The notes beneath the pieces were generated by a model that was not told the DNA's origin, made no database searches, and worked only from the letters and a program-made list of their open reading frames with translations. A stretch of 44,337 nt of DNA from an uncultured Bacteroidales bacterium. GTDB taxonomy: Bacteria; Bacteroidota; Bacteroidia; Bacteroidales; WCHB1-69. Position 1 is the first letter of the stretch; every line of letters starts with the position of its first letter. The position numbers and the translations under genes are program-made. The stretch spans positions 1 through 44,337 of the forward strand of contig CAMJXE010000015.1 of NCBI GenBank assembly GCA_946409645.1, given 5' to 3'. Below are positions 1 through 44,337 of this stretch, one piece after another.

Positions 1-2
1 GT

Positions 3-3000
3 AGGGATAATAATCCAGACCCTCTCATTTGTTTTTTTCATGGCCTTCATGTTGGAGGCATAATATTTGCTAATCATGACAAGGATTCAATAGCTGGAGT
101 TGCCCCAAACACGAGTATGATAGACATTAGTTCTTTACTACGCAAAAATGATGATAGCATTTCTTCAAAATTGGCTACCGCAATTAATTTAGCAGTCTTT
201 CATGGGGCAAAAGTTATCAATAATTCTTGGGGCGATGCAGGTGGAACCATCTCCCAACTTCATAGTATTATGATAGAAGAAGCTATTGACAATGCTATAG
301 ATAGCGGATGTGTTGTCGTCTTTTCGGCTGGAAATAACAGTAACGATTCTGTCAATTATCCCGCAAGCTATAGGCCGGAAATACTTGTTGTAAGTTCTAT
401 AACACAAAATTATTATTTACAAGATTGTGCAAACTATTATAAAGGATTGGATGTTGTGGCACCGGGGGCGGACATCTTATCTACACATTTGAACATATCA
501 ACCCACAATGAGTATGGTTATCTTATACATAGTGGTACCTCCATGGCCGCACCACATGTCTCAGGTGTTGCGGGATTAATGTTCTCTATCAACCCTGAAT
601 TGACAGGCAAAAATGTGCGCGATATTATTGAACAAACTGCACAAAAGCTCCCTTATTATGTTTTTGACTCGATAGCACAAAACGGGAGTTGGGATATGTT
701 TATCGGTTACGGGCTTCTCGACGCCCATCGCGCCGTGCTGAAAGCCGCCTACCACAAGATTTATGGGGACACTGTGCTTCCTCTGTGCGACACGAACCGA
801 CACGCCTACACCGTCCGTGCTCCGCATAACGCCAACATCGACAGCGTCTCTTTCTTCTGGACCTGCTCCGACAACTTGCAGGTGGTTGCAGGGCAAACCA
901 CAGACAGCGTTTGGGTGAAGCGTGTCAATAGTGGTGACGGAGTACTCCAATGTCACATTATCCACGACGGGGATACGGTTGTCAGTGCATTGGACATTCC
1001 CGTCATCTCGGACAAGACCGTCTATGACAACATGTTGCTCAACAACAGCGTCACCTTCCCCGACACGTTTGTTTTAAGCCGAGAGATCGTCATCGACAGT
1101 CTGTCGGGATTGACCTGGCAGGACAAGACCGTCCTCTGCACGCCCGACTGCCGGATTATCATCCGTCCCGGCGGCTCCGTGTCGTTCGACCACACAAAGC
1201 TGACCTCCGCCTGTCCCAACAGGATGTGGCAGGGTGTCGAGGTTATGGGTGACCGCACAAAGCCTCAAATCCGACAAAATCAGGGGTTGCTATACATCGA
1301 GAACGGCAGCGTCATCGAAAACGCGTACACCGCGGTGCGGAACGGTCTCTCCTCCGACAATGGGCATCTCACCACAGGAGGTATCATTCATGCGATATCC
1401 TCGACTTTCCGCAACAATCGCCGTGCCTTGGAAATTAATCCATACGACTATTCTTCACTGCCAGGCCAGATATCCAATTACATCGCCTCTTTCAAGCAGT
1501 GCACCTTCACCTTGAACGACCAGAACCTTTTCGCGGCCAATGACACCGCTTTCACCGAGCATGTGAGACTGTGGGGTGTGAAAGGGCTGACGTTCAAAGG
1601 ATGCGGTTTCTTCGACAGTACCAGTGCCCCAATTCTCGGCAGACGGGGCATCTACACCGAGGATGCGGGATTGATATTGGACACTTACTGTGACATGGCG
1701 ACAACGGAATGTGTTTGCCCCGAAAACCACGCAACCTATTGTTCTTTCTCGGGCTTCACTACCGCCGTGGAGGTGAACACCACGGGAGACCAGTATCCGG
1801 TGACCGTGAACCAGGTGCGGTTCCGCAACAACTTGAAAGGGGTAAGGATCAACGGAAACCAGTTTGCCAACGTGACACGCTGTGATTTTGATCTTCAGAC
1901 AGCGCCGTCGCCTTCGGGCAATCGGTGCGGCTTACTCTTAGACAACAGCACAGGATATTGGGTGGAGGAGAACAACTTCCACAAACAATCCACACCTACA
2001 ATCTATGATAGGGACAGGGTTGATGGAATTGTGGTCGGCAACTCTGGCGGAGGTGCAAACGAGCTGTACCGCAACACGTTCTCCAATCTTTCGAATGGCA
2101 TTTATGTCATGGGAAGCAACAGTTCCTCTCACAGCGGGCTGGTGATGACCTGCGGTTCTTTCTCCAGAAATAACCACGATATTTATATCGCTTCTGGGGC
2201 GTCCGTATGGCAATATCAGGGAAACAGTGTCGGAGCGGACAATTTGTTCAGGAATACCATTACCAGCAGCTTTTACAATGCTGGAAATCAGAGTGTTTAT
2301 TACGCATACAGCAATGGAGATAATTTGCATGTGCCGTATAGTCCGTATAATATAAATACGACCAATTTGGCTTCTGCAAATGATTGCGACCAGACGCTAT
2401 GTAATAACGGCGGTTTTTCAAAATCACTGTCGGGCTTCACCTCGCAGATGGATGCCTACGCCACGGCGGCGGGCGACGCGGACACTGACGGGGCGAATGG
2501 CGATGATGTGGGTGTATTCGATACACCTCTGCAGGCCATGCACCAATCCCTGTCGGAAACCTATTACACCGCTGTGCGCGCCCTGATGGCCGACAGCGTG
2601 CTGGATCTCAACACGTTGGAGCAGTGGCACACCGCCGCGCAACCCATTGCAGATCCGTACTCGCTGACCGAGACACGGTTCATGGAAGGCTATGCGGAAC
2701 CGTTTGTGGCGGAGACGGACGATGCGGAACTGGCCAATTATGCGGAGTTCCACGCTATGAAACTGGCTCTGCGGAACGGTAATTTGAACGACAACGCAGA
2801 CAACCAGGACAACCATAATTTGCAGTATTCGCCGACAATCAACTGGTACGCGCTTACGGACGCGCAGATCGCGCAGCTGCAGACGATTGCGGATCGGAAC
2901 ACCGGCCGTGCGTCGGTGATGGCGAAAGGTGTGCTGTGTTTCTTCTTCGGGCTTTGTTACGATGACGATTTGTTGGTGGACGACAACCAGAACAACCAGG

Positions 3001-3317
3001 ACAACCAGGACAACCAGGGCAACCAGGGCGACGCGGAAACTCGTAGCGCAAAGGCAGCGCAACAGGACGGGAAATCCCACCTGAACGTCTATCCCAACCC
3101 CACCGACGATGTTCTCTACGTGGAATTGTCTGGCGCGGGCATCCAATCCGTAGGGTTGTACGACCTGCAGGGGCGGGCCGTAGGGGCGAATAATCATTCG
3201 CCCCTACAGGGCACCACCGCAACCTTGTCCCTGAAATCCGTGCCTGTAGGAGTGTATCTGTTGCGCGTGATGGACGAGAACGGACGGGAATACCATCGGA
3301 AGGTGGTGGTGAAATAA
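3..3317 (+). CDS. Secreted subtilisin-like (S8) serine protease with beta-helix and T9SS sorting tail, 5'-truncated
   Basis: The reading frame is open to the left window edge. Codons at 39-59 read HGLHVGG, the S8 catalytic-histidine motif, so the gene starts before the window rather than at the first ATG at 117. Further on are NNSWG, the oxyanion asparagine in SAGNNSND (about 330-350) and the catalytic serine motif GTSMAAPH (about 533-556). The catalytic aspartate lies outside the window. The middle third resembles a right-handed parallel beta-helix (repeated short strands such as VSFFW, IENGSVIENAYTAVRNG, GLTFKGCGFF). A short NQD/NQG linker at 2985-3030 precedes the last ~80 residues, which begin NVYPNPTDDVLYVEL and end YHRKVVVK, a type A T9SS C-terminal sorting domain. 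By family knowledge it is exported by Sec, then moved across the outer membrane and anchored or released by T9SS. Base composition shifts sharply near 700. Substrate is unknown. Confidence 0.9.
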   Translation, partial: RDNNPDPLICFFHGLHVGGIIFANHDKDSIAGVAPNTSMIDISSLLRKNDDSISSKLATAINLAVFHGAKVINNSWGDAGGTISQLHSIMIEEAIDNAIDSGCVVVFSAGNNSNDSVNYPASYRPEILVVSSITQNYYLQDCANYYKGLDVVAPGADILSTHLNISTHNEYGYLIHSGTSMAAPHVSGVAGLMFSINPELTGKNVRDIIEQTAQKLPYYVFDSIAQNGSWDMFIGYGLLDAHRAVLKAAYHKIYGDTVLPLCDTNRHAYTVRAPHNANIDSVSFFWTCSDNLQVVAGQTTDSVWVKRVNSGDGVLQCHIIHDGDTVVSALDIPVISDKTVYDNMLLNNSVTFPDTFVLSREIVIDSLSGLTWQDKTVLCTPDCRIIIRPGGSVSFDHTKLTSACPNRMWQGVEVMGDRTKPQIRQNQGLLYIENGSVIENAYTAVRNGLSSDNGHLTTGGIIHAISSTFRNNRRALEINPYDYSSLPGQISNYIASFKQCTFTLNDQNLFAANDTAFTEHVRLWGVKGLTFKGCGFFDSTSAPILGRRGIYTEDAGLILDTYCDMATTECVCPENHATYCSFSGFTTAVEVNTTGDQYPVTVNQVRFRNNLKGVRINGNQFANVTRCDFDLQTAPSPSGNRCGLLLDNSTGYWVEENNFHKQSTPTIYDRDRVDGIVVGNSGGGANELYRNTFSNLSNGIYVMGSNSSSHSGLVMTCGSFSRNNHDIYIASGASVWQYQGNSVGADNLFRNTITSSFYNAGNQSVYYAYSNGDNLHVPYSPYNINTTNLASANDCDQTLCNNGGFSKSLSGFTSQMDAYATAAGDADTDGANGDDVGVFDTPLQAMHQSLSETYYTAVRALMADSVLDLNTLEQWHTAAQPIADPYSLTETRFMEGYAEPFVAETDDAELANYAEFHAMKLALRNGNLNDNADNQDNHNLQYSPTINWYALTDAQIAQLQTIADRNTGRASVMAKGVLCFFFGLCYDDDLLVDDNQNNQDNQDNQGNQGDAETRSAKAAQQDGKSHLNVYPNPTDDVLYVELSGAGIQSVGLYDLQGRAVGANNHSPLQGTTATLSLKSVPVGVYLLRVMDENGREYHRKVVVK
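2985..3030 (+). repeat. Tandem 9-bp coding repeat (Asn-Gln-Asp/Gly linker)
   Basis: About five units of AACCAGGAC or AACCAGGGC encode a low-complexity Asn-Gln-Asp/Gly linker between the body of the protease and its T9SS sorting domain. Such linkers are length-variable by slipped-strand copying; here it probably acts as a flexible spacer. Confidence 0.8.
3180..3207. repeat. Perfect palindromic element inside the T9SS domain coding sequence
   Basis: GTAGGGGCGAAT and ATTCGCCCCTAC form a perfect 12-bp stem with a 4-nt AATC loop. The element is in frame and adds roughly nine residues (VGANNHSPL) between LQGRA and QGTTATLSL, at a point where T9SS sorting domains vary in loop length. GTAGGGGCG/CGCCCCTAC palindromes recur as dispersed elements in several bacterial phyla; whether this one is mobile here is inference. 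Confidence 0.7.
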
Positions 3318-3361
3318 CACTATACAATGGCAACAACCCTAAACCTGTAAACCTGTAAACC

Positions 3362-3394
3362 AAAAAGAGAGGAGGGCGTTTCGCTCTCCTCTCT
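3362..3394 (-). terminator. Rho-independent terminator of the infC-rpmI-rplT operon
   Basis: The stem arms AGAGAGGAGGGCG (3366-3378) and CGCTCTCCTCTCT (3382-3394) pair with one mismatch around a TTT loop. Read leftward, the hairpin is followed by a T run (complement of 3362-3366). It lies about 50 bp past the rplT stop and also sits after the protease stop, so it may partly serve both strands. Confidence 0.8.
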
Positions 3395-3442
3395 GCGTAT
3401 ATACAACAAATACTATTGACTAAAAAAATTGGCGATTGGGAT

Positions 3443-3787
3443 TTATTTTACTAAATCGACGATAGCCTTGAATGCCTCAGGATTATTCATCGCGAGGTCG
3501 GCGAGAGCTTTGCGGTTAAGCGCAACGTTCTTCTTTGCTAAACTACCCATCAGGACAGAATAAGACATTCCATATTCACGGGCACCGGCGTTGATACGGG
3601 TGATCCACAGGCTTCTGAAATTTCTTTTTTTCGCTTTTCTGTCGCGGTAGGCGTATTGCTGGCCTTTTTCCCACGAGTTGACCGCCACGGTCCAGACGTT
3701 TTTACGTTTTCCGAAGTAACCGCGGGTACGTTTTAAAATCTTTTTTCTTCTTGCTCTTGAAGCAACATGATTGACTGATCTTGACAT
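3443..3787 (-). CDS. rplT: 50S ribosomal protein L20
   Basis: The 114-residue product has the typical L20 length and the highly basic N-terminus ([18 protein letters not shown]) followed by [13 protein letters not shown] and the conserved [19 protein letters not shown] segment. L20 binds 23S rRNA early in large-subunit assembly. It is the last gene of infC-rpmI-rplT, 84 bp after rpmI, followed by a terminator. In other bacteria L20 represses its own operon by binding the mRNA; no clear leader structure was recognised here. Identification is certain. Confidence 0.98.
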
Positions 3788-3871
3788 AATCTTTTTCCTT
3801 TCCGTTTACGTCAGTGGCTTGAAGCACTTCGGGAACTGCGCGTAAACATTGTTTTTTGTTAATGAATTAAA

Positions 3872-4069
3872 CTAGCACTGTCCCAGCATTTGCTTGACGG
3901 TGCGTTCCAAATTTTGTTCGACAATAGCGCTGTAAGCCAGATTGCGTTTTCTCTTTTTGGTCTTTTTGGTGAGAATGTGGCTATGGTAAGCGTGATGTCT
4001 CTTGATTTTACCGGTGCCGGTCAGAGTGAATCTTTTCTTGGCAGCGGATTTAGTTTTAATTTTCGGCAT
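3872..4069 (-). CDS. rpmI: 50S ribosomal protein L35
   Basis: The 65-residue basic protein begins [20 protein letters not shown] and carries the conserved [22 protein letters not shown] stretch of L35 in its N-terminal half. It is a component of the large ribosomal subunit. It lies 45 bp after infC and before rplT, the canonical order of this operon. Nothing is unusual. Confidence 0.98.
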
Positions 4070-4114
4070 TTCTATATTATTTTTTAAGGGTTATATATAA
4101 GTATTTGTTATATA

Positions 4115-4681
4115 TTACTTTTTGGATTTCGGGACCATGAGGATGGTCATGTTTCTGCCTGTGAGAACGGGCATTTGATCGACTTTGCCATAGTCTTGAA
4201 GACGTTCAGCGAATTTGAGTAACTCGAGCTCCCCATTGTCTTTGTAGATGATGCTACGACCGCGGAAGGTCATGATAATCTTCACCTTATAACCGTCTTG
4301 CAGAAAACGGATAGCATGGTTGCATTTGAACTCCACGTCGTGTTCACTGATTTGTGGACTGAGGCGAATCTCCTTGATCTCCGTCTTCGCGCTGTTCGCT
4401 TTGATCTCTTTCAGTTTCTTCTTCTGTTCGTACAAGTATTTTTGGTAGTCCATCACCTTGCACACAGGCGGATTGGCCTGCGGTGAAATTTCCACCAAAT
4501 CCACCCCGTGTTCGTCAGCAATTGCCAATGCTTCACGCAGTGATACTATTTGAGGTTCTATGTTATCTCCCACCACACGCACGACTTGCGCCGTGATGTA
4601 TTCATTGATTCTGTGCTGGGCGTCTTTCTTGCTTTTTGGTCCGAAAGACTTGTTGGGCCGGTTGTTTTGAGCGATGATCAA
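4115..4681 (-). CDS. infC: Translation initiation factor IF-3
   Basis: The 188-residue product has both IF-3 domains: the N-terminal part with RINEYITAQVVRVVGDN and EALAIADEHGVDLVEIS ending at PPVCKVMDY, a lysine-rich linker (YEQKKKLKEIKANS), and the C-terminal part with EIRLSPQISEHD, GYKVKIIMTFRGR and the final MTILMVPKSKK. IF-3 binds the 30S subunit and checks initiator tRNA pairing. No ATG precedes the conserved region. Candidate starts are TTG at 4681 and two successive ATC codons at 4678 and 4675; an AGAAAGGA sequence is spaced better for the second ATC. Use of a rare start codon is a known infC trait that allows IF-3 to limit its own synthesis. A promoter lies ~50 bp upstream. Confidence 0.97.
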   Translation of the reverse strand: MIIAQNNRPNKSFGPKSKKDAQHRINEYITAQVVRVVGDNIEPQIVSLREALAIADEHGVDLVEISPQANPPVCKVMDYQKYLYEQKKKLKEIKANSAKTEIKEIRLSPQISEHDVEFKCNHAIRFLQDGYKVKIIMTFRGRSIIYKDNGELELLKFAERLQDYGKVDQMPVLTGRNMTILMVPKSKK

Positions 4682-4729
4682 ATCCTTTCTTTTTAAGTGT
4701 AATAACTTTATTTATAAAATTTTGGGCGG

Positions 4730-4737
4730 CAAAAATA
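4730..4737 (-). promoter_or_regulatory. Promoter -7 element of the infC operon
   Basis: Read on the minus strand the bases are TATTTTTG, a match to the Bacteroidota -7 consensus TAnnTTTG, followed by CCGCC. It is about 50 bp before the infC start and gives a leader of roughly 40 nt. Confidence 0.65.
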
Positions 4738-4776
4738 CACAATTTTTAATTGGATTAATCGTTTTAGCATTTTTTT

Positions 4777-4784
4777 TATTTTTG
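4777..4784 (+). promoter_or_regulatory. Promoter -7 element of the DUF6089-uppS operon
   Basis: TATTTTTG matches TAnnTTTG and is followed by CAGCC; the start codon at 4808 is 24 bp further on. It is divergent from the infC promoter, so the two share a ~130-bp AT-rich region. Confidence 0.65.
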
Positions 4785-4807
4785 CAGCCTTATTATATGA
4801 TATAGAA

Positions 4808-5674
4808 ATGAGAAAGATATTCCTGATTATATGGGTGTTTTGCCTTGGGGCAATAGGACTACAAATGCAGCCCTTGCGCGCTCAAAATTCCGAAATTGGC
4901 GCTTGTGTGGGTACCACTTTTTACATGGGCGACCTGAATCCGTCCAAACTTTTCGCACAACCGCACCTCGCCGGAGGCCTCGTTTACCGCTACAACCTGT
5001 CGCCACGATGGGCGATAAAAGCCGACTTCTTGTTCGGAACAGTTTCTGGCAGCGACATGCAGACCAACGGCGGTTATAATCGCAACCTAAGCTTCTACTC
5101 CCCTATCACCGAATTTTCTGTTGTGGCGGAACTCAACTTCCTCAAGCTCTATAACACAGTGGGACAGAACCACTTCTCTCCCTACATCTTCGCTGGACTT
5201 TCCCTTTTCTCCTTTAATCCGATGGCCGCCTACAAGGACGGAACGGTGTATGAACTGCAAAGCCTCGGTACCGAAGGACAGGGTCTGGAAGGGATGCCTG
5301 AAAAGTACTCCCTCACCAGTTTCGCCATTCCCTTCGGCATCGGCCTGCGTGTGAACATCGGACGTTATGTCTGCATCGGCGCTGAATGGGGCTTTCGCTG
5401 CACCTTCACCGACTACCTTGACGATGTCAGCGGACGCTATTATGACAATGACTTACTGCGCGAACAACGCGGTGACATCATCGCTGACATGGCCGACAGA
5501 ACACCGGAAGTGATTGTAGATGGCAACCCTCTGCCCTTGCATCAGGCAGGCGAGCAACGTGGCAATTCCACCACCCTCGACTTCTATTCCTTTGCTGGAG
5601 CTACCGTGACCGTCAAATTCGGCAATACCGATAGAACTTGCGACCTGAAAAAACCACGTAAAAAAAGAAACTAA
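4808..5674 (+). CDS. Outer-membrane beta-barrel protein of the DUF6089 type
   Basis: The 288-residue product starts with a signal peptide ending at LRAQ (about residues 1-25) and continues as alternating amphipathic strands (GACVGTTFYMGDLN, HLAGGLVYRYNLS, WAIKADFLFG, YICIGAEWGFRCTF-like), typical of an 8-12 strand barrel or an intermembrane barrel protein. In Bacteroidota a protein of this kind commonly sits directly before uppS and bamA, and that placement supports the call; the gap to uppS is 2 bp. Function is not established. The last residues are basic (KKPRKKRN), unusual for a barrel that normally ends in an aromatic residue, so the barrel may not be folded by the standard C-terminal signal. 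Confidence 0.75.
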   Translation: MRKIFLIIWVFCLGAIGLQMQPLRAQNSEIGACVGTTFYMGDLNPSKLFAQPHLAGGLVYRYNLSPRWAIKADFLFGTVSGSDMQTNGGYNRNLSFYSPITEFSVVAELNFLKLYNTVGQNHFSPYIFAGLSLFSFNPMAAYKDGTVYELQSLGTEGQGLEGMPEKYSLTSFAIPFGIGLRVNIGRYVCIGAEWGFRCTFTDYLDDVSGRYYDNDLLREQRGDIIADMADRTPEVIVDGNPLPLHQAGEQRGNSTTLDFYSFAGATVTVKFGNTDRTCDLKKPRKKRN

Positions 5675-5676
5675 TT

Positions 5677-6405
5677 ATGTATAACAATCACAAAATCAAC
5701 CATATAGCTATTATAATGGACGGTAACGGCCGCTGGGCGCAACAGCGTGGACATGAACGTTCTTTCGGACATGAACAAGGGGTGGAGGCCGTCAGAAGCG
5801 TCACCGAGGGAGCCACTGAAATGGGCATTCCCTACTTGACCCTCTACACCTTCTCGACGGAGAACTGGAACCGCCCTAAAGAGGAGATCGATATGCTGAT
5901 GCGACTGTTGACCCGTGTAATTGCCAAAGAGGTCGATACTTTCATGAAAAACGGTGTAAGACTGCTGACCACCGGGCGTATGGACACCCTACCGGAAGAG
6001 TGCCAGAAATCGATGCGTGATGCCGAGGAAATCACCGCCAACAACAAAAACACAACCCTGATTTTGGCCCTGAGCTACAGCGGAAGATCAGAATTGGTGG
6101 ATGCCACCAAACAGATTGCCCACAAAGCTGCAAACGGCCAAATTAACCCTGACAACATAGACGAAAGCACCCTACAACAGCACCTCTACCATCCAGAAAT
6201 ACCGGATGTTGACCTGCTCATCCGTACGGGCGGAGACCTACGCATCAGCAATTTCCTGCTGTGGGAAATCGCCTACGCTGAGCTCTTCTTCTCCCCCATT
6301 ATGTGGCCTGATTTCAGAAAAGAGCACCTGCGCGAAATAGTGGATCAGTTTGTCTCACGCGAACGCCGTTTCGGAAAAACAGGCGAACAAGTCCGAGCAC
6401 ATTAA
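5677..6405 (+). CDS. uppS: Isoprenyl transferase (undecaprenyl diphosphate synthase)
   Basis: The 242-residue protein has all the cis-prenyltransferase motifs: IAIIMDGNGRWA with catalytic Asp15, TLYTFSTENWNRP, LSYSGRSEL, and DLLIRTGGDLRISNFLLWE with the RxxxR-type pyrophosphate-binding region, then YAELFF. It condenses isopentenyl diphosphate units onto farnesyl diphosphate to make the C55 lipid carrier for peptidoglycan and O-antigen synthesis, at the cytoplasmic membrane. It is co-directional and almost contiguous with the upstream barrel gene; bamA follows after 35 bp but has its own promoter-like element. Confidence 0.97.
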   Translation: MYNNHKINHIAIIMDGNGRWAQQRGHERSFGHEQGVEAVRSVTEGATEMGIPYLTLYTFSTENWNRPKEEIDMLMRLLTRVIAKEVDTFMKNGVRLLTTGRMDTLPEECQKSMRDAEEITANNKNTTLILALSYSGRSELVDATKQIAHKAANGQINPDNIDESTLQQHLYHPEIPDVDLLIRTGGDLRISNFLLWEIAYAELFFSPIMWPDFRKEHLREIVDQFVSRERRFGKTGEQVRAH

Positions 6406-6414
6406 AAATTTCAC

Positions 6415-6422
6415 TATCTTTG
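6415..6422 (+). promoter_or_regulatory. Promoter -7 element before bamA
   Basis: TATCTTTG followed by CCGAC fits TAnnTTTG and lies 19 bp before the ATG at 6441. It overlaps the upstream in-frame codons from 6420, which argues that translation starts at 6441. Confidence 0.55.
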
Positions 6423-6440
6423 CCGACTTTTTTTGAAGGT

Positions 6441-9056
6441 ATGCAGTTGACAAGAAATATGGTTTTGATATTGGCGATTTGCCTTTGTGCAGTGGCGATT
6501 CGCGCCCAAATTATTGTGGGCGGCGACACCCCCGAAGGCCCCGTCAAAATCGACTATTCTTCTCCAAAAACTTACGAAGTCGGCGGCATCACCTCCTCCG
6601 GTACAGCTCCTCTGGATCAACGCCTGCTGATGTTCCATGTGGGCGACATTATTGATATTCCTGGTGAAAAAATCTCCAAATCCATCAAAAATCTTTGGAA
6701 CACTGGCCTCTATGAAGATGTGGAAATCACTGCTACACGCGTGCAAGGCGACCTTATCTTCCTTGATGTCAGACTCGAAGACCGCGCCCGTTTGATCGCT
6801 TTCGGCTTCAAAGGAACGACCAAGAGCGAGGAAAATGACCTTCGCGAAAAGTTAGGCATCTCGCAAGGCAACATTGTTAATGACAACATGAAAATCACTT
6901 GTCAGAATATTATCCGCAACTATTTCATTGACAAGGGTTTCTATAGCTGCGACGTGACCGTCCAAGAGATTCCTGACGAGAAAATCAAAAATGCCATCAA
7001 TTTGCTGTTCGACATTCGTAAGTCCAAAAAGGTCAAAATTGACAAAATCACCATCAATGGCAACAAAGGGGTCACCGATGCTGTGCTGCTTCGTTCCATG
7101 AAGGAGACCAAGGAAAAGCTGCGCTTCATGCCTTTTTACAAGGCAGATACAGCAATTGCTTATCTTTTCAAGCATAAAGGATATTACCAATCCAAGGATA
7201 TCAAGGATCATTTGGACAACTATTTTGCGGATCGTGTCAAGCTTAGAATCTTCAAGCCTTCCAAATTCATCAAGGAAAATTACGAGAAAGACAAAGTGAA
7301 CCTCATCAACCGATACAACGAACTCGGCTACCGCGATGCTGTCATCACACACGACACTTTCTATGTGAAAAACAACAACATGTATATTGACATTGATGTC
7401 AATGAAGGCCCGAGATACTACTTCCGCAACATCACCTTTGTGGGCAATACTGTCTATCCGACAACGCTGCTCAACCAACTGTTAGGAATCAACAAGGGCG
7501 ATGTTTACAACCAAACTGTTCTCACCAAAAACCTGACCATGAAAGAAGACGGCGAAGATATCGCATCGCTCTACATGAATAATGGTTTCTTGTTCTTCAG
7601 TGCCAATCCAGTTGAAACGGGTATTTATGGTGACTCCATTGACATCGAAATCCGTATTCGCGAAGGCAAAAAGGCCATCATCAACAATGTCAACGTAGTA
7701 GGCAATACCAAAACCAACGACAATGTGATTTTACGTGAGTTGACCACCATCCCCGGCCAATTGTTCAACCGTGCCGACATCATCCGTTCGCAACAGGTGC
7801 TGATGTCAATGGGATACTTCAATCAAGAGAAAATGGATGTGCAGCCTCACCCGAACGAAGCCGACGGTACGGTTGACATCACTTACGTGGTGGAAGAGAC
7901 CTCCTCCGACCAATTGTCACTCTCTGCAGGTTACGGTGCCACTGGTTTTATGCTCACCGCAGGTATCGCTTTCAACAATTTCTCTACGAAAAAGCTCTTC
8001 AAAAAGGAAGCTTGGAATCCCATTCCTGGCGGTGACGGTCAACGCATCGCTCTCAACGCCTCTGTCAGTACAAAATACTATCAATACTACAGTTTCTCCT
8101 TTACGGAACCATGGCTCGGTGGCAAAAAACCCAATGCTTTGACCATAGGTGTTTATTATCAGAGACAAAACAACACATACGCTCGCAAAGACAGTCTGTA
8201 TGCCTTCACCAGTATCGCCGGTGCGTCCGTCTCTTTGGCCAACAAGCTCAAATGGCCCGATGACTACTTCCGCATGTCCCACACCCTCTCATACGAATTC
8301 TACAAGGTGAAAAACTGGAGCGGCTTCATCTTTGCCAACGGTTATTCCCATAGTTTCAGCTACATTTTCACCCTGTCCAGAAACTCTGTCAATGCACCCA
8401 TTTACCCGCGTGAGGGTTCCGACATCTCATTCACAATGCAGCTCACCCCCCCCTACTCGCTCTTCTCAAACAAAGACTACACCAATGCCACCGATCAAGA
8501 GAAGTACAAATTCCTGGAGTTCCACAAATGGAAGTTTAATGTATCTTGGTTCACACGTATCGTGGACAATTTGGTGTTGAATGTGCGCTTAAAAATGGGA
8601 TTCATGGGTTGTTACAACCAAGAAATCGGCATCTCACCTTTCGGTCGGTTCTATCTTGGCGGCGATGGTATGTCCAACTGGTCGTATGACGGTCGTGAGG
8701 TCATCGGCATGCGCGGTTATGACGACGAGTCTTTGTCTCCTCATTTTAACGGCAGGAGTATTGGTGCATCCATATATCACAAGTTCACGGCAGAATTGCG
8801 CTACCCGATTACCCTGAACCCTTCAGCCACCGTCTATGTACTGGCATTTGCCGAGGCCGGTAAGGGATGGATTGACAAGCACCGATACAATCCGTTCGAC
8901 ATGTACAAGTCGTTAGGTTTGGGTGTTCGCGTCTATCTTCCGATGTTCGGTCTGCTCGGATTCGACTGGGGTTACGGCTTTGACCCTGTGCCCGGACTTA
9001 ACTCCAGCGCTTGGGGAAGCCACTTCCATATCTCCATTAATCAGTCCATTGATTAA
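6441..9056 (+). CDS. bamA: Outer-membrane protein assembly factor BamA
   Basis: From the ATG at 6441 (preceded by GAAGGT) the product is 871 residues with a signal peptide (MVLILAICLCAVAIRAQ). Several POTRA domains follow, recognisable by repeated patterns such as KISKSIKNLWNTGLYEDVEI, KVKIDKITINGNKGV, YFRNITFVGNTVYPTTLLNQ and KAIINNVNVVGNTKTNDNVI. The C-terminal ~400 residues form the Omp85 barrel with the conserved MRGYDDESL loop motif. BamA inserts beta-barrel proteins into the outer membrane. The OmpH/Skp chaperones that deliver its clients follow immediately, a classic functional cluster. A longer start at 6420 is possible but lies inside a promoter element. Confidence 0.96.
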   Translation: MQLTRNMVLILAICLCAVAIRAQIIVGGDTPEGPVKIDYSSPKTYEVGGITSSGTAPLDQRLLMFHVGDIIDIPGEKISKSIKNLWNTGLYEDVEITATRVQGDLIFLDVRLEDRARLIAFGFKGTTKSEENDLREKLGISQGNIVNDNMKITCQNIIRNYFIDKGFYSCDVTVQEIPDEKIKNAINLLFDIRKSKKVKIDKITINGNKGVTDAVLLRSMKETKEKLRFMPFYKADTAIAYLFKHKGYYQSKDIKDHLDNYFADRVKLRIFKPSKFIKENYEKDKVNLINRYNELGYRDAVITHDTFYVKNNNMYIDIDVNEGPRYYFRNITFVGNTVYPTTLLNQLLGINKGDVYNQTVLTKNLTMKEDGEDIASLYMNNGFLFFSANPVETGIYGDSIDIEIRIREGKKAIINNVNVVGNTKTNDNVILRELTTIPGQLFNRADIIRSQQVLMSMGYFNQEKMDVQPHPNEADGTVDITYVVEETSSDQLSLSAGYGATGFMLTAGIAFNNFSTKKLFKKEAWNPIPGGDGQRIALNASVSTKYYQYYSFSFTEPWLGGKKPNALTIGVYYQRQNNTYARKDSLYAFTSIAGASVSLANKLKWPDDYFRMSHTLSYEFYKVKNWSGFIFANGYSHSFSYIFTLSRNSVNAPIYPREGSDISFTMQLTPPYSLFSNKDYTNATDQEKYKFLEFHKWKFNVSWFTRIVDNLVLNVRLKMGFMGCYNQEIGISPFGRFYLGGDGMSNWSYDGREVIGMRGYDDESLSPHFNGRSIGASIYHKFTAELRYPITLNPSATVYVLAFAEAGKGWIDKHRYNPFDMYKSLGLGVRVYLPMFGLLGFDWGYGFDPVPGLNSSAWGSHFHISINQSID

Positions 9057-9107
9057 ACTTCTCCAAAAAAACAAGTCAAACCAATGTCATTCTTAAATAT
9101 AATCAAG

Positions 9108-9641
9108 ATGAAAAAACAATTCTTATTCACAGGCTTATTCATGCTAATCATGTTTTTCGGATTCGCACAGAAATATGCGTACATCAATTCCGAATATATT
9201 CTTTCACAAATTCCTGAATATAAGGAAGCTCAAGCCGAGTTAGACCGCGTTGCCGTGCAGTGGCAGAAGGAAATCGAAGCGAAGTTCTCCACCATCGACT
9301 CCATGTACAAACGCTATCAGGTGGAAGCCATCACTCTTCCTGAACAAATCAAAAAGAGCCGTGAGGAAGCCATTATCGCTCAGGAAAAAGCTGCTAAAGA
9401 ACTGCAAAAGAAACGTTTCGGTCAAAACGGTGACCTATTCAAGAAACGCGAAGAGCTGGTGAAACCTATCCAAGACCGCGTGATTAACGCCGTGAACGAC
9501 TACGCAAAGGAAAGAGGCTATGCGTTTGTCTTTGACACCGCAGGCGACCTGACCATCATTTACGCAGATCCGAAATGGGACATCAACGCACAAGTGCTCC
9601 AAAAAATGGGCATCTCCGCAAGCAATAATTTAGATGATTAA
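9108..9641 (+). CDS. OmpH/Skp family periplasmic chaperone, copy 1
   Basis: The product (177 residues from 9108) has a signal peptide MKKQFLFTGLFMLIMFFGFAQ, then KYAYINSEYILSQIPEYKEAQAELD, the typical OmpH strand and helix start, followed by a long charged coiled-coil (about residues 50-130) and a small C-terminal strand region (YAFVFDTAGDLTIIYADP). An in-frame ATG at 9084 would add eight residues before the signal peptide and is less likely. Family members form trimeric, jellyfish-shaped holdases that carry unfolded barrel proteins to BamA. It is the first of three tandem paralogs. Confidence 0.93.
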   Translation: MKKQFLFTGLFMLIMFFGFAQKYAYINSEYILSQIPEYKEAQAELDRVAVQWQKEIEAKFSTIDSMYKRYQVEAITLPEQIKKSREEAIIAQEKAAKELQKKRFGQNGDLFKKREELVKPIQDRVINAVNDYAKERGYAFVFDTAGDLTIIYADPKWDINAQVLQKMGISASNNLDD

Positions 9642-9673
9642 TAGTAAAGTACGAACATAAAGAAAGAGATTCA

Positions 9674-10171
9674 ATGAAAAAGATTTTAATGATTCTGGCC
9701 ATTGCCGGATTGTTCTCCGTCCAAGCGGCGCATGCGCAAAAATACGGACATGTCAACTCAAGTGAGATTCTGGAGGTGATGCCTGGCATCGACTCCCTGC
9801 AAATCAAATTGCAAGCTTTCCAACAGGATTTACAATCCCTGTATGAGAATATGATGGCTGAATATCAGACCAAGAAAGACAAATTCGATCGCGAAGTGGG
9901 TACTATGTCATCTGCTGTGCGTCAAGTGCGTGAAAAAGAACTGATGGATCTCGGAAATCGTATTCAAGAGTTCCAAGCCAGCGCTCAGGAGGATTTAGAA
10001 GAAAAACAATACGAACTGGCGAAACCTTTCCAGGATGCCATTCAGGAAGCCATTAACAAAGTGGCCAAAGCCAACGGATATTCCTACATTTTCGACACAA
10101 AAACGCTGTTGTATTATGGAAGTTCCGATGACATCACCCCTTTAGTGAAGAAAGAATTGGGCATTAAATAA
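9674..10171 (+). CDS. OmpH/Skp family periplasmic chaperone, copy 2
   Basis: The 165-residue protein has a cleavable signal (ending AAHAQ), then KYGHVNSSEILEVMPGIDSLQIKLQAF, a charged helical arm rich in Glu, Gln and Lys, and the terminal YSYIFDTKTLLYYGSSDD strand segment. It is more like copy 3 than copy 1 (shared MPGID, VREKELMDL/VKEDELMKL, LGIK end). Its stop overlaps the start of copy 3 by one base, which suggests translational coupling. Role: periplasmic holdase for outer-membrane proteins. Confidence 0.93.
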   Translation: MKKILMILAIAGLFSVQAAHAQKYGHVNSSEILEVMPGIDSLQIKLQAFQQDLQSLYENMMAEYQTKKDKFDREVGTMSSAVRQVREKELMDLGNRIQEFQASAQEDLEEKQYELAKPFQDAIQEAINKVAKANGYSYIFDTKTLLYYGSSDDITPLVKKELGIK

Positions 10172-10683
10172 TGGAAACGATGAAAAAGTTTTTAATGATA
10201 ATTGCTGTCGCACTACTTTGTGCCGCTACGGGTTTCGCGCAAAAGGCGAAATTCGGACATGTGGACTATGGTGCCATTATGAAAGAGATGCCCGGCATTG
10301 ACACTGCCCAGCAGGCCTTGGTCGAATATCAGCAGGAATTGGAAGCTGTTGGCAAACAAATGGCTGATGAATTTAAGCTCAAACAATCTGAATACGCCAA
10401 TTTAGCCAATAGCTCCACCTCTTCTGCCATTCTTAAGGTGAAAGAGGATGAGCTGATGAAACTCTACAAACGTCTGCAAGATTTTGTAAGCTCCAGCGAA
10501 ATGGATATACAGAGAAAGCAGGTCGAATTGATTCAACCGTTCCAAGACAAATTGATGGCGGCCATCAAAAAAGTGGCTGAAACCAATAAATATTCTTACA
10601 TCTTTGATATCACGATGTGCGCCTTCCGTTCTGATGCGGATGATTTGACTAACGCCGTGCGCACCGAACTGGGAATTAAATAA
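10171..10683 (+). CDS. OmpH/Skp family periplasmic chaperone, copy 3
   Basis: The 170-residue protein has a signal peptide ending TGFAQ, then KFGHVDYGAIMKEMPGIDTAQQALVEYQQEL, a coiled-coil arm and YSYIFDITMCAFRSDADD near the end, closing with ELGIK. It overlaps copy 2 by one base (TAATG). A terminator follows after ~20 bp, so this ends the envelope-assembly operon. Three successive OmpH genes could form homo- or heterotrimers; that is inference. Confidence 0.93.
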   Translation: METMKKFLMIIAVALLCAATGFAQKAKFGHVDYGAIMKEMPGIDTAQQALVEYQQELEAVGKQMADEFKLKQSEYANLANSSTSSAILKVKEDELMKLYKRLQDFVSSSEMDIQRKQVELIQPFQDKLMAAIKKVAETNKYSYIFDITMCAFRSDADDLTNAVRTELGIK

Positions 10684-10705
10684 AAGCTCTTATATTATAT
10701 ATGGA

Positions 10706-10737
10706 AGAGGCGGTCTGTTGTCCGTCTCTTTTTTTTG
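10706..10737 (+). terminator. Rho-independent terminator after the bamA/OmpH operon
   Basis: AGAGGCGG (10706-10713) pairs with CCGTCTCT (10722-10729), with one G-U pair and an 8-nt loop, followed by a run of seven or more T. It ends the rightward operon. Confidence 0.8.
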
Positions 10738-10786
10738 ACTCTTACCTCCTGAACTTCTAATCCCATAAAACCTAAATCTTAAACCT

Positions 10787-12832
10787 ATGAACCCCTTTGT
10801 AGAAAAATGGACCACCCCGCGGGAAACCCCGCCGTTCAATGATATTAAAACCGAGCATTATTTGCCGGCATTTGAGCAGGCTATTGCCGCTGCGAAAAAG
10901 GATATAGAAAACATTGTCAATCATAAAGATACACCTGATTTTGAAAACACCATTGTGGCACTCGACCGGTCGGGCGAACAGCTGAGCACCGTCGCCGACA
11001 TCTTCTTCAACATCCTCGAATGCAACGGCGATGACGAGATGCAGGCCACGGCAGAGAAGGTGCAGCCGCTGTTGGTGGAATATGAGAACGAGGTCTATCA
11101 GCACCCCGGACTCTTCGCCCGCGTGAAGGCCGTCTATGAGCAACAACAAATCGACCACGCACTGCAAGGTGCCGAACAAATCCTGCTGAAGAAAACTTAC
11201 GATGCTTTTGTTTCGGGCGGCGCCAACTTGCCGGAACAGGATAAACAACGCTATCGCGAGCTAACCATGAATCTGGCAAACCGCCAGCTCGATTTCGGAC
11301 AGCGCGCGCTGAAGGCCACGAACGCCTGGTATGTGCACCTTGAAAAAGATTCCCCGCGCATAGCGGGCCTGCCGGAAAGCGCTCTCGCCATTGCCGCCCA
11401 AAAGGCCGCCGAAAAAGGGTTGGACGGCTATGTCTTCGGGCTTTCTGCTCCCGATGTGAATGCGGTGTTGACCTACGCTGACGACCAATCCCTTCGGGAA
11501 GAGGTCTATATGCACTCCAGCAAGAAAGCCTACCATGATGAATTCGACAACTGCGAAAATATCAAAGAGATACTGAAATGCCGGGAAGAGATTGCTCATT
11601 TGCTGGGCTACGAACATTACGCCAATTACGCCCTGCGCAACCGCATGGCCAAAGACCTGCCGCATGTCTATCAACTGCTCGACGAGTTGAAGGCTGCTGC
11701 ACTGCCCGCCGCCAAACGGGAAATAACGGAGCTCAAGCAATTTGCTAAGAATCAAGGCTTTGAAGGCGAGTTTCAACGCTGGGACCTCAGCTACTACATG
11801 GAAAAACTGCGTCAGGAAAAGTTCAGCTTGGACATGGAGAAACTAAAGGTCTATTTTCCATTGAATCAAGTAATTGACGGTGTCTTTGGCTTGGCTTCCA
11901 CGCTGTACGACTTGCGGTTCGTCCCTTCCGACGACATTCAGAAATATCACCCTGAAGTGCTGGTCTATGAGGTCTTTCGAGGCGACAAGTTCATGTCGGT
12001 GCTCTATCTGGACTTCCACCCGCGCAGCACCAAACGGAGCGGCGCGTGGATGACCGAGTTCCGTGACCAACACTATGACGCTGACGGCAATGACGTGCGC
12101 CCATGGGTGAGCCTGGTGATGAACTTCACCCCGCCAACGCCCGAACAGCCATCGTTGCTCACGGTGGACGAGGTCAACACCTTCCTGCACGAGTTCGGCC
12201 ACGCGCTGAACGGAATGCTATCGGAGGTGAAATATGCCACGCTGTCGGGCACCCACTCTCCCCGCGATTTCGTGGAACTGCCGTCGCAACTGAACGAGAA
12301 CTGGCTTACAGAACCCGAATTCCTGAAGACCTTCGCCCGCCACTACCAGACCGGCGAACTGATTCCCGAAAAGTATGTCGAGCAGCTGAAAAACCTCAAC
12401 CGCTTCATGGCAGGCTATCTCTGCGTGCGACAGCTCTCATTCGGCTATTTGGACATGATGTGGCATACCATGCCAGCGGCAAAGGTCGATGATATTCGTG
12501 CGCTTGAACGTTCGGTTTTCGACACGGTGGAGGTTCTGCCTGTGGTACCTGGAACTTGTATGAGCCCCACCTTCGGACACCTGTTCTCCGGCGGATATGC
12601 AGCGGGATATTACGGTTACAAGTGGGCGGAAATGCTTGAAGCTGACGCATTTGCACTCTTCAAAGAGACCGGTGTGATGAACAAAGAGACAGCCAAACGC
12701 TACTTGGAAACGATTCTTTCCAAGGGCGGTTCCGTGGATGCTATGGAGATGTTTGTCAACTTCCGCGGCCGCGAACCCAAAATTGATGCGTTATTGGAAC
12801 GCGATGGACTTACAAATTGTCGGGCGTGCTGA
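10787..12832 (+). CDS. M3 family zinc metallopeptidase (Dcp/oligopeptidase A type)
   Basis: The 681-residue protein matches the thimet-oligopeptidase/Dcp family in length and pattern. The zinc site HEFGH is at residues 468-472 (NTFLHEFGHALNGML), followed by SGTHSPRDFVELPSQLNENW, which supplies the third ligand glutamate, and by the conserved YKWAEMLEADAFALF region near the C-terminus. There is no signal peptide (MNPFVEKWTTPRETPPFNDI), so it is probably cytoplasmic and trims short peptides. It is monocistronic: a terminator lies 50 bp before it and a promoter for azlC starts 10 bp after its stop. Exact specificity (dipeptidyl carboxypeptidase or endopeptidase) cannot be told from sequence. Confidence 0.94.
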   Translation: MNPFVEKWTTPRETPPFNDIKTEHYLPAFEQAIAAAKKDIENIVNHKDTPDFENTIVALDRSGEQLSTVADIFFNILECNGDDEMQATAEKVQPLLVEYENEVYQHPGLFARVKAVYEQQQIDHALQGAEQILLKKTYDAFVSGGANLPEQDKQRYRELTMNLANRQLDFGQRALKATNAWYVHLEKDSPRIAGLPESALAIAAQKAAEKGLDGYVFGLSAPDVNAVLTYADDQSLREEVYMHSSKKAYHDEFDNCENIKEILKCREEIAHLLGYEHYANYALRNRMAKDLPHVYQLLDELKAAALPAAKREITELKQFAKNQGFEGEFQRWDLSYYMEKLRQEKFSLDMEKLKVYFPLNQVIDGVFGLASTLYDLRFVPSDDIQKYHPEVLVYEVFRGDKFMSVLYLDFHPRSTKRSGAWMTEFRDQHYDADGNDVRPWVSLVMNFTPPTPEQPSLLTVDEVNTFLHEFGHALNGMLSEVKYATLSGTHSPRDFVELPSQLNENWLTEPEFLKTFARHYQTGELIPEKYVEQLKNLNRFMAGYLCVRQLSFGYLDMMWHTMPAAKVDDIRALERSVFDTVEVLPVVPGTCMSPTFGHLFSGGYAAGYYGYKWAEMLEADAFALFKETGVMNKETAKRYLETILSKGGSVDAMEMFVNFRGREPKIDALLERDGLTNCRAC

Positions 12833-12841
12833 AAAAAAACG

Positions 12842-12849
12842 TACATTTG
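12842..12849 (+). promoter_or_regulatory. Promoter -7 element before azlC
   Basis: TACATTTG fits TAnnTTTG and is followed by CAGCGG; the azlC ATG is 30 bp downstream. It sits right after the peptidase stop, marking a separate transcription unit. Confidence 0.6.
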
Positions 12850-12878
12850 CAGCGGTTATTTGAAAACCTTAACTACTT

Positions 12879-13616
12879 ATGAATGAATTTATTAGAGGCA
12901 TAAAACGCGGATTTCCCATCTGTTTGGGATACATTCCCGTATCCTTTACATTCGGGTTGATTGCCGTGAAGATGGGATTCACGCCCGCGCAGGCGACCAT
13001 CATCTCCCTGACCAACATGGCATCCGCAGGTCAGTTTGCCGGCATCCGGCTGATTGAAGGCGGTGCTCCCTATATCGAGTTGATAATCACCACATTCGTT
13101 ATTAACTTGCGCTATTTTTTGATGTCGCTTTCGCTTTCGCAGAAGGTGGCTCCCGACATGCCATTCTACAAACGCGCAGTCATGGCTTACTGCATCACGG
13201 ACGAGGTGTTCGCACTTTCGGCCATGGAACCCGATGAAGTATCGTTCCCATTCTTCGGAGGATTGATGCTCACTCCCATATTGGGTTGGACTTCAGGCAC
13301 TTTGCTCGGTGCTGTTGCCTCCGGCTTGCTCTCCCCGATGATTCAAGGCTGTATGGGCATTGCGTTGTACTGCATGTTCATCGCCATTATCATCCCACCC
13401 GCCAGAAAGAGCCGCAAAGTGGCGTTGGCAGTGGTGGTTGCCGCATTCCTCTCCTGCATGTTCAAGTATGTGCCGGGACTCAACGAGTTGTCGAAGGTGG
13501 GAGGCGGTGGCTGGGCCATCATCACGGCTGCCATCTTAGGCGCTGCTATCTGCGCCTCCATTAAGGAAGTGAAACGTCGTCGTAAAGCGGCCATGGCAGA
13601 AAGGAGGTCCGCATGA
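12879..13616 (+). CDS. azlC: AzlC family branched-chain amino acid exporter subunit
   Basis: The 245-residue integral membrane protein shows the AzlC signature: GIKRGFPICLGYIPVSFTFGLIAVKMGF at the N-terminus, SAGQFAGI, and the NLRYFLMSLSLSQK segment, with about seven membrane segments. The C-terminus is basic. Together with AzlD it exports branched-chain amino acids or their analogues, as shown for AzlCD and BrnFE in other bacteria; the substrate here is inferred. The azlD start overlaps its stop (ATGA), so the pair is translationally coupled. Confidence 0.93.
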   Translation: MNEFIRGIKRGFPICLGYIPVSFTFGLIAVKMGFTPAQATIISLTNMASAGQFAGIRLIEGGAPYIELIITTFVINLRYFLMSLSLSQKVAPDMPFYKRAVMAYCITDEVFALSAMEPDEVSFPFFGGLMLTPILGWTSGTLLGAVASGLLSPMIQGCMGIALYCMFIAIIIPPARKSRKVALAVVVAAFLSCMFKYVPGLNELSKVGGGGWAIITAAILGAAICASIKEVKRRRKAAMAERRSA

Positions 13617-13948
13617 ACTACGTATATATCTGCATGTTCCTGATGTTCCTGACCACCTATCTGATTCGTGTGATCCCCATCGGGTTTGTACGCAAGAAGA
13701 TGGAAAACCTTTGGATTCAGGACTTTATTTACTATATCCCGTTCAGTGTCTTGTCCGCAATGACGTTCCCTGACGTGCTTTACTCCACAACAGCAACCGG
13801 TGCGGAACCGCACATATCCATTTCCGCTGTCGTAGCCACCGTGGTGGCCTTGATTTTAGCATGGTGCAAACGCGGTCTCGTGCTGGTCGCCATCGTCGCC
13901 GTGTTGGTGGCCATTGCAGTGGAGATGCTATTGCCGTACCTGTTTTAG
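13613..13948 (+). CDS. azlD: AzlD family small exporter subunit
   Basis: The 111-residue protein has four hydrophobic segments and the AzlD hallmark TTYLIRVIPIGFVRKK near the N-terminus plus FIYYIPFSVLSAMTFPDVLY. It is the small partner of AzlC. It overlaps azlC by four bases, and its stop region overlaps the M20 hydrolase stop on the opposite strand by four bases, leaving no room for a conventional terminator between the two convergent units. Confidence 0.92.
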   Translation: MNYVYICMFLMFLTTYLIRVIPIGFVRKKMENLWIQDFIYYIPFSVLSAMTFPDVLYSTTATGAEPHISISAVVATVVALILAWCKRGLVLVAIVAVLVAIAVEMLLPYLF

Positions 13949-15069
13949 CGGTTTATCGCTTTCGCCAAATTGTAGAATATTTTCGCGCCCGTCTCCACGA
14001 TCTCGTCTGGAAAGTCGAAATCGGGATGATGCAGGGGCGGCTGCGACGTACCGGAACCGAGTCCGAACAGCGCCCCAGTGTAATGCTGCGTGAAGAGCCC
14101 GAAATCCTCGCCCCAAAAGAAGGGAATCGGTTTCTCCTGATAGGTAAAATCCAGATTGTCAGCACATTCTTTGATGACATTGACCGCCTTTTCCGCGTTG
14201 TTCGAGGCGGCGAAATATTCTAGCCATCGGATTTCGCATTGCAGGTTTTCGCAAGCCGATTCGGCTTTGGCTTTACTTTCGATTTCGGAGATAATCTGCT
14301 GGAGATGAGCGTCTTCACGGGTGCGGATGGTGAAACGAAGCACGCCGTCGCCGGCGGCTACACCGTAGGCTTGGCTGCCAACCCGGAACTCGATGAGGGT
14401 GGCCACACAGAAATCGTCGCGAAGCACATCCCGCTGGTTCAGCGAGAGCACATAGTCGGTGATGCGCTGTGCAGCCGCAAATGGGGAAACGGCATTCCAA
14501 GGTTCGGCGGCATGGGCGGTCTTGCCCGTCAGCACGATGTCACAGCTGACCACGGAGCAGGTGAAACTGCCTGGCCTGCAGATAATTGTGTTAGAAGGTT
14601 CGGCGGGAATGTTGTGCAAGGCGTAAGCGCAATCGATATTGTAAGATTGCAGAATTCCGCTTTCAAGAATCTGTTTCGCGCCCTCGCCAGTCTCTTCGGC
14701 CCCTTGGAAGAGAAGGAGCACCTTTCCCGACGGCAGCGGTTTCTCGTGCAACATCTCCGCCACGCGCAGCATGATCGTGCTGTGCCCATCGTGCCCGCAC
14801 TTGTGTGAAACACCCTCGGTTTCAGACCTGTACGGCAGATTCAGTGTCTCGTTGACCCGCACCGCGTCCATGTCGGCTCGCAGGAGCACGGTCTTCCCGC
14901 CGCCCCCGAAATCGAACTCCGCCAGCAGGTGGTTTCCTTTCGGAAACGTGACGATTTTGCTTGGCTGGAGCTGCTCCAGTCGTTGACGGATGTATGCGGA
15001 AGTCCGAACTTCCTCGTTGGAAGCCTCGGCCATGCGATGTAATTGGTGACGTATCTCTTTGCAATCCAT
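13945..15069 (-). CDS. M20D family amidohydrolase (N-acyl-amino acid hydrolase type)
   Basis: From the ATG at 15069 the product has 374 residues. Metal-binding motifs are LLRADMDAV, HKCGHDGHS (Cys91, His93, His96) and the catalytic FQGAEETG (Glu125/126), followed by the GKTAHAAEPWNAVSP dimerisation-domain segment and PFFWGEDFGLF near the end. Cys91 is typical of the M20D amidohydrolases, which cleave N-acyl or N-aryl amino acids. It is cytoplasmic (no signal). The longer frame to 15192 is rejected because a -7 promoter element lies at 15097-15104, upstream of 15069. It faces an amino-acid exporter, a suggestive but unproven link. Confidence 0.92.
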   Translation of the reverse strand: MDCKEIRHQLHRMAEASNEEVRTSAYIRQRLEQLQPSKIVTFPKGNHLLAEFDFGGGGKTVLLRADMDAVRVNETLNLPYRSETEGVSHKCGHDGHSTIMLRVAEMLHEKPLPSGKVLLLFQGAEETGEGAKQILESGILQSYNIDCAYALHNIPAEPSNTIICRPGSFTCSVVSCDIVLTGKTAHAAEPWNAVSPFAAAQRITDYVLSLNQRDVLRDDFCVATLIEFRVGSQAYGVAAGDGVLRFTIRTREDAHLQQIISEIESKAKAESACENLQCEIRWLEYFAASNNAEKAVNVIKECADNLDFTYQEKPIPFFWGEDFGLFTQHYTGALFGLGSGTSQPPLHHPDFDFPDEIVETGAKIFYNLAKAINR

Positions 15070-15096
15070 AATGTTACAATCTAAAATTGGAGGATG

Positions 15097-15104
15097 CAAA
15101 GGTA
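15097..15104 (-). promoter_or_regulatory. Promoter -7 element of the M20 hydrolase
   Basis: TACCTTTG on the minus strand fits the Bacteroidota consensus and lies 28 bp before the ATG at 15069. It fixes the start. Confidence 0.65.
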
Positions 15105-15249
15105 TATTTTTTTGCAATTGGCTGTTGACCATTAGCTTTTGGCTTGGAATTCGGAATCTCCGAGATTTGCGGGGAATGGAGTATTCTGGCATAAAAAATT
15201 TGTGGGGAATGGAAATTTTTCGCCGATGGCTAAAGCATCAATACAGCTG

Positions 15250-15813
15250 TTATAGGGACGAAGAGGCTTTTTCCATTTTTTCATACGATTTCACAAATCT
15301 TCCTTTTGAGAATAAGAGGAAACGATGGTGGGAAACACTTTCTTTTTGGTTGTCCGGGATAAGTTCCGACAGAAACCGCTTCATATAGGAATTGCAGTAA
15401 CTTGTCTTATAATAGAACTCGTTGATACTCAACATGGGATTGGACAAGTGTTCATTCTGCAGGAATGCGTCAGTGTAATACTCGGTTAAAACGTAAAGCT
15501 GAAGATTTGCTTTGTCACAATCATCCTGGATGGTACTTAAAGGAATGCAAACGCTGCTCGAACAATGTGGCGACCACAGGTAAAGTAACGTGTTTTCATG
15601 CTTCTTCAACAAAACTGACAGTTGGTCGGCGGTAATGGCCATGATTCTTCCATCATTGTGGTCAGGAATTTCATCGACTGAACTCACAAAGCAGATTTTA
15701 TGCTGTTCCTCAGCGGTTAGACGTTTATAACCGCTATTGAACCCTGGCGTATGAACGATGGCACAAGATTGGATTGTCACGGCAACAAGAAGATACAATA
15801 GGAACTTTTTCAT
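15250..15813 (-). CDS. Lipoprotein with thioredoxin-like features
   Basis: The 187-residue protein begins with a lipoprotein signal (MKKFLLYLLVAVTIQSC, lipidated Cys17). The mature part has TLLYLWSPHCSSSVC, which resembles a thioredoxin-fold strand followed by an active-site-like helix, but with four residues between the cysteines (CSSSVC) rather than the CxxC spacing of redox-active members. The C-terminal HHRFLLFSKGRFVKSYEKM could be the last strands of the fold. A role in periplasmic redox or in copper handling (Sco-like CxxxC proteins) is possible but not shown. It stands alone, 67 bp after the barrel gene upstream. Confidence 0.65.
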   Translation of the reverse strand: MKKFLLYLLVAVTIQSCAIVHTPGFNSGYKRLTAEEQHKICFVSSVDEIPDHNDGRIMAITADQLSVLLKKHENTLLYLWSPHCSSSVCIPLSTIQDDCDKANLQLYVLTEYYTDAFLQNEHLSNPMLSINEFYYKTSYCNSYMKRFLSELIPDNQKESVSHHRFLLFSKGRFVKSYEKMEKASSSL

Positions 15814-15880
15814 CGGATAAGTTTGTGATATTTAGGAAGATGTGATGCGTGCTGGCTTCGAATATTGTAAATTGAGATCA

Positions 15881-17575
15881 TCAGAACTCGTACCCCACCC
15901 CCAAATTGACAATTCCCTTGATGCCGAAGCCTGCCTCGAAACTGCCGAACCAATGTTTTGCACCGGCTTTCAACCCGAAGGCGGTCAGCTGGAACGCGGA
16001 GAACACTCTGTTATGGTCAATGGTTCTCGGCCGGATAAGAAAATCATCATCGAGGTATTCACGACCATGTTTGATATACAAACCCACGGCAAGCCCAGAG
16101 TAAAGGGTCAGATGCGGGCGGTTGAGGTAGGAGAATCGCAGAGAGGGCATTATCAGGAAATGATGCTCTTTATATTGCCACGTGGGATTTTCTGGCATTC
16201 CAATATTCCCGACATTGCCTTTTTCTTTATAAAAATTATAACCTGTCGTAAGGCCTAACCAAAACCATTTTGAGGCGCGGTAATGATAGTCCAAGGAGAA
16301 TACGGGAGTGAATATTTGCTTTGTGGGCGAAACACCTTCTATCGGTTCTCCCAAAATAGGAGAAGCAAACAATTCCCTCAGATAGGTAAAGCCCAAAGGA
16401 TCGCTCACCCCTAACCGAAACTCGTGACGATAAAATGACTTGTCATCGTTCCAGTGCGGTTGCGCCTGCTTGATGGCCCGCTGCTTGCTGAATCCGTGCA
16501 GATAGGCGATTTGGAAATAGAGGTAGTGGTTTCGCTGAAACATGTACTGCTTTCCGTCATATTGGTGATGGCTAACATATCCTTGAGCAAAGTCTGTTGT
16601 GGCAACATTCAATCCAACCAAAAAACGAAGGTAATTCTGACTGGGTAATTGAAAATACACACCAACATCGGTCATTATGTCAGCATAAAAAACGTTTCTG
16701 TTGTAAACATAGTTTTGATAACCTATTTGCTGAAAATCATCTGAATAATCACTGGATTCATTACTCCCTCTCGAGGCATCAAAACCATAGAGAAAAGTTC
16801 TCCAAGGCATCCGAATCTGAGTACCAACGTTTGCCGTTATCCATAATTTGTCAGCGAGAGGATAATGGAATTCAAACTTAAGAGGCATTGAGACACCAAA
16901 ATAATCTTTAAGGCCTACCATGGATAATCCTTGAATTCCTAAATCCAAAGCAGCGGATACCCCGAAATAATCCGCAAAGTGATAGGAGAATTCCAATCCA
17001 ACGCGTCCTCCCATTCGGGGCTGAGTGTAGCTTTTTTTTCCGGTAGTTACGTCAATCAACTCTATAGGATGTACAATCTCCGCCTCCGCCGTATAACCGA
17101 AGTGAAATCCGTTGAAAGGGCTATCGCGAAGAACCGACTCTGTCTTGATGTGAGGTTCGCCCACAGGCTTCGTTGTCTCCGTCTGCGCGGGAGCAAGGGA
17201 GTTCAAGCCTAAAAGCATGAGCCCCGCCAATCCGTATTTTTTGATGCTGTCCATAGTAGAAACGTTTTGCTGTTCATACTGTATGACGCGATTTTCCAAA
17301 AAGGTAACGGTCTGCGCCCACAATTTTTCCAACGAATCTGGCGAGGTCTGCGCATCGGCACCGTTCAACTCGTAAAACAGCTGCTTGAATTCCTCACTGT
17401 GGATGTAGTCGGCGATGATGATGGTGTCCTGCACGCGCACCGTGTCGCGCACATAGACGGTGTCGCGCACCACGTGCCGTTTCACCACGTACATAGTGTC
17501 TGTGCTTTGTGCGGAGAGGCATCCTATAGTGCTGAATAATAAGATGATAAACGCAACAACAATCTTCCTTTTCAT
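15881..17575 (-). CDS. Outer-membrane beta-barrel protein coupled to the sigma-factor gene
   Basis: The 564-residue protein has a signal peptide ending CLSAQ (residues 1-22), a short periplasmic segment with the repeated motif VVRDTVYVRDTVRVQDT (residues 35-51), a possible helical region, a second hydrophobic stretch (YGLAGLMLLGLNSLAPAQ, about 114-131) and then ~400 residues of amphipathic strands (VGLEFSYHFADYFGVSAALDLGI, LWLTTGYNFY-like, AGFGIKGIVNLGVGYEF) ending in Phe, as expected for a BamA client. Its ATG overlaps the TGA of the sigma-factor gene (ATGA), so the two are translationally coupled. The extracytoplasmic tail of the sigma factor carries the same D-T-V repeat. Function unknown; a sensor or structural role is inference. 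Confidence 0.75.
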   Translation of the reverse strand: MKRKIVVAFIILLFSTIGCLSAQSTDTMYVVKRHVVRDTVYVRDTVRVQDTIIIADYIHSEEFKQLFYELNGADAQTSPDSLEKLWAQTVTFLENRVIQYEQQNVSTMDSIKKYGLAGLMLLGLNSLAPAQTETTKPVGEPHIKTESVLRDSPFNGFHFGYTAEAEIVHPIELIDVTTGKKSYTQPRMGGRVGLEFSYHFADYFGVSAALDLGIQGLSMVGLKDYFGVSMPLKFEFHYPLADKLWITANVGTQIRMPWRTFLYGFDASRGSNESSDYSDDFQQIGYQNYVYNRNVFYADIMTDVGVYFQLPSQNYLRFLVGLNVATTDFAQGYVSHHQYDGKQYMFQRNHYLYFQIAYLHGFSKQRAIKQAQPHWNDDKSFYRHEFRLGVSDPLGFTYLRELFASPILGEPIEGVSPTKQIFTPVFSLDYHYRASKWFWLGLTTGYNFYKEKGNVGNIGMPENPTWQYKEHHFLIMPSLRFSYLNRPHLTLYSGLAVGLYIKHGREYLDDDFLIRPRTIDHNRVFSAFQLTAFGLKAGAKHWFGSFEAGFGIKGIVNLGVGYEF

Positions 17576-18678
17576 GGATTTTGCATTAAATAGACCGTGT
17601 CTTTCACTATTGCGGTGTCACGGACCACCACCGTGTCGTTCACTACAATCTCTTTGGTGACGACGATGATTTGGGGTTTGGTTGCCGACTTTTGTTGTTT
17701 CACTGGCGCAATCGCTTTGGAAGGCTTGGTTGTTGATCCGGGCTCTGTTTGTAAACTGCTCTCGACGATGGTGTAGGGGACGACGTTTTCCAACGTCGTA
17801 GAGTTGGACGCAGATTGCAAACTGTTCTCGGCGATTGTGTCGGCTGGAAGGCTTACTGAGGATTCAGCGGGTGCGACAGGCTCTTGCAACGGACTGTTAT
17901 CCAGCGAAGTACGAGCAATCTGCCACGCGCAAACGCCGCCAGCGACCCCTGCGATGGCGGCGGTAGTCAAGGCCGCACGGTGCGCCGCCACAAAGACGCC
18001 CGCACTGGACGGTGACTCCGCCGCTGCTTGCCTTATCTGCGTGGTAGTGAGCGGCTTCGCAGGCGCGTAGGTCAGCGAGGCGAGTCTGTTGCGGAACATC
18101 CGGTCGGTGCGGGCGGCCTCGGAATGCTGTAATAAGAATAGTAGTATCATGACAAAAACTCCCTTTTTGCGTTTTTCTTTCTCGTGCGCCATTTGGGTGA
18201 GCAGCTGCCGCAGCCGTTTGCGGGCGCGGTAGAGCGTCTCCTTGGAGCTGGCGATGGAGATGTTCAGCAGGTCGGCAATGTAGGCATGTGACTGGTTGTC
18301 AATGGCATAAAGGTTGAAGACGGTACGCTGCGGAACCGGCAGCTGTTGCACCGCTTCGAGCAGTTCCTCCCGCGTGAAGTCCGTTTCCCAAATGGATGTC
18401 TCCTCGGAGGCGACATCGGGGGTCTCCTCCTCCACAATCGGCACAGTATCCATGCTTTGTCGCAGGTGCTGGATGGCGTGGTTCACGGTGATGCGCATCA
18501 GCCAGGCCTCGAAGCGGCCGGTGGCGCGGTAGGTGTCTGCGCGCTCCATCGCTTTGAGGAACGCCTCGTGCGCCAAATCCTCCGCCAACGCCAAGTCATT
18601 GACATAGCGGTGGCAAGCGCCGATCATCCGTCCGATGTTGGCCGCATACATCCTTTCCCAAAATGCTGCATTCTCCAT
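17572..18678 (-). CDS. ECF-type sigma factor with a transmembrane C-terminal extension
   Basis: Residues 1-75 match sigma region 2 (ACHRYVNDLALAEDLAHEAFLKAM, FEAWLMRITVNHAIQHLR) and residues 100-160 match region 4 (LPVPQRTVFNLYAIDNQSHAYIADLLNISIASSKETLYRARKRLRQLL). Instead of ending at ~165, the 368-residue protein continues with a basic stretch, a short hydrophobic stretch (GVFVMILLFLLQ, 173-184), a soluble part, a clear membrane segment (AALTTAAIAGVAGGVCAWQIA, about 235-255), a Ser/Thr/Pro-rich linker and a tail with the D-T-V repeat VVNDTVVVRDTAIVKDTVYL. The frame is continuous. The predicted layout is cytoplasmic sigma domains tethered to the inner membrane with a ~110-residue periplasmic tail. 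The start at 18678 is chosen because a promoter element sits at 18706-18713. The domain fusion resembles a sigma factor joined to an anti-sigma-like membrane domain. Confidence 0.82.
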   Translation of the reverse strand: MENAAFWERMYAANIGRMIGACHRYVNDLALAEDLAHEAFLKAMERADTYRATGRFEAWLMRITVNHAIQHLRQSMDTVPIVEEETPDVASEETSIWETDFTREELLEAVQQLPVPQRTVFNLYAIDNQSHAYIADLLNISIASSKETLYRARKRLRQLLTQMAHEKEKRKKGVFVMILLFLLQHSEAARTDRMFRNRLASLTYAPAKPLTTTQIRQAAAESPSSAGVFVAAHRAALTTAAIAGVAGGVCAWQIARTSLDNSPLQEPVAPAESSVSLPADTIAENSLQSASNSTTLENVVPYTIVESSLQTEPGSTTKPSKAIAPVKQQKSATKPQIIVVTKEIVVNDTVVVRDTAIVKDTVYLMQNP

Positions 18679-18705
18679 TTTTTCGCCTTGTACATGATGA
18701 TGACG

Positions 18706-18713
18706 CAAAAATA
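18706..18713 (-). promoter_or_regulatory. Promoter -7 element of the sigma factor/barrel operon
   Basis: TATTTTTG followed by CGTC on the minus strand, 27 bp before the ATG at 18678. It excludes the longer frame that starts at 18717. Confidence 0.65.
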
Positions 18714-18791
18714 GCAAAAGGTAACACTCGCAGAGAAAATTTTTTTCGTTGCAGGTTGTGGGGATTAATCTCCGCAGATCGCGAGGTGGTT

Positions 18792-19394
18792 TTATTGGCT
18801 TGCCTCCTGCTTGCGTTCCAATTCCTCCAAACGTTCCTTCAACGCGCGGATTTCATCGTCATTCTCCCGTTTCACCGTGTGCTTGAACTTGAACATCGCC
18901 AAGTTCAACTCAAAGGAGGTCTCGCTGCTCTGGACCGGCATCACATCCGTCAGCAAATCCTCCACCAACTGACCGCCGCGCTGCAGCAAAGTCTTCTGCT
19001 CCACGGAGTTCTCCTCTTGCTGCGGAACTTGTATGATAACTCTTGACAGTTCCTTCAGTTTCGCATACGCCTCCACAATGGCAATAGTAGTCTCCACAGC
19101 CTGCGGACTTTTCAGTATCGTGGCCAGCATGTAAAGACCCTTTTCGGTGAAGGCTTTGGGCAACTGGCGAGTCTTTTGATATTTTGTGGTCAAAAATTTT
19201 GACCGCAAATCCTTAAATTCTTGGTTTTCAAGTTGGAAGATGTATCCTTGCGGAAATTTCTCGGGATTGTTCCTCACCGCTTGATTAATTTCCTTTGTCT
19301 GCACACCATACAGTTCCGCCACATCGGAGTCCAATATCACCTGCTGGTCTCTGAGGGTGATAATCTTGTTTTCAACTTCTATAATGTTCGTCAT
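18792..19394 (-). CDS. ORF6N domain DNA-binding protein
   Basis: The 200-residue protein carries an N-terminal ORF6N domain (KIITLRDQQVILDSDVAELYGVQTKEINQAVRNNPEKFP; then AFTEKGLYMLATIL), a fold shared with phage KilA-N/Ant-type proteins, and a C-terminal coiled coil (DDEIRALKERLEELERKQ). Such proteins are found in phages and as stand-alone chromosomal genes in Bacteroidota; function is mostly unknown, probably DNA binding. It has its own promoter (19436-19443). The region upstream contains a TonB remnant and a duplicated promoter, so this is a small accessory spot. Confidence 0.88.
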   Translation of the reverse strand: MTNIIEVENKIITLRDQQVILDSDVAELYGVQTKEINQAVRNNPEKFPQGYIFQLENQEFKDLRSKFLTTKYQKTRQLPKAFTEKGLYMLATILKSPQAVETTIAIVEAYAKLKELSRVIIQVPQQEENSVEQKTLLQRGGQLVEDLLTDVMPVQSSETSFELNLAMFKFKHTVKRENDDEIRALKERLEELERKQEASQ

Positions 19395-19434
19395 AACACT
19401 TTATTTTAATGATTGAATAATGATATTTCCGTCT

Positions 19435-19455
19435 GCAAATATACAACGAAAACGA
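19435..19455 (-). promoter_or_regulatory. Promoter of the ORF6N gene, one copy of a duplicated promoter segment
   Basis: TATATTTG (complement of 19436-19443) fits the -7 consensus and is 42 bp before the ORF6N start. The 21 bp here recur with one difference at 19821-19841 in the same orientation. Confidence 0.55.
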
Positions 19456-19662
19456 GCCCTTGTCAAGGGTTTTGTGAAATTTTTTTATCCTTGAAAATCA
19501 ATAAATTGAAAACTAATTTTAACTATCCCGTCTTGATTAGTTAATTTTTCAGGTCGGATTTCGCAGGATTTCGGGAAGAGATGGCGAGGACAATATCTTC
19601 GCGAATCGCAGGGATCACGAGAAAATATCTCATACGACACGCGGGTGATACGCCGCTGAGCA

Positions 19663-19821
19663 CTAAAAAAGACCGTAATACAGGATCAGTCGATACCGAC
19701 AATCCACAGAACGACCGTTTTTCGCGGCAGGATTCCAACGGGGCATCTCATTGACAATGCGGAGCGCCTGCTCGTCCAAGGCGGGGAACAGAGGGAAAGT
19801 CAGATTCAGCAAACAACGCCG
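19663..19821 (-). pseudogene. Remnant of a TonB C-terminal domain
   Basis: Read leftward without a start codon, the frame gives FPALDEQALRIVNEMPRWNP, then AAKNGRSVDCRYRLILYYG and a stop. This follows the TonB energy-transducer C-terminal pattern (Ala-Leu-x-Val-Val-x-x-Met-Pro-x-Trp-x-Pro-Gly-x-x-x-Gly-x-x-Val). The membrane anchor, proline-rich span and the N-terminal part of the domain are missing. A -7 promoter copy lies directly at its left end of transcription (19822-19829), too close for an intact gene, so the 5' part was lost by deletion. Similarity was judged by eye only. Confidence 0.55.
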
Positions 19822-19841
19822 CAAATATACAACGACAACGA
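19821..19841 (-). promoter_or_regulatory. Second copy of the duplicated promoter segment
   Basis: GCAAATATACAACGA (plus strand) and the next six bases match the ORF6N promoter region at 19435-19455 with one difference. TATATTTG points leftward into the TonB remnant. Confidence 0.5.
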
Positions 19842-19850
19842 ACTTTATAG

Positions 19851-19883
19851 AAAACCGGGGTGCACGACGATGTCGCGCACCCC
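19851..19883 (-). terminator. Rho-independent terminator of the ferritin gene
   Basis: GGGGTGC and CGAC pair with GTCG and GCACCCC (19857-19883) around a GAT loop with a single A/C mismatch. On the minus strand the stem is followed by a short T run (complement of 19851-19854). It lies 25 bp past the ferritin stop. Confidence 0.75.
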
Positions 19884-19908
19884 TGTTTATTCATTGCTTT
19901 TCAATGTC

Positions 19909-20424
19909 TTAGTCGAGCACCAGGCTGGGGGCGCTGTAGGCACGGGCGGCGAGCTCCTGGTTGAGCATATAGAGGCTGCGGGGGTCGCTGCCGAAGAGTT
20001 CCATCTTCGAAATCATATCGCGGGCGTTGGTCTCCTCTTCGCCTTGCTCTTTGACGAACCAGTCGAGGAACTGCATAGTGCGGAAATCCTTGACCTTGTT
20101 GGCGGCGTCATAGATAGTGTGGATCGAGGCGGTCACATACTCCTCGTGCTCCAGACCGGCCTTCAGCACGTCCATATCTTTCTTGAACACCTTGTCGGGC
20201 TTGGCGACGGCACCCAGCGTCACGGGGCAGTCGTTGTTCTGCATATAGCGGTAGAACAGCATAGCGTGGTCGCGCTCCTCCTGGGCCTGGATCATATACC
20301 AGTTGGCGAAACCGTTCAGACCGCGGCGCTCGAAATAGTTGGACATATCAAGATAGAGATAGGCGCTGTAAAGCTCCTTGTTGATTTGATCGTTAAGCAG
20401 ATCGGCTACTTTTTTGTTAAGCAT
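19909..20424 (-). CDS. ftnA: Bacterial non-heme ferritin
   Basis: The 171-residue protein has the ferritin four-helix pattern and the ferroxidase ligands Glu17, Glu50 and His53 (QAQEERDHA), with later Glu residues in GLEHEEYVTASI and KEQGEEETNA, and the FANWYMIQAQEE signature. It oxidises and stores iron in a 24-subunit cytoplasmic shell. It is a single-gene unit with its own promoter (20490-20497) and terminator. Confidence 0.96.
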   Translation of the reverse strand: MLNKKVADLLNDQINKELYSAYLYLDMSNYFERRGLNGFANWYMIQAQEERDHAMLFYRYMQNNDCPVTLGAVAKPDKVFKKDMDVLKAGLEHEEYVTASIHTIYDAANKVKDFRTMQFLDWFVKEQGEEETNARDMISKMELFGSDPRSLYMLNQELAARAYSAPSLVLD

Positions 20425-20489
20425 AATTGTTGGTTTTTATAGATTATTGTCGAAAAAGACGGATTAAAGACGCTCCTGTTTTTCAGCTG

Positions 20490-20497
20490 CAAAGATA
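20490..20497 (-). promoter_or_regulatory. Promoter -7 element of ferritin
   Basis: TATCTTTG followed by CAGCTG on the minus strand; the leader to the ATG at 20424 would be about 60 nt, longer than elsewhere in the window and open to post-transcriptional control. Confidence 0.6.
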
Positions 20498-20734
20498 CGA
20501 CTATTTTCTTATATGGCAAAAAATAATTCTGACTATTGGTTAACCCTTGCCAAATACTTGGGAAGTAGGACCAAAAGACACATTGTGCTTGCAGGTGTTA
20601 TCGGTGAGAACAATGAAATTGCTTTTACAAGAGGCTTTGATTCGCATTTATGCTTATCCGCTTCGACCAATAATGCTCATTATTGATTGGCCAAACAATT
20701 TTTCAACCACCCCAGCTTCAATAACCAATAACCA
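20498..20734 (+). other. Intergenic stretch with a possible small ORF (20513-20686)
   Basis: A plus-strand frame of 57 codons starts ATGGCAAAAAATAATTCTGA and ends in TGA at 20686 (protein start MAKNNSDYWLTLAKYLG). No promoter or ribosome-binding site was recognised and I do not know a family for it; it may be a remnant. A small inverted repeat (CAATAAT/ATTATTG) lies near its end, and short repeated AATAACC units precede the rlmH stop. Confidence 0.2.
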
Positions 20735-21205
20735 TTAATGATGATACGGCTCCCCCTTCAGAATCGTGCACGCCCGGTAGAGCTGCTCGGCGAAGATCAG
20801 GCGCACCATGATGTGCGGGAATGTGAGCTTCGAAAGGGCCAACTGGGCGTTCTGGCGGGCATAGACGGCGTCGGAGAAACCGTACGCGCCGCCGATGACA
20901 AATGTGAGCGTCTTCAACCCCGAGTTGGCACGCTGCTGGATGAACTCCGCGAATTGGACAGAGGTTTTCTCCTTGCCGCGCTCGTCCCACAACACCACGT
21001 ATTCGTCCGACTCTATCTTCTTGAGAATCAATTCTCCCTCACGCTTCTTCTGCTCCTCCACCGGCATCGACTTGGCGTTCTTCAAATACGGAATCGCCAC
21101 CATCTCGTACGGGAAATAGGCGGAAATCCTGCCCGCATAGTACTTGATGGCCTCATCGAAGATGTCGCCGTCAGGTTTGCCGATCCATATCAGTTTTATC
21201 TTCAT
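20735..21205 (-). CDS. rlmH: 23S rRNA (pseudouridine1915-N3)-methyltransferase RlmH
   Basis: The 156-residue protein has the SPOUT-class RlmH pattern: MKIKLIWIGKPD at the start, YVVLWDERGKEKTSVQFAEF, the SAM-binding FVIGGAYGFSDAV and the end LIFAEQLYRACTILKGEPYHH. It methylates pseudouridine 1915 in helix 69 of 23S rRNA. It follows sufD after 99 bp containing repeats and no clear promoter, so it may be read from the suf operon. Confidence 0.97.
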   Translation of the reverse strand: MKIKLIWIGKPDGDIFDEAIKYYAGRISAYFPYEMVAIPYLKNAKSMPVEEQKKREGELILKKIESDEYVVLWDERGKEKTSVQFAEFIQQRANSGLKTLTFVIGGAYGFSDAVYARQNAQLALSKLTFPHIMVRLIFAEQLYRACTILKGEPYHH

Positions 21206-21206
21206 A

Positions 21207-21296
21207 GTGATCAGTGATTAGTGAAGAGTGAACTGTATTATACCATTTCCTTGAACAGCCCCGGAGGGGCAAGAGCTCGGTAGCGCGGGGATGGTT
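21207..21296. repeat. Intergenic repeats between sufD and rlmH
   Basis: Two elements abut. One is a run of imperfect AGTGATT/AGTGAAG units (21207-21236). The other is a GC palindrome GCCCC-GGA-GGGGC (21258-21270) followed by AAGAGCTCGGTAGCGCGGGG, resembling dispersed REP-like elements of Bacteroidota intergenic regions. Any role in transcription termination or mRNA stability is inference. Confidence 0.5.
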
Positions 21297-21304
21297 CAGT
21301 AACG

Positions 21305-22678
21305 TTATTCCTCCAACGTTATCGGGAACACAATGTTGTTGTTCAGCATACATTGCGCGCAAACGTTCAATTCTCCGTGCAGACGGTGCTGCACCATGTT
21401 GCTGAGACGGTCGCGGAGGGCTTCGATGGTCACGTTCTGCACGATTTCGTTGGCGAAGGCGAACATGAGCAGACGGTTGGCCGCCGCCTCGCCGATGCCG
21501 CGGGTACGCAGGTAGTACAACGCCTCCTCGTCCAACTGTCCCACCGTCGCGCCGTGACTGCACTGCACATCGTCGGCGTAGATTTCCAAAAACGGCTTCG
21601 TGGTGACGTGTGCCTTGTCGGTCAGCAGCAGGTTCTTGTTGGTCTGGAAGGCCGCCGTGCGCTGCGAATCTTGCGCCACGAGGATGTGTCCGTGGAAGTT
21701 CGCCGATGCCTCGTCATCCATGATGCCCTTGTAGAGCTGGTAGCTCTTGCAGTCGGGCGCGGCATGGTTGACGAAGATGTGGTTGTCGCAAACCTGTTCT
21801 TTGTCAACAAGATACAAACCGTACAGCTTCGCTTCCGCCATCGGCTCGTTGAGGTTGACGTGGAAGGTGTTGCAGATGTAGCCCGCATTGAACGTGATGG
21901 CCGTGGAGGTGAAGGTCGAAAAGCTCTGCTGATGCACGAACACGTGGTTCAGCAGCATGGAAGCGGCATCCTTGTTCTCGGTTTTGTAGTAATGCAGATG
22001 CGCGTTCTCGCCCAAATAAATCTCGGAAACGATATTCGAGAAGGAAGATTCCTTTTGGATGGAATCATCGCACTGGATGACAGAGAGTTCTGTGTTCTTT
22101 CCCATCACAATGAGGTGACGGTTGTTGACTAACAACGGATCAGCGGTGTTCATCAACGAGACAATCTGCATAGGCTTTTCAACCTTCACATTGTCAGGAA
22201 TATAGATGAAAACACCGTCATTGAAGAGGGCTTCGTTGAGGGCCACCAAACCGTTTTCTTTCTCCAAATTGGCATGTGCCAACAGCGGCAGCACCAAGTC
22301 GGGATATTGACGGATGGCTGCGAACAGACTGCCTGTGATCACGCCTTGTTCGTCAACAGTAACTTCTTGCTTCTCAAGAATATACCAACCATTGCTGACA
22401 GGCAGTACCGTGGGGTGCAAATCCTGCACGCGGCACTGGAAATACTCCGCCAACGGGCGATACGGGTCGGGTTGCAGCTTTTGGATGTAGTCGGTTTTCA
22501 CCTTTTTGTTCAGCACCGACTGTTGCCAGCCTTGCAAACGCTTGTCGGGCAGCTCTTTCTGCAAGAAAAGGTCCATCGCTTTCCGACGGAGGTCGCGGAT
22601 AGCCTCCTGTCCGCCGTCAGGATATTGTACCTGGTTTTCGTTGAAAAGTTCCTGGATGAATTGTGTGAACGCTCTCAT
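21305..22678 (-). CDS. sufD: Fe-S cluster assembly protein SufD
   Basis: The 457-residue protein matches SufD: an N-terminal helical part, the central beta-helix core (SSFSNIVSEIYLGENAHLHYY), LYGLYLVDKEQVCDNHIFVNH, and the C-terminal QCSHGATVGQLDEEALYYLRTRGIGEAAANRLLMFAF, which includes the conserved histidine. SufD pairs with SufB and SufC to form the scaffold on which Fe-S clusters are built. Its start overlaps the sufC stop (ATGA). Neither sufB nor a cysteine desulfurase is adjacent. Confidence 0.96.
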   Translation of the reverse strand: MRAFTQFIQELFNENQVQYPDGGQEAIRDLRRKAMDLFLQKELPDKRLQGWQQSVLNKKVKTDYIQKLQPDPYRPLAEYFQCRVQDLHPTVLPVSNGWYILEKQEVTVDEQGVITGSLFAAIRQYPDLVLPLLAHANLEKENGLVALNEALFNDGVFIYIPDNVKVEKPMQIVSLMNTADPLLVNNRHLIVMGKNTELSVIQCDDSIQKESSFSNIVSEIYLGENAHLHYYKTENKDAASMLLNHVFVHQQSFSTFTSTAITFNAGYICNTFHVNLNEPMAEAKLYGLYLVDKEQVCDNHIFVNHAAPDCKSYQLYKGIMDDEASANFHGHILVAQDSQRTAAFQTNKNLLLTDKAHVTTKPFLEIYADDVQCSHGATVGQLDEEALYYLRTRGIGEAAANRLLMFAFANEIVQNVTIEALRDRLSNMVQHRLHGELNVCAQCMLNNNIVFPITLEE

Positions 22679-23436
22679 AACTTGCCCTGTTCATATTCTT
22701 CCTTGATCCAGTCGTAACCGCGCTCTTCCAATTCGAGAGCCAGCTCTTTCGGACCCGATTTCACGATTTTGCCATCGAAAAGCACATGCACCACATCGGG
22801 GACGATGTAGTCCAACAGTCTCTGGTAGTGGGTGATGACGACGATGGCCTTGTCCTCACCGCGGAGGTGGTTGATGCCGTTGGCGACCACGCGGAGCGCG
22901 TCGATGTCGAGGCCGGAGTCGGTCTCGTCGAGGATGGCGAGGTAGGGGTCGAGGAGCGCCATCTGGAAGATTTCGTTGCGCTTTTTCTCGCCGCCGGAGA
23001 AGCCCTCGTTCACGGAGCGGTTGCTGAGCTTGTCGGTGAGTTCGACCACTTTCTGCTTCTCGGCCATCAGTTTGAGGAACTGGGCGCCGTTGAGCGGGTC
23101 GAGGCCGCGGTATTTGCGCACCTCGTTGAGGGCGGTGCGCATGAAGTTGGCGATGCTCACGCCGGGGATCTCCACCGGGTATTGGAAACCGATGAAGACG
23201 CCTTCGCGGGCGCGGTCCTCAATGGACAAATCCAGCAGGTTTTTGCCTTTGAACCAGACATTTCCCTGCGTCACTTCGTAGCCGCTCTTACCGGCGATGG
23301 CGGAAGCCAACGTGCTTTTTCCGGTGCCGTTCGGGCCCATAATGGCGTGCACCTCCCCCGCGTTCACCTCCAAATTCACGCCTTTCAATATCTCTCGATC
23401 CTTGATGGATACGTGTAAATCTTCAATTTTTAACAT
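22675..23436 (-). CDS. sufC: Fe-S cluster assembly ATPase SufC
   Basis: The 253-residue ABC-type ATPase has Walker A GPNGTGKSTL, the SufC-type signature FSGGEKKRNEI, Walker B and D-loop LAILDETDSGLDIDAL and the switch VVITHYQRLLDYI. It drives conformational change in the SufBCD complex. A promoter element lies only 19 bp before the ATG, so in this genome sufC heads the unit instead of following sufB. Confidence 0.97.
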   Translation of the reverse strand: MLKIEDLHVSIKDREILKGVNLEVNAGEVHAIMGPNGTGKSTLASAIAGKSGYEVTQGNVWFKGKNLLDLSIEDRAREGVFIGFQYPVEIPGVSIANFMRTALNEVRKYRGLDPLNGAQFLKLMAEKQKVVELTDKLSNRSVNEGFSGGEKKRNEIFQMALLDPYLAILDETDSGLDIDALRVVANGINHLRGEDKAIVVITHYQRLLDYIVPDVVHVLFDGKIVKSGPKELALELEERGYDWIKEEYEQGKL

Positions 23437-23454
23437 AGTCGGAAATTAAGGGCG

Positions 23455-23462
23455 CAAAGGTA
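23455..23462 (-). promoter_or_regulatory. Promoter -7 element of sufCD
   Basis: TACCTTTG followed by CGCCC on the minus strand, 19 bp before the sufC ATG, giving a leader of about ten nucleotides. It supports a unit that starts at sufC. Confidence 0.6.
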
Positions 23463-23576
23463 CGCTTTTTTTGGACACGGTTGCATGGTTATATTACACT
23501 CGCACAGCGACAGCTCCCCAAAAAAATACTTTGACAATGACTTTAGCTGTCGGATATTTGCTATTGACAAAACATA

Positions 23577-26500
23577 TTAATCCTCAATATGCAGTTGTTT
23601 CAACAAAATACTCTTTGGAGCGACAATGCAGGTTGGGATACCAGAAAAGGGGAAATCGCGGGTGCCGGTTGCACCAGAAACTCGCATCATAACAGGGAAA
23701 GAAACTTGTGTATCAGACACATACAGAATACCTTGCAGATGACGAATTGTGTAAGGCAAATGAATACAATCTATGAGCGGAACCTCCTGCCCGGTACGCA
23801 CATCGACACGATAAAGTTGCAAAAGATCCATAGGGTATGTTGTGGATTCCTGCACGTTTTGCATGGTGGGATCAGAAACCTGTCGGAGAATGAACGCATA
23901 TCGGCAACCCTGCTTTTTGGCCTCCTTGATGAGCCCCTGCTTGAGTTTTGCGTGTGGCAGTTTTTTCTTGTGTTCAAAATCAATGCGAGCGGCTCCTCGT
24001 GTGGCAAAACAACCCTCGTTATGGATGGCCAATTGCTGAAAGCCGTTGCTGTAAGGGGTTGCTTTAGTGACATTTCGGTTACCCATCAGCGTGATCAGCT
24101 CACCTTTTCTGATAATTTCTGTCTCCTGGATTTCCACTCCTTCCGCATCCGTTTTCTCATGACGAACGAAAGTGGATTTGTCGAATTTGTCACCGGTTTT
24201 GTTCGCCGTCACTGAAATATTCTTCGAAGTGATAATATTATCTAATTGATCTTCAAAAAGTTGCTTTTTGAAAGGATACAGAGGATTTGGAGCCATCAGC
24301 GGTTCTCTGTAGGCCAGCAAATTATGATTCGATTCCAATAGCGCAGAGACCAGCAACTGCCCGACAGCATCGCCTTCAATCAACACGGGTCCAGAAAAAA
24401 ATCCCTTTTTCTCTTCGCCCAACTGTTTCACATTCCGCAAATGCGACACTAATCTATCAATCTCATTTTGAACTGTTTGTGAAGAGAAGAGAGAATCTGT
24501 GGATGGAAGGAATATGGTCTTGGTGTCCATATACTCCTTATCGTTCCGTTCCACACCACCCCAAATTTGAACACTGATGACGGAAATCGGGCGGCTGTAG
24601 GTCGTAGTCTCGCTGTTCCAGAAGTAGGTATTACCCAACATAATGTAAATGTTGACTCCAGAGTGGCTCAGGAAGTCGTGCTTAGCGAGCTGCGCAGAGG
24701 CTTCGCGGGCAAAATGTTCCAAATTGTTCAACGTAGGGTACTCGAAAACGCACTCGTCATGGGCTTGTGTCGGCAATGAAATAGAACGATCAGGATTATT
24801 GCGGGATTCTACAGGAACCAAGGCCTGTTTGGTCTTCCACTGCTTGAGTGATTTATTATACTCCGTCTCAGCCGCTTTTCGGAAATCCATGTCAAAAGTG
24901 GAACGGTTTTCAAAAGGCAATGGGTAACTTGCAGGCGGTACCGCGGTCACTGATAAGTTCTCGTTGTTGAAACGGTCACTGCCCAACAACACCTTCGGAA
25001 CAAGTTGTCTGACAGGCTTTTCGTTAGCATAAAACACACTTCCTTCAGATGTTTCAACCGTAAAAATCCGCGCATCGGTCATCAAAAATTCTTCGTAATA
25101 GGGTGCGGTTTCATCTCCAATCTTCAAATGATTCACATCCGCCTCCCACTCACTCTGCGCCGAAAGCCGGAAAAGTTCCGCTGTGGAGATCGGCGTACTG
25201 GAGGCCGTACCGATGATCCCATCCATCTTGATTCTTGGGGGTTTTGGCTCCTTCACTCGCTGCCGAACCTCAACATCGCGGAATAACAACGAAGGTGCCG
25301 AACAGCTGGTCAGCAAATCGTCGTGCTGATTATGACAAGTTATTGTTACACAAATATTTTCACCTCCAGAAGCTAATAAATTGCTGATCCACTGCCACTT
25401 AGTGCCAATCAACATTACATCGCGTACGATTTCATCAGGCTTTCGATGATTCGCACAAATCTCATAACAGACTGTTGGATAAAGGCTTATTATACCATTT
25501 GTGTCACAACGAACCTCTACTTCTTCCACATACAAAGCTTTCTCAAGCGACTGTCTTCTTGCTTCTTGCACTAATAATTCAAACAACTTACTCTTATCCA
25601 ATGTTTTATCGGATTCAACAAAAAGATTGGACTGGCGAGCGGAAGGCAGCAGACAGTTTCCTCGAGCACTACCATTGGATTTGAAAGCATTCGACCGTTG
25701 CATTCGCGTGGAGAGAAATTGCTGGATTACGCCATGGTCAATATGTTGGACTTTATGGCTTTTAACGCCCTCATCATCAAAAACATAAGCCCCTGCACAA
25801 TAAAAACCTCCAACCTTGGAAACAGTAGGATTGCTATATACCGAAAATGACTCAGGCATCACTTGACGCAAAAAATTGTCACTTAACCAGCCGTTATCTG
25901 AATCCTCAAAATCGTGACCTAACAAACTGTGCATCAGTACAGAAGAAGCTTTTGGAGAAAGTAAAACAGGACAATGGGAAATGTCGCATCTCTCCGCGAG
26001 CAGCACGTTCGACAATAACGTCTCCATTTCTGTCATTTCCAATCTCAACGTAGAAGCATCAGGCAATTGGTCAGGAAATTGTCCAAAATACTGTCGTTCA
26101 ACACATTCAGGAATATGATCCTGAGCGGTCTGAAACTCCATTCTTAGGGTTAAGAAAGCGGAATTCTCATTTTGTACAAAGTAACTGTTTTCGCTGTTAA
26201 CCAAATATTTACGAGAAAAAAGACAACGTAATTCCGCTGAAGACTGTAAATTTGAAGTACAATGGCGCAAATTGGACTCCCAGAGCTCTTCGTTCCAATG
26301 CGACTCAATAGAAACAGGTGCTTCGTAGTAACCATCCTTGTCGCTATGCATATAGAGGAACTTCTCAATATCTTCTTCCGCATCAAAATAGGTGGTGGCC
26401 AATTTATTCTCAATAGACCGAATTACAGCATCTTGATATGCTTTTCGGGTTTCTTTCTGAAGTATTTTTCTGACCAATACCGGATTATCTTCCAACGGCA

Positions 26501-26858
26501 ACGGAATCTGCGAAACGTATGTATTTTTGTTAGTGAGATAGTGATAATTGTCCGTTTCTTGTGTTCCAACACGCATTTCAATCGTCAAAAACACCGTTTT
26601 CGCAATGGAATTGTCGTAAATTTTTCCAAAATAGGCTGAAACACTATATTCTGTGCTCTCTTTCACACGATAAGCCATAAAATATGGAGGATGTTCCGTA
26701 TGTTGCAACGAATCATACTGCAATTGCAGTTCTTCTCTCAAAAGCTGCAGAAAATCATCGTCCTCCGGCTTCGTTTGCGCAAAAACGGCCATGCCACTCG
26801 CCCAAAACAGCGCGCAGCAAAGAAGCCGCAATAGCCAAACTTTTGGGTAAGAAGACAT
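23577..26858 (-). CDS. Exported tandem TldD/PmbA-like protein with degenerate metal site
   Basis: From the ATG at 26858 the product has 1093 residues and a signal peptide ending MAVFAQ. Residues ~290-470 resemble the TldD/PmbA C-terminal region: MHSLLGHDFE (310-319) in place of HEAVGHxxE, YVFDDEGVKSHKVQHIDHGV and SNGSARGNCLL. Residues ~820-1010 repeat the pattern (GPVLIEGDAVGQLLVSALLES, DAEGVEIQETEIIRKGE, CFATRGAARIDF), but there the histidines are absent. The protein is thus a head-to-tail duplication. The first half keeps both histidines but has Ser instead of the catalytic Glu; the second keeps none. It is probably not an active metalloprotease of the usual type. It lies 25 bp after purA and may be cotranscribed. 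Longer frames upstream run through purA and are not used. Confidence 0.8.
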   Translation of the reverse strand: MSSYPKVWLLRLLCCALFWASGMAVFAQTKPEDDDFLQLLREELQLQYDSLQHTEHPPYFMAYRVKESTEYSVSAYFGKIYDNSIAKTVFLTIEMRVGTQETDNYHYLTNKNTYVSQIPLPLEDNPVLVRKILQKETRKAYQDAVIRSIENKLATTYFDAEEDIEKFLYMHSDKDGYYEAPVSIESHWNEELWESNLRHCTSNLQSSAELRCLFSRKYLVNSENSYFVQNENSAFLTLRMEFQTAQDHIPECVERQYFGQFPDQLPDASTLRLEMTEMETLLSNVLLAERCDISHCPVLLSPKASSVLMHSLLGHDFEDSDNGWLSDNFLRQVMPESFSVYSNPTVSKVGGFYCAGAYVFDDEGVKSHKVQHIDHGVIQQFLSTRMQRSNAFKSNGSARGNCLLPSARQSNLFVESDKTLDKSKLFELLVQEARRQSLEKALYVEEVEVRCDTNGIISLYPTVCYEICANHRKPDEIVRDVMLIGTKWQWISNLLASGGENICVTITCHNQHDDLLTSCSAPSLLFRDVEVRQRVKEPKPPRIKMDGIIGTASSTPISTAELFRLSAQSEWEADVNHLKIGDETAPYYEEFLMTDARIFTVETSEGSVFYANEKPVRQLVPKVLLGSDRFNNENLSVTAVPPASYPLPFENRSTFDMDFRKAAETEYNKSLKQWKTKQALVPVESRNNPDRSISLPTQAHDECVFEYPTLNNLEHFAREASAQLAKHDFLSHSGVNIYIMLGNTYFWNSETTTYSRPISVISVQIWGGVERNDKEYMDTKTIFLPSTDSLFSSQTVQNEIDRLVSHLRNVKQLGEEKKGFFSGPVLIEGDAVGQLLVSALLESNHNLLAYREPLMAPNPLYPFKKQLFEDQLDNIITSKNISVTANKTGDKFDKSTFVRHEKTDAEGVEIQETEIIRKGELITLMGNRNVTKATPYSNGFQQLAIHNEGCFATRGAARIDFEHKKKLPHAKLKQGLIKEAKKQGCRYAFILRQVSDPTMQNVQESTTYPMDLLQLYRVDVRTGQEVPLIDCIHLPYTIRHLQGILYVSDTQVSFPVMMRVSGATGTRDFPFSGIPTCIVAPKSILLKQLHIED

Positions 26859-26885
26859 GAAACCTGAAACTTGAAACCTGAAACT
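26859..26885. repeat. Short tandem repeat between purA and the TldD-like gene
   Basis: Imperfect seven-base units GAAACCT and GAAACTT fill the whole gap. A related repeat lies at 31497-31562, and similar short-period repeats occur at other gene borders in this window. Confidence 0.6.
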
Positions 26886-28152
26886 ACCTGAAAATCGTAC
26901 CTTCGCGATCGGGGCTAACCGAAACGATAGAGACTTTCGTATTTGTCTTATCCTCAATAAATTGAATGTAGTCCTTAAAGGTTTGTGGCAGTGATTCGTA
27001 GGTCTTGCAGTCGGAAATGTCCTCTCTCCAACCAGGCAGAGTGGTATAGACCGGCTCAATCTCCACATCGGTGGCGGAGGGCATGCGGTCGGTCAGCTCG
27101 CCATTCACGCGGTAGGCGGTGCAGACCTTGATTTCGTCCAATTTATCCAGCACGTCGGCTTTGGTGAGCGCGATGTCGGTCACGCCGTTGATCATCAGCG
27201 CATACTGGAGTGCCACGAGGTCGAGCCATCCGCAACGTCTTGGTCTTCCTGTTGTTGCGCCGTATTCGTTGCCTTCTTTACGGAGAAATTCGCCCGTCTC
27301 GTCGAAGAGTTCGGTCGGGAATGGTCCGCTGCCCACGCGGGTGCAGTAGGCCTTCACAATGCCGAAGACACGGCCGGCGTAGTGTGGGGCCAGTCCCAAA
27401 CCGGTGAACGCACCGGCGGCGATGGTATTGGAAGAGGTCACAAACGGATATGCACCGAACTCCACGTCCAACAGCGTGCCCTGCGCACCTTCGGCCAGCA
27501 CGGATTTCTCTTCCGTAAGATATTGATTTACAATATATTCACTGTCAATAAACTGGAATTTGCGAATGGTCTCCAACGACTTGCGCCATTGGGCGTCCAA
27601 CTCGGCGAGCTTCGCTTCATAGTCGAAGTGGAAATTCTGCAAAATCTCGATATGCTCGTCGATTTTCTGCCGGTATTTGGTCTCGAAATCATGGGATTCG
27701 AGATCGCAGACCCGCAGACCCGTGCGGGCGATCTTGTCGGTATAGGTCGGTCCGATGCCCTTCAGCGTGGAGCCAATCTTCATGTTGCCCTTATGAGCTT
27801 CCTGCACGGCGTCGAGGAGCTTGTGCGTAGGCAGTATGAGGTGTGCCTTACGGGAGATATAGAGGTTGTCGGTCGGTGTTAAACCCATCTCTATCAACGC
27901 ATTTATCTCTTCCTCGAAGATAATCGGGTCAATAACCACACCGTTACCGATGATGTTGATTTTGCTTTTGTGGAAAATGCCTGATGGTATGATGTGCAAC
28001 ACATGCCGATGTCCGTTGAATTCTAAGGAATGCCCCGCATTGGGACCGCCCTGGAAACGCGCAATCACATCATACTTGGGTGTCAAAACATCCACAATTT
28101 TTCCTTTACCTTCATCGCCCCATTGCAGGCCGAGCAGAATGTCCATTTTCAT
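26884..28152 (-). CDS. purA: Adenylosuccinate synthetase
   Basis: From the ATG at 28152 the protein has 422 residues, the normal family length. It begins MKMDILLGLQWGDEGKGKIVD with the GDEGKGK phosphate-binding loop, then FQGGPNAGHSLEFNG (catalytic His), GIGPTYTDKIARTG, VLAEGAQGTLLD, YCTRVGSGPFPTEL and GATTGRPRRCGWLD. It makes adenylosuccinate from IMP, aspartate and GTP, the first step to AMP. The long upstream frame to 28608 is rejected because a -7 promoter element is at 28178-28185. The TldD-like gene follows after 25 bp. Confidence 0.97.
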   Translation of the reverse strand: MKMDILLGLQWGDEGKGKIVDVLTPKYDVIARFQGGPNAGHSLEFNGHRHVLHIIPSGIFHKSKINIIGNGVVIDPIIFEEEINALIEMGLTPTDNLYISRKAHLILPTHKLLDAVQEAHKGNMKIGSTLKGIGPTYTDKIARTGLRVCDLESHDFETKYRQKIDEHIEILQNFHFDYEAKLAELDAQWRKSLETIRKFQFIDSEYIVNQYLTEEKSVLAEGAQGTLLDVEFGAYPFVTSSNTIAAGAFTGLGLAPHYAGRVFGIVKAYCTRVGSGPFPTELFDETGEFLRKEGNEYGATTGRPRRCGWLDLVALQYALMINGVTDIALTKADVLDKLDEIKVCTAYRVNGELTDRMPSATDVEIEPVYTTLPGWREDISDCKTYESLPQTFKDYIQFIEDKTNTKVSIVSVSPDREGTIFR

Positions 28153-28177
28153 ATTTTCAGTCTTTCGAAAAACGGGG

Positions 28178-28185
28178 CAAAGATA
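28178..28185 (-). promoter_or_regulatory. Promoter -7 element of purA
   Basis: TATCTTTG followed by CCCCG on the minus strand, 26 bp before the ATG at 28152. It fixes the purA start. Confidence 0.65.
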
Positions 28186-28233
28186 CAAATTTTTGGCGAG
28201 ATTGATACCGTAAGATTGCATGTAGAATATTTG

Positions 28234-28241
28234 TACTTTTG
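28234..28241 (+). promoter_or_regulatory. Promoter -7 element of the TonB-dependent receptor
   Basis: TACTTTTG followed by CCGCCG, 14 bp before the ATG at 28255. It excludes an in-frame start at 28030, which would lie inside purA. Confidence 0.6.
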
Positions 28242-28254
28242 CCGCCGATTTGCA

Positions 28255-30315
28255 ATGAAAAAAAATTTCTATATATATATAATATGGTCGTTCCTGGTGC
28301 TTTGCTGCGATAACACCCACGCGCAAAACCAACGCGACAGCACTCGCACTCAGCGACTTGAAGAGGTGAGGATCAGCGCTGACGGTCCCCAAAAAGTGTT
28401 TACAGGACCTGCTTCCGTGCAACAGATTTCGGCACAGCAAATTAAGGAACTTCCTACTCTGCAACTCTCTGACGCTCTGAAATATATGTCCGGTGTGGTA
28501 GTCCGTGACTACGGCGGCACCGGCGGAATGAAAACCGTCTCCGTGCGCGGACTTGGCACCCAGCACACAGGCGTGGCTTACGACGATATCGCCATCACCG
28601 ACTGCCAAACCGGTCAGATCGACCTCGGAAAACTCTCCCTCGAAAACGTCGCCTCGCTCTCGCTGATTGTCGGTTTAGATGACAAGCTTTTCGTTCCCGC
28701 ACGACTTTTTTCTTACAGTAGTTTGCTGAAAATTAACACAATAAACATCATTCCTGAGAAACCGATTCATCTGCGTGTCGGCGGCACCGTGGGAATGTAC
28801 GGACTTTACGAACTTCAGGGAGGATTCACCCATTTGATCCGTTCGAAAAAGCGCGAAGACCGCCTGTTTTACTGGAGTCTGTCGGCCGATGCCCTGCGTT
28901 CGAAGGGCGACTACCCTTACATCCTACACTATGGCGGAGTGAACGACAGTATATCACATGAAATCCGAAAAAACGCCAAAACTCAGACATTTAACACCGA
29001 GTTCAACGCTGTATGGCAAATTGACCGCACACAGCGGCTCAACGTGAAACTCTATTATTACAACTCCGCACGGGAACTGCCATCCGCCACCATCCTCTAC
29101 AACTCCGAGTCACATCAGAAACTGTGGAACCAAAACGCCTTCGGACAGGTGCATTATCACAAGTACTTCAACGACAAGTGGGCATATCAGGCCAATGCGA
29201 AGTTCAACTACGACTACACCCGTTACCTCGACCCCGATTACCTGAACGCGGCAGGATTCCTGGACAACCGCTACCATCAGCACGAGAGCTATCTCTCTAA
29301 CACTGTGATGTTTACACCTGTTGCCGAAAAAGATTCCCTGCAGAAAGTGAGACTGTTGCAATTTGCATTGGCGCAGGATGTCTTCTTCCAGCAGATGAAA
29401 GCCAACTCGTTAGAATACGCCCACCCCGAAAGGTTCACTTCACTCACCTCCCTGTCTGCCATTCTCACCGGAAACCGATGGAAAGTCAACGCCAACCTGT
29501 TGCTCACTTACGTTGACAATATCATCACAGAAAACCCTGATATGCAAGATTATATACACCTCTCGCCCGCTATCGGCGGTTCATGGGAGCTCACCAAAAT
29601 CCTGCATTTGCGTTTATTCTACAAGAACATTTTCCGGATGCCGACATTCAATGATTTATACTATCGCGAAGTCGGAAATGTGAACCTCAACCCCGAAAAA
29701 ACGCACCAATGGGACCTCGGCTTGGTCATGAAAGAGGCATACCTCGCCGCGGGTAAAGTCACCGTTTCCAACACGTTAGACGGTTACTTCAACATCGTGA
29801 AGGACAAAATAGTGGCATTTCCGTCGCACAATCTCTTCTCATGGACAATGCTGAACTACGGCAAAGTTTATGTAGCCGGCGTGGAACTCAACTCCTACTG
29901 GCAGTACCGAATCACCCGTCAATACATCCTGCGACTGAACGGCAACGTCACCTATCAGAAGGCGGTTGATCGCACCGACCCAGAAAGCAAAACCTTCAAC
30001 CACCAGATTCCCTATACACCGTTGTGGTCAGGTTCCGTCAGTTTGAGTTTTCAAACACCCTGGATTACAGTTACTTATTCTATGTTTGGTTGTAGCGACC
30101 GCTATTCGCTTTCGCAGAATATTCCCGCCAACTTGGTGAAAGGTTACTCCGACCACAGCATCACTTTGGGACACGACTTCAACTTCAGCAAATCGACCCT
30201 CAGCCTCAAACTCGAATTACTAAACATTTCCAACCAAAACTACGAAATCATCCGTAACTACCCGATGCAAGGATTCGGTCTGCGCTTCAAAGCTGTTTAC
30301 GATTTGAATTTTTAA
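28255..30315 (+). CDS. TonB-dependent outer-membrane receptor
   Basis: The 686-residue protein has a signal peptide (FLVLCCDNTHAQ), then a plug domain with QRLEEVRISA, VQQISAQQIKELPTLQLSDALKYMSGVVVRDYGGTGGMKTVSVRGLG and HTGVAYDDIAITDCQTGQIDLGKL, then a barrel with MPTFNDLYY and GNVNLNPEKTHQWDLGL, typical of the BtuB-like branch, ending in Phe. It lacks the N-terminal carboxypeptidase-like domain of SusC transporters. The ligand could be a metal chelate, vitamin or heme; the cysteine-rich lipoprotein downstream makes a metal-linked substrate plausible but this is inference. A TonB box was not recognised with confidence. Confidence 0.93.
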   Translation: MKKNFYIYIIWSFLVLCCDNTHAQNQRDSTRTQRLEEVRISADGPQKVFTGPASVQQISAQQIKELPTLQLSDALKYMSGVVVRDYGGTGGMKTVSVRGLGTQHTGVAYDDIAITDCQTGQIDLGKLSLENVASLSLIVGLDDKLFVPARLFSYSSLLKINTINIIPEKPIHLRVGGTVGMYGLYELQGGFTHLIRSKKREDRLFYWSLSADALRSKGDYPYILHYGGVNDSISHEIRKNAKTQTFNTEFNAVWQIDRTQRLNVKLYYYNSARELPSATILYNSESHQKLWNQNAFGQVHYHKYFNDKWAYQANAKFNYDYTRYLDPDYLNAAGFLDNRYHQHESYLSNTVMFTPVAEKDSLQKVRLLQFALAQDVFFQQMKANSLEYAHPERFTSLTSLSAILTGNRWKVNANLLLTYVDNIITENPDMQDYIHLSPAIGGSWELTKILHLRLFYKNIFRMPTFNDLYYREVGNVNLNPEKTHQWDLGLVMKEAYLAAGKVTVSNTLDGYFNIVKDKIVAFPSHNLFSWTMLNYGKVYVAGVELNSYWQYRITRQYILRLNGNVTYQKAVDRTDPESKTFNHQIPYTPLWSGSVSLSFQTPWITVTYSMFGCSDRYSLSQNIPANLVKGYSDHSITLGHDFNFSKSTLSLKLELLNISNQNYEIIRNYPMQGFGLRFKAVYDLNF

Positions 30316-30349
30316 GAATTTTAAACATTTTATGTTTTAAAAAAAAGAC

Positions 30350-30357
30350 TATTTTTG
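30350..30357 (+). promoter_or_regulatory. Promoter -7 element of the cysteine-rich lipoprotein
   Basis: TATTTTTG followed by CGCC; the ATG at 30401 is 43 bp downstream after an A-rich leader typical of Bacteroidota translation starts. Confidence 0.65.
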
Positions 30358-30400
30358 CGCCACAAAATTTCAAATTAGAAACAAATTAAAAAAAGAAAAA

Positions 30401-30892
30401 ATGAAGAAACTTATGATCTTAGTGGCAGCTGCTTGCTGTCTGACATTCACCGCTTGCAACAACAACAAGCCCGCTGAAAAACCCGCTGAATGCACTGAAA
30501 CGCAGGCAGAAGGCCCTTGCTGCAAGGAAATGACCGAAGAGCAGAAGGCTGAAATGGAAGCTTGCAAGAAAGCTGCTGAAGATTGGCAGAATTGGGAAAA
30601 CATCACCGACGAACGCAAAGCCGAGTTGCTTGACCAACGCAAAGCCAAATACGATGAAATGCAGGCTATGAAGAAAGCTCAGGAAGAGAAGAAAGCTAAA
30701 TTTGAAGCTGCTATGCTCAATTGGGATAAGCTCTCTCTCGATGACAAGAAGGCCGCTTTCGACGAAATGGGCTGCTGTGGTGGCTGCAAGAAAGGCGAAG
30801 GCAAAGGTTGCTGCAAAGGCGACAAAAAAGGTTGCCAAAAAGGCGAAGGCCACGGCTGCAAGAAAGAAGGCGGTTGTCCTGACAAAAAGTAA
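30401..30892 (+). CDS. Cysteine- and lysine-rich lipoprotein, possible metal binder
   Basis: The 163-residue protein has a lipoprotein signal with FTAC (lipidated Cys19). The mature part has a charged helical middle (about residues 45-120, rich in Lys, Glu, Ala) with two short repeats built around W-x-N-W/LNWDK and x-x-DERKAEL/LDDKKAAFD. The last 40 residues carry eight cysteines (125, 126, 129, 137, 138, 145, 153, 159) and His151 among Gly and Lys: CCGGCKKGEGKGCC and CKKEGGC. This pattern suggests binding of a soft metal such as copper or zinc. No known family was recognised. It is three bases before purN and likely shares its transcript. Confidence 0.75.
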   Translation: MKKLMILVAAACCLTFTACNNNKPAEKPAECTETQAEGPCCKEMTEEQKAEMEACKKAAEDWQNWENITDERKAELLDQRKAKYDEMQAMKKAQEEKKAKFEAAMLNWDKLSLDDKKAAFDEMGCCGGCKKGEGKGCCKGDKKGCQKGEGHGCKKEGGCPDKK

Positions 30893-30895
30893 TCC

Positions 30896-31462
30896 ATGAA
30901 GAAGATTGCCGTATTCGCCAGTGGCTTCGGCTCTAATTTCCAAGCCATTATCGAGGCTGTTGAGTGCCGCAAGCTGAACGCTGAAATAGCCCTGCTGGTA
31001 TCCGACAAACCTTCATGCAAAGCAGTAGAACGCGCCAGTGCCCATGGCATTGACGCGTTCACTTTTTGTGCGAAGGAGTATGCTGACAAGGCCGCATACG
31101 AACAGGCAGTATTAGACGAACTGCGTAAACGCGAAATCGACTATATCGTGCTGGCTGGCTATATGCGCATCATCGGGAAGACTCTGTTAGAAGCCTATCC
31201 TATGCACATCATCAACCTGCACCCCGCCCTGCTGCCCTCGTTTCCAGGCGCGCACGGCATCGCTGACGCTTACAACTATGGGGTGAAAGTCTTCGGCATC
31301 ACCATCCATTTTGTCGATGAAGGGGTTGATACTGGCAAAATCATCGACCAATTCTCCTTCCATGTGGAGGAAAACGACACATTAGAGACCATCGAAACGA
31401 AAATCCACCAATTGGAACATCAACATTTCCCGCTGACCATCGGGTCGGTGATTGGGAAATAA
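30896..31462 (+). CDS. purN: Phosphoribosylglycinamide formyltransferase (GART, folate-dependent)
   Basis: The 188-residue protein has the PurN signature: KKIAVFASGFGSNFQAI at the start, DYIVLAGYMRIIG, the catalytic INLHPALLPSFPGAHGI (Asn, His) and GITIHFVDEGVDTGKII with the catalytic Asp. It transfers a formyl group from 10-formyltetrahydrofolate to GAR, step three of purine synthesis. It follows the cysteine-rich lipoprotein gene by three bases, an unusual partnership with no obvious functional reason. Confidence 0.97.
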   Translation: MKKIAVFASGFGSNFQAIIEAVECRKLNAEIALLVSDKPSCKAVERASAHGIDAFTFCAKEYADKAAYEQAVLDELRKREIDYIVLAGYMRIIGKTLLEAYPMHIINLHPALLPSFPGAHGIADAYNYGVKVFGITIHFVDEGVDTGKIIDQFSFHVEENDTLETIETKIHQLEHQHFPLTIGSVIGK

Positions 31463-31496
31463 ACAGTTATTTTTCCCCTAAATAGAGAAAATTTCG

Positions 31497-31562
31497 GGTT
31501 TCAGGTTTCAAGATTCAGGTCTTGTAACTTATGTGAAACTTGAAACCTGAATCTTGAAACTA
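31497..31562. repeat. Inverted repeat between convergent purN and the symporter gene
   Basis: GTTTCAAGATTCAGGT (31505-31520) and its perfect complement (31545-31560) form a 16-bp stem with a 24-nt loop. The element is built from GAAACCT/GAATCTT-like units as at 26859. Placed between two convergent genes, it could act as a bidirectional terminator; a T run is present on the plus side (31566-31571). Confidence 0.6.
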
Positions 31563-31569
31563 AAGTTTT

Positions 31570-33213
31570 TTACCAGAACACCGCATAAACCACCACTAAC
31601 AGCACTAAAATGGCATACGCGGCAATGTGAAAATCAGGCTTCGTCTTGAACATGCTGCCAGTCAATGCTATGCCTTTTGGATCATCTTCGTTCTCGCAAG
31701 TGCACAAGCTCACCATCACGATGATGGCTATTGTGAGCAGACAGGTGTAAAACATCTGGTCGATGAACGGCATATCGATAGGCAGAAACTTGAGTGCCAG
31801 TGCGATAGGGATGGAAAGAATCACGCCCGTAATGGCGCCTTTGTTGGTAGTCTTCTTCCAGAAAAGTCCTAACAAGAAGAGCGCGAGGATGCCAGGACTC
31901 ACCAATCCCGTGTATTCCTGAATGTACTGGAACATCTGACCCACACTGCCGAGTAGCGGGGCAATCAATATGGCGATAATGAGGAAAAGTCCGGCGGAAA
32001 TTTGGCCAACCAGCACTAAACTGACATCTTTGCCCGTCTTTTCCTTCACCTTGGGGGCAATGTAGGGCTTATAAATGTCCATCGTGTAAATGGTGGAAGC
32101 GGAGTTGAGCATAGAGGCTAACGAAGAGATGATGGCAGCGGCTAACGCAGCAAGTACCAGCCCTTTGAGTCCAGTCGGAATGAAGGTGCTGATCAGCCAT
32201 GGATAGGCATTGTCGTTGTTAAGGGCGCCGTTGGTCTTGGTGAGAGCCTCCACCGCACCAAAGTTGCCCTCGGTGTACATCACGTAGGCGACGATGCCGG
32301 GGATAACCACGATGAAGGGGATGAGCAGCTTCAAGAACGCCGCAAAAGCCAGACCCTTCTGCGCTTCGGGCAGCGACTTGGCGGCAAACGCCCGCTGGAT
32401 GATGTACTGATTGAACCCCCAATAGTAGAGGTTGGCGACCCACAGTCCACCGATGAGCATGGCAATGCCGGGCAAATTGTGGTATTCGGGGTTGTCTTTG
32501 GGCAGAATCAGATGCATACGGTCGCCTGCTGCGTTGGTGAGATGCTGGATACCCTGCATGATAGTGCCGTCGGGACTGATGAGCTGCAGCGCGACCACCG
32601 TGGTGATAAGGCCGCCGAGTACGAGCAGGATGACTTGCAGAATGTCGGTCCACGCTACGGAAGAGAGGCCGCCGGTGATGGAGTAGAGGGCGGCGATAAG
32701 ACCCAATCCAATGATAGCGGGGATGATGAGCGAGTCATCGCCGGTGCCAATGATGGTATCAATGGCTTCGGCACCGAGGTAGAGCACGGAGGTGAGGTTC
32801 ACGAAGATGAACAGACCAAGCCAAAAAACAGCGAGAATGGTTTTAAGGTTCTGGGAAAACCGTTTTTCAACAAATTCGGGGATAGTGTAGATGCCTTGTT
32901 TCACAAACACGGGCATGAAGAACTTAGCCACGATAATGAGGGTAAGCGCGGCCATGAACTCGTAGGAGGCCACCGCGAAACCACCCGCGAAGCCCGACCC
33001 GGACATCCCGATGAACTGCTCCGCCGAGATGTTGGCGGCAATCAGCGATGCACCTATCGTCCACCAAGGCAGCGACTTGCCCGCGAGAAAATAGTCCTCT
33101 GCGGTCTTGTCCTTATTCTTCTTCCGATGGGAAATCCAGATGCCTAATCCAACAATAATCACTATATACGCGGCGAAGATAATGATGTCTAAGGTATGAA
33201 ATGCGGGGTTCAT
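31570..33213 (-). CDS. Sodium/sugar symporter, vSGLT-like (SLC5 family)
   Basis: The 547-residue protein has about 14 membrane segments and stretches closely resembling the Vibrio sodium/galactose transporter: AEDYFLAGKSLPWWTIGASLIAANISAEQFIGMSGSG, GIYTIPEFVEKRF, KTILAVFWLGLFIFVNLTSVLYLGAEAI and YYWGFNQYIIQRAFAAKSL. It imports a sugar, probably galactose or glucose, driven by sodium. The galactokinase at the right of the window supports galactose. It has its own promoter (33238-33245) and is convergent with purN. Confidence 0.94.
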   Translation of the reverse strand: MNPAFHTLDIIIFAAYIVIIVGLGIWISHRKKNKDKTAEDYFLAGKSLPWWTIGASLIAANISAEQFIGMSGSGFAGGFAVASYEFMAALTLIIVAKFFMPVFVKQGIYTIPEFVEKRFSQNLKTILAVFWLGLFIFVNLTSVLYLGAEAIDTIIGTGDDSLIIPAIIGLGLIAALYSITGGLSSVAWTDILQVILLVLGGLITTVVALQLISPDGTIMQGIQHLTNAAGDRMHLILPKDNPEYHNLPGIAMLIGGLWVANLYYWGFNQYIIQRAFAAKSLPEAQKGLAFAAFLKLLIPFIVVIPGIVAYVMYTEGNFGAVEALTKTNGALNNDNAYPWLISTFIPTGLKGLVLAALAAAIISSLASMLNSASTIYTMDIYKPYIAPKVKEKTGKDVSLVLVGQISAGLFLIIAILIAPLLGSVGQMFQYIQEYTGLVSPGILALFLLGLFWKKTTNKGAITGVILSIPIALALKFLPIDMPFIDQMFYTCLLTIAIIVMVSLCTCENEDDPKGIALTGSMFKTKPDFHIAAYAILVLLVVVYAVFW

Positions 33214-33237
33214 TCTTTGACGATTTTAAATTTGGGG

Positions 33238-33245
33238 CAAAAGTA
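33238..33245 (-). promoter_or_regulatory. Promoter -7 element of the sodium/sugar symporter
   Basis: TACTTTTG followed by CCCC on the minus strand, 25 bp before the ATG at 33213. Confidence 0.6.
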
Positions 33246-33313
33246 CGATTTTTTAAGCAATAGACAATTGGCAAAAGGAAATAGACCACGGCTCACGCGC
33301 TCCCTTTTATGAT

Positions 33314-34504
33314 CTAATATTGACCTTTGGCGGATTTTGATTTTTTTTCTGAAAAACATGCCATTCCTGAAATGATTCCAAGAATCAGGAAAATCATTAA
33401 AAATGGGTGCTTTAGGAAAACATTGCTGATGTTATGTGCCATTTCATCTGTCATCGGAACAGACAGTCTTTCAGTTCGCACCATTTGTTGTTCACCCGGA
33501 ATGTCGAAGGTAAGAGTGGCAACGTCTGCACGCACTTCCATGGTGACGGGTGCGCCCATTACGAGCGGCAGGTTTAGTTTTTCGTGTCCGGCAGGGAAGC
33601 CGCAAAGCAATGGGATGTTGTACGGTGCAATGAACTCGCGCAGCATCGCTTCCGTGCTCTCATAGCCGACATCATTTTCACAATCAGTGAAGTCACCCAG
33701 GACAACACCCTTGCAGTGGGCAAGCACACCGCTCATTTTCAGAATGTTGAAAAGGCGGTCGATGTTATGGTGAGTCTCCTCCACTTCCTCCACGAAGAGG
33801 ATGATATCAGACTTTCCTATAGCATCGGCCTGAGTGCCGATCAGTGGGACGAGTGTGGCAAGATTACCGCCCACGAGGGTGCCTGTCGCCATACCAAGGA
33901 TGTTCTCTTTATGGGCGGGCAATTCGTAGCGCGGCGCCTGACCTTTGAGCAAATCGCGCAGCAACGAGCAAGATTGTCCTGTACTGTCAGGCTTAGCAAT
34001 GTTGCAACCCATCACGCCGTGAATACCCATCACACCCGCGCAAGCATCCATACTGAGAAGCGTGGTAATATCACTATAGCCAATCAGCCATTTCGGGGAA
34101 GCTGCAAATTCCTTTAATGACAAATCTTCCACCAACTGCAAGGTGCCATAACCGCCGCGCAAACAGAGGATGGCCTTGATGTCGGGGTCAGCGAGTGCCC
34201 AGCGGAGGTCGGTGAGTCGCTCGTCCACGGTTCCGGCATAGTGTTCCAAATACTGTTTACCGACATTCGGCCCGATGACCGGCACATACCCCCAACAGCG
34301 CAGTGTGTCTGCCGCTTGGCAAGCCGTCTCCATTGAACAGTAGTACGATGGGGAGATGAGCGCCACTTTGTCACCCGGTTTCAAGTAGGCAGGAGCCACA
34401 CACTTGAGCGGCATCTTCGGTCCCGCAGCCTTCACGATGGGCATCAAGACAAAAAAGCACAGTATCATGAATGCGATTCGATACGGAAATATGTTTCTGT
34501 TCAT
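33314..34504 (-). CDS. S66 family LD-carboxypeptidase, exported
   Basis: From the ATG at 34504 (preceded by AAAGAA) the product has 396 residues with an N-terminal hydrophobic segment (FMILCFFVLMPIVKA). S66 motifs are AILCLRGGYGTLQLVEDL, the nucleophile region WLIGYSDITTLL, VGGNLATLVPLIGT, LFVEEVEETHHNIDR (catalytic Glu) and LLCGFPAGHEKLNLPLVMG (catalytic His). It cleaves the L,D-bond of murein tetrapeptides during peptidoglycan recycling or turnover. Unusually it ends with a second membrane segment (HPFLMIFLILGIISGMACF) and a basic tail, so both ends may be anchored in the inner membrane. Confidence 0.93.
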   Translation of the reverse strand: MNRNIFPYRIAFMILCFFVLMPIVKAAGPKMPLKCVAPAYLKPGDKVALISPSYYCSMETACQAADTLRCWGYVPVIGPNVGKQYLEHYAGTVDERLTDLRWALADPDIKAILCLRGGYGTLQLVEDLSLKEFAASPKWLIGYSDITTLLSMDACAGVMGIHGVMGCNIAKPDSTGQSCSLLRDLLKGQAPRYELPAHKENILGMATGTLVGGNLATLVPLIGTQADAIGKSDIILFVEEVEETHHNIDRLFNILKMSGVLAHCKGVVLGDFTDCENDVGYESTEAMLREFIAPYNIPLLCGFPAGHEKLNLPLVMGAPVTMEVRADVATLTFDIPGEQQMVRTERLSVPMTDEMAHNISNVFLKHPFLMIFLILGIISGMACFSEKKSKSAKGQY

Positions 34505-34589
34505 TTCTTTATCATTTAGATGGCAAAAGCAAGATTGATTATGCAAGGGAACAAACTATAATGATGGCACGTAGCAGTCTCCTCATGCG

Positions 34590-35579
34590 CTACCGGCCTT
34601 CCACAAACTTCAAGATATCCTCCTCGCCGTAAGCAGCCGAGGTGATGCGGCGTAGCTCCTTGCCGTCCTCGAAAAGAATGACGACCGGGATGGTCATGCA
34701 GTCGTATTCTTGGGCGATGGCGCGACAGCGGTCGATATCCACCTTAATGAAACGGTAACCTTTGCCAAGCTGTTTGGCCACGTTTTCCAACCGCGGGTAC
34801 ATCAGTCGGCAGGGACCGCACCAAACGGCGGTGAACATGCAGACAGTCTTGCCTTTCGCAATTGCCTTGCGGAAACCGGCGGAATCCACCTCTTCAATCC
34901 GTTCGGAATACACTGGGGCATAAAGTCCTGTGGTGTCGCCGCTAATCACGGGATTGCCGTCGGCATCGATACTCATCCATATAGAACCCTCTTTACCAGG
35001 GACGGCAAACAGCGCGTCATCGACCTCACCCGCCACCACGGACACCAACTCGCTGACGGTCTCCATCATCCGCCCTTTCATCTCCATCCGCGTTACGGTG
35101 CGCACGGGCAAACCGAGACCATATTGGGACGCAATGTGATAGGAGGTGTCAAGCCAAATGGTGACCTTCCCCTCCATTGCCCCGTAGTCGCTATCAGTGG
35201 TGATGCGAAGACAATGATGACCCGCAATATCCTCAGTGGGAATCGATTCATCAAACATTTCACCTGACAGAATCTCTGCATCGAAATCGAAACTGCTTAC
35301 AATGGGTTTGCCCATCATGCTCATGATACTATACATTTTCTTCTCTCCGGAGAGATAGAGCGTCCGCATTTTGTTGTGTGGCATGTCGGTCATCTGGTCG
35401 TGGCCGCGGTAATATACCGTATATGTCTGTGCCGCCGCACCATTCATTGACATTTTGTAGGTGACCACGCCGTTGAACAACTCCTGCGCCGAAATCTGAT
35501 GCGTTGCAGCGGTCAGCAGCCAAATCGCCCCCACCAAGATAATGCTAATTATTTTCATTGTACTAAAATACTTATTCAT
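34590..35579 (-). CDS. Exported protein with C-terminal thioredoxin domain
   Basis: The 329-residue protein has a signal peptide ending QISAQ; the second Met (at 35558) gives a tighter signal sequence and may be the true start. Residues ~35-215 form a beta-rich domain (ELFNGVVTYKMSMNG, MYSIMSMMGKPIVSSFDF, DIAGHHCLRI) reminiscent of DUF4412-like exported proteins. The C-terminal ~110 residues are a thioredoxin domain with the active site FTAVWCGPCRLMYP, the KVDIDRCRAIAQEYDC strand and the cis-proline MTIPVVILF. It likely reduces or isomerises disulfides in the periplasm. It follows the small membrane protein by 14 bp and precedes the carboxypeptidase gene by 85 bp. Confidence 0.88.
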   Translation of the reverse strand: MNKYFSTMKIISIILVGAIWLLTAATHQISAQELFNGVVTYKMSMNGAAAQTYTVYYRGHDQMTDMPHNKMRTLYLSGEKKMYSIMSMMGKPIVSSFDFDAEILSGEMFDESIPTEDIAGHHCLRITTDSDYGAMEGKVTIWLDTSYHIASQYGLGLPVRTVTRMEMKGRMMETVSELVSVVAGEVDDALFAVPGKEGSIWMSIDADGNPVISGDTTGLYAPVYSERIEEVDSAGFRKAIAKGKTVCMFTAVWCGPCRLMYPRLENVAKQLGKGYRFIKVDIDRCRAIAQEYDCMTIPVVILFEDGKELRRITSAAYGEEDILKFVEGR

Positions 35580-35593
35580 AGAGAATTGTCACA

Positions 35594-35893
35594 CTAACGC
35601 TTGGCGATACGGCGGACTGGAATGCCTATGGCTATGAGAAGAACCATCAGTACAAGCAACTGAAAAAAGAACATGGCCGTCTCGTTGGTGATATACGGCG
35701 AGAACCATTTCTCCGTCAAATGCATGCATGGCACCACCATAAGACCGCTAAATACGGCTGTGAGATATGATTTTGTCCGGACTTCTTTGCCCTCTTCCCG
35801 AAGTTTATTATTGCGGATTTCGACATAGAGAAAATAGGCAAAGCCTACCATTCCAATTAAAAGCAGGACGATGTAAATAACTGTTTTCCACAT
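35594..35893 (-). CDS. Small membrane protein of unknown function
   Basis: The 99-residue protein has three hydrophobic segments: TVIYIVLLLIGMVGFAYFLYV (3-24), YLTAVFSGLMVVPCM (44-58) and MFFFQLLVLMVLLIAIGIPV (75-94), with basic ends. I do not recognise a family. It lies 23 bp past the stop of the galK fragment and 14 bp before the thioredoxin gene, all leftward, so it may be part of one transcript. Confidence 0.65.
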   Translation of the reverse strand: MWKTVIYIVLLLIGMVGFAYFLYVEIRNNKLREEGKEVRTKSYLTAVFSGLMVVPCMHLTEKWFSPYITNETAMFFFQLLVLMVLLIAIGIPVRRIAKR

Positions 35894-35916
35894 AACTATA
35901 TACTATTGATATACTA

Positions 35917-36177
35917 TTAACTTCTAACTTCCCTTGCTCCGTCGCCGATCTCCGCCACATAGAAATCCGCACGCAAGCCGAAACGCTCTTCGTACGCGCG
36001 GCCGAGACTTTCGATAAACGCATTTACTTGATCGTCAGAGATTAACGTTACTGTGCAGCCGCCGAAGCCCGCGCCGGTCATGCGGCTGCCAAGCACGCCG
36101 GGGAACTGCTGCGCCCGTTCGGCCAAGAAGTCCAGTTCGGGACAGGTGACCTCGTAGTCGTCGCGAAGAGTGGCATG
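35917..36177 (-). pseudogene. 3' fragment of galactokinase (galK)
   Basis: The frame HATLRDDYEVTCPELDFLAE runs through the GHMP motif 3 GSRMTGAGFGGCTVTLI to GLRADFYVAEIGDGAREVRS and a stop. It equals the last 86 codons of the galK at 43388 and nothing of the N-terminal 300 residues. No start codon or in-frame extension exists: a TGA lies six codons before the fragment begins. The block 36053-36165 differs from 43533-43645 at only two positions, while flanking parts are far more divergent. It is a displaced galK end that marks the left edge of an accessory region. Confidence 0.9.
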
Positions 36178-36200
36178 CCGCGTCTCGGATTTTCAGGGGG

Positions 36201-36208
36201 CAAAGGTA
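36201..36208 (-). promoter_or_regulatory. Promoter -7 element upstream of the galK fragment
   Basis: TACCTTTG followed by CCCCC on the minus strand, directed into the galK fragment and the membrane protein and thioredoxin genes beyond. It may be the current promoter of that leftward unit. Confidence 0.5.
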
Positions 36209-36285
36209 CGATTTTTTAGGTTTTATTTTTCCAAAGTATCTGATATTCTTCTCTTTAACATAGCATAGCGGTATTTTTCACGCGG

Positions 36286-36374
36286 CAAAAATACACTTTT
36301 TCAAACGAAAAAACACTCTGTCGCTACATTTTTTCCAACGAATAATTACTGTTGCGTCGCACTTTTTCCAACGA
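36286..36374 (-). promoter_or_regulatory. Three 33-bp-spaced direct repeats next to a leftward promoter
   Basis: On the minus strand TCGTTGGAAAAA or TCGTTTGAAAAA begins at 36374, 36341 and 36308, exactly 33 bp apart. The last copy runs into TATTTTTG (36293-36286), a -7 element. The arrangement looks like an operator array or a decaying tandem repeat. A hairpin GTATTTTT/AAAAATAC also overlaps the -7 element (36271-36293). No gene starts directly after it; the next frame leftward is the galK fragment. Confidence 0.45.
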
Positions 36375-36440
36375 TGGGAAGACACCCACATTGCGATCTA
36401 CGGCAACACGTTCAGTCTTATGGGGACTTCTAATTATTTC

Positions 36441-36450
36441 TTTCTGATTA
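36441..36450. repeat. Possible left terminal inverted repeat of the IS remnant
   Basis: TTTCTGATTA here is repeated in inverted form at 37339-37348, just after the transposase stop. The match is ten bases and could be chance. No target duplication was identified. Confidence 0.25.
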
Positions 36451-36577
36451 ACAGCTTCTTATGAGCTAAAATCCGCTGAAAACGACACCCGAAATCTCCG
36501 TTTCGGTCAACTTGCGACAGATGAACCTTTTATGGTGAAAATTTCTCGCAACCCATTGTCATTCAAAGAATTATTTG

Positions 36578-36585
36578 TATATTTG
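36578..36585 (+). promoter_or_regulatory. Promoter of the IS5-type transposase remnant
   Basis: TATATTTG (-7) is preceded by TTG at 36556-36558 with 19 bases between, which matches the full Bacteroidota promoter spacing. The transposase ATG at 36605 is 20 bp downstream. Confidence 0.6.
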
Positions 36586-36604
36586 CCGCAAATTAGAAAG
36601 GACA

Positions 36605-37338
36605 ATGAATCAGACCAAACAAACAGCAAGGTAACGTCGGGCTTTTCGACAGCGACGAGACAATGGAGAAACTCAACAAGTTGGGCAATCCTTTGGACAA
36701 ACTCTCAAAAGCGGATTTACCATCTCAGCGACCCGCAGGCGGAATACCAGATCCGCGACAGGCTCTCGTTCCGCGACTTCCTCGGACTGGCCAGCGGCGA
36801 CAAGGTGCCCGACGAGAAAACAATATGGGCTTTCAAGGAGGAATTGACAAAGAAAGGTCTTTTTGGGCAATTGTTCAATGAATTCTATGCTTTTCTGGAG
36901 GAGAACAACCTGATCTTGCATGAGGGCACCATGATAGACGGGAGCTTCGTGGAGGCACCGCGCCAGCACAACACACGCGAAGAGAACAAAATAATCAAGG
37001 AAGACAGGGGTGAGGATTTGTTCACCGACAGTGCCTACATCGACAAAGGGGTGAAGAGGGTGATGCGGAAGTTCGGGATGAAGGACAAGGTGATCAAGCG
37101 GAACACCAGAGGCAAGAAAATCAGCAAATGGCAGGAGACCACCAACAGGAAGAACTCGAAGCTGCGCGTGAGGGTGGAACATGTGTTCGGGTTCATGGAA
37201 GAGTGCCTTCACGGAATGTCCAGCCGTGTGGTCGGTTTTGCGCGGAACGCGGCCTACAACACCCTGACAAACCTGGTCTACAACCTGTGCCGGTACGAGC
37301 AAGTAATGCGTCTTGGAATGAATATAATAACTAATTGA
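36605..37338 (+). pseudogene. Decayed IS5-family transposase
   Basis: The ATG at 36605 gives MNQTKQTAR and then a stop; skipping one A restores NVGLFDSDETMEKLNKLGNPLDKLSK, so there is a +1 frameshift near 36620. A second break removes the helical segment between LSKAD and the downstream YHLSDPQAEYQIRDRLSFRDFLG. The first catalytic Asp is present (MIDGSFVEAPRQHNTREEN), but a further internal deletion removes the stretch between KEDRG and LFTDSAYIDK, so normal spacing of the DDE triad is lost. The third acidic region VRVEHVFGFMEE and the end remain. It is a non-functional IS5-group transposase. Confidence 0.85.
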
Positions 37339-37348
37339 TAATCAGAAA
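37339..37348. repeat. Possible right terminal inverted repeat of the IS remnant
   Basis: TAATCAGAAA is the inverse of 36441-36450 and begins directly after the transposase stop. Support is limited to ten bases. Confidence 0.25.
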
Positions 37349-37420
37349 CATATCGCCCCCCTAAAAAGAAAAATAATCAAAAAACAGACCGAACTAAAAG
37401 AATATTATGTAAATTTTGTT

Positions 37421-37428
37421 TATTTTTG
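37421..37428 (+). promoter_or_regulatory. Promoter -7 element upstream of the SLC13 permease
   Basis: TATTTTTG followed by CGGC, 121 bp before the GTG start at 37549. The long leader contains a small hairpin TGCAAATC...GGTTTGCA (about 37433-37450). Confidence 0.5.
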
Positions 37429-37548
37429 CGGCTGCAAATCTAAGGTTTGCAGCGTCATATTTTCAGATTTTGTTCAACAGACCTCGCATGGTCTGGAGGT
37501 ATGGCGCGAAAATGGTAAAAATAGAGGTCCCCATAAGTAAAAGAAGTA

Positions 37549-39348
37549 GTGGAATCATTCATATTTTTGGGCTTTGGCATTGACGCCTGGATTACCATCG
37601 CGACGGTGTTGGGTGTATTCATAGTGCTGATGACCACCAAACTGCGCAGCGACCTGGTGTTTCTCGCCGCCATCGGACTGTTGTTCGTCACGGGGGTGCT
37701 CGATGCCGACGAAGCATTCTCCGGCTTTAGTTCCTCGACAGTGGTTGTGGTGGGTGTAATGTCTGTTGTGGTGGCCGGTCTGACATACACAGGAGTCTTG
37801 CATTGGATAACCAAGTATCTGTTGGGGCGTCCGAAAGATTACAAGAGGGTCTTGTTGCGGGTGATGACACCCGTGGCAGTGCTGTCGCCGCTGCTGAACA
37901 CGGTCACGGTAGTGTCCGTATTTGTCGGCGTTGTCAAGATGTGGGCAAAAAAGCTGCAGATGACGCCTTCGCGGCTCCTTATCCCTATTGCCTTTGCGAG
38001 CAATATGGGAGGGGTGTGCCTCATACTTGTGATTCCGCAAAACCTGGTGGTCAGCGGCTTCTACGAGAGCAATACGGGACATACCATGGGGGTGCTGGCT
38101 CCGGCCATTCCCGGTATGTTCGGCCTGCTGGCGGGGATGCTGACGATCATCGCATTGCGCCGTCTGTTGCCAGAGCGCAAGTCGCCTGAGTCGGTTTTTG
38201 AATCGACAGGCGACTACACGGTGGAACTGCTTGTGCCTTCCGACAATCCGCATATTGCAAGAGAGGTGGGCGAACTGGGTCTGAACAATGTGGTTGGGGG
38301 GAGTCTCGTAGAGCTGCGCCATTTCGACGACTACAGGATTATGTCGCCCGTTCCAGACAGGGAACCGCTGATGGGGGGCGACCGTTTGGTGTATGCCGGA
38401 CAAATTGAAGAGCTGCTGGAAGTGAAGAAGAAATACGGTCTGGTGAATGCCGACCATCATGTGTTCCACTACAGCGAGGTGAGCCGCGACCGGCAGCTGC
38501 GCACGGCACACATCACTTTCGGAAGCAGCCTGATCAACACCAAGATAGGTGATGGCACTTTTGAGCGCGACAATAACGTCACCCTCGTCGCTGTAGCCCG
38601 CAAGGGCAAACGTATAGAGCAGGCGCCGAGGGAGGTGGTGCTTCAAGTCGGCGACACGTTGCTCTTGGAATGTGCGCCGAACATGAAAATAGATACCTCC
38701 GCGCTCGGTCAGCATTTGCAGTTTTTTGACTCTGCCGACGTGCCCAACATCGGGCGGCGCACCATCGTCTCCATCGCCATCGTCTCCGTCATGGTGGCTC
38801 TGACTATTTCCGGTGTGATGCCCTTGCTGCAGAGCGCCTTTATTGCCGCAGGTGCCATGCTCATCTGCCGTTGTTGCTCTCCGAAGCAGGCCATGGAAGC
38901 CATCGACTGGAGCCTTCTGGCATTGATTGCCGGCAGCATCGTGCTCGGAGTGGCCATTCAAAAGACAGGTATTGCAGACTGGATGGCACAAGGCATCCTG
39001 AGCATCAGCGGCAGCAATCCTCTGATTGTGATGGTTGCTGTTTGCCTGGCGGCCGCTGTCATTACGGAGTTCCTGTCCATCACAACGGTGGCCGCCATCA
39101 TCGCCCCCATCATGTATTCAGCCGCCATACAGTTAGGGTATGAGCCGTTGCCATTCCTTATCGCCTTGATTATGGCGGCCAACAGTTCTTTTGTCACGCC
39201 TATCGGCTCGGCCGTGAACATGCTGGTCTATGGTCCCGGCGGTTACCACTTCAGCGATTTCATCCGCATCGGTCTGCCGGTGAAACTCGCGTTTCTCATA
39301 GTCAGCATCCTCATGGTCATCATCATATATCCATTAACACCGCTGTAA
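37549..39348 (+). CDS. SLC13/DASS family permease with two RCK_C domains
   Basis: The 599-residue protein begins with GTG at 37549 (stop in frame at 37534). N-terminal membrane segments contain MTTKLRSDLVFLAAIGLLFVTGVLDADEAFSGFSSSTVVVVG, the DASS start pattern, and LLNTVTVVSVFVGVV. Residues ~220-400 hold two TrkA-C/RCK_C domains (YTVELLVPSDNPHIAREVGEL; THITFGSSL...NNVTLVAVARKG). The C-terminal membrane half has LLALIAGSIVLGVAIQKTGIADW, ITEFLSITTVAAIIAPIMY and ANSSFVTPIGSAVNMLVYGPGGY, the second substrate signature. Family members move dicarboxylates, sulfate or other anions with sodium or protons. Substrate here is unknown; a hydroxy- or keto-acid would fit the neighbouring genes. Confidence 0.9.
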   Translation: MESFIFLGFGIDAWITIATVLGVFIVLMTTKLRSDLVFLAAIGLLFVTGVLDADEAFSGFSSSTVVVVGVMSVVVAGLTYTGVLHWITKYLLGRPKDYKRVLLRVMTPVAVLSPLLNTVTVVSVFVGVVKMWAKKLQMTPSRLLIPIAFASNMGGVCLILVIPQNLVVSGFYESNTGHTMGVLAPAIPGMFGLLAGMLTIIALRRLLPERKSPESVFESTGDYTVELLVPSDNPHIAREVGELGLNNVVGGSLVELRHFDDYRIMSPVPDREPLMGGDRLVYAGQIEELLEVKKKYGLVNADHHVFHYSEVSRDRQLRTAHITFGSSLINTKIGDGTFERDNNVTLVAVARKGKRIEQAPREVVLQVGDTLLLECAPNMKIDTSALGQHLQFFDSADVPNIGRRTIVSIAIVSVMVALTISGVMPLLQSAFIAAGAMLICRCCSPKQAMEAIDWSLLALIAGSIVLGVAIQKTGIADWMAQGILSISGSNPLIVMVAVCLAAAVITEFLSITTVAAIIAPIMYSAAIQLGYEPLPFLIALIMAANSSFVTPIGSAVNMLVYGPGGYHFSDFIRIGLPVKLAFLIVSILMVIIIYPLTPL

Positions 39349-39384
39349 TAAATAGATGAGCATAAGTAGTTTACATATTGGACG

Positions 39385-39457
39385 CGAGACTGCGAGACGC
39401 GGGACTACGGGTCATTGGCTTGACTCGAAGTCCCGAAGTCCCGTGTCCCGAAGTCAA
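39385..39457. repeat. GGGACT/AGTCCC repeat cluster with hairpin
   Basis: CGGGACTACGGGTCA (39400-39414) pairs with TGACTCGAAGTCCCG (39421-39435) at 13 of 15 positions, and further GAAGTCCC/GTGTCCC units follow. It lies between the permease and the aminotransferase. It is another of the short-period intergenic repeats in the window. No T run follows, so a terminator is doubtful. Confidence 0.5.
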
Positions 39458-39520
39458 AATAATGCAGTATAATTTTGAACGGTTACTTAACCGTGAAAGT
39501 TGAAAGTTAAAAGTTGAATT

Positions 39521-40747
39521 ATGAGTATCACAATAGAGCCAACGGCGACACCAAGCCTGTCCCGACGCAGCAAGCCTGATTTCCAGTCCCAGTTTCTCGT
39601 CACCATTCTCAAGGCGAACACCAATCCGAATCTGGTCACCTTTGCCGGCGGCAACCCGAATTCCGCGTCCTTTCCGGTGTCGGAGATGAATGTCGCAGCC
39701 GATGGCGTCCTTCAGGAAAACGGATTCGCGGCATTGCAATACAGCGGCACACAAGGGTATCTCCCGCTTCGACAGTACATTGCTGACCGATATCGCACTT
39801 CAGGGCTCAATGTCGAGCCCGCCGAGGTCATCGTCACAAACGGCTCCCAGCAGGCACTGGACATCTTCTCCGCCATGATGATCGACCCGGGCGACCGCGT
39901 CCTGGTTGAGAATCCGACCTATCTTGCCGCTCTGCAGACATTTCATCTGTATGAGCCGGAGATCGTACCTGTTCCGCTCCGCGAAGACGGCATCGACCCC
40001 CACGCCTTGCGGAGGGCTGTCGACGAAAAGCGCCCGAAATTCGCCTATTTGATTCCGAACTTCCAGAACCCCACTGGCCTGAGCTATTCTGAAAGACTTC
40101 GTTCCGAGGTATCGGATATCTTCCGTGGGCGCGATATCCTTGTATTGGAGGATAATCCCTACGGCGACCTGCGCTTTCGGGGCGAGCCTGCGCACAGCTT
40201 CGGCTGGTACCTCGGCGAGCAATGCTGTATGCTGGGTACCTTCTCCAAAATCGTGTCACCGGGCCTTCGGATTGGCTGGATCGTCTGCAAGCAAAAGAAT
40301 CTCCTTGAGAAAATGCTCGTCTACAAGGCCACATTGGATTTGCACACCAACATCTTTGGCCAAATGGTGTTGCATCGCTATCTGACAGACAACGACCTGG
40401 ACGTTCACCTTGCGGAGATAAGACGACTCTACAAACACAAGTCGGAATATATGATTGCCTGTATCGAGAAATATTTCCCCGCAGGCTGCCGCTGCACACA
40501 TCCCGATGGCGGCATGTTCCTCTGGGTCACGCTGCCCGACGGGGTTCGGGGCATCGACGTGCAGCGCGAGTCCATCAACCGGGGCTTTGCCGTCTGCGCG
40601 GGCGACCCGTTCTACGAATACGAACGGAACGTTCCGCACATCCGGCTCAACTTCTCAAATGGTTCGGACGAACAGATTGACAGCGGTATGCGCGTCGTCG
40701 GCGAGGTCATCAAACAATTGTTGAATCGTTATCAAACCAACAAATAA
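39521..40747 (+). CDS. PLP-dependent aminotransferase, class I/II (Aro8/LysN-like)
   Basis: The 408-residue protein has the fold-type I pattern: FAGGNPNSASFPV near the N-terminus, LQYSGTQGYLPLRQYIADRY, VTNGSQQALDIFSAMMIDPGD, NPTGLSYS with Asn183, LEDNPYGDLRF with Asp211, the PLP lysine Lys243 in GTFSKIVSPGLRIGW and the late substrate arginine HIRLNFSNGSDEQI. These match 2-aminoadipate and aromatic or branched-chain aminotransferases of the Aro8/LysN group (also the catalytic half of MocR regulators, but here there is no DNA-binding domain). It converts an amino acid to its 2-oxoacid. It is followed after 14 bp by a 2-hydroxyacid dehydrogenase. Confidence 0.93.
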   Translation: MSITIEPTATPSLSRRSKPDFQSQFLVTILKANTNPNLVTFAGGNPNSASFPVSEMNVAADGVLQENGFAALQYSGTQGYLPLRQYIADRYRTSGLNVEPAEVIVTNGSQQALDIFSAMMIDPGDRVLVENPTYLAALQTFHLYEPEIVPVPLREDGIDPHALRRAVDEKRPKFAYLIPNFQNPTGLSYSERLRSEVSDIFRGRDILVLEDNPYGDLRFRGEPAHSFGWYLGEQCCMLGTFSKIVSPGLRIGWIVCKQKNLLEKMLVYKATLDLHTNIFGQMVLHRYLTDNDLDVHLAEIRRLYKHKSEYMIACIEKYFPAGCRCTHPDGGMFLWVTLPDGVRGIDVQRESINRGFAVCAGDPFYEYERNVPHIRLNFSNGSDEQIDSGMRVVGEVIKQLLNRYQTNK

Positions 40748-40761
40748 ACAGTTAAACAGTC

Positions 40762-41724
40762 ATGAGTCATTCGCTTGTAGTAGTTGTTCCGGAATTGAGA
40801 GCAGAACACTCCGCAAGGCTGCAGAAGGCAGCCGCCAGGTTCGGGTTTGAATGTCACATTTGCAGCAACAGCGCACAAAGCCGAAGGTTCCTGCCCGAGG
40901 CTGAGGTAATCCTGAGTGCGGATCATTCTCTTGCAGGTCATGCTCCGAAACTAAAGTGGATGTGTTCACACTTTGCTGGAGTTGATCCTTTTCTGAAGGA
41001 GGGTGTCTTCGCCAGTCCGGAAGCTATTCTTTCTAATTCCTCCGGCGCTTATGGCGTTACCCTCTCAGAGCATATCGTCATGCTTTTGCTGGAAATCCTT
41101 AGGCGGAATCCGGAGTACCAGAGAAATATTCAAAAGCGTACTTGGATTCGCCGCCTTCCAATCCGTTCCATTTATGGAAGCCGCATCCTGATGCTGGGTA
41201 CAGGAGATATCGGGCAGGAGGCATGCAGGCGACTCAGGGCCTTTGAGCCGAGCGTCATAAAGGGAGTCAATCTTCACGGAATCAATCCGGGCAATCTGTT
41301 TGACCAGGTGCAAACTCCCGAGAAGCTGGATTCCTTACTTGCAGACACAGACCTCATGATAATATCCCTTCCCGGAACAAAAGCGACCTTTCACTTGATT
41401 TCAACCCCGCAGCTCCGCCTCCTGCCTGATCATGCCGTTATCATCAATGTAGGCAGGGGTACTGTGCTTGATCAGGCAGCACTCGAGGAAGAACTGCAGA
41501 ATGGACGTCTCTATGCGGGGCTGGATGTATTCGAGAACGAGCCTCTCTCCGCAGAAAGCGTGCTTTGGGACAGCCCGAGAGCCGTCATTACTCCCCACGT
41601 TGCCGGAGACACTTCACTCCCTCACACTGTTGACAGAATTGTAAATCTCTTTCTGGAGGATTTTGAGAACTACTGTACTGGAAAATCTCTCCTGCGGCAG
41701 ATTGACAGGTCGATAGGGTACTGA
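40762..41724 (+). CDS. D-isomer-specific 2-hydroxyacid dehydrogenase
   Basis: The 320-residue protein has the NAD(P)-binding GTGDIG at residues 146-151 and the catalytic triad Arg232 (NVGRGTVLD), Glu260 (DVFENEPL) and His279 (ITPHVAGDT). Position and spacing match 2-hydroxyacid dehydrogenases of the GhrA/hydroxypyruvate-reductase kind. It reduces a 2-oxoacid to a D-2-hydroxyacid or the reverse. It lies 14 bp after the aminotransferase and most likely shares its transcript, so the two could interconvert an amino acid and a D-hydroxyacid through the oxoacid. A terminator follows. Confidence 0.93.
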   Translation: MSHSLVVVVPELRAEHSARLQKAAARFGFECHICSNSAQSRRFLPEAEVILSADHSLAGHAPKLKWMCSHFAGVDPFLKEGVFASPEAILSNSSGAYGVTLSEHIVMLLLEILRRNPEYQRNIQKRTWIRRLPIRSIYGSRILMLGTGDIGQEACRRLRAFEPSVIKGVNLHGINPGNLFDQVQTPEKLDSLLADTDLMIISLPGTKATFHLISTPQLRLLPDHAVIINVGRGTVLDQAALEEELQNGRLYAGLDVFENEPLSAESVLWDSPRAVITPHVAGDTSLPHTVDRIVNLFLEDFENYCTGKSLLRQIDRSIGY

Positions 41725-41796
41725 GAGTTAAAAACCTGACAGCAGGGTCTCGATTTCATCTTTAACGAGAAGTAGGCAATACCGCCGAGAGAGAAT

Positions 41797-41844
41797 ATCC
41801 GCCGAGACATCGATTTCAGATGTGCCCTGCGGATGCTTTTTTTT
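41797..41844 (+). terminator. Rho-independent terminator after the dehydrogenase
   Basis: ATCCGC (41797-41802) pairs with GCGGAT (41829-41834), with an inner ACATC/GATGT stem, and is followed by eight T (41837-41844). It separates the aminotransferase-dehydrogenase unit from the acyltransferase-like gene. Confidence 0.65.
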
Positions 41845-41951
41845 ATCCGTTTGAGGTCTCAGTAAGAACTGAATAGCTTGGTAATATAAGAATGATGAAG
41901 ATGATGCCATGACGTGGTGATAGAAGATAATTATGAACAAGAACGAATAAT

Positions 41952-43241
41952 ATGGAGAAACTGTATTTCTTTGATGAGACATTCTACTGGAGTCGTTCCG
42001 GCAAACGGGCCACGGTGATAGAGGTGGAATGTGAGTTGATGCAAGACGTGCGCCCCGATGATCTGCGGGCGGCAGTGCTAAGCGCTCTGAGGACACACCG
42101 GAATTTCAGGGTTCGCCCGGTCATCGTGAACCGGAGATTCCTCGTGGAGACCATCGAGGTGGAGCAGGTCGCGGTGGTAAAGGAGGATGGAAAGCCTCGG
42201 CGCCTTGGCACCAAAGAGACAGAGTCCCTTATGCTCTATGTGTCTTACGGCGAGAGGCACTTCACGCTCCATGTGTTCCACGGAATTGCCGACATGCGGT
42301 CTATCTGCGCCTTCCTCAATACCGTCCTGTCGTTCTATTGTGGCATGGATGGTGACAACCCGCCTGCTGCTGACAGCATTGACACTTTCCCATGCCACGA
42401 GCACATCCTGCAAGGAGGCGCACCTGGAGAACCTGAGGGTAAGTTCATCCCGCAGGAGCACGACATTTTCCATCTGCCAGAAAAACTGTTCAGCAGCAGA
42501 ACCACACGGCAGCGCATCATCGACATCGACCTGCCACTCAAGCCGATTCTTGCCTTTGCCCGGGAGAACGGCAGCTCTGTGGTGCCAGCCCTGAACGCCG
42601 TTATATGCCGGGCCATCTGCCAGTGCTACGACGTGGGGCAGAAGGAGATAGTTTGCTACGTTCCCATCGACCTGCGTCCGGTGTTCCACTTCGAGTCCGG
42701 CGGCAATGCCGCAATCCCCTTTTCACTCCCTTATACAACAGAGACCGACCGTCTGTCTGTAGGTGAAAGGGCAAGGCGGCTGCGCATGGAGTTGGACGTG
42801 CAGACCAGGCCGGAGAACCTATATGCAACGGTAGCCGGGCTGCGGTCCGACTTCGACCAGTTTTTCTCCGCGCCCATGCCCATTCGGCTGACGTCGCCCC
42901 AGGTCGTCAAGAGCGGAAGAAAGAAAGATTCAGCCAACAATACCTACGGCTTATCCTACGCAGGGCATCTCGACTTCGGCGAAGCCGCAGCGCAGCAGGT
43001 GAAGACCGTGGGCATCAGTGCCGGATCCTATTCCTATCCGCTGTGGATCCTGGCCAGCGAGTATAAGGGCGTCATTCGCATGAGGCTCGTGCAGCCGTTT
43101 AAGAGCGACAGGTTGGCCACCGCCATCCATCAGGAATTTGCCGCACTCTTCCCCGGCACCTCCTATACAGACCGTGGATGCCATGATTTCGACTCGTTCC
43201 CCTTGGTTAGCGTTCTGCGTAAAGGCAATAAACAAGTATAA
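41952..43241 (+). CDS. Stand-alone condensation/acyltransferase-fold protein
   Basis: The 429-residue protein starts MEKLYFFDETFYWSRSGKRA and resembles the chloramphenicol-acetyltransferase-like superfamily that includes NRPS condensation domains and alcohol O-acetyltransferases. The active-site-like motif is HVFHGIADMRS (His110, Asp114), which keeps HxxxD but has Phe instead of the first His and Met instead of Gly of HHxxxDG. Later segments CYVPIDLRPVFHFESGGNAAI and YAGHLDFGEAAAQQV fit the second half of the fold. It could join an acyl group to an alcohol or amine. No carrier protein or adenylation gene is adjacent. It has its own unit behind a terminator; no promoter element was recognised. 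Confidence 0.7.
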   Translation: MEKLYFFDETFYWSRSGKRATVIEVECELMQDVRPDDLRAAVLSALRTHRNFRVRPVIVNRRFLVETIEVEQVAVVKEDGKPRRLGTKETESLMLYVSYGERHFTLHVFHGIADMRSICAFLNTVLSFYCGMDGDNPPAADSIDTFPCHEHILQGGAPGEPEGKFIPQEHDIFHLPEKLFSSRTTRQRIIDIDLPLKPILAFARENGSSVVPALNAVICRAICQCYDVGQKEIVCYVPIDLRPVFHFESGGNAAIPFSLPYTTETDRLSVGERARRLRMELDVQTRPENLYATVAGLRSDFDQFFSAPMPIRLTSPQVVKSGRKKDSANNTYGLSYAGHLDFGEAAAQQVKTVGISAGSYSYPLWILASEYKGVIRMRLVQPFKSDRLATAIHQEFAALFPGTSYTDRGCHDFDSFPLVSVLRKGNKQV

Positions 43242-43258
43242 CTCTTTAAACAAAAAAA

Positions 43259-43357
43259 ATGATGAGAAAAATCATGCAATGGGTGTTCGCCGCCACCATC
43301 GGCCGCAGCGCTTTCGCCGATTGCACCCACCGCAGCAATGCTGGCTTTTTATGTTAA
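43259..43357 (+). pseudogene. Truncated lipoprotein start
   Basis: The 32-codon frame MMRKIMQWVFAATIGRSAFA then DCTHRSNAGFLC ends at TAA. It has the look of a Bacteroides/Prevotella lipoprotein signal (positively charged start, hydrophobic core, Cys after Ala-Asp) but nothing follows, so it is likely the surviving 5' end of a larger gene that was cut where the island meets galK. It could also be a genuine small peptide. Confidence 0.4.
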
Positions 43358-43387
43358 AATGTTTCATTGTATGTCGATTATTTTCAT

Positions 43388-44337
43388 TCATAATTCTGCA
43401 TTCATAACCCCACCAGCTCCGTCCCCAATCTCCGCCACATAGAAGTCAGCACGCAAGCCGAATCTTTTCTCGTATGCCTTGCCGAGGGTTTCGACAAACG
43501 CCTCCACCTGATTTTCCGCAATCAATGTCACGGTGCAGCCGCCGAAGCCCGCGCCAGTCATGCGGCTGCCGAGCACGCCGGGGAACTGCTGCGCCCGTTC
43601 GGCCAAGAAGTCCAGTTCGGGACAGGTGACCTCGTAGTCGTCGCGCAGGGTGGCGTGCGAGGCGTTCATCAGCTGTCCGAAGCGGACCATGTCGCCGACC
43701 TTGAGCGCGGTGACGGCCCCGCGCACGTTCTCGTTCTCGCGCACCGCGTGCCGGGCGCGCTTGAGTACGTTGCCCGTAAGATATGGGGCAACCGTATCAA
43801 ACTGATCCATAGTGAGTTGACAGAGACAATCGACCGGTCGGTGCGCACGGATGATCTCCAACGCCTGCTGACACTCGCTGCGCCGCTGGTTGTAGGCCGA
43901 ATCCACGAGTCCGCGTTTCTTGTTGGTGTTGGCGATGACGAACTTCAGCCCGCGCATCTCCAACGGCACATGCTCGTACTCCAACGTATTGCAGTCCAAC
44001 GCGATAGCACAATTCTTCTTCCCGAACCCCGAGGCAAACTGGTCCATGATGCCGCAGTTCATCCCCACGAAGTCGTTCTCAGCGTGCTGGGCCATCTGCA
44101 CGAGCTCTAACATCGTGAACGGACTGCCGTTCAGGGCATTGAGAGCCACAGCGGTCACCATCTCGATGGAGGCCGAAGAGGAAAGCGCCGCCCCGATGGG
44201 CAGGTCGCCGCGGTAGTGGAACTGGAGACCGCTCACGGGAAATCCCCTGTCGGTGAACTCCTTGACCACGCCAAGCGGGTAATCCACCCAACTGTTCCGC
44301 TTCTGCGACAGTTCCTCCTTACGAATCAGAAATTCCG
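43388..44337 (-). CDS. galK: Galactokinase, 5'-truncated at the right window edge
   Basis: The frame is open to the window end (last codons read EFLIRKEELSQKRNSWVDYP), so the start lies beyond 44337; an internal GTG at 44287 is not the start. GHMP motif 2 is PIGAALSSSASIEM and motif 3 is GSRMTGAGFGGCTVTLI. NCGIMDQFASGFG contains the catalytic Asp region of galactokinases. It phosphorylates galactose to galactose-1-phosphate in the Leloir pathway. Its 3' end is duplicated at 35917-36177, 7.2 kb away in the same orientation. The sodium/sugar symporter at 31570 may be the matching transporter. Downstream of its stop there is island sequence, not the usual operon partner. Confidence 0.96.
   Translation of the reverse strand, partial: EFLIRKEELSQKRNSWVDYPLGVVKEFTDRGFPVSGLQFHYRGDLPIGAALSSSASIEMVTAVALNALNGSPFTMLELVQMAQHAENDFVGMNCGIMDQFASGFGKKNCAIALDCNTLEYEHVPLEMRGLKFVIANTNKKRGLVDSAYNQRRSECQQALEIIRAHRPVDCLCQLTMDQFDTVAPYLTGNVLKRARHAVRENENVRGAVTALKVGDMVRFGQLMNASHATLRDDYEVTCPELDFLAERAQQFPGVLGSRMTGAGFGGCTVTLIAENQVEAFVETLGKAYEKRFGLRADFYVAEIGDGAGGVMNAEL

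Follow-up and report, generated by a model that had tools for sequence, protein, structure and literature searches.

Why should the 3′ end of a single gene, galK, lie at both edges of an island of accessory DNA? The question is raised by a stretch of 44,337 nucleotides from an uncultured Bacteroidales bacterium (hereafter, the window), which is the entire contig C15 of a draft genome (G000; 147 contigs, 95.87% complete, 4.75% contaminated). Two galK copies in direct orientation (35917–36178 and 43388–44337) flank ~7.2 kb of accessory DNA, and the same architecture is found in two relatives, G031 (contig C43) and G006 (contig C84). The first-pass annotation had described a galK 3′ fragment and a second galK in the same orientation 7.2 kb apart; a search of the genome with the galK protein bears this out, returning exactly two matches, both on C15 and on the minus strand (43391–44335 and 35926–36183). 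Here, we propose as very likely that the locus consists of two galK copies in tandem around accessory DNA, the left copy having decayed by a short-repeat deletion and the block having spread by homologous recombination. The island is known from these three genomes only, all of them drafts, and the comparison covers one genome per species. The features are as follows.

35917–36165, minus strand: left galK remnant, a pseudogene of the last ~83 codons and the stop codon, with a ‘B-type’ 3′ tail and no in-frame start; the 117-bp tail is identical to that of the full-length left copy of G031
36166–36178, minus strand: deletion scar, a 9-bp near-repeat (GTGGCATGC) fusing the galK interior to its own start codon, with 889 bp lost relative to G031
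36179–36421, minus strand: DNA lying upstream of the left galK, at 99% identity to G031 and G006, with parts recurring upstream of galK in G019 and G020
36422–37532, plus strand: IS5-family insertion sequence with GGGGAC/GTCCCC ends and a transposase open reading frame (ORF) at 36532–37338
37538–41885, plus strand: three-gene cassette, flanked by ATAAG at 37533–37537 and 41886–41890
37549–39348, plus strand: CitMHS-type transporter (cassette gene; Pfam match above cut-off)
39521–40747, plus strand: class I/II aminotransferase (cassette gene; Pfam match above cut-off)
40762–41724, plus strand: D-2-hydroxyacid dehydrogenase (cassette gene; Pfam match above cut-off)
41952–43241, plus strand: 429-aa protein of no recognised family, its gene common to all three islands
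43388–44337, minus strand: right galK, the 3′ four-fifths or so, with an ‘A-type’ tail; its 5′ end lies on contig C74 of G000, positions 1 to ~216

The right galK was first taken to be complete within the window; in fact, the contig end cuts the gene, which continues on C74 of the same genome. The first 8 bases of C74 are the last 8 of the window, and when both contigs are placed on the right galK of G031 they overlap by those same 8 bases. C74 begins with the 5′ end of galK, and its genes are also found upstream of galK in G020, G009, G013, and G012. The right copy is open over its sequenced part and is presumably the source of galactokinase. Contigs end inside the right galK in both the window and G006, and just upstream of it in G031. 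Among 35 relatives in the genus, 19 have a galK match of at least 73% identity, and of these 19 it is G006 and G031 that have the paired copies.

The history of the left copy can be read against G031, whose contig C43 carries galK ORFs of 391 and 394 aa on either side of the 429-aa gene, with only that gene and a remnant of the insertion sequence between them. Identity to the left copy of G031 and the DNA downstream of it is 98.4% for window positions 35753–36178, and positions 36170–36560 match the G031 DNA from the left-copy start codon outward at 99.2%. The 9 bases 36170–36178 belong to both matches, which in G031 lie 889 bp apart. The overlap reads GTGGCATGC in the window, GTGGCGTGC in the galK interior, and GTGGCATGC at the galK start. 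Since the left galK of G031 is still full length, we infer that the left copy of the window lost 889 bp between 9-bp near-repeats, and as 889 is not a multiple of three, the frame of the remnant was lost. At the scar, the remnant reads AAGAGTGGC, whereas CAGGGTGGC, or a sequence close to it, stands in the 22 other galK sequences that extend over this position, which places the scar at 36166–36178. The remnant adjoins its own galK start-codon and upstream region (36170–36421), and because it retains these it is best read as a decayed tandem paralogue rather than as the product of integration into a 3′ end. G006 has the same truncation junction as the window, contiguous through 36178, but carries the other tail type at each position, which implies either that exchange followed a single deletion or that this repeat gave rise to a deletion twice. 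Beside the remnant lies a gene for a 99-aa membrane protein, which is shortened in G031 and was not found at that place in G006.

As in tandem gene duplications in which one copy has decayed, the paralogues are in direct orientation, one open and one cut by a short-repeat deletion; here, by contrast, they are separated by an accessory gene, an insertion sequence, and a metabolic cassette. Two full tandem galK genes with the same genes between them, which the first-pass annotation had named as a refutation of its reading, occur in G031 as far as the 429-aa gene is concerned, but the three-gene cassette is absent there. G031 also has a second galK-bearing contig (its own C74) with a different left neighbourhood, and its contamination is 6%; its contig C43 may thus come from another strain.

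Gene conversion between the copies had also been suggested, on the strength of a block of unusual similarity. The two window copies align over 243 bp at 86% identity, and base-level alignment confirms a 113-bp block with 2 mismatches, flanked by 29 mismatches in 117 columns on one side and 3 in 13 on the other. The clustering is real: when the 34 mismatches were shuffled 20,000 times over the 243 columns, no 113-bp stretch with two or fewer arose. The much greater divergence reported on both sides of the block holds on the left; the mismatches on the right are explained by the deletion scar and do not represent ordinary diverged galK. As far as the sequences compared can tell, the contrast at 43532/43533 is a property of galK throughout the genus. 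Over 136 pairs of 17 single-copy-type genes (an eighteenth, that of G015, was dropped, its contig ending in the block), the tail (43416–43532) diverges by 25.1% on average vs 12.6% for the block, and the eight pairs of lowest block divergence combine 1.8–2.7% in the block with 11–26% in the tail. The pair G005–G013, at 2.7% and 25.9%, may be set beside the window’s own pair, at 2/113 and 29/117. At fourfold sites, pairs of 13 galK orthologues give 0.451 for the tail, 0.243 for the block, and 0.265 for the body. Because single-copy genes of other species likewise pair a low-divergence block with a fast-changing 3′ tail, conversion of the block between the window copies, though it may have taken place, is not required and was set aside; the block is weak evidence for it, while the tandem paralogues that formed the other half of that suggestion are present in G031.

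Exchange between galK copies can nevertheless be seen elsewhere. The two copies of G031 share an identical run of 546 bp (the 5′ part and ~43 bases upstream) vs 64 mismatches in the remaining 643 bp, although collapse of a repeat during metagenome assembly could also produce such identity. In G006, the tails are swapped: that of the left remnant resembles the tail of the window’s right copy (96.6%), and that of the right copy resembles the tail of the window’s remnant (97.4%). Within each of the three genomes, the two tails differ at 25–29 of 117 positions.

Between the galK copies, the transposase alone was recognised as a mobility protein. It matches NCBIfam NF033581 (IS5) at 146.4 bits (cut-off 140), with PF05598 and PF01609 also above their cut-offs, and the terminal inverted repeats are present (GGGGAC at 36422, GTCCCC at 37527). 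In these respects, the element is like an IS5-family insertion sequence; it is unlike one in that its ORF lacks 243 bp (81 codons) found in the copies of G009 and G013, and in that no target-site duplication was found, the flanks CTTAT and ATAAG being inverted rather than direct. Among five copies examined outside the three islands, the left end GGGGAC occurs in two (G009 and contig C7 of G063), and the right end is GTCCCC in two (G062 and contig C7 of G063) and ATCCCC in two (G009 and contig C28 of G031); the G013 copy has neither end sequence. Parts of 36179–37537 are matched in 39 of 40 genomes of the genus, and at the island just the two ends of the element are left in G031 and G006.

The three-gene cassette occupies the galK site in the window alone among the three islands, and the G031 and G006 sequences join directly there. 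The NCBIfam matches of its three proteins lie below their cut-offs. The aminotransferase is found at ≥99% identity in 4 of 40 genomes of the genus, namely the window’s own, G028, G063, and, on another contig, G031; in the last three, the cassette genes lie elsewhere, in a common context and with 98.7–99.0% mutual identity. The cassette itself appears mosaic, since identity to the G028 copy is 99.4% in the window’s aminotransferase gene but only 87–88% in the genes on either side. A transposon was considered and rejected: inspection by eye revealed no terminal inverted repeats at the cassette ends, and the cassette does not encode its own transposase. The 5-bp ATAAG repeat would fit either a duplication made upon insertion or a microhomology deletion in the G031 and G006 lineages.

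The 429-aa gene is present in 3 of 40 genomes of the genus (the window’s included), every time between galK copies. Its product has no Pfam match up to an E-value of 10 and no NCBIfam match up to 0.001, and sequence searches of the PDB gave chance-level matches only. Besides G031 and G006, 22 loci in the genome contig collection encode relatives (best-segment identity 71–83%), in records titled Prevotella, Segatella, Prevotellaceae, Bacteroidaceae, or Bacteroidales; galK is absent from the examined flanks of all 22, several of which are cut by contig ends. To judge from record titles, several of these hosts, and the window’s genus, are probably rumen organisms.

How did the island come to be shared? 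Its core is nearly identical in the three genomes. Between the window and G031 or G006, respectively, DNA identity is 99.7 or 99.5% in the 429-aa gene, 99.6 or 99.2% in the upstream region of the left galK, and 98.8 or 97.6% in the thioredoxin gene at the left edge. It is 87.2 or 85.2% in the next gene leftward, which encodes an LD-carboxypeptidase (PF02016/PF17676) and to the left of which the genes on contig C43 of G031 differ from those of the window, and 94.4% (692 bp) or 90.2% (163 bp) in the body of the right galK. For comparison, a SufBD-family gene is 93.5% identical to G031 and has no match in G006, a sodium:solute symporter gene is 86.2% identical to G006, and the region 26473–33254 is 88.7% identical to G006. 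Because near-identical DNA steps down at its borders to core-level divergence, a recent transfer by homologous recombination is indicated; judged from these identity steps in three genomes, the island block has probably spread between species through recombination in flanking DNA. As reported earlier, the interval holds no integrase: the genome has three PF00589 matches (C7, C28, and C14) and one PF00239 match (C8), and none lies on C15 or C74. No tRNA turned up when the whole window was scanned, and no Rfam family reached its gathering score in 30000–44337.

The sequence of events may be proposed as follows, in conditional terms. The fuller form would be that of G031, in which galK is followed by an insertion-sequence remnant and the 429-aa gene and then by galK again. 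In the lineage of the window, the left copy would have been reduced to a non-functional 3′ remnant by loss of 889 bp between a near-repeat in its interior and another at its start codon; upstream of this remnant, an internally deleted IS5-family copy now sits. The three-gene metabolic operon would have been gained at, or lost from, the border of that insertion sequence at the 5-bp repeat. The block would cross species by homologous recombination, with galK on one side and the thioredoxin and LD-carboxypeptidase genes on the other, and with no dedicated integrase.

An alternative that concerns only the origin of the pair, and that overlaps with this scheme, is that the two-galK state arose not by duplication in place but by single-crossover (Campbell-type) integration of a circle that bore both a galK segment and the 429-aa gene, with the same later decay. 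We regard it as possible but unlikely. Within one genome, the tails are as different as they are between species (25–29/117), so one copy may be foreign, and the right galK body is at near-core divergence between species although the inserted block is nearly identical; against this, no plasmid or phage function was found among the scanned island proteins, and the 50 bases around the start are identical in both copies, which duplication fits equally well. We give very little credence to an assembly artefact, in which strain variants of galK were joined chimerically in a metagenome bin: the draft state, the contig break within galK, and the contamination would allow it, but the order is the same in three assemblies, G006 repeats the deletion junction, and two of the assemblies match public records with different project names (CAMKLG010000043.1 and JAEEIG010000056.1). 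Least credible of all is the original proposal that an element integrated site-specifically into the 3′ end of galK and restored the gene with a 3′ end of its own. The proposal accounts for the direct-repeat geometry with a full gene at one edge and a 3′ fragment at the other but is contradicted by a displaced end that has its own gene start and upstream DNA, by the full-length left copy of G031, by a repeat that has diverged tails and is, at 243 bp, no short core, and by the fact that neither C15 nor C74 has a match to a tyrosine or serine recombinase.

Returning to the tandem pair and its spread by recombination, the locus resembles the hotspots of Oliveira et al. (2017; PMC5635113) in having accessory genes between core genes with no integrase found, in contents that vary among relatives, and in a flanking identity step that fits cross-species exchange. 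It differs from them in having a copy of one and the same flanking gene, galK, at each end of the accessory DNA. The likeness is one of features and not of that paper’s statistical definition of a hotspot. A literature search for galK tandem duplication or homologous recombination in Bacteroidales gave nothing on the subject among the matches listed. As speculation that we hold to be improbable, the duplicated galK could serve as portable homology arms: DNA trapped between them would be released, circular or linear, with galK at its flanks, and would be taken into the single galK of a different species through RecA-type recombination, so that galK would act as a docking gene across the genus with no integrase involved.

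Taken together, the comparisons suggest that the locus owes its form to the duplication, decay, and recombination of genes in the ordinary way and not to a novel sort of mobile element; its cause is ordinary and its pattern real. A locus that looks like a site-specific integration, with the 3′ end of a gene at both edges, can come from tandem paralogues and a small deletion, and in uncultured Bacteroidales accessory genes may pass between species although no mobile-element machinery is apparent.

The cassette of transporter, aminotransferase and D-2-hydroxyacid dehydrogenase genes (37538-41885) is an internal recombination mosaic, because the aminotransferase gene with the gap upstream of it (39349-40747) is ~99% identical to the copy in G028, another genome of the genus, whereas the flanking transporter and dehydrogenase genes reach only 87-88%. 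Next to the cassette lies the IS5-family insertion sequence, whose right end (37446-37532, ~87 bp) is found again in at least 25 of the 40 genus genomes; among the matches listed, those to this segment are often isolated, and the recurrent end resembles a short non-autonomous derivative.

Two relatives carry the same paired-galK island. In G031 (contig C43), a 546-bp stretch at the 5' end does not differ at all between the two galK copies (L056 14326-14871 and 17648-18193), and the other 643 bp hold 64 differing positions; gene conversion or a recent exchange may account for the identity, and so may collapse of the repeat in the assembly. The 99-aa membrane-protein gene beside the left galK remnant is shorter in this relative (window 35640-35752) through a further short-repeat deletion, the matches on either side of which overlap by 13 bp. 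In G006 (contig C84; L057 9709-9966 and 12040-12456), the galK tail types of the window's right (A) and left (B) copies occupy swapped positions relative to the window and G031.

The contig carrying the 5' end of the right galK holds a further feature:

G000:C74 309-1499, AAA/DUF4143 ATPase ORF, immediately upstream of the right galK

The segment spanning this ORF (229-1501, L143) has a 95.6% identical counterpart in G013, also of the genus, on the opposite side of galK, downstream (L062 8822-10095); galK has therefore received accessory genes on both sides.
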